Below are positions 1 to 20,952 of a stretch of 20,952 nt of DNA, piece after piece. Source of the stretch: a virus; the IMG/VR virus record IMGVR_UViG_3300049793_000240, positions 1 to 20,952 of that record, one strand, 5' to 3'. Under the pieces are notes generated by a model that ran no database searches, was not told where the DNA came from, and was given only the letters and a program-made list of their open reading frames with translations. Position 1 is the first letter of the stretch, and the number at the start of each line of letters is the position of its first letter. The translations under genes and the position numbers were made by a program.

Positions 1-1
1 G

Positions 2-1330
2 ATTCTCATCGGCGAAGAAAACAAAAGTATGCTCCACATGGTAGCTAAGATTTCTGCAAACGGCGATAGCGATATGGCCGATGCGGTTATTCAAGCCTTT
101 GAAGAAATCGGTTATGGGGATGCTTCCCACGTTACAATCCGAGAAATTTCTGGTAAGACTGGATATAAAGTTGAACGTATTGATGGTTTTCCTATCCCAA
201 TGGGTTACGAAGATTCTATCGGTAAGCTTCATACTGCTTTTATTAACGATCAAGCAAATCAACGCTGTTTTATGGAGAAACCATTGTTTCTTCTTTTTGA
301 TGGTGTCGTAAACGATATTATCAATATTTTACCGGTCATCAATGGCCTTGGTAAGAAATATGTTGAAGAAGGAAATTCAGATTACAAGAACTTGGTCATT
401 TTTGCCCATGGTTTTTCTGAAAACGTCCTCACTAATTTGGCTTTCAATTTCGCCGATCCTGGAACGATAAATATTATACCAATGGTGACTCCAATGTCAC
501 AATTCGTAAATTCTCAGCTTGCATTCCTTATGGATATGTCAGCCTTTACGGGTGCTAAAGTTTTCGGTCTTCGCGATCAGTTAAGCACGGCTACCCTTCA
601 AGATCTTGGTGGAAATATGGAGTCTTTCGAGGCTTACCGTTTCCGTTCAACTGTTGTTGGTGATCCAGATCCAGTCAATGTAGAAGTTCGCGCTGATGAC
701 CTAAAAAAACAAAAAGAAACCGCTGAATCTAAAGCTGAATCAGGATGGCTTGAAGAGCGTATCGGTAAGATCACTAACGGGATCGCAAAATTGACGATTT
801 CTGGTGGATCTAACGGTGAGCTTAAAGAGGCCCATGATAGATGTGAAGATGCGGTTTGTGCGGTTCGTTCTGCGATCACTCACGGAGCACTTCCAGGTGG
901 ATGTCGTATCGCGATTGATATGGCCTTAAAAATTGCCGAAGAACTAGAAGAGGGCGATCCAGCTCGTGAAATCCTAATGCCTTCACTTATGGCTCTTCCA
1001 CAACGTCTTTTGGACAATGCCGGATACCACGGTGACGAGATTACGAAGGTTATTACTCATTTAATTGAAAATCCAGACGATGTTTACGATATCGAGAACG
1101 AAACTTACGGAAAAGCCGAAGAATTAGGCCTATTTGATGCAACTAAGGCTGTGTCAGAATCTTTAAATAATGCGGTATCTATCGCAAGTGTTTTAGGAAC
1201 TATGGGCGGAATTGTCTGCCATCCAAGAGATGCTGAATTTGAAAGATCTGAGGCTCGCGCTGATTCTGAATTTACGCGAGTGGCAGAAAACCCTAACGCC
1301 TACGTAAATGAGGCTAATGAGCGTCCATAA
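2..1330 (+). CDS. GroEL-like chaperonin, 5'-truncated by window edge
   Basis: Phage-encoded group I chaperonin (GroEL fold), expected to fold phage proteins in an ATP-driven ring in the cytoplasm. The frame is open to the left edge, so ATG 29 is internal and roughly the first 150 residues are missing. From the edge the order is end of the intermediate domain (VAKISANGDSD, like GTISANSD of GroEL), apical domain, second intermediate segment and C-terminal equatorial domain. The block ERIGKITNGIAKLTISGG matches GroEL ERVAKLAGGVAVIKVGA. RCEDAVCAVRSA keeps the aspartate equivalent to GroEL Asp398 (codon 848-850), needed for ATP hydrolysis, and ALPGGCRIA matches the VVAGGGVAL glycine loop. The apical domain is divergent, and the C-terminus lacks the GGM tail, ending AYVNEANERP. 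Its stop overlaps the next ATG (TAATG). Family assignment is firm; whether it forms rings alone or with host GroEL is unknown. Confidence 0.9.
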   Translation: MLIGEENKSMLHMVAKISANGDSDMADAVIQAFEEIGYGDASHVTIREISGKTGYKVERIDGFPIPMGYEDSIGKLHTAFINDQANQRCFMEKPLFLLFDGVVNDIINILPVINGLGKKYVEEGNSDYKNLVIFAHGFSENVLTNLAFNFADPGTINIIPMVTPMSQFVNSQLAFLMDMSAFTGAKVFGLRDQLSTATLQDLGGNMESFEAYRFRSTVVGDPDPVNVEVRADDLKKQKETAESKAESGWLEERIGKITNGIAKLTISGGSNGELKEAHDRCEDAVCAVRSAITHGALPGGCRIAIDMALKIAEELEEGDPAREILMPSLMALPQRLLDNAGYHGDEITKVITHLIENPDDVYDIENETYGKAEELGLFDATKAVSESLNNAVSIASVLGTMGGIVCHPRDAEFERSEARADSEFTRVAENPNAYVNEANERP

Positions 1331-1500
1331 TGAGATCTTACGGTAAGAAAAAATGCTTAATCTCACCCTGCGAATGCTGCAATTCTGAAGCCAAATTGGT
1401 AAAGTTCAAAGGGAACAAATCTCGGGCACGTCGAGATGCAAAGAAAGAGATAAAAGATGAGATTCGAGACGTTAACAAACGAAGAGAAAAATCTATATAG
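1330..1500 (+). CDS. Small basic Cys-containing protein, unknown function
   Basis: A 56-codon ORF whose ATG shares its A with the TAA stop of the chaperonin gene (TAATG), a coupling arrangement seen repeatedly in this window. It fills the 126-base space between the chaperonin stop and the TerL start and overlaps TerL by 44 bases. The product begins MRSYGKKKCLISPCECC, with cysteines at 9, 14, 16 and 17, and is then very rich in Lys/Arg with a predicted helical tail (KSRARRDAKKEIKDEIRDV). The four cysteines could bind zinc and the basic tail nucleic acid, but I recognise no family. There is no strong ribosome site of its own, so translation would rely on coupling. The case for it being real rests on position and the start/stop overlap. 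Confidence 0.55.
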   Translation: MRSYGKKKCLISPCECCNSEAKLVKFKGNKSRARRDAKKEIKDEIRDVNKRREKSI

Positions 1501-3313
1501 TGAACTATTGTTCGCTCCGCTTTCTTCATCCCAGGAACTTAAAGACTGGGTTAGGGGATTCCTCGGTCTCGAACTGCCTTTAGAGATTACCGACCCTGAC
1601 TCTACATCTTCACCTTTGGATGCTATTTGGCAAGTCTACAATGCCTTTAGAACCAATTCAGGTGACGTAAATCCTGGTTATATTTTGCTATCCTGTCGAG
1701 AAGGAATGAAGACCGTTTCGGTCGCGATCCTTGAAACCCTTCTCATGCTCCATTTTCAAATTGAAATTGCTCATGCTGCTGCGATTGAATCCCAGTCATC
1801 GGTTGGTCTCGGGTACATCTCGGAAAATATAGCTAAAGTTCAGCCTTTGATGGAATACGCCGGTTGGGTTCCAGATATGGCCAACAAACGTACTATCAAA
1901 TTTAAGACTCCTCAAGGTAAGACTACTTATATCAAAGTTTTGATCTGTACAGTTAAGGGGATGAACTCACTTCACGTTAACGCCTTGTTCTTGGATGAGT
2001 TGGACTTAGCTGATAAGAAAGCCCTAAAACAGGCGAAAAACATCGTAGGCCACTCGAAGGGTATCTTCGGAATCACTGTTTATCTATCGACTCGTAAATA
2101 TGCGTTCGGGAACATGAACGATGCTATCGAGTCAGCTCAAGAAAAAAACTATAAAATCATCAAATGGAATATTCTGGATGTTACCGAGGCTTGTCCTCCT
2201 AGTCGTCACTTGCCGAATGAACCAAAAGAAGACCGATATGTCACTAAGAACCTACCTATGCAAGCGCTATCCAAGGCTGAATGGGACACTTTACCTGGTC
2301 CTGAGCAGATTAAATGGGATCTGGTTACGGACGCTCACGCGGGCTGCCTAACATGTCCACTTTTGGCTGTATGTAGAAAACGCCTTGCTGATAAGCCTCA
2401 AACTGCGACTGGCGGATTCTATAAACCAATCATAACTGTAATTCAAAAATTTAAAGATAATGATCCAGATACAGGGGAAGCCGAGTTAATGTGCTGGAGA
2501 CCAGGATCTGAGGGTCTAATCTATCCTCGTTTCGTGTCTCAGGTTGGTAAAGGTAACGTAATCGACTATAAAGCCGCTTACGAAACTTTAATGGGCCCAA
2601 CCAACAATGCGATCACGGAACTCACTTTAATTCATGCGATGCACGAAGCCGGCATTCAATTTTTTGCCGGAGTGGACTGGGGTTATACCCATGATTTTAC
2701 CATTATCATAATGGCTATGATGCCAAATGGAGAAGTTTGGGTTGTAGACTCATTTGCAGCTCCAGGATTGGAAATGGCGGATATGCTCCGTATTGCAATC
2801 CCTTACAATGACAAATATAAAGTTCAAGCATGGTACTGTGATCCAGCTTATCCTGCAAACGTAAAAACATTCACAAGAAATAGAATGCGTTCTCCTAAAT
2901 TTACAAAAGACGTTATGGCAGGAATTGAAGCTGTTCGTTCTAAAATTACGGATGGTTTAAGTAAGAGACTTTTCAAAGTTATCAATCGTCCTGAAAATAA
3001 GAAGCTCATCACGGCTATAGTTAAACACAGATTTAAACTAGACGGTCAAGGTAACATTACAACGGAACCAGATGATGAACGCGGTATCGCCGATTTGTGC
3101 GATGCTTTACGTTATATTGCTCAAAATAAATTTCCAATCAAAGGTAGTCAAAAACCAGGAGCTTCATGGGCTGAAGAACAATCGCTGAATCAGCTTCAAA
3201 ATCCAACAGTTACGGAGCAGATGAAGCAAGAAATTGCGTCTAGGATCGCGGATTCAGGCGGATCTTTGACAAATACAACGTCTCGAAAAGGCGGATTTCA
3301 TTGGAATTTCTAA
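1457..3313 (+). CDS. terL: Terminase large subunit (TerL)
   Basis: Packaging motor ATPase and headful/cos nuclease that docks on the portal and pumps DNA into the prohead. The 618 residues show the two-domain TerL plan. The N-terminal ATPase has a deviant Walker A around 79-86 (SCREGMKT), Walker B at 176-181 (ALFLDE) and a coupling-type motif STRK near 211. The C-terminal RNase H-like nuclease has acidic motifs GVDWG (D407), YCDPAYP (D462) and GIADLCDALRY (D546/D549). Between the domains is a Cys cluster (C297, C300, C306 in GCLTCPLLAVC) that could be a metal-binding insert. The start lies inside the preceding small ORF, with AAAGAGAT just upstream. The small terminase is not adjacent; the helix-turn-helix protein at 13403 is a weak candidate. 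Length is at the upper end for TerL. Confidence 0.95.
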   Translation: MRFETLTNEEKNLYSELLFAPLSSSQELKDWVRGFLGLELPLEITDPDSTSSPLDAIWQVYNAFRTNSGDVNPGYILLSCREGMKTVSVAILETLLMLHFQIEIAHAAAIESQSSVGLGYISENIAKVQPLMEYAGWVPDMANKRTIKFKTPQGKTTYIKVLICTVKGMNSLHVNALFLDELDLADKKALKQAKNIVGHSKGIFGITVYLSTRKYAFGNMNDAIESAQEKNYKIIKWNILDVTEACPPSRHLPNEPKEDRYVTKNLPMQALSKAEWDTLPGPEQIKWDLVTDAHAGCLTCPLLAVCRKRLADKPQTATGGFYKPIITVIQKFKDNDPDTGEAELMCWRPGSEGLIYPRFVSQVGKGNVIDYKAAYETLMGPTNNAITELTLIHAMHEAGIQFFAGVDWGYTHDFTIIIMAMMPNGEVWVVDSFAAPGLEMADMLRIAIPYNDKYKVQAWYCDPAYPANVKTFTRNRMRSPKFTKDVMAGIEAVRSKITDGLSKRLFKVINRPENKKLITAIVKHRFKLDGQGNITTEPDDERGIADLCDALRYIAQNKFPIKGSQKPGASWAEEQSLNQLQNPTVTEQMKQEIASRIADSGGSLTNTTSRKGGFHWNF

Positions 3314-3359
3314 AATACGGCAATCTTAGAGTAGTAACACGCTTGAAGAGGGCTAAATA

Positions 3360-4304
3360 ATGAGTAAATTGAATTTCCTGGTATATCTCCAAACATACAG
3401 CGATGCTTCGCCTAGTAATAATCCATCCTTATCCAACTTTAAATGGTCTCGTGAAATTACCGGAGTTCCAGCTTCAAATCCTATCAGTGAAGCTTTTAAT
3501 TTAGCTCCAGGTGAGTCTAAAACTATTTTTTCCGGTGTTCGCACTATTCTGGTAGATGGAACTACTAACTTTTCACTTCAATTAAAACCTTTAAGTTCAA
3601 GTACTTATAGACTTTTGGCTACTTCTGGACAAATTCCTGGATTTCGCACAGCACGCTCAACTGGCACTGATGCAACTACTGAAGTAACTACAGTCACCAA
3701 TGGCCCAATTATCACATTTTCTTCAACTGGCGGTACACCTTTTAACTTTGCTTCGGTAATTGTTGGGGATACTGTTAAAATAGGCGACCAATTTAATACA
3801 CTTAATCAGGGTGAATACAAAGTATTAGCAAAAACTGCAACTTCTTTTACTGTTGAAAATTTTACTGGAGTTAACGAAGGGCCCATTACTTTAGGTTCTG
3901 GTTTTGCTGATCAGATCCGAATTTTCAGCGCAGCTGGAGTTCAAGAAGGCGACACAATCGTTATCAAATCTGGATTCTCTTCAGTAACTTTTGGATCTTA
4001 TAAGATCACTGATGTTACCGATAATTATGTTGAATTTTACAGCACTTCAGTGCTTCCACAAGAAACTGGAATCGTATCAGCTGATTTAGCAATTTACTCT
4101 CAAGCTAAGAATTTGGTTTACTTAGAATCTAACCAAAAATCTACAGTTACCCTTAATGGCGTTCAAATGGCGTCTATGGAACCTTTCATTATTAATAATT
4201 CTAAACAACCTGGCGTATTCATGCTGAAAGCCACTGTTTATTCGTTCACTGTTACAAACAACAGTTTAGATACTGCCTCATGCTTTGTAGCGACAGTTGA
4301 ATAA
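3360..4304 (+). CDS. Beta-rich probable virion protein with two tandem modules
   Basis: Family not recognised. The 314-residue protein is rich in Ser/Thr/Val and short alternating segments typical of beta sandwiches, has no transmembrane segment or signal peptide, and lies between TerL and portal, which makes a head, neck or decoration role plausible (inference). The middle holds two related modules of about 55-60 residues, at about 131-191 and 193-248. Each runs GDT, hydrophobic, then GEYKV or GSYKI, then FTVEN or YVEFY, then a glycine-rich turn and an I-x-I/Y-S-x-A ending. The flanking N-terminal (1-100) and C-terminal (250-314) parts look like a separate beta domain. The start is supported by GAAGAGGG about 9 bases upstream. 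The 46-base gap before it holds no clear promoter or terminator. Confidence 0.7.
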   Translation: MSKLNFLVYLQTYSDASPSNNPSLSNFKWSREITGVPASNPISEAFNLAPGESKTIFSGVRTILVDGTTNFSLQLKPLSSSTYRLLATSGQIPGFRTARSTGTDATTEVTTVTNGPIITFSSTGGTPFNFASVIVGDTVKIGDQFNTLNQGEYKVLAKTATSFTVENFTGVNEGPITLGSGFADQIRIFSAAGVQEGDTIVIKSGFSSVTFGSYKITDVTDNYVEFYSTSVLPQETGIVSADLAIYSQAKNLVYLESNQKSTVTLNGVQMASMEPFIINNSKQPGVFMLKATVYSFTVTNNSLDTASCFVATVE

Positions 4305-4310
4305 CGAATA

Positions 4311-4319
4311 TGATATAGG
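4311..4319 (+). promoter_or_regulatory. TGATATA motif, putative phage promoter upstream of portal
   Basis: TGATATAGG lies in the 21-base gap between the beta-rich protein and portal genes. It fits an extended -10 element (TGnTATAnn), and no TTGACA-like -35 is visible about 17 bases upstream. The same heptamer sits in three other gaps of the window. The end of the motif overlaps AGGTG, the only ribosome-site-like sequence before ATG 4326, so a transcript started here would begin at or next to the start codon. Confidence 0.4.
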
Positions 4320-4325
4320 TGTCTT

Positions 4326-6200
4326 ATGAGCGAAGATAACAAAACAACAACTTTTAAACAGCCAACCGCAGAAGCAATCGCGGCAGCTGAAGCAATTTCA
4401 AATTCCGTGAAAAATAAAGTTTCTTTTGCTCTAAGCGGTGAAGCTGCTGAAAAGATGGAGAAATCTGGTAATTTTCAGGCAACTGAAGCTGGCCAATTAA
4501 TGTCTGCTCTTGAGCAAGCAACTGGTTCAGCTGGACCAAAGAAAGCTCCTGCTTTAGCTTTCACTGAAAATCCTGCACCATCCGATAACTACCTGGGCCT
4601 TTACAAGTCTAAGCGTCGTCTTTTACCGGATGAAGTCCTAAAACAAATCCGAGTACAAGATCATTTAATCGCAGCCATCCTACGTGCTCGCGGTTCAATG
4701 ATGTCACTTTTTGGTAATTTACAGAAAGATCGATTCGATGTCGGTGTTAACGTAAAAATCAAAGACGATTTCCAAAAAATCTTAACCCCTGAGCAATACG
4801 AAAAAGTAGTTGCTCGTATGAAGCGTTTTGAGCAATTGCTCCTTAACTGTGGTCATACAGAAGGTCTTGAACACCAAGATCGTAAAACGCTTGCAGAATT
4901 CCTTGATATGCAATCTCGAAACGGTCTTACTTTTGGTCGATTCGGTACAGAAGTCATTTATGACCGTGAAGGAAAAGCTGACGCTGATGGAAATTATCCA
5001 TTTTTCCGTTTCCGCGCGGTAGACGTTGCTACTATTGTTCGTGCAGTTCGTAAAGGTGAAGCTATTGGAAACAATCTTCGTGTTACTGCTCTACGTGCTC
5101 TTGAGTCATTAACGGGCGAAAAAATTAACATAGACCTAAATGAACTTAAAGAAGACAAATACGCTTGGCTGCAAGTTATTGACGGGACTCCCCGCCAAGC
5201 TTTCACTCATGATGAGATGCTTGTCTTCGATCTTTTCCCTTCTACTGATATTGAGCATAATGGTTATCCGGTGTCTCCTATTGATACCGTTGTTAGCTCT
5301 ATTACTACTCACATTTCTATTGATGCTTATAAAAAGCTTTACTTCCAAAACGGAAGAGCCTCTAAAGGGATGCTCGTCATCCAGTCAGATGAAGTCGATC
5401 AACAAACCCTAGATAATATGAAGCTTCAGTTCAACGCGTCTATCAATAGCGTGTCGAACTCTTTCCGTACACCAATTTTCGGTGTTGGTAAAGAAGATAA
5501 AGTTGAATGGCTATCTATGATCGGAGAAGGGGCACGCGATGCTGACTTCCAGTTCATGTATGACCAAGTTGCTAGAAACATTCTTTCAGCTTTCTCAATC
5601 AGCCCTGATGAATTGCCAGGATATGGCCACCTTTCTAAAGGTACTAATTCTCAGACTCTTTCTGAATCAAATAATGAATTCAAATTGACTGCAGCTCGTG
5701 ACACTGGTTTAAGACCAATGATCTTGAAGTTCCAGACTTTCTTTAATCAACGCCTGTTCCCGATCATGGACCCTCTTTTGGCCAAGATCTGTGAAGTTAA
5801 ATTCGCAGGCCTTGATGCACAATCAAAAGAACAAGAATCTGTTCGTCTTCAACAAGACATGGCAATTCACATGACTTATGACGAAGTTCTTCATGAAGCT
5901 GACAAAGATAAGATCGGAAAAGCTTCAGGTGGAGAATTCCCTTTCAACGAACGCTATCAGTTAATTCTGGATAAGTATATGGACGTGGGTGCTATCCGTA
6001 CTCGCTTCTTTGGCGATCCAGGGGCTATCGTAGATCCACTTCAAAAATACCGTAGAGATCCATTCTTTATTCAATGGCTACAGTTAATGGCTCAAACGAA
6101 CCCTGCTGCGGTTCAAGCGCTTTTTGCTCCTAAGCCTTATGCGTTAGAATTTTTAAAAATGAACATTCAAGACGAACTAGACGGAGAAGACAATGTCTAA
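4326..6200 (+). CDS. Portal protein
   Basis: Dodecameric channel at the unique capsid vertex through which TerL packages DNA and to which head-tail connectors attach. The 624-residue length and sequence pattern fit phage portals of the HK97/SPP1 type: an N-terminal low-complexity Ala/Glu region, a wing/stem core including TFGRFGTEVIYDREG, the segment YKKLYFQNGRASKGMLVI, and ISPDELPGYGHLSKGTNSQTL, where portals typically carry the clip/stem transition and a Ser/Asn-rich loop before the long C-terminal helices. Neighbouring TerL and MuF-like genes support the call. It now ends GEDNV followed by TAA. That stop lies inside the start of the HNH gene, and the portal frame would continue for five codons (KPSQL) if the 640-base HNH segment were absent, so this C-terminus is probably secondary. 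Confidence 0.9.
   Translation: MSEDNKTTTFKQPTAEAIAAAEAISNSVKNKVSFALSGEAAEKMEKSGNFQATEAGQLMSALEQATGSAGPKKAPALAFTENPAPSDNYLGLYKSKRRLLPDEVLKQIRVQDHLIAAILRARGSMMSLFGNLQKDRFDVGVNVKIKDDFQKILTPEQYEKVVARMKRFEQLLLNCGHTEGLEHQDRKTLAEFLDMQSRNGLTFGRFGTEVIYDREGKADADGNYPFFRFRAVDVATIVRAVRKGEAIGNNLRVTALRALESLTGEKINIDLNELKEDKYAWLQVIDGTPRQAFTHDEMLVFDLFPSTDIEHNGYPVSPIDTVVSSITTHISIDAYKKLYFQNGRASKGMLVIQSDEVDQQTLDNMKLQFNASINSVSNSFRTPIFGVGKEDKVEWLSMIGEGARDADFQFMYDQVARNILSAFSISPDELPGYGHLSKGTNSQTLSESNNEFKLTAARDTGLRPMILKFQTFFNQRLFPIMDPLLAKICEVKFAGLDAQSKEQESVRLQQDMAIHMTYDEVLHEADKDKIGKASGGEFPFNERYQLILDKYMDVGAIRTRFFGDPGAIVDPLQKYRRDPFFIQWLQLMAQTNPAAVQALFAPKPYALEFLKMNIQDELDGEDNV
6183..6186 (+). promoter_or_regulatory. GGAG ribosome site, likely ancestral site of the 6833 gene
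   Basis: GGAG sits six bases before ATG 6193, inside the last portal codons. It now drives the HNH gene. If the HNH segment is removed at the ATGTC repeat, the same site lies at the same distance from the ATG of the gene now starting at 6833, suggesting the endonuclease took over its neighbour's translation signal. Confidence 0.5.
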
Positions 6201-6837
6201 GAGGTGTTGTCGATGTAAGGAAACATTTGATTTAAACATGTTTACTAAGTCTGCCAGCACGCCATCTGGATTTCGACCAGATTGTAAGCCTTGTTGTAAG
6301 GTAAGATCTGAAAAATACAGAAAAGAAATGAGTGAAGAGCGCAAACAGGCGTATAGAGATCAAAGACGTAAAAGATATACTGAAAATAAAGAAAAAGAGA
6401 TAGCTCAAGTTAAGCAATATAGAGCTATTAATGAAGAAAAGTATAAAGATATCCAAAAAAGATGGTATATTGAGAATAAGGAATCAATTACACAGTATAG
6501 AGCTGCTTACTCTAAGAATAGACGTAATACTGATCCCGTTTTTAAGTTAGCTCACAATTTACGCGTTAGATTGCGGCATTTTGCATTAAGAGGTTTTAAA
6601 TCTAAAAAAACCCAAGAATTGTTAGGGTGTTCTTTTGAGTTCTTAAGATCACACTTAGAGCAAAAGTTTGAAAATGGAATGTCATGGGAAAACTACGGCT
6701 CATGGCATATAGATCACATTGTTCCGTTAGCAATTGCGGAATCTGAAGAGCAATTGCAAAATTTGTTTCATTATAGTAATTTACAGCCTTTATGGGCACA
6801 AGAAAATAGAGAAAAGGGCGCAAGGATAGATTATGTC
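6193..6837 (+). mobile_element. Inferred 640-base homing-endonuclease insertion with ATGTC at both ends
   Basis: ATGTC occurs at 6193-6197 (portal tail and HNH start) and at 6833-6837 (HNH tail and next gene start). Removing 6193-6832 rejoins portal in frame to a stop five codons later (VKPSQL, then TAA). It also restores the downstream ATG next to the GGAG at 6183. The repeat is short and could be chance, but the three consequences agree. The element carries only the HNH gene. Confidence 0.5.
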
Positions 6838-6855
6838 AAACCAAGTCAATTATAA
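6193..6855 (+). CDS. HNH endonuclease with N-terminal zinc finger (probable homing type)
   Basis: Site-specific DNA endonuclease, probably a free-standing homing enzyme. The N-terminus has a Cys cluster (C5, C6, C8, C31, C34, C35) of zinc-finger type, followed by a long Lys/Arg/Glu-rich helical linker (about 37-115). The C-terminal HNH domain has WHIDHIVPL (171-179, with D174/H175) and YSNLQPLWAQENREKG (194-209, with N196 and N205). Codon choice differs from the portal gene before it, with heavy AGA and A/T-ending codons, consistent with transfer. It overlaps portal by 8 bases and the next gene by 23 bases. Its C-terminal residues VKPSQL are read in the same frame portal would use if the insert were absent. 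It likely gives no packaging function itself. Confidence 0.88.
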   Translation: MSKRCCRCKETFDLNMFTKSASTPSGFRPDCKPCCKVRSEKYRKEMSEERKQAYRDQRRKRYTENKEKEIAQVKQYRAINEEKYKDIQKRWYIENKESITQYRAAYSKNRRNTDPVFKLAHNLRVRLRHFALRGFKSKKTQELLGCSFEFLRSHLEQKFENGMSWENYGSWHIDHIVPLAIAESEEQLQNLFHYSNLQPLWAQENREKGARIDYVKPSQL

Positions 6856-7480
6856 ACAAAAATATGAAGAACTTAAAATGAAGTTCATGGAGTCTGTAGA
6901 TCAGGCTTTCCGTTTAGGATTTGAGCAAGGTGCCGTTCAAGGTATGCAAGATGCTCAAATGCAACAACAACAAGTTCAACAAGAAGCTGATCAAAACGCA
7001 GCTGGAATTGGCCAAGGACAAGGATCTGAAGGATCACCTGCAGGTGCTGAACAAATGGCTAACCCAAATGGCGGTAGCGTTGGAGATATGGAGCCAGATT
7101 CTGAGAATCCAGCTGGATCTGAACTTGATCAACATATTGCTAAATTAGAATCAATGGTTTCTAAAGCTGAAACTAAACCAGCCGACTTACTTAAAGCTAT
7201 TTCTGAACTTCAATCACTTCGTAAATCTCAAGCTGCCCAAATCACTTTTGGTCGTGAGATGAAAAAATCTTATCAAGCAATTCCTGGGATTGCACAAGCT
7301 CTTCATAAGCCAGCTTTTAAAATGAGCCAACAAGCTTCTCATAATATGAATTCAAATGCTAAAGCAGCTGTTGGGATGCAAGAGAAAATTGTTGGTGATA
7401 TCATGAAGTCATGGGAAGAAGAAGAAAAGAATGCAACTTCAGACATTCAAAAGATCTTAAATTCAGTTAAGAAGGATTAA
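6833..7480 (+). CDS. Gln/Gly-rich head-module protein, unknown
   Basis: No family recognised. The 215 residues divide into an N-terminal helix (1-50), a low-complexity stretch of Gln, Gly, Asn, Ala and Pro (about 42-95, including QMQQQQVQQEADQ), and a C-terminal helical region (about 98-215) that is charged and likely to form coiled coil. The position between portal and MuF is where scaffold-like or portal-associated factors can occur, so an assembly role is plausible but unproven. The start overlaps the end of the HNH gene by 23 bases. AAGGAT within the HNH gene can serve as its ribosome site now, whereas GGAG at 6183 would have done so before the insertion. Confidence 0.7.
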   Translation: MSNQVNYKQKYEELKMKFMESVDQAFRLGFEQGAVQGMQDAQMQQQQVQQEADQNAAGIGQGQGSEGSPAGAEQMANPNGGSVGDMEPDSENPAGSELDQHIAKLESMVSKAETKPADLLKAISELQSLRKSQAAQITFGREMKKSYQAIPGIAQALHKPAFKMSQQASHNMNSNAKAAVGMQEKIVGDIMKSWEEEEKNATSDIQKILNSVKKD

Positions 7481-7482
7481 TC

Positions 7483-7734
7483 GTGATCCAGATACCTCCA
7501 CATCTTAAATTGGACTTTGATTCATTATCTGATGCTCAACAGCAGAAGTTTATGGAATTGGCCCATTGGGGTGCTGCTGGAAGCCCTGGAAATTTGATCA
7601 TTACGGATGGAGCTTTTGAACGTATCTTCAATTCTGTAAAACAAATGGGAGAAGATCCTCTTACTCCTGCTCAACCTGATACTTCAGTTAATCATGATTG
7701 GGACTTTGATCCAAAGCAAAACAAGGGGCGCTAA
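7483..7734 (+). CDS. Small hypothetical protein with GTG start
   Basis: An 83-residue protein starting at GTG two bases after the preceding stop and ending directly before the MuF ATG (TAAATG). It opens MIQIPPHLKLDFDSLSDAQQQKFMELAHWG and ends in an acidic/basic tail (WDFDPKQNKGR). No transmembrane segment, signal peptide or Cys motif is visible. Function unknown. The tight spacing on both sides and its place in the head module suggest a structural or assembly accessory made with its neighbours. Confidence 0.65.
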   Translation: MIQIPPHLKLDFDSLSDAQQQKFMELAHWGAAGSPGNLIITDGAFERIFNSVKQMGEDPLTPAQPDTSVNHDWDFDPKQNKGR

Positions 7735-8502
7735 ATGTTCGGCATGAATAGTTCTAGTAAAGAACAAATCGCCGAAGTAGTCGAAAAGATGTTCGACTCG
7801 ATTGCATTGCAATTTATTGGCGATATCCCAAAACTCAAAAACAAAAAAATGCTCGTTATTAGCTCAAAAAGAAACTTTGGGTTAAGTCACTTATTTATTC
7901 AAGCTATGCAGAATAAAGTACCGAATGCGATTGAGCAAGATGTTCTTAAATCTCTATTAGAAAGCGCGTTCGGCTATATTGAATCTCTGAAAAATAAGAC
8001 TAAATCAAATGTGACTGAAAGACTTGATGGGCTATTCCGTGAAGCTAATCTGAATAATCGTGAAACTGATTTTTCTTCAGTTCGTGATGTTTTAGCTGAA
8101 GAATTATCTAAAGCCAAAAGTCATCTGAGAGCCATTGCTGAATCTGAAGCAACTAAACTCAGAAATCTTGGTACTATGATGGATATTTCTCGCGTAGCCG
8201 CAAACTTAGGCGATAATGATCCTACGGTATTTTTTGTGGTCGTAAAAGATGGGTCAACTTGTAAGGAATGCTTAAGACTTCATCTTATGCCGGACCAGGT
8301 AACACCTAGACTTTGGAAATTTTCAGAGCTTAAACAAGGCTATCATAAGCGTTCCGATGATAATCCTTCTGCTTTCGGTCTACATCCTCACTGTAGATGT
8401 ACGCTGACTTATCTCTCTTCTGGTTTCGGATTCAATAAATCTGGTTTAGTTTCATATCAAAATGAAAAATATGATGCTTTTGCAAGTCAAAGAAATAAGT
8501 AG
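7735..8502 (+). CDS. MuF-domain minor head protein
   Basis: Minor capsid protein of the phage Mu gpF / SPP1 gp7 type, which associates with the portal and is packaged inside the head in small numbers. The N-terminal 150 residues are mostly helical. The C-terminal domain shows the diagnostic Cys/His pattern: FFVVVKDGSTCKECLRLHL (C176, C179) and GLHPHCRCTLTY (H217, H219, C220, C222). A second ATG at 7744 is possible, but ATG 7735 directly follows the previous stop, with AAGGGGCG upstream. The usual order portal-MuF is kept, separated here by the HNH gene and two small genes. No toxin domain is fused to the C-terminus. It ends the head module; the next gap holds a TGATATA motif. Confidence 0.85.
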   Translation: MFGMNSSSKEQIAEVVEKMFDSIALQFIGDIPKLKNKKMLVISSKRNFGLSHLFIQAMQNKVPNAIEQDVLKSLLESAFGYIESLKNKTKSNVTERLDGLFREANLNNRETDFSSVRDVLAEELSKAKSHLRAIAESEATKLRNLGTMMDISRVAANLGDNDPTVFFVVVKDGSTCKECLRLHLMPDQVTPRLWKFSELKQGYHKRSDDNPSAFGLHPHCRCTLTYLSSGFGFNKSGLVSYQNEKYDAFASQRNK

Positions 8503-8519
8503 TCTTTAACTCCAAGATC

Positions 8520-8528
8520 TGATATATT
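8520..8528 (+). promoter_or_regulatory. TGATATA motif, putative promoter upstream of helicase gene
   Basis: TGATATATT, in the 33-base gap between the MuF and helicase genes, fits an extended -10 without a recognisable -35. It lies nine bases before ATG 8536, so predicted initiation falls at about the start codon, as for the copy before portal. It marks the boundary between head genes and the recombination/transcription block. Confidence 0.4.
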
Positions 8529-8535
8529 CAGGTTA

Positions 8536-10056
8536 ATGCGATTTAAAATAATATCCCCCACTAAAGCATACGTAATTGACGCAACGCCTCTCGATATCGA
8601 GTCGCTTACAAAATCGTTGAGTTACATCAATACAGCCTTTAAACATCAAGCAAAACGACATTACGATAATAAGTGGCTTAGAAATAAGAATAAAGATGCT
8701 TGGGAAAAGAAGCTCGCAGAATTAAAAACAAGAATTAATAATTGTCTATTATTCCACGATGGCGCAACTCATTGGATTAGACCTGGAAGCTTATCTCATC
8801 TAAATATTCCAAAAAGTTTGATAGATAATGAAATTATTTATCCAACTCCTAAAAAAGTACCATGGGCCAAACCATTACCTTTTGATTTGTACGATTATCA
8901 AGAGATGTCAGTTGAAAAACTGATTCAAGTTAAACATGGTAACGTAGAATTATGTACTGGTGCAGGTAAATCTGCCATTATTTTACAGATTTGTCGTGAA
9001 ACTGGCTTTAGAACGTGCATTATTGCGCCTTCGCAATCTATTTTTAATGAACTTTTAGAGAAATTTGAGCATCATTTAGGTAAAGATAAAGTCGGAGCTT
9101 ATGGTGATGGTAAGAAAAAGATAGGAAAACGCTTTACAGTTTGTATCGGCGATTCTTTGGCCAACCTAAAGCCAGGAACAGAGGAATGGAATTTCTTTGC
9201 CGGCATGGATATGATGATAGTGGATGAATCCCATACCTGGGGAGCCGATACTTTAGAGGACATCTGCCATGGTGTTCTACAGAGCGTACCTTACCGTATG
9301 TTTATGTCAGGTACTCAAACGCGTGGTGACGGTGCCGAGAGACTACTACAAAGTATTATAGGTCAGACAGTCCATACGCTTACTACCAAAGAGGCCATCG
9401 CAGGCGGATATATCTGTGATCATGATTTTACGATTGTGGATATTGAATCTTCTAATCCAAATCAACAATCTGGCGATATTTTGGAAATGAAGCGAATTCA
9501 TTTCCTTCGTAATCGAAATATTGCAGCTTTTATCGCGAAGCTTGCGAATGCTTCTGCTATGGCTAATAATCATCAAACCCTTATTTTAGTTGAAGAATTG
9601 TCTCAAATTGCAATGCTTATTCCGCTACTCAAAGTACCTTACGCTTATGCTCACTCTGAATCATCTAAAGTGAAATTAGCCGAACTTGAGCTTACTTCTA
9701 AAATTCTTTTGGAAAAAGTCGATAGAGCCGATTCAGTTGAAAAATTCAATAAATCTGAAGCCAAAGTATTGATCGGCACTTCGTGTATCGCGACCGGTAC
9801 TAATATTTTTCCTACTCACAATTGCGTAAATTGGGTCGGAGGGTCTTCAGAGATCAAAACTAAGCAAGGTGCAGTTGGTCGCGCAGTGCGTAAAGGTGAA
9901 TCTAATCCATGGGCTAAGAATTGCGCTCCAAAGGCTAAATCTAGGATCTGGGATTTCAACGTCCATGATCAGTTTGTTCTTGGAAAAATGCTAGCTGATC
10001 GAGTTCTATGTTACCGAGATTCAGGTACCGAAATCAAGCGTATCAAGCTGAAATAG
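8536..10056 (+). CDS. UvsW-like superfamily 2 helicase
   Basis: ATP-dependent DNA/RNA helicase of the SSL2/UvsW group; in T4, UvsW unwinds R-loops and branch-migrates recombination intermediates, helping the switch to recombination-dependent replication. The 506 residues comprise an N-terminal accessory domain (1-110), a Q-type motif (YDYQEMSVEKL, 119-129), Walker A TGAGKS (141-146), motif Ia IIAPSQS, Walker B as a DESH box (230-233), motif III MSGTQTRGDG, and motif VI QGAVGRAVR (444-452, with R449 and R452). All expected catalytic residues are present, so it should be active. Length and domain order match T4 UvsW closely. It likely works with the gp46/gp47-like nuclease and junction resolvases downstream. 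The ribosome site is weak (CAGG). Confidence 0.85.
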   Translation: MRFKIISPTKAYVIDATPLDIESLTKSLSYINTAFKHQAKRHYDNKWLRNKNKDAWEKKLAELKTRINNCLLFHDGATHWIRPGSLSHLNIPKSLIDNEIIYPTPKKVPWAKPLPFDLYDYQEMSVEKLIQVKHGNVELCTGAGKSAIILQICRETGFRTCIIAPSQSIFNELLEKFEHHLGKDKVGAYGDGKKKIGKRFTVCIGDSLANLKPGTEEWNFFAGMDMMIVDESHTWGADTLEDICHGVLQSVPYRMFMSGTQTRGDGAERLLQSIIGQTVHTLTTKEAIAGGYICDHDFTIVDIESSNPNQQSGDILEMKRIHFLRNRNIAAFIAKLANASAMANNHQTLILVEELSQIAMLIPLLKVPYAYAHSESSKVKLAELELTSKILLEKVDRADSVEKFNKSEAKVLIGTSCIATGTNIFPTHNCVNWVGGSSEIKTKQGAVGRAVRKGESNPWAKNCAPKAKSRIWDFNVHDQFVLGKMLADRVLCYRDSGTEIKRIKLK

Positions 10057-10065
10057 TTAAATATG

Positions 10066-10074
10066 TGATATATA
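10066..10074 (+). promoter_or_regulatory. TGATATA motif, putative promoter upstream of sigma gene
   Basis: TGATATATA lies in the 60-base gap before the sigma-factor gene, with 44 bases from the end of the heptamer to ATG 10117. Here there is room for an ordinary leader and the ribosome site AAGGAAT. No TTGACA-like -35 is visible at the usual spacing. If this motif is the target of the sigma factor encoded next, the gene would be autoregulated. Confidence 0.45.
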
Positions 10075-10116
10075 ACTTATGAATCCGTGAATGGACATCG
10101 TAAGGAATAATATCTC

Positions 10117-11157
10117 ATGTCAAAGTATAAAAAAACTGAAGGTTTTGACGACTCCTTCTACAAGTTTGCCGGTGAAGTGACTCGCCGCATAGAAGCCAAT
10201 AAAGACGGTACGGATCAGAAGCAACAAGTCGAAGAATTGCTTGACGCAGAGATTAAATTTAAAGAGACTATTCTTAAATATCGCCAGTCCACTAAAGTCT
10301 ATATGAAGTTTTGGAATAAAGTCTGTGTCACGAATAAGAACATTCTTTCCGCCCGTCCCTACTTTCGTGAAACTGCCATAACTTTTAGTAAAGATATTAC
10401 TCCAGCCATTAAAGTTACAGATTTAGAAACTATGAAAAGTTTCGACATTAACTATCAATTAATCAAATTTATTAGAGATAATTGGGAAGGCCCTTTTCCA
10501 CCTCGTGCTGAGCAATTATTTTGGCGTGTCCATAAGGCTCGTGAAGTTCTTATTGAAAATAACATGCCTTTAGCAATTAACCGTGCGAAATTATTCTATA
10601 GAAAGACCCCAAAATCTCATCTTACTCTTATGGATATGATTGGAATTTGCGGCATGGGATTAGCTGCCGGCATCGATAAATGGTGCGGTAAATATTCTCC
10701 AGTATTCCGTTCCGTCTGTATTGGCCGAATGGTTGGAAATTTAATTGACTCTTATTCCGAAACTATGTTACACTTCTATCCAAGCGACAAGCGCGTTCTG
10801 TATAAGGCCCACACGATTAGAGGCCGCAGAGGGATAGAAGAAATCCACGCACTCACCGCAGCAGTAAATCAATCCTTCAAAGATGATGGTCTCGAAGGCA
10901 AATCAGTCCCCAAGGAAGAAGTTACAGTGAGTGAGTTATCATATTTAATGAGCGCTGCCTCTACCGTGAGCGCAGACCAAACAATTAATGTCAACGACGA
11001 AGGAAGTTTTGGAGTTTACGACTATACTCCAGATGAAAATCAAGATATTGAAGCCAATTACATGGAGAAAGAGACTACTGCTCACATGCTTGCTTTGGCT
11101 GCTAAATTACCACTATTACACAGAAAAGTTCTAAGATTGAAGGGGATAAAATTATGA
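10117..11157 (+). CDS. Divergent sigma factor lacking region 4.2 (gp55-like role)
   Basis: Phage RNA polymerase specificity factor. Sigma-70 region 2 is visible at about 136-215: VLIENNMPLAINRAKLFYRK resembles the NLRLVVSIAKKY core-binding helix, and LMDMIGICGMGLAAGIDKW with SPVFRSVCIGRMVGNLID resembles DLIQEGNIGLMKAVDKF and the -10-reading helix YATWWIRQAI. A region 3-like segment follows (about 225-285). The C-terminus LPLLHRKVLRLKGIKL looks like region 4.1, and the protein stops there, before the helix-turn-helix that reads the -35. The other downstream frames show no such helix-turn-helix, so this is not an obvious frameshift. T4 gp55 likewise lacks region 4 and reads only a -10-like box, so a late sigma role is likely by analogy. 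The stop overlaps the next ATG (ATGA). Confidence 0.75.
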   Translation: MSKYKKTEGFDDSFYKFAGEVTRRIEANKDGTDQKQQVEELLDAEIKFKETILKYRQSTKVYMKFWNKVCVTNKNILSARPYFRETAITFSKDITPAIKVTDLETMKSFDINYQLIKFIRDNWEGPFPPRAEQLFWRVHKAREVLIENNMPLAINRAKLFYRKTPKSHLTLMDMIGICGMGLAAGIDKWCGKYSPVFRSVCIGRMVGNLIDSYSETMLHFYPSDKRVLYKAHTIRGRRGIEEIHALTAAVNQSFKDDGLEGKSVPKEEVTVSELSYLMSAASTVSADQTINVNDEGSFGVYDYTPDENQDIEANYMEKETTAHMLALAAKLPLLHRKVLRLKGIKL

Positions 11158-11639
11158 GTGAGCAAATTAATCCATTACATGGATCAAGAGATGGAGAATC
11201 ATGTCCTGGTTGTTCACATGAAAGTCATTTTGAGGAGAAAAATATGAGTGAAGAAAAATCTGAAGGAATTCAAGAGACAATTAAAGATAAAGGTAGTATT
11301 GGATACACATGTATGCCAGGACCAAAACCAGCGCCTCATTCTATGAACGGTAGATTTATTCTTGAAGCCTATAAAGAAGACCGTGCTTTGAAGGCTACAG
11401 TTGTGAACGGATTTGCCATGGTTCAACAGAAAGTGACGCTTAAAGGCCTCACTGTTTTGGCTGACGTGTACTCGACAATTAACGGTCAACCTCTTGCTCG
11501 TAAAGGAGATAAAGCCTATATTCGCGAAGCTTCACTTCAATCTCAACCATTCGCTAAAGCCACTTTTACTTCAGACGCTATCGAAGGCGAATTCATGATT
11601 GTCGATATTTCTCATATCGAATTTGTGGATCATAAATAA
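11154..11639 (+). CDS. Putative GroES-like co-chaperonin
   Basis: Probable 10-kDa-type co-chaperonin that would cap the chaperonin encoded at the left edge. From residue 63 the pattern resembles the GroES beta barrel: SMNGRFILEAYKED for the first strand (LHDRVLVKP in GroES), KGLTVLADV for the middle, RKGDKAYIREASL for the VGDIVIF segment, and EFMIVDISHIEFVD for VLIMSESDILAIV. The mobile loop with its GGIVL tripeptide is not obvious. The N-terminal 60 residues are extra, with CPGCSH at 17-22. Two in-frame starts exist: ATG 11154, coupled to the sigma stop (ATGA), and ATG 11244 preceded by GAGGAGA, the best ribosome site in the region, giving 131 residues. Similarity is by eye only; a GroEL homologue in the same window raises the odds. 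Otherwise it is hypothetical. Confidence 0.5.
   Translation: MSEQINPLHGSRDGESCPGCSHESHFEEKNMSEEKSEGIQETIKDKGSIGYTCMPGPKPAPHSMNGRFILEAYKEDRALKATVVNGFAMVQQKVTLKGLTVLADVYSTINGQPLARKGDKAYIREASLQSQPFAKATFTSDAIEGEFMIVDISHIEFVDHK
11234..11240 (+). promoter_or_regulatory. Strong internal ribosome site for an alternative start at 11244
   Basis: GAGGAGA lies a few bases before ATG 11244 inside the GroES-like ORF and in frame with it. Both starts begin MSE. The site suggests that a shorter 131-residue product is made instead of, or in addition to, the 161-residue form. Confidence 0.5.
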
Positions 11640-12046
11640 TGAAAATTTGCTCTAAATGCAAAGAACCTAAAGAATTGTCAGAATTTGCTAAAACAGGCAG
11701 AAAAGAAGGACTATATTCTTCTTTATGCTGTTTATGTTCTAGCCTTAAGGCTAGTTCTTGGAATAAGAAAAATCCTGAAAAAAGAAGACTTGCAAGTAGA
11801 CGCAATAAGCTTAAAACTCAATACGGAATAACCATAGAGCAATATGACGAAATGGTCTTAGCTCAAAACGGTAAATGTTTGATCTGTAAAAATGAACGTA
11901 AACTAGTAGTTGATCACAGCCATGTCACAGGAATAGTTAGAGGTCTTCTTTGTAATAGTTGCAATAGAGGAATCGGTTATCTTCAAGATAATCCTGAAGT
12001 GACTAAAGAAGCAGTGATCTATTTGGAGAAACATGCGAATTCTTAG
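11639..12046 (+). CDS. Endonuclease VII family nuclease with N-terminal zinc finger
   Basis: Nuclease of the recombination endonuclease VII family (T4 gp49), which in T4 resolves Holliday and branched DNA before packaging. The core at 70-115 has zinc cysteines C80/C83 and C105/C108 around VVDHSHVTGIVRGLLCNSCN, with D92, H93 and H95 at the active site and N106/N109 following. The first 35 residues form another Cys cluster (C4, C7, C30, C31, C33), similar to the start of the HNH protein at 6193. T4 gp49 is longer, with a C-terminal dimerisation part; that part is short here (121-135). The gene starts within the previous stop (TAATG), overlaps the gp47-like gene by 14 bases and is AGA-rich. It may be the phage resolvase or a mobile endonuclease of the same fold. 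Confidence 0.85.
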   Translation: MKICSKCKEPKELSEFAKTGRKEGLYSSLCCLCSSLKASSWNKKNPEKRRLASRRNKLKTQYGITIEQYDEMVLAQNGKCLICKNERKLVVDHSHVTGIVRGLLCNSCNRGIGYLQDNPEVTKEAVIYLEKHANS

Positions 12047-13013
12047 AATGGGCGACCCACACATTAGACCAAATAATATTGTCGAAGCTGAACGATTAAT
12101 GGAATTCACTTTAAAGCTAATAGTTAGCGCTAAAGTTGATCGCTTTGAGATTTTGGGAGATCTTTTCCATACTCATGCTGTATTGCGTCTTGAAGTTGTT
12201 CAATTTTGGAATCGTTGGCTTGAAAAGTTCTCTGATATAACAGAGACAGTAGTACTTGTCGGAAACCACGATCAAAGCGGGGATTACGATAAAGGTGATC
12301 ATGCCTTAGAAGTATTTAAGAGAATTAAGAATGAGCGACTCAAAATTATTGACAAACCCACAGTTATTGGAGCCTTCGGATATCTCCCGTACATCCATTC
12401 CGCAAGCATTTTACTTGAATCTGCAAGGGAGCTTGCTAGTCAGGGTGCCAAGACACTCGTGTGTCATGCAACATTTAGCGGGTCACAGTTCGACAACGGT
12501 TTCTACGCCCCAGAAGGAATCAATCCCGACGATATTCCCTTTGAAACAATCATCTCCGGCCACATCCATAAAGAACAGATCATCGCGAACGGAAAAGTTG
12601 ATTATCCTGGGACTGCTAAGTGGGATACTGCTTCTGACGCTAATGAGCATAAAGGTGTTTGGCTCTATGAACATAATCCATTAAACGGAAAAGTAATCAA
12701 TCGCGATAAGATCTCAACATCCAAAGTCGTAACTCCAATAGTGTCTTTTAAATGGGTAGAAGGAGAAGATGCTCCGATTATTCCTGAAGGAGCTAAAGCT
12801 TCAGTTGAACTCGTTGGTTCTAGTGACTGGATTACCAAACAGAAATCAAAATTAAAGGGAAAAGTATCCATTAGCTCAAAATTCACAGATAAGAAAGAAA
12901 AAAGTGAAAGAAAAGCTGGGAATTCTCTTGAAAATTTTCTAAATAACCTGTATGTTAGTACGATGGATCGTGAAAGTCTATTGAGATTTGCTAAGGAGAT
13001 AGGAATTGTCTGA
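12033..13013 (+). CDS. Mre11/SbcD-type nuclease subunit, T4 gp47-like
   Basis: Mn-dependent calcineurin-fold exo/endonuclease subunit that works with the SbcC/gp46-type ATPase encoded at 15344 to process DNA ends for recombination-dependent replication. All five phosphodiesterase motifs are visible: MGDPHIR (D8, H10), ILGDLFH (D43), VLVGNHD (N78-D80), VCHATF (H145) and ISGHIH (H177, H179). A capping and partner-binding region follows to residue 326, consistent with family length. TTGGAGAAAC inside the endonuclease VII gene supplies its ribosome site. Its stop overlaps the TTG start of the next gene by eight bases. It lies four genes ahead of its ATPase partner, as T4 gene 47 lies ahead of 46 with small genes between. 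Confidence 0.92.
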   Translation: MRILRMGDPHIRPNNIVEAERLMEFTLKLIVSAKVDRFEILGDLFHTHAVLRLEVVQFWNRWLEKFSDITETVVLVGNHDQSGDYDKGDHALEVFKRIKNERLKIIDKPTVIGAFGYLPYIHSASILLESARELASQGAKTLVCHATFSGSQFDNGFYAPEGINPDDIPFETIISGHIHKEQIIANGKVDYPGTAKWDTASDANEHKGVWLYEHNPLNGKVINRDKISTSKVVTPIVSFKWVEGEDAPIIPEGAKASVELVGSSDWITKQKSKLKGKVSISSKFTDKKEKSERKAGNSLENFLNNLYVSTMDRESLLRFAKEIGIV

Positions 13014-13410
13014 TTCTACTGTAGAAGAACAAGTCAGGGAAATGGCGAAATTGACGCTACTGACAAACAAGCTTAATCCTATTCAGGAAAAAAACCTGAA
13101 GATGTACCCGCTTGTGTTTTTTAATGGAATTAAGTCGGCTAAGATCGATTTTGATTTATCCAATGATCAAATGCTAGTAGATAGTAACGAAAATAAGACA
13201 GATCTTGAAATTACTTACCAATTCAATAAGGCTGAAACTAGACATTTGAGAGTTTCATACCATCTTGATATTGATGAGGCTGCAGATAACGGATCAATTG
13301 ATGCGCGTTATTCAGCTATTACTCAAGCTGTACGAAATCTCCTTTTTAAAGAGATCAAAGTACAAGTATTTATTAACACGAAATTAGCGTACGAGAGCAA
13401 AGATGTCTGA
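13006..13410 (+). CDS. Hypothetical protein with TTG start
   Basis: A 134-residue protein I do not recognise. The start is TTG 13006, chosen because AAGGAGAT (12993-13000) lies five bases upstream; the first internal ATG would discard about a dozen residues and lacks such a site. The stop overlaps the next gene by eight bases. The middle reads as alternating strands (KSAKIDFDLSNDQ, TDLEITYQFNK, HLRVSYHLDID) followed by a helix and a final strand (IKVQVFINTKLAY), suggesting a small alpha/beta protein. No metal or catalytic motif is seen. Its place between gp47- and gp46-like genes matches the small unknown genes 46.1/46.2 of T4 in position only. Confidence 0.7.
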   Translation: MSDSTVEEQVREMAKLTLLTNKLNPIQEKNLKMYPLVFFNGIKSAKIDFDLSNDQMLVDSNENKTDLEITYQFNKAETRHLRVSYHLDIDEAADNGSIDARYSAITQAVRNLLFKEIKVQVFINTKLAYESKDV

Positions 13411-14068
13411 AGAAGAAAGTAAACCAGCATTGGTAGAACATTTATCTAACGATTTCTCTCAGAAGGATCTGGAAGTTATTAAAGCCTACCAAGAAGCGGG
13501 CTTACCTGCAGTTGCGACTGTGGATGAAAAGAAAATGGCTTCTATGTTGGAAATGTACCTTTCCGGTAAGACTTATCGTCAAATCTCTACTACGATGCAA
13601 ATTAAGAAAGATATCGTTCTTTATATGTCATTCAAATTCAACTGGTTTGAATTAAGACAGGATTATCTTGTGGATATGGAGTCTTCAATGCGCGGTCGCG
13701 TACTTGAGGCCAAAATAGTCAATCAAGATTTCTTGCTTCAGCTTCAGGCTATGTGGCAGAAAAAGATCGGTACCAATATCGCTAAGTATTTGGCTACTGA
13801 TAATGTAGAATTTGCTAATCAGATTGACCTTAAAGAAGTCGATAAATATCTAAAAACCGTGGAACTCCTGCAGAAACTTAGCGTAGAAGGCAAACCCGTA
13901 GCTGACAATACCCGTCCTTTAATTGGGGTTAATGCTGGCGACGGAGTAACTATTGTGCGCACCGGTGAAAACTCTATGGAGATCACTCCTAAGAGTAAAG
14001 CTATCGGGGATGCACTTAAGATGTTTGCTGATTCAAGAAGAGAAGACGAGAAGAAACCGTCAAAATAA
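13403..14068 (+). CDS. Helix-turn-helix protein, possible small terminase
   Basis: A 221-residue DNA-binding candidate. Residues about 47-85 form a helix-turn-helix: MLEMYLSGKTYRQISTTMQI followed by KKDIVLYMSFKFNW, the pattern of a resolvase/terminase-type 'grow, turn, recognise' motif. A long helical middle (86-165) could mediate oligomerisation and the tail is polar and basic (SRREDEKKPSK). That organisation fits small terminase subunits, which are otherwise missing from this window, but it also fits a regulator, and TerL is 10 kb away. The gene ends the tight run that starts at the sigma gene; after it comes a 48-base gap with a TGATATA motif. The assignment beyond DNA binding is weak. Confidence 0.6.
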   Translation: MSEEESKPALVEHLSNDFSQKDLEVIKAYQEAGLPAVATVDEKKMASMLEMYLSGKTYRQISTTMQIKKDIVLYMSFKFNWFELRQDYLVDMESSMRGRVLEAKIVNQDFLLQLQAMWQKKIGTNIAKYLATDNVEFANQIDLKEVDKYLKTVELLQKLSVEGKPVADNTRPLIGVNAGDGVTIVRTGENSMEITPKSKAIGDALKMFADSRREDEKKPSK

Positions 14069-14074
14069 GAACTA

Positions 14075-14083
14075 TGATATAAG
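14075..14083 (+). promoter_or_regulatory. TGATATA motif, putative promoter upstream of exported peptidase
   Basis: TGATATAAG, preceded by CTA, lies 35 bases before ATG 14117, with CAGGAGAAA in between as ribosome site. The -10 hexamer would be TATAAG and no consensus -35 is visible. It is the fourth copy of the heptamer in an intergenic gap and gives the ClpP-like gene its own probable start of transcription. Confidence 0.45.
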
Positions 14084-14116
14084 TTTATTAAGTCCCATTG
14101 GGCAGGAGAAAATACG

Positions 14117-15073
14117 ATGAAGAAACTAACTAAATTTACGCTGAGCTTAGCGCTCACTGCTTTACTGGCAGTGATTCCTGCGAAAGCCACGCCAATCAAA
14201 AAGATCATTCTAACTTCAGAAAACACACTTGTTCTTAATGGTGTTATCGAAGGCGCTTCAGTAGCGGAAGTTATAACTAAAGCTAAAGAGCTTGATAGCG
14301 ATAGCATTGTTGGAGCTATTACTGGCAAAAACAAAAAACCGATCTATCTTTATTTACGTACTCCAGGTGGAGAGATCCAATCTGGTCTTGAAATGTTTGA
14401 AGCTCTTCAAGGTCTTAACCGTCCAATAGATACGATCACTAACTTTGCAGCTTCTATGGGTTTCCAAACTGTTCAAAATCTTGGAAAAAGATATATTACT
14501 CAAAGCGGTACTTTAATGTCCCACAGAGCTTCTGGTGGATTTGAAGGTAGTTTTGGTGGACAAAAACCGAGTCCATTAGATTCTCAGAAAAACTTTTGGG
14601 AACAACGTCTTTACGAAATGGACATGAAAACCGTAGAACGTACTAAAGGTAAACAGACTCTTGCTTCTTATCAAGCTCAATACGCTCCTGATATGTGGAT
14701 TACTGGTTCTCAAGCTGTAACTCAAGGTTATGCTGATGAAATCGTTCAAATTCAATGTGATAAAACTCTATCTGGAGTAACAACTAAAACTGTTAATTTC
14801 ATGGGTTTAATCAATATTAATTACGATCTTGATAATTGTCCTCTTAATTCTGCTCCAATGAATATAAGAGTTGCTCGTATCGCGACAAATAAAGGTGAAA
14901 TGGACTTCGGTAAGTTCCAAGTAGCTAACGGTGGATACGGAGTTGATTGTCTTGTTGCTGCTGCAACTGATAAAACTAAGCTTTGTGCTAGTAATACAGC
15001 TATTAGAATGAAAAAATCAATAGCCTTAAAAACGATTTCCGTAATCAATTTATGGATGTTAGAGGCCAAGTAA
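14117..15073 (+). CDS. Exported ClpP-like serine peptidase
   Basis: Serine peptidase of the ClpP/crotonase fold with an N-terminal Sec signal: MKKLT, a hydrophobic stretch (about 8-20) and PAKA-TP, giving predicted cleavage after A24. The peptidase core has YLYLRTPGGEIQSGLEMF (like YINSPGG of ClpP), TNFAASMGFQ with nucleophile S113, LMSHRASGG with H136, and GYADEIV with D207, so the triad appears complete. Residues 212-318 form an extra C-terminal domain with four cysteines that could pair outside the cytoplasm. ClpP is about 200 residues and not exported; a periplasmic or membrane-facing role such as lysis, superinfection exclusion or envelope alteration is possible. A prohead protease is less likely given the signal. 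It has its own upstream motif and ribosome site, and the next gene lies 18 bases on. Confidence 0.8.
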   Translation: MKKLTKFTLSLALTALLAVIPAKATPIKKIILTSENTLVLNGVIEGASVAEVITKAKELDSDSIVGAITGKNKKPIYLYLRTPGGEIQSGLEMFEALQGLNRPIDTITNFAASMGFQTVQNLGKRYITQSGTLMSHRASGGFEGSFGGQKPSPLDSQKNFWEQRLYEMDMKTVERTKGKQTLASYQAQYAPDMWITGSQAVTQGYADEIVQIQCDKTLSGVTTKTVNFMGLININYDLDNCPLNSAPMNIRVARIATNKGEMDFGKFQVANGGYGVDCLVAAATDKTKLCASNTAIRMKKSIALKTISVINLWMLEAK

Positions 15074-15091
15074 AGAACGTAAGATACTAAT

Positions 15092-15343
15092 ATGCCATTA
15101 ATTGTCTACGCATGTAAATGCGGCAACATTGATAAAAAATTTTTAAGGCAGGCCAAAGATGCGCCTGCCTTTTTTCTTTGCCCTAAATGCAATGAAAATG
15201 ATATGAAAAAACAGTTGTCTTCTCCCACTTCTTCTAGTAAGATCACAGTAGATAATGGTGTCCAAGCTCGCGCAGTCGAGATTACGCCAGATATTATTGA
15301 GATTAACAAAGCTAGATCCGAAAAGGATTATAGAGAGGATTAA
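15092..15343 (+). CDS. FmdB-like zinc-ribbon protein
   Basis: An 83-residue protein with the FmdB-type layout: MPLIVYACKCGNIDKKF, then LCPKCNENDMKKQLSSP, giving Cys pairs C8/C10 and C30/C33 for a zinc ribbon, and a polar tail (NKARSEKDYRED). Proteins of this family are common small phage genes, but their role is not established; many are annotated as regulatory on weak grounds. It abuts the gp46-like gene (TAAATG), so the two are probably co-translated. No convincing ribosome site precedes ATG 15092. The striking point is that its codons 19-28 form a perfect intrinsic terminator (15145-15175), so expression of this gene and of the next may depend on read-through. Confidence 0.8.
   Translation: MPLIVYACKCGNIDKKFLRQAKDAPAFFLCPKCNENDMKKQLSSPTSSSKITVDNGVQARAVEITPDIIEINKARSEKDYRED
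15145..15175 (+). terminator. Intrinsic terminator inside the zinc-ribbon coding sequence
   Basis: Left arm AAGGCAGGC (15145-15153) and right arm GCCTGCCTT (15163-15171) pair perfectly over nine base pairs, seven of them GC-rich (GGCAGGC/GCCTGCC), around a nine-base loop. A run of six T (15170-15175), then C and three more T, follows. An A/T tract (AAAAAATTTTTAA) precedes it, so the reverse strand could terminate too. It lies about 70 bases downstream of the peptidase stop, where a terminator for that gene would be expected. Confidence 0.75.
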
Positions 15344-17557
15344 ATGTTAAAGCTTAAAAAGCTGACCCTAGGCGGAATTGCTACGTTTGTCGATAGACAG
15401 ACTGTGTATTTCGACCGATTAGGTCATTTAATTCAGTTTGACGGTGAAAATCGAAATACTGGAGGTTCTTCTGGAGCAGCTAAATCTAGCGTATTCAACG
15501 CTTTGGATTACCTTCTTGGCGTCAACGATCTTCCTACTACCGTTCTTCAATCTCGTCATACAAAAGAAAAAATTTTCGTAGAAGGCGAGTTCGACTGGGA
15601 TGGCAAAAACGTAATCATCACTCGCGCTGCTAAATTAGCTATTGATGTCGATGGTAATATCACGACTGGTTCTTCCGATCTTACTGAAGAGTTGCTTGAT
15701 AAGATTCTAGGGATGCCTCGTAAAGTTTTCCGTAAAATTCTCCATAAACGCCAGAAAGAGGGCGGATTTTTTCTTGAATTCACACCTAAAGAAACATATA
15801 CATTTTTAACAGACGCAATGGATCTATCGGCTGAGCGTAAAAAGCTCGAAAAAGTCGAAGCTAAACTTTCTGAGCTTGAAAAATCTAAAGTCTCAAAAGA
15901 GACCGCAGTTACTAGTCTTCAATCATCAGTTAAAGCTACCCAGGAATCTATTTTGGCCTTGGGTTTAGCCCCAATCAGAGATATTCATCAAGCAGTTATT
16001 TTGGAACTTAAAACCAAGATGGATGCCAGCGCTGGAGCTTTAATAAAGGTTCAAGAAGACCATAAATCAACAAATGAACTGTTGGATAGCCAACGACCAA
16101 TTCTGATCCCTAACCCAATCCTAGAGACTGCAGAGCAGCTTCCACAGCCGGTCCTGGAAGAGGCCACTTTAAATAATCAAGATATAATTGCAACACTTGA
16201 AAGTCAGATCGCTACTTTAGCTCAAGAGATTAATGATCTGAGACAAGCTGAAGCTGATAGAATTAAGAAAGTTACCACTGCAATCCAAGAAAGAAAGCTT
16301 ACTTTATCCGTTTTATCGCACAAATGTACGATATCTGTTACAGCCAAAGATGAAGCGGTCAAACTTGCCGGTGAAATTAAGAAAATTAGAGATGCAATTT
16401 GTCCAACCTGTGAACAAAGCTGGATTACCGAGACCGCAAAAGTAAAAGAAACCGAATTATTGAACCGATTAGCTCAATTTAAGATCCAAATTCAAGAAGG
16501 TGTGACTGCAGAAAATAGCATCGAAATCACTAAATCAGAGATAGAATTGCTCGAAAAAGAGCTAATTCCGCAAGGTTTAGCTGCAATTTCGGTAAAAATT
16601 GATGACTCAGCACGCTATAATTCGCAAATTAATGAAGAAAAGGCTAAAGCAAACGCATATAAAGCCGAAATTTCTATAAAAAACGCTGAAATTCTTAAAA
16701 ATCATACTGAAAAACAGAAGGTGATCAATAATGAAGTATCGAATCGTAATGCTGGTATTCTTGCTGATATTTCTATTAGAAATAAAGCGGCTTCTGACGA
16801 ATATCAGTTCAAAGTTACTGCCGTCAGAGAAACTCAAGCCCGTGAACTAGATCAAGCTAGAGGCCAAGCTGACGTGGATCGCAGAGCTTTTGAGGCAGCT
16901 GCTAATAAACTTAAAGCTTTCACTGATTATTTAGCTCGTTATGAGTCATCTCTTAAAGCCATGAAAGAGCAAGAAACGAATTACCTCGCATCTTTGGCTA
17001 CAGCTGAAGCTGAATTGGCGAAACTTTTGCAAGAAATTTTAATGGCTGAAGAACTCCGTAAAGCTGTGAAACTATTCATATCTATTTCATTTGATGGCGC
17101 TCTTGAGAGTATCGGAGATGCAGCTACGAGAATTATTCGTTGCGTTCCTACCATGGTTAGTGCTACAATACAGCTAGAAGGTCAGAAAGAGACAAAAGAT
17201 GGCAAAATAAAAGAAGAAATAAATGCCGTTATCAGTATGAACGGCGATATTGGAATTCCTATTAAATCGCTATCTGGTGGAGAAAGATCTGCAGTAGATA
17301 TAGCTGTTGATTTAGCGGTGATTGAATTCATCGAAGAAGAGTCGGCCAAAGGAATAGATGTTTTTATTCTTGATGAACCTTTTACGGGATTGGGCCCAGT
17401 AGAAATTGAGCCAGTTTTGGAATTATTGAAAAATTTAACCAGTACCAAGAAATTGATTATCGTGGATCACAATGCGGAAGTCAAAGAAATGGTCAGCGAT
17501 AGGTTAGTAGTCGTTAGGGAAGGTAACTCTAGTACGATTGCAAACCAGGAGAATTAG
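15344..17557 (+). CDS. Rad50/SbcC-type ATPase subunit, T4 gp46-like
   Basis: SMC-like ATPase that partners the Mre11/SbcD subunit at 12033 in DNA-end resection. The 737 residues show an N-terminal P-loop region (34-49), a long coiled coil (about 165-560) interrupted by a zinc hook CPTC (C353, C356) where two molecules join, and a C-terminal ATPase half. That half has signature SLSGGERSAVD (642-652), Walker B FILDEPF (D677, E678) and switch histidine IIVDHN. The P-loop reads GGSSGAAKSS, with alanine at 46 where GxxxxGK[ST] has glycine, which is unusual. Length is greater than T4 gp46 (about 560) and shorter than E. coli SbcC (about 1050). It directly follows the zinc-ribbon gene and precedes a 115-residue unknown with an AGGAG site. 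Confidence 0.92.
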   Translation: MLKLKKLTLGGIATFVDRQTVYFDRLGHLIQFDGENRNTGGSSGAAKSSVFNALDYLLGVNDLPTTVLQSRHTKEKIFVEGEFDWDGKNVIITRAAKLAIDVDGNITTGSSDLTEELLDKILGMPRKVFRKILHKRQKEGGFFLEFTPKETYTFLTDAMDLSAERKKLEKVEAKLSELEKSKVSKETAVTSLQSSVKATQESILALGLAPIRDIHQAVILELKTKMDASAGALIKVQEDHKSTNELLDSQRPILIPNPILETAEQLPQPVLEEATLNNQDIIATLESQIATLAQEINDLRQAEADRIKKVTTAIQERKLTLSVLSHKCTISVTAKDEAVKLAGEIKKIRDAICPTCEQSWITETAKVKETELLNRLAQFKIQIQEGVTAENSIEITKSEIELLEKELIPQGLAAISVKIDDSARYNSQINEEKAKANAYKAEISIKNAEILKNHTEKQKVINNEVSNRNAGILADISIRNKAASDEYQFKVTAVRETQARELDQARGQADVDRRAFEAAANKLKAFTDYLARYESSLKAMKEQETNYLASLATAEAELAKLLQEILMAEELRKAVKLFISISFDGALESIGDAATRIIRCVPTMVSATIQLEGQKETKDGKIKEEINAVISMNGDIGIPIKSLSGGERSAVDIAVDLAVIEFIEEESAKGIDVFILDEPFTGLGPVEIEPVLELLKNLTSTKKLIIVDHNAEVKEMVSDRLVVVREGNSSTIANQEN

Positions 17558-17905
17558 ATGTCTAACTTGGATTTGATTGAACAGGAAATTCGGCAGTATC
17601 TGGAAGATCAGGATAACCTGAGTAGAGCAGATCGTTACGTTCACCTGAAAGCCATATTCGATAAACATTTAGCGATGGAAAAAACTGAACATATATTGAC
17701 AATGAGTGATTTGCAGAGTATTATAGGTACTGCGAAACAGAATTTTGTCAATTTAACCTTGCCAATGACTATTTCAAACAAAGCAGTAAGTCCTAACGAT
17801 ACCACTAATGTAGCCGTTGTACAGTCTGTGATATCTTATCTAAACAAAGCTGGTATTCTTAGAAAATTAGTTAAATTCGATATAACAACAAAAACAAACA
17901 AATAG
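17558..17905 (+). CDS. Small hypothetical protein after gp46-like gene
   Basis: A 115-residue protein starting one codon-length after the ATPase stop (TAGATG), with AGGAGAATT inside the ATPase tail as ribosome site. It has a charged helical first half (LIEQEIRQYLEDQDNLSRAD) and a second half that ends with a helix and a basic strand (VISYLNKAGILRKLVKFDI). No signal, membrane segment or Cys motif. Function unknown; tight linkage suggests co-expression with the end-processing ATPase. Confidence 0.65.
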   Translation: MSNLDLIEQEIRQYLEDQDNLSRADRYVHLKAIFDKHLAMEKTEHILTMSDLQSIIGTAKQNFVNLTLPMTISNKAVSPNDTTNVAVVQSVISYLNKAGILRKLVKFDITTKTNK

Positions 17906-17914
17906 GAGAATCTG

Positions 17915-18130
17915 ATGGAACCTGAAGTAAAGAAAGAAACACTTAAAATGGACCCTAAACTGCGTACTAGAGCCATGGTTAATTCTGGTATCTTAGCTCT
18001 TCAGTTTGGATTAGTGTCTCTTTTGAGTCTTAAAACTGGTCAAACATTTATGGGAATTATTGGCTTATTAGCCACTATTGGTACAGTTAACGATACCTTA
18101 ACTTTTTACTACGTAAATAAGGAGAAATAG
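17915..18130 (+). CDS. Small two-helix membrane protein
   Basis: A 71-residue protein with a charged N-terminus (MEPEVKKETLKMDPKLRTR), two hydrophobic segments (about 22-38 and 45-60) separated by a short turn (KTGQT), and a basic C-terminus (VNKEK). This is the topology of a small inner-membrane protein with both ends in the cytoplasm. Size and topology overlap with class II holins, but there is no endolysin nearby, so a holin call would be a guess. The start has AGGAGAAT at the right distance (17905-17912). It is followed two bases later by the coiled-coil gene at 18133. Confidence 0.7.
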   Translation: MEPEVKKETLKMDPKLRTRAMVNSGILALQFGLVSLLSLKTGQTFMGIIGLLATIGTVNDTLTFYYVNKEK

Positions 18131-18132
18131 AA

Positions 18133-18414
18133 ATGCGTGACGAAAAATTAGAAAGCAAAGTTTACAAACTTCCAGGCGGAAAAGAATTTAAAGAAGAAGC
18201 TGACAGAAAAAGTGTCGCTGATCTTGAAGATTCTATCGTAAGACTTCAAAAAGGTCTTGATGAGTCTCGTCTTCATAAAGAAGAAAACGTAGCTCTTCGT
18301 AATGCGAAAGACGAAGTAGCTGAATTATCTGGGCCTTACAATGACGTTGAAAAAGCTGTCAAAATTAAGACCAAATATATGATCGAACTTTTAAAAGAAA
18401 AAGGTAAAGCTTAA
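18133..18414 (+). CDS. Small charged helical protein
   Basis: A 93-residue, almost entirely helical protein rich in Lys and Glu, with heptad-like hydrophobic spacing (VADLEDSIVRLQKGLDESRL and a C-terminal helix VKIKTKYMIELLKEKGKA), probably a coiled-coil oligomer. AAGGAGAAA precedes the start. Its TAA shares its last A with the RuvC-like ATG (TAATG). No recognised family. Linkage to the membrane protein before it might indicate a pair acting at the membrane, but nothing in the sequence proves this. Confidence 0.65.
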   Translation: MRDEKLESKVYKLPGGKEFKEEADRKSVADLEDSIVRLQKGLDESRLHKEENVALRNAKDEVAELSGPYNDVEKAVKIKTKYMIELLKEKGKA

Positions 18415-19046
18415 TGGATTCAATGCGCGTACTCTCTTTAGATATGTCTTCTAAAACCGGATGGGCGTTAATTACCTCATCCGATGAAGGCTATTCTTTA
18501 GTTGAATCGGGTATTATTCTTAAGTCATCTGAGCCAACTGGTCAGTATCCATCCAACTATGTTGAATGGGCCTATCAGGTCTTTGGTGAGATAGAATCTC
18601 TTATCGAAAGGCTCAAACCAGATGCTCTGGTTATTGAAGAAACTGTTGCGGGATCTAAGCAGGTCTATTCTCAGAAAATTCTGGAATGGATTCACTTTTT
18701 GGTCGCACAATTCATTAGAAAGACTGGGATTAAGGCTACCTATTTACTTACTGGGTCTTGGCGTTCTGAAGTTGGTTGTATCATGACCAAAACAGAAAGG
18801 AACCGTAATAAAGAGGTTCGTGAACAGAAAAAAGCCAAAGAAAAAGAGACTGGCGTCAAGCCGATGGCTGCCTATGATATAAATGGAAAGAGAATAGGAT
18901 TGATTAACAAGAAACACGTCAACATCCGAAGAGCTAATGAGGTATTTGAAAAGTTCCTCAAAAAGCCACTTCAAAAGAAAGATGAAGATGAGGCAGATGC
19001 CATGTTACTTGCCTACTGTTACCATTTACGGAGAACTAAGATATGA
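18414..19046 (+). CDS. RuvC-fold Holliday junction resolvase-like nuclease
   Basis: RNase H-fold nuclease resembling RuvC and phage crossover resolvases, which cut four-way DNA junctions. The acidic motifs are in order: LSLDMSSKTGWAL with D10, ALVIEETVAG with E75/E76, and KDEDEADAMLLAYCY with D192 and D195. A basic, Lys-rich stretch (about 126-150) between motifs two and three may contact DNA. At 210 residues it is a little longer than RuvC (about 173). ATG 18414 couples to the preceding stop; ATG 18423 (MRVLSLD) is an alternative. It is the second probable junction resolvase here besides the endonuclease VII homologue. Its TGA overlaps the next ATG (ATGA). Transposase-like or other RNase H nucleases are less likely given length. 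Confidence 0.8.
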   Translation: MDSMRVLSLDMSSKTGWALITSSDEGYSLVESGIILKSSEPTGQYPSNYVEWAYQVFGEIESLIERLKPDALVIEETVAGSKQVYSQKILEWIHFLVAQFIRKTGIKATYLLTGSWRSEVGCIMTKTERNRNKEVREQKKAKEKETGVKPMAAYDINGKRIGLINKKHVNIRRANEVFEKFLKKPLQKKDEDEADAMLLAYCYHLRRTKI

Positions 19047-20011
19047 ACAATTATTTTAACCAAGATGAAGACGACGGACAAGACTTCCGTGACATCCCAG
19101 ATGAAGTGTCTGGTCATGATGCTGGTGTGCCTCAAGTGCGTGTAAATCGCCCTATAGCGCCTCCACAGCAAGCGCAACAAGCACCGGAGCCTGAAGTGGA
19201 ATATGAAGAAGAACAGTCTGACGAAGAAGAAGATTTTAGTAGTCTTCTAAGTGACGCTCGTTCTCGTATGGAACAGGGCCGTCTTTATGAAATGCTTATG
19301 GACCACGATATTTTCGCTGGTGCAGATGCAGATGAAAAAGCCATTAAATTCGTAACTAAGCAAATTCGTATGTTCGCCAAAGAACGTATGGAAATCATGC
19401 TTGGTATGCGCCAAGAACCTTCTAAAGTTCAAGCGTTTAACGCGGCAGATTTCCCGTTTAACGACATAGAAGTTGCAGCGCTTAAAGATCTAGCTTATGT
19501 TGCTACGAAAGGCGCTTCATCTCGCGATGAAGCTCAAACTTTTACTCCTCAAGCAGCTCCTGCACCGAGACGTACTGGGTTGAATCCTATCGCAGTAAAA
19601 CAAGCTCCAAAACCAGCAGCAAGACCTTCAGCTCCACCAGCTAGAGCGGCAGCACCTGCACCTAAGCCTTTAGCCCAAAAAGCAGCAGCGCCGGTTAAAC
19701 GTGATCCTAAGACAGAAGCCGCTATTGAGCGTATTCTTCAAGAAGAAGGGATTACACGCGAGGAATATGAACGTCAATATCCACCAGGATACAAGTCTTT
19801 ACCTAAACCACTCAATAATATGAATGAGCAGGAATTAGCTGAATGGAGACGACAGGACGCATTAAAAACAAACGCTCAAGTTAAGAGTAATTTTGCTATT
19901 CCAATGCCAACAGCGGAACAAGAAGAAATGCTACATACTCAACGCGCAAATACAGCAGCTCAAAACCCACAAATGCAAGTTTTAATGGCCGCATTAACTA
20001 AAAAGAAATAG
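19043..20011 (+). CDS. Acidic, proline/alanine-rich protein, unknown
   Basis: A 322-residue protein I cannot assign. It has an acidic disordered N-terminus (1-65, with EVEYEEEQSDEEEDF), a compact predicted helical domain (about 66-165, SLLSDARSRMEQGRLYEMLM onward), a Pro/Ala/Lys-rich linker (about 168-220, with repeated APAPKP-like units), and a helical C-terminus (225-322). The modular layout with a flexible linker resembles scaffolding or DNA-transaction tethering proteins, but no motif decides. The start is coupled to the RuvC-like stop (ATGA) with CGGAGAAC upstream inside that gene. More G/C-rich codons in the linker reflect the Pro/Ala content rather than clear transfer. Confidence 0.7.
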   Translation: MNNYFNQDEDDGQDFRDIPDEVSGHDAGVPQVRVNRPIAPPQQAQQAPEPEVEYEEEQSDEEEDFSSLLSDARSRMEQGRLYEMLMDHDIFAGADADEKAIKFVTKQIRMFAKERMEIMLGMRQEPSKVQAFNAADFPFNDIEVAALKDLAYVATKGASSRDEAQTFTPQAAPAPRRTGLNPIAVKQAPKPAARPSAPPARAAAPAPKPLAQKAAAPVKRDPKTEAAIERILQEEGITREEYERQYPPGYKSLPKPLNNMNEQELAEWRRQDALKTNAQVKSNFAIPMPTAEQEEMLHTQRANTAAQNPQMQVLMAALTKKK

Positions 20012-20033
20012 TAACTACTAAGGAGAATGGAAA

Positions 20034-20588
20034 ATGAACCAACAAACAGACAAACGCACAGCTTCACAACGTATCGACGACATGGAAAGAGGCTTAATGG
20101 CACTTTACCAAACAGCTGACAACATGGCTCGTGACATGATGACTATCAAAGAAGCTATCAAATTACTTGGTAACAAACTTGATTCAGTCGTTAAAGCATC
20201 AGCTAATGGAGAAGCTCTGAACGACGAAGTTATCGCCAGAATCATGGTCGAAAATAACGTAGAAGAATTGAAAGAAAAAGTAACTAATCTAGTGAACCAA
20301 GGTGTTCTAGTTGCCGTAGAAGAAGTTGGACCAAACAGCTTCGTAGTTGGTCGTGAGATCGCTGAAGACGGATCTGTAGCTAACCCTCGTATGCAGTTCG
20401 TAGTATCTGCTCTTCAAGGTGAAGTGAAAGATAAGTTCCCTGGATCTAAAGTTGGGGAAACTCTTGAGCTACAAGAAGGGAAATGGAAATTTGAAATTCA
20501 AGAAGTTTACAATATCCAAACTCCTGAACAACAAGCTTCTGCTCCTGCAGAATCTTCTGAAGAGGCAGCTGCTCCATCTGAATCGTAA
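20034..20588 (+). CDS. Coiled-coil protein with possible FKBP-like C-terminal domain
   Basis: A 184-residue protein with an excellent ribosome site (AAGGAG). Residues about 10-60 are a helix with heptad spacing (QRIDDMERGLMALYQTADNM), about 72-95 a second helix, and about 90-162 a beta-rich domain. KDKFPGSKVGETLELQEGKW followed by KFEIQEVYNI resembles in shape the GreA/FKBP C-terminal strand-turn-strand pattern (G-x-x-VGD-x-V ... -Y-x-I-x-x-V). The tail is Ala/Glu/Ser-rich and disordered. A transcription-factor or peptidyl-prolyl-isomerase role would be speculation. It stands 22 bases after the preceding gene, with no visible promoter motif, and may be made in quantity given its ribosome site. 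Confidence 0.65.
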   Translation: MNQQTDKRTASQRIDDMERGLMALYQTADNMARDMMTIKEAIKLLGNKLDSVVKASANGEALNDEVIARIMVENNVEELKEKVTNLVNQGVLVAVEEVGPNSFVVGREIAEDGSVANPRMQFVVSALQGEVKDKFPGSKVGETLELQEGKWKFEIQEVYNIQTPEQQASAPAESSEEAAAPSES

Positions 20589-20603
20589 CACTAGGATTTG
20601 GTA

Positions 20604-20952
20604 ATGAAAAAAATAAAGAAAAAGACTGTAAAGTCGGTGGACAACAAATCCGCCGACAGACAGCTAGAAGTTCTATTGGCTTATATTGGCCTAATAGAAA
20701 TTGGAACTCTCTTTCCTTCGCTTACTGACCTTAAAGAAGTCGGTATTACCAGGGAACGTGTTAGACATGGATTTAACACTTTGGCAGGACTAAGAAAAGC
20801 TGCTATGGAAGAGTTTCCAAGTTCTTTTGAAGGTACGATCCATTTGGACGACTATCTATCAGACAAAAATCTCGAAAAACTCAACAAGAGAATCGCTAGA
20901 AATGAAAGGTTCGTTATTACGACTGCAGTTTCTGGCCAAACAGCTCATCTTG
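20604..20952 (+). CDS. Unknown protein, 3'-truncated by window edge
   Basis: An ATG 15 bases after the preceding stop opens a frame of 116 codons that runs off the right edge with no stop. The product starts with a basic tail (MKKIKKKTVKSVDNKSADRQ) and then a helical region of possible helix-turn-helix type: LIEIGTLFPSLTDLKEVGIT followed by RERVRHGFNTLAGLRKAAMEEF. A linker follows and then RFVITTAVSGQTAHL, which looks like the first strand of a new alpha/beta domain with a Gly-containing loop. I recall similar helix-turn-helix plus 'ITTAV' layouts in other phage proteins but cannot name a family. The ribosome site is weak (TAGGATTTGG). Confidence 0.65.
   Translation, partial: MKKIKKKTVKSVDNKSADRQLEVLLAYIGLIEIGTLFPSLTDLKEVGITRERVRHGFNTLAGLRKAAMEEFPSSFEGTIHLDDYLSDKNLEKLNKRIARNERFVITTAVSGQTAHL

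Follow-up and report, generated by a model that had tools for sequence, protein, structure and literature searches.

An HNH endonuclease gene, HNH1, lies between the portal gene and the following scaffold-like gene in the DNA analysed here, a 20,952-nucleotide stretch of an uncultured-virus contig (hereafter, the window). Comparison with insert-free relatives gives good support to the view that this gene was inserted. We consider it likely, with a probability of about 0.82, that HNH1 entered this operon junction by intronless homing, that both neighbours were left intact, and that the residues VKPSQL at the end of its product are downstream-gene sequence opened in its reading frame. The host phage is distantly related to Myxococcus phage Mx1, the nearest named phage (portal 48% identical), in which no nuclease is annotated between the portal gene and the next gene. 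The features at the junction are as follows.

4326..6200, plus strand: portal protein gene (Pfam PF04860, Phage_portal, E 1.7e-13; C-terminus the same as in relatives L003 and L004).
6183..6186, plus strand: GGAG, which from the sequence probably served the scaffold-like gene as its native ribosome-binding site and now lies 5′ of the HNH1 start.
6193..6201, plus strand: ATGTCTAAG, which begins with the HNH1 start codon and encloses the portal stop TAA (6198-6200; sequence comparison).
6193..6855, plus strand: HNH1, free-standing HNH/EndoVII-like (beta-beta-alpha-Me) homing-type endonuclease gene, 220 aa (phrog_1035, family alignment, AlphaFold).
6822..6826, plus strand: AAGGA within the 3′ coding end of HNH1, likely used by the displaced scaffold-like gene as a new ribosome-binding site (sequence and inference).
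6833..6855, plus strand: overlap of 23 nt between the HNH1 tail (VKPSQL-stop) and the scaffold-like start (MSNQVNYK), from the sequence.
6833..7480, plus strand: scaffold-like gene, 215 aa, without a database family, which stays directly after the portal gene in relatives.

The portal gene of the window ends in D-G-E-D-N-V-TAA. The ATG of HNH1 at 6193 lies 8 nt before the end of this stop, the scaffold-like ATG at 6833 opens the last 23 nt of the HNH1 ORF, and AAGGA is separated from that ATG by 6 nt. A first-pass annotation of this DNA had described the HNH gene at this overlap, with these coordinates and frames and with its last codons overlapping the next gene, and the sequence bore this out. 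In silico removal of 6193-6832, whose 640 nt are not divisible by 3, joined the frames as that annotation had reported: the portal frame continued to DGEDNVKPSQL-stop with the next ATG within this tail, and HNH1 itself ends VKPSQL-stop in the same frame. The repeat ATGTC, which it had pointed out, is present at both ends of the segment and is compatible with a target-site duplication, but by itself it is weak evidence for insertion because sharing of five bases between gene starts is common in the window: ATGTC opens 5 of the 21 gene starts, and the first five bases are common to 27 of the 210 pairs.

Relatives were gathered by scanning viral contigs with the portal protein, which yielded 25 related loci. 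The closest, L003, is a contig of 170.6 kb with a portal protein 95% identical to that of the window and is its sister in the portal tree (support 100/99). It is collinear with the window where the two overlap (about 1-15270 of the window), and nucleotide identity per 200-base bin is roughly 70-92%. The segment 6193-6832 is absent from L003, and L004, L005 and L006 are also empty. The absence of the segment from L003, in which both flanks are collinear, shows that the insertion proposed in the first-pass annotation is real, and HNH1 is an optional gene, filled in the window and empty in these four close relatives. The scaffold-like gene is 86% identical to its L003 copy and is present in 24 related loci; a search of a phage database with it gave no match. 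A group I or group II intron and an intein were considered and rejected, as neither the portal ORF nor the scaffold-like ORF is interrupted by the insert.

The junction in L003 reads GATAATGTCTAATTCACAAGT, in which the portal gene ends EDNV-stop and the next gene begins ATG TCT AAT. The portal endings of the insert-free relatives were DGEDNV-stop in L003 and L004, ENE-stop in L005 and L006, and DDV-stop in L024. In all five the portal stop TAA is also the codon-2/3 sequence of the next gene (ATGNNTAAN), and the next ATG overlaps at the same offset (-7), as the first-pass annotation had anticipated for relatives of this kind. The TAA is kept in the window, now nested in the HNH1 start ATGTCTAAG, which at 6193..6201 matches ATGTCTAAT of the empty site. 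At the position of GGAG 6183, ahead of the scaffold ATG, L003 has GATGGAGAAGATAATG; this comparison supports the view that HNH1 likely took the native ribosome site and start position. Filled and empty portals are equal in length (624 aa), and judged by its insert-free sister, whose portal ends in the same way, the portal of the window has lost nothing.

The HNH1 protein is an intact nuclease ORF with a predicted homing-endonuclease fold. An N-terminal Cys4 motif (C5, C8, C31, C34) is followed by long helices and then by a C-terminal beta-beta-alpha nuclease motif, in which D174-H175, N196, W201 and K208 are conserved across seven divergent members of the family alignment. HNH1 matched the PHROG family phrog_1035 (endonuclease VII, E 8e-23), the Pfam HNH_4/HNH models were sub-threshold, and the Pfam EndoVII model gave no match. 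The AlphaFold model (pLDDT 84, pTM 0.51) predicts strands at 171-175 and 197-201 and a helix at 202-209. Foldseek found no significant whole-chain match for this model; it gave a local match to Hpy99I (probability 0.97 over 39 columns, E 0.77). By these matches the catalytic motif may be either of the strict HNH type (I-HmuI, with a central Asn) or of the EndoVII type. Two other matches were set aside: a coiled-coil, the only hit of a phmmer search against solved structures, was taken as chance, and a Pfam YppF match was sub-threshold and fell on the helical linker. No relatives came up when viral contigs were scanned with the HNH1 protein alone, and an alignment query in its place reached 80 loci. 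Relatives of HNH1 number in the hundreds in phage contigs, at many unrelated junctions. Overlap counts over the 80 loci were not used because of a crude ORF rule, ambiguous starts and many near-copies of one insertion.

The residues VKPSQL are best read as next-gene sequence in the HNH1 frame. The downstream copy in the window reads ATGTCAAAC, in which the TAA is gone, and by parsimony this loss would be the derived state. In the downstream gene this difference, TCT to TCA, leaves Ser2 unchanged. HNH1 would end RIDYV-stop if 6838 were T, and with A there it runs on as KPSQL. We suggest that the downstream copy formerly read ATGTCTAAC, with HNH1 ending RIDYV-stop, and that a T-to-A change at 6838 opened the former TCTAA stop in the HNH1 frame and lengthened its tail; the change would have become free once that TAA no longer served as the portal stop. 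This step follows from parsimony over four relatives, and the A may instead have come in with the incoming gene. In support of the proposed step, the tail in the window is longer than in most of the family (4-8 residues past the last conserved K in 62 of 77 members; 12 in the window, or 7 without KPSQL), and it appears disordered, residues 212-220 being the only segment of the AlphaFold model with pLDDT below 50.

The portal/scaffold junction appears to have been invaded at least three times in the window and its relatives, by two nuclease types. On the portal tree, the presence of a nuclease there needs at least three changes: in the window, in L013/L014 and in L022. The nucleases of L013/L014 belong to the HNH1 family and are the nearest to HNH1 at this site (40-41% identical), no other phage having a close copy of HNH1 there. 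In L022, a repeat-rich ORF (2541-3527) occupies the junction; it matched phrog_3339 (homing endonuclease) and, weakly, the MTES_1575 REase model, and by sequence it would be a different type from HNH1. The 3′ end of the nuclease gene in L014 reads TTTAATATGAGCGCAGAGATTAAC, and the insert-free L018 has ATTAATATGAGCGCAGAGATCAAT after the portal gene. The L014 nuclease thus appears to have taken over the old portal stop, so that capture as proposed in the first-pass annotation does seem to have happened in this relative, though not in the window.

Related nuclease-type genes also occur upstream of the portal gene, at the terminase/fibre-like and fibre-like/portal junctions (L012, 5902-6420 and 7449-7976; L015, 7445-7966), and the two in L012 look different from each other. 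On the minus strand, HNH1-family genes lie beside a conserved minus-strand gene of about 400 aa, ligase-like by eye, in L019/L020 (13800-14441) and L023 (12161-12847), another apparent insertion locus.

A second nuclease gene, HNH2, stands in the window between the gene at 11154-11639 and an SbcD-like phosphoesterase gene (12033-13013).

11639..12046, plus strand: HNH2, EndoVII-motif free-standing endonuclease (PF02945, E 3.7e-24).
12025..12028, plus strand: GGAG near the 3′ end of HNH2, judged by sequence a likely ribosome-binding site for the SbcD-like gene (ATG 12033) that HNH2 displaced.
12033..12046, plus strand: overlap of 14 nt between the HNH2 tail (HANS-stop) and the SbcD-like start (MRILR), from the sequence.

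L003 is empty at this site as well: it reads CATAAATAATGAAAATCTTGCGAGTGGGC, with ATGAAAATCTTGCGA where the window has the 12033..12046 overlap. The ATG of HNH2 sits where the native downstream ATG stood, and the SbcD-like gene restarts inside the HNH2 tail, as at the portal junction; HNH2 appears to have been inserted by the same take-over of a start as HNH1. L004 carries a decayed, N-terminally damaged copy here. In L117 (the contig of L007), HNH2 is 56% identical although SbcD is only 48% identical; the 3′ join reads GGAAACACATGCGAATACTTAG there and GGAGAAACATGCGAATTCTTAG in the window, the 3′ overlap, shared with the window, is ATGCGAATNCTTAG, with ATGCGAATACTTAG at the position of window 12033..12046 (HANT-stop), and the arrangement is similar to that around GGAG 12025-12028. 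The first six codons of the SbcD-like gene in the window resemble those of L117 and the next seven are identical to those of L003. In L156 an HNH1-family gene is found ahead of the same SbcD-like gene.

By the mechanism we propose, an insert-free allele would be cut near the junction and then repaired from the HNH-carrying allele; both the specificity of cutting and the direction of transfer are conjectural. The insert would stand exactly where the downstream gene had started and use the native ribosome site of that gene (GGAG 6183), while the upstream portal stop stays intact within the 5′ end of the insert. From the 3′ end of HNH1 the displaced gene would then receive a new ribosome site (AAGGA), a new ATG and probably its first few codons. 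In its HNH2 counterpart, GGAG 12025-12028 in the nuclease 3′ end would serve the displaced SbcD-like gene. New start codons carried by incoming DNA would be expected to diverge from those of L003, and codons 2-7 behind the two HNH genes differ at 10 of 12 positions, compared with 26 of 71 at other gene starts. This divergence and the L117-like start of the SbcD-like gene might reflect co-conversion of the flanks during transfer, but constraint from the overlap is an alternative cause. This difference (Fisher p 0.003) pools both sites in a test chosen after seeing the data, and neither site is significant alone (behind HNH1 alone, binomial p 0.06).

Two clean pairs of filled and empty sites in one phage lineage, together with a decayed copy and repeated hits on junctions, indicate how a selfish gene can insert into an essential operon of tightly overlapping genes and leave both neighbours undamaged. 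More speculatively, at least two and perhaps three kinds of nuclease (the HNH1 family, the EndoVII type and an EDxHD-like kind) may enter start/stop junctions of this phage group by a shared design, a generalization that we hold to be possible but doubtful. In such a design the 5′ end would keep the upstream stop and take the native start site, and the 3′ coding end of the nuclease, in another frame, would provide the displaced gene with its ribosome site, ATG and first codons. If so, the C-terminal codons of the nuclease would be selected as a spare start for the target gene.

Other histories of the junction were weighed. The first-pass annotation had proposed that the ancestral portal ended NVKPSQL-stop and that the HNH gene cut five residues off it, the displaced codons becoming the tail of the HNH gene itself. 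The joined flanks do give that frame, and HNH1 ends in identical letters, but the portals of the two closest insert-free relatives already end DGEDNV-stop, like that of the window, the next two end ENE-stop, and KPSQL was present in none of the relatives examined (L003-L006, L024). We regard this history as very improbable, and the earlier interpretation as a whole is only partly supported, although the insertion that it recognized is confirmed. A neat reconstruction of an ancestral gene end from a single genome can mislead when a silent change opens a frame. Artefactual assembly or a chance ORF might be suspected in a contig from an uncultured virus, but both flanks are collinear, and the ORF is intact over 220 codons, has conserved motifs and a fold predicted with fair confidence; the probability of an artefact or a chance ORF is negligible.

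An ancestral HNH gene at the junction, removed by precise loss in L003-L006 and most other relatives, is unlikely. HNH1-family genes do occupy the same junction in L013/L014, and such genes do decay, as in L004 at the second site. However, many losses would be required, each leaving a perfect start/stop overlap, the sole example of decay seen is ragged rather than precise, and the nucleases of the window and L013 are about 40% identical while their portals are about 72% identical. HNH/EndoVII nucleases serve some phages in packaging or junction resolution, and an intact ORF tightly coupled beside the portal gene could point to a domesticated nuclease with such a packaging or recombination role. 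The gene is, however, patchy and absent from the closest relatives, an unrelated nuclease type stands in its place in L022, and the family occupies many unrelated junctions, so that domestication seems quite improbable. Insertion by intronless homing remains the reading that we prefer.

Judged from its sequence, HNH1 would be a free-standing intronless-homing element of the T4 seg/mob-like kind, a type already known. Free-standing homing endonuclease genes of T4 are flanked by conserved genes; their starts overlap the stop of the gene before, and coupled translation has been proposed (PMC2988022). The HNH gene mobE lies between nrdA and nrdB with the start/stop UAAUGA, and segC, segF, mobA and mobC overlap the upstream gene by 11-24 bp (PMC2988022). 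HNH1 resembles these genes in its position between conserved genes, its start over the upstream stop and its absence from relatives (PMC2988022). It differs in belonging to another nuclease family and in having a second overlap, in which its 3′ end runs over the downstream start and apparently provides the start site. F-CphI of cyanophage S-PM2, an EndoVII-motif homing endonuclease, takes part in collaborative homing with a psbA intron (PMC6083498). As a free-standing phage enzyme with the EndoVII-type beta-beta-alpha-Me motif it is the closest known system for HNH2 and a related one for HNH1, although the empty sites here involve no intron. A survey of ICP1 found homing endonuclease genes of different families clustered near terminase and structural genes (PMC10448857). 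This is similar to the different nuclease families at the same favoured loci here; the survey, however, treats T5orf172 and IPA-HNH families, and start-site take-over at an overlap was not found described there.

In deposited annotations, the same family shows the same double overlap in Aeromonas phage 4_D05, at a different junction: the first 4 nt of gp41 (endonuclease VII, in the terS/terL interval) lie in the upstream gene, and 13 nt are shared with terL. A double overlap is also annotated in Sinorhizobium phage AP-16-3, and a 3′ overlap in Flavobacterium phage elemoA_7-5A. In a limited literature search, with most subscription papers outside its scope, the 3′ start hand-over was not found described.

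Three other genes in the window deserve mention. A chaperonin-like protein (Cpn60_TCP1; 29-1330), directly upstream of the terminase gene, is 97% identical in L003. The fibre-like gene in the terminase/portal interval (3360-4304) is among the stretches most diverged from L003, with 70-74% nucleotide identity and a length difference of 252 nt. A ClpP-like protease gene (14117-15073) has a signal-peptide-like N-terminus and matched weakly the models for ClpP and a ClpP-related head maturation protease.
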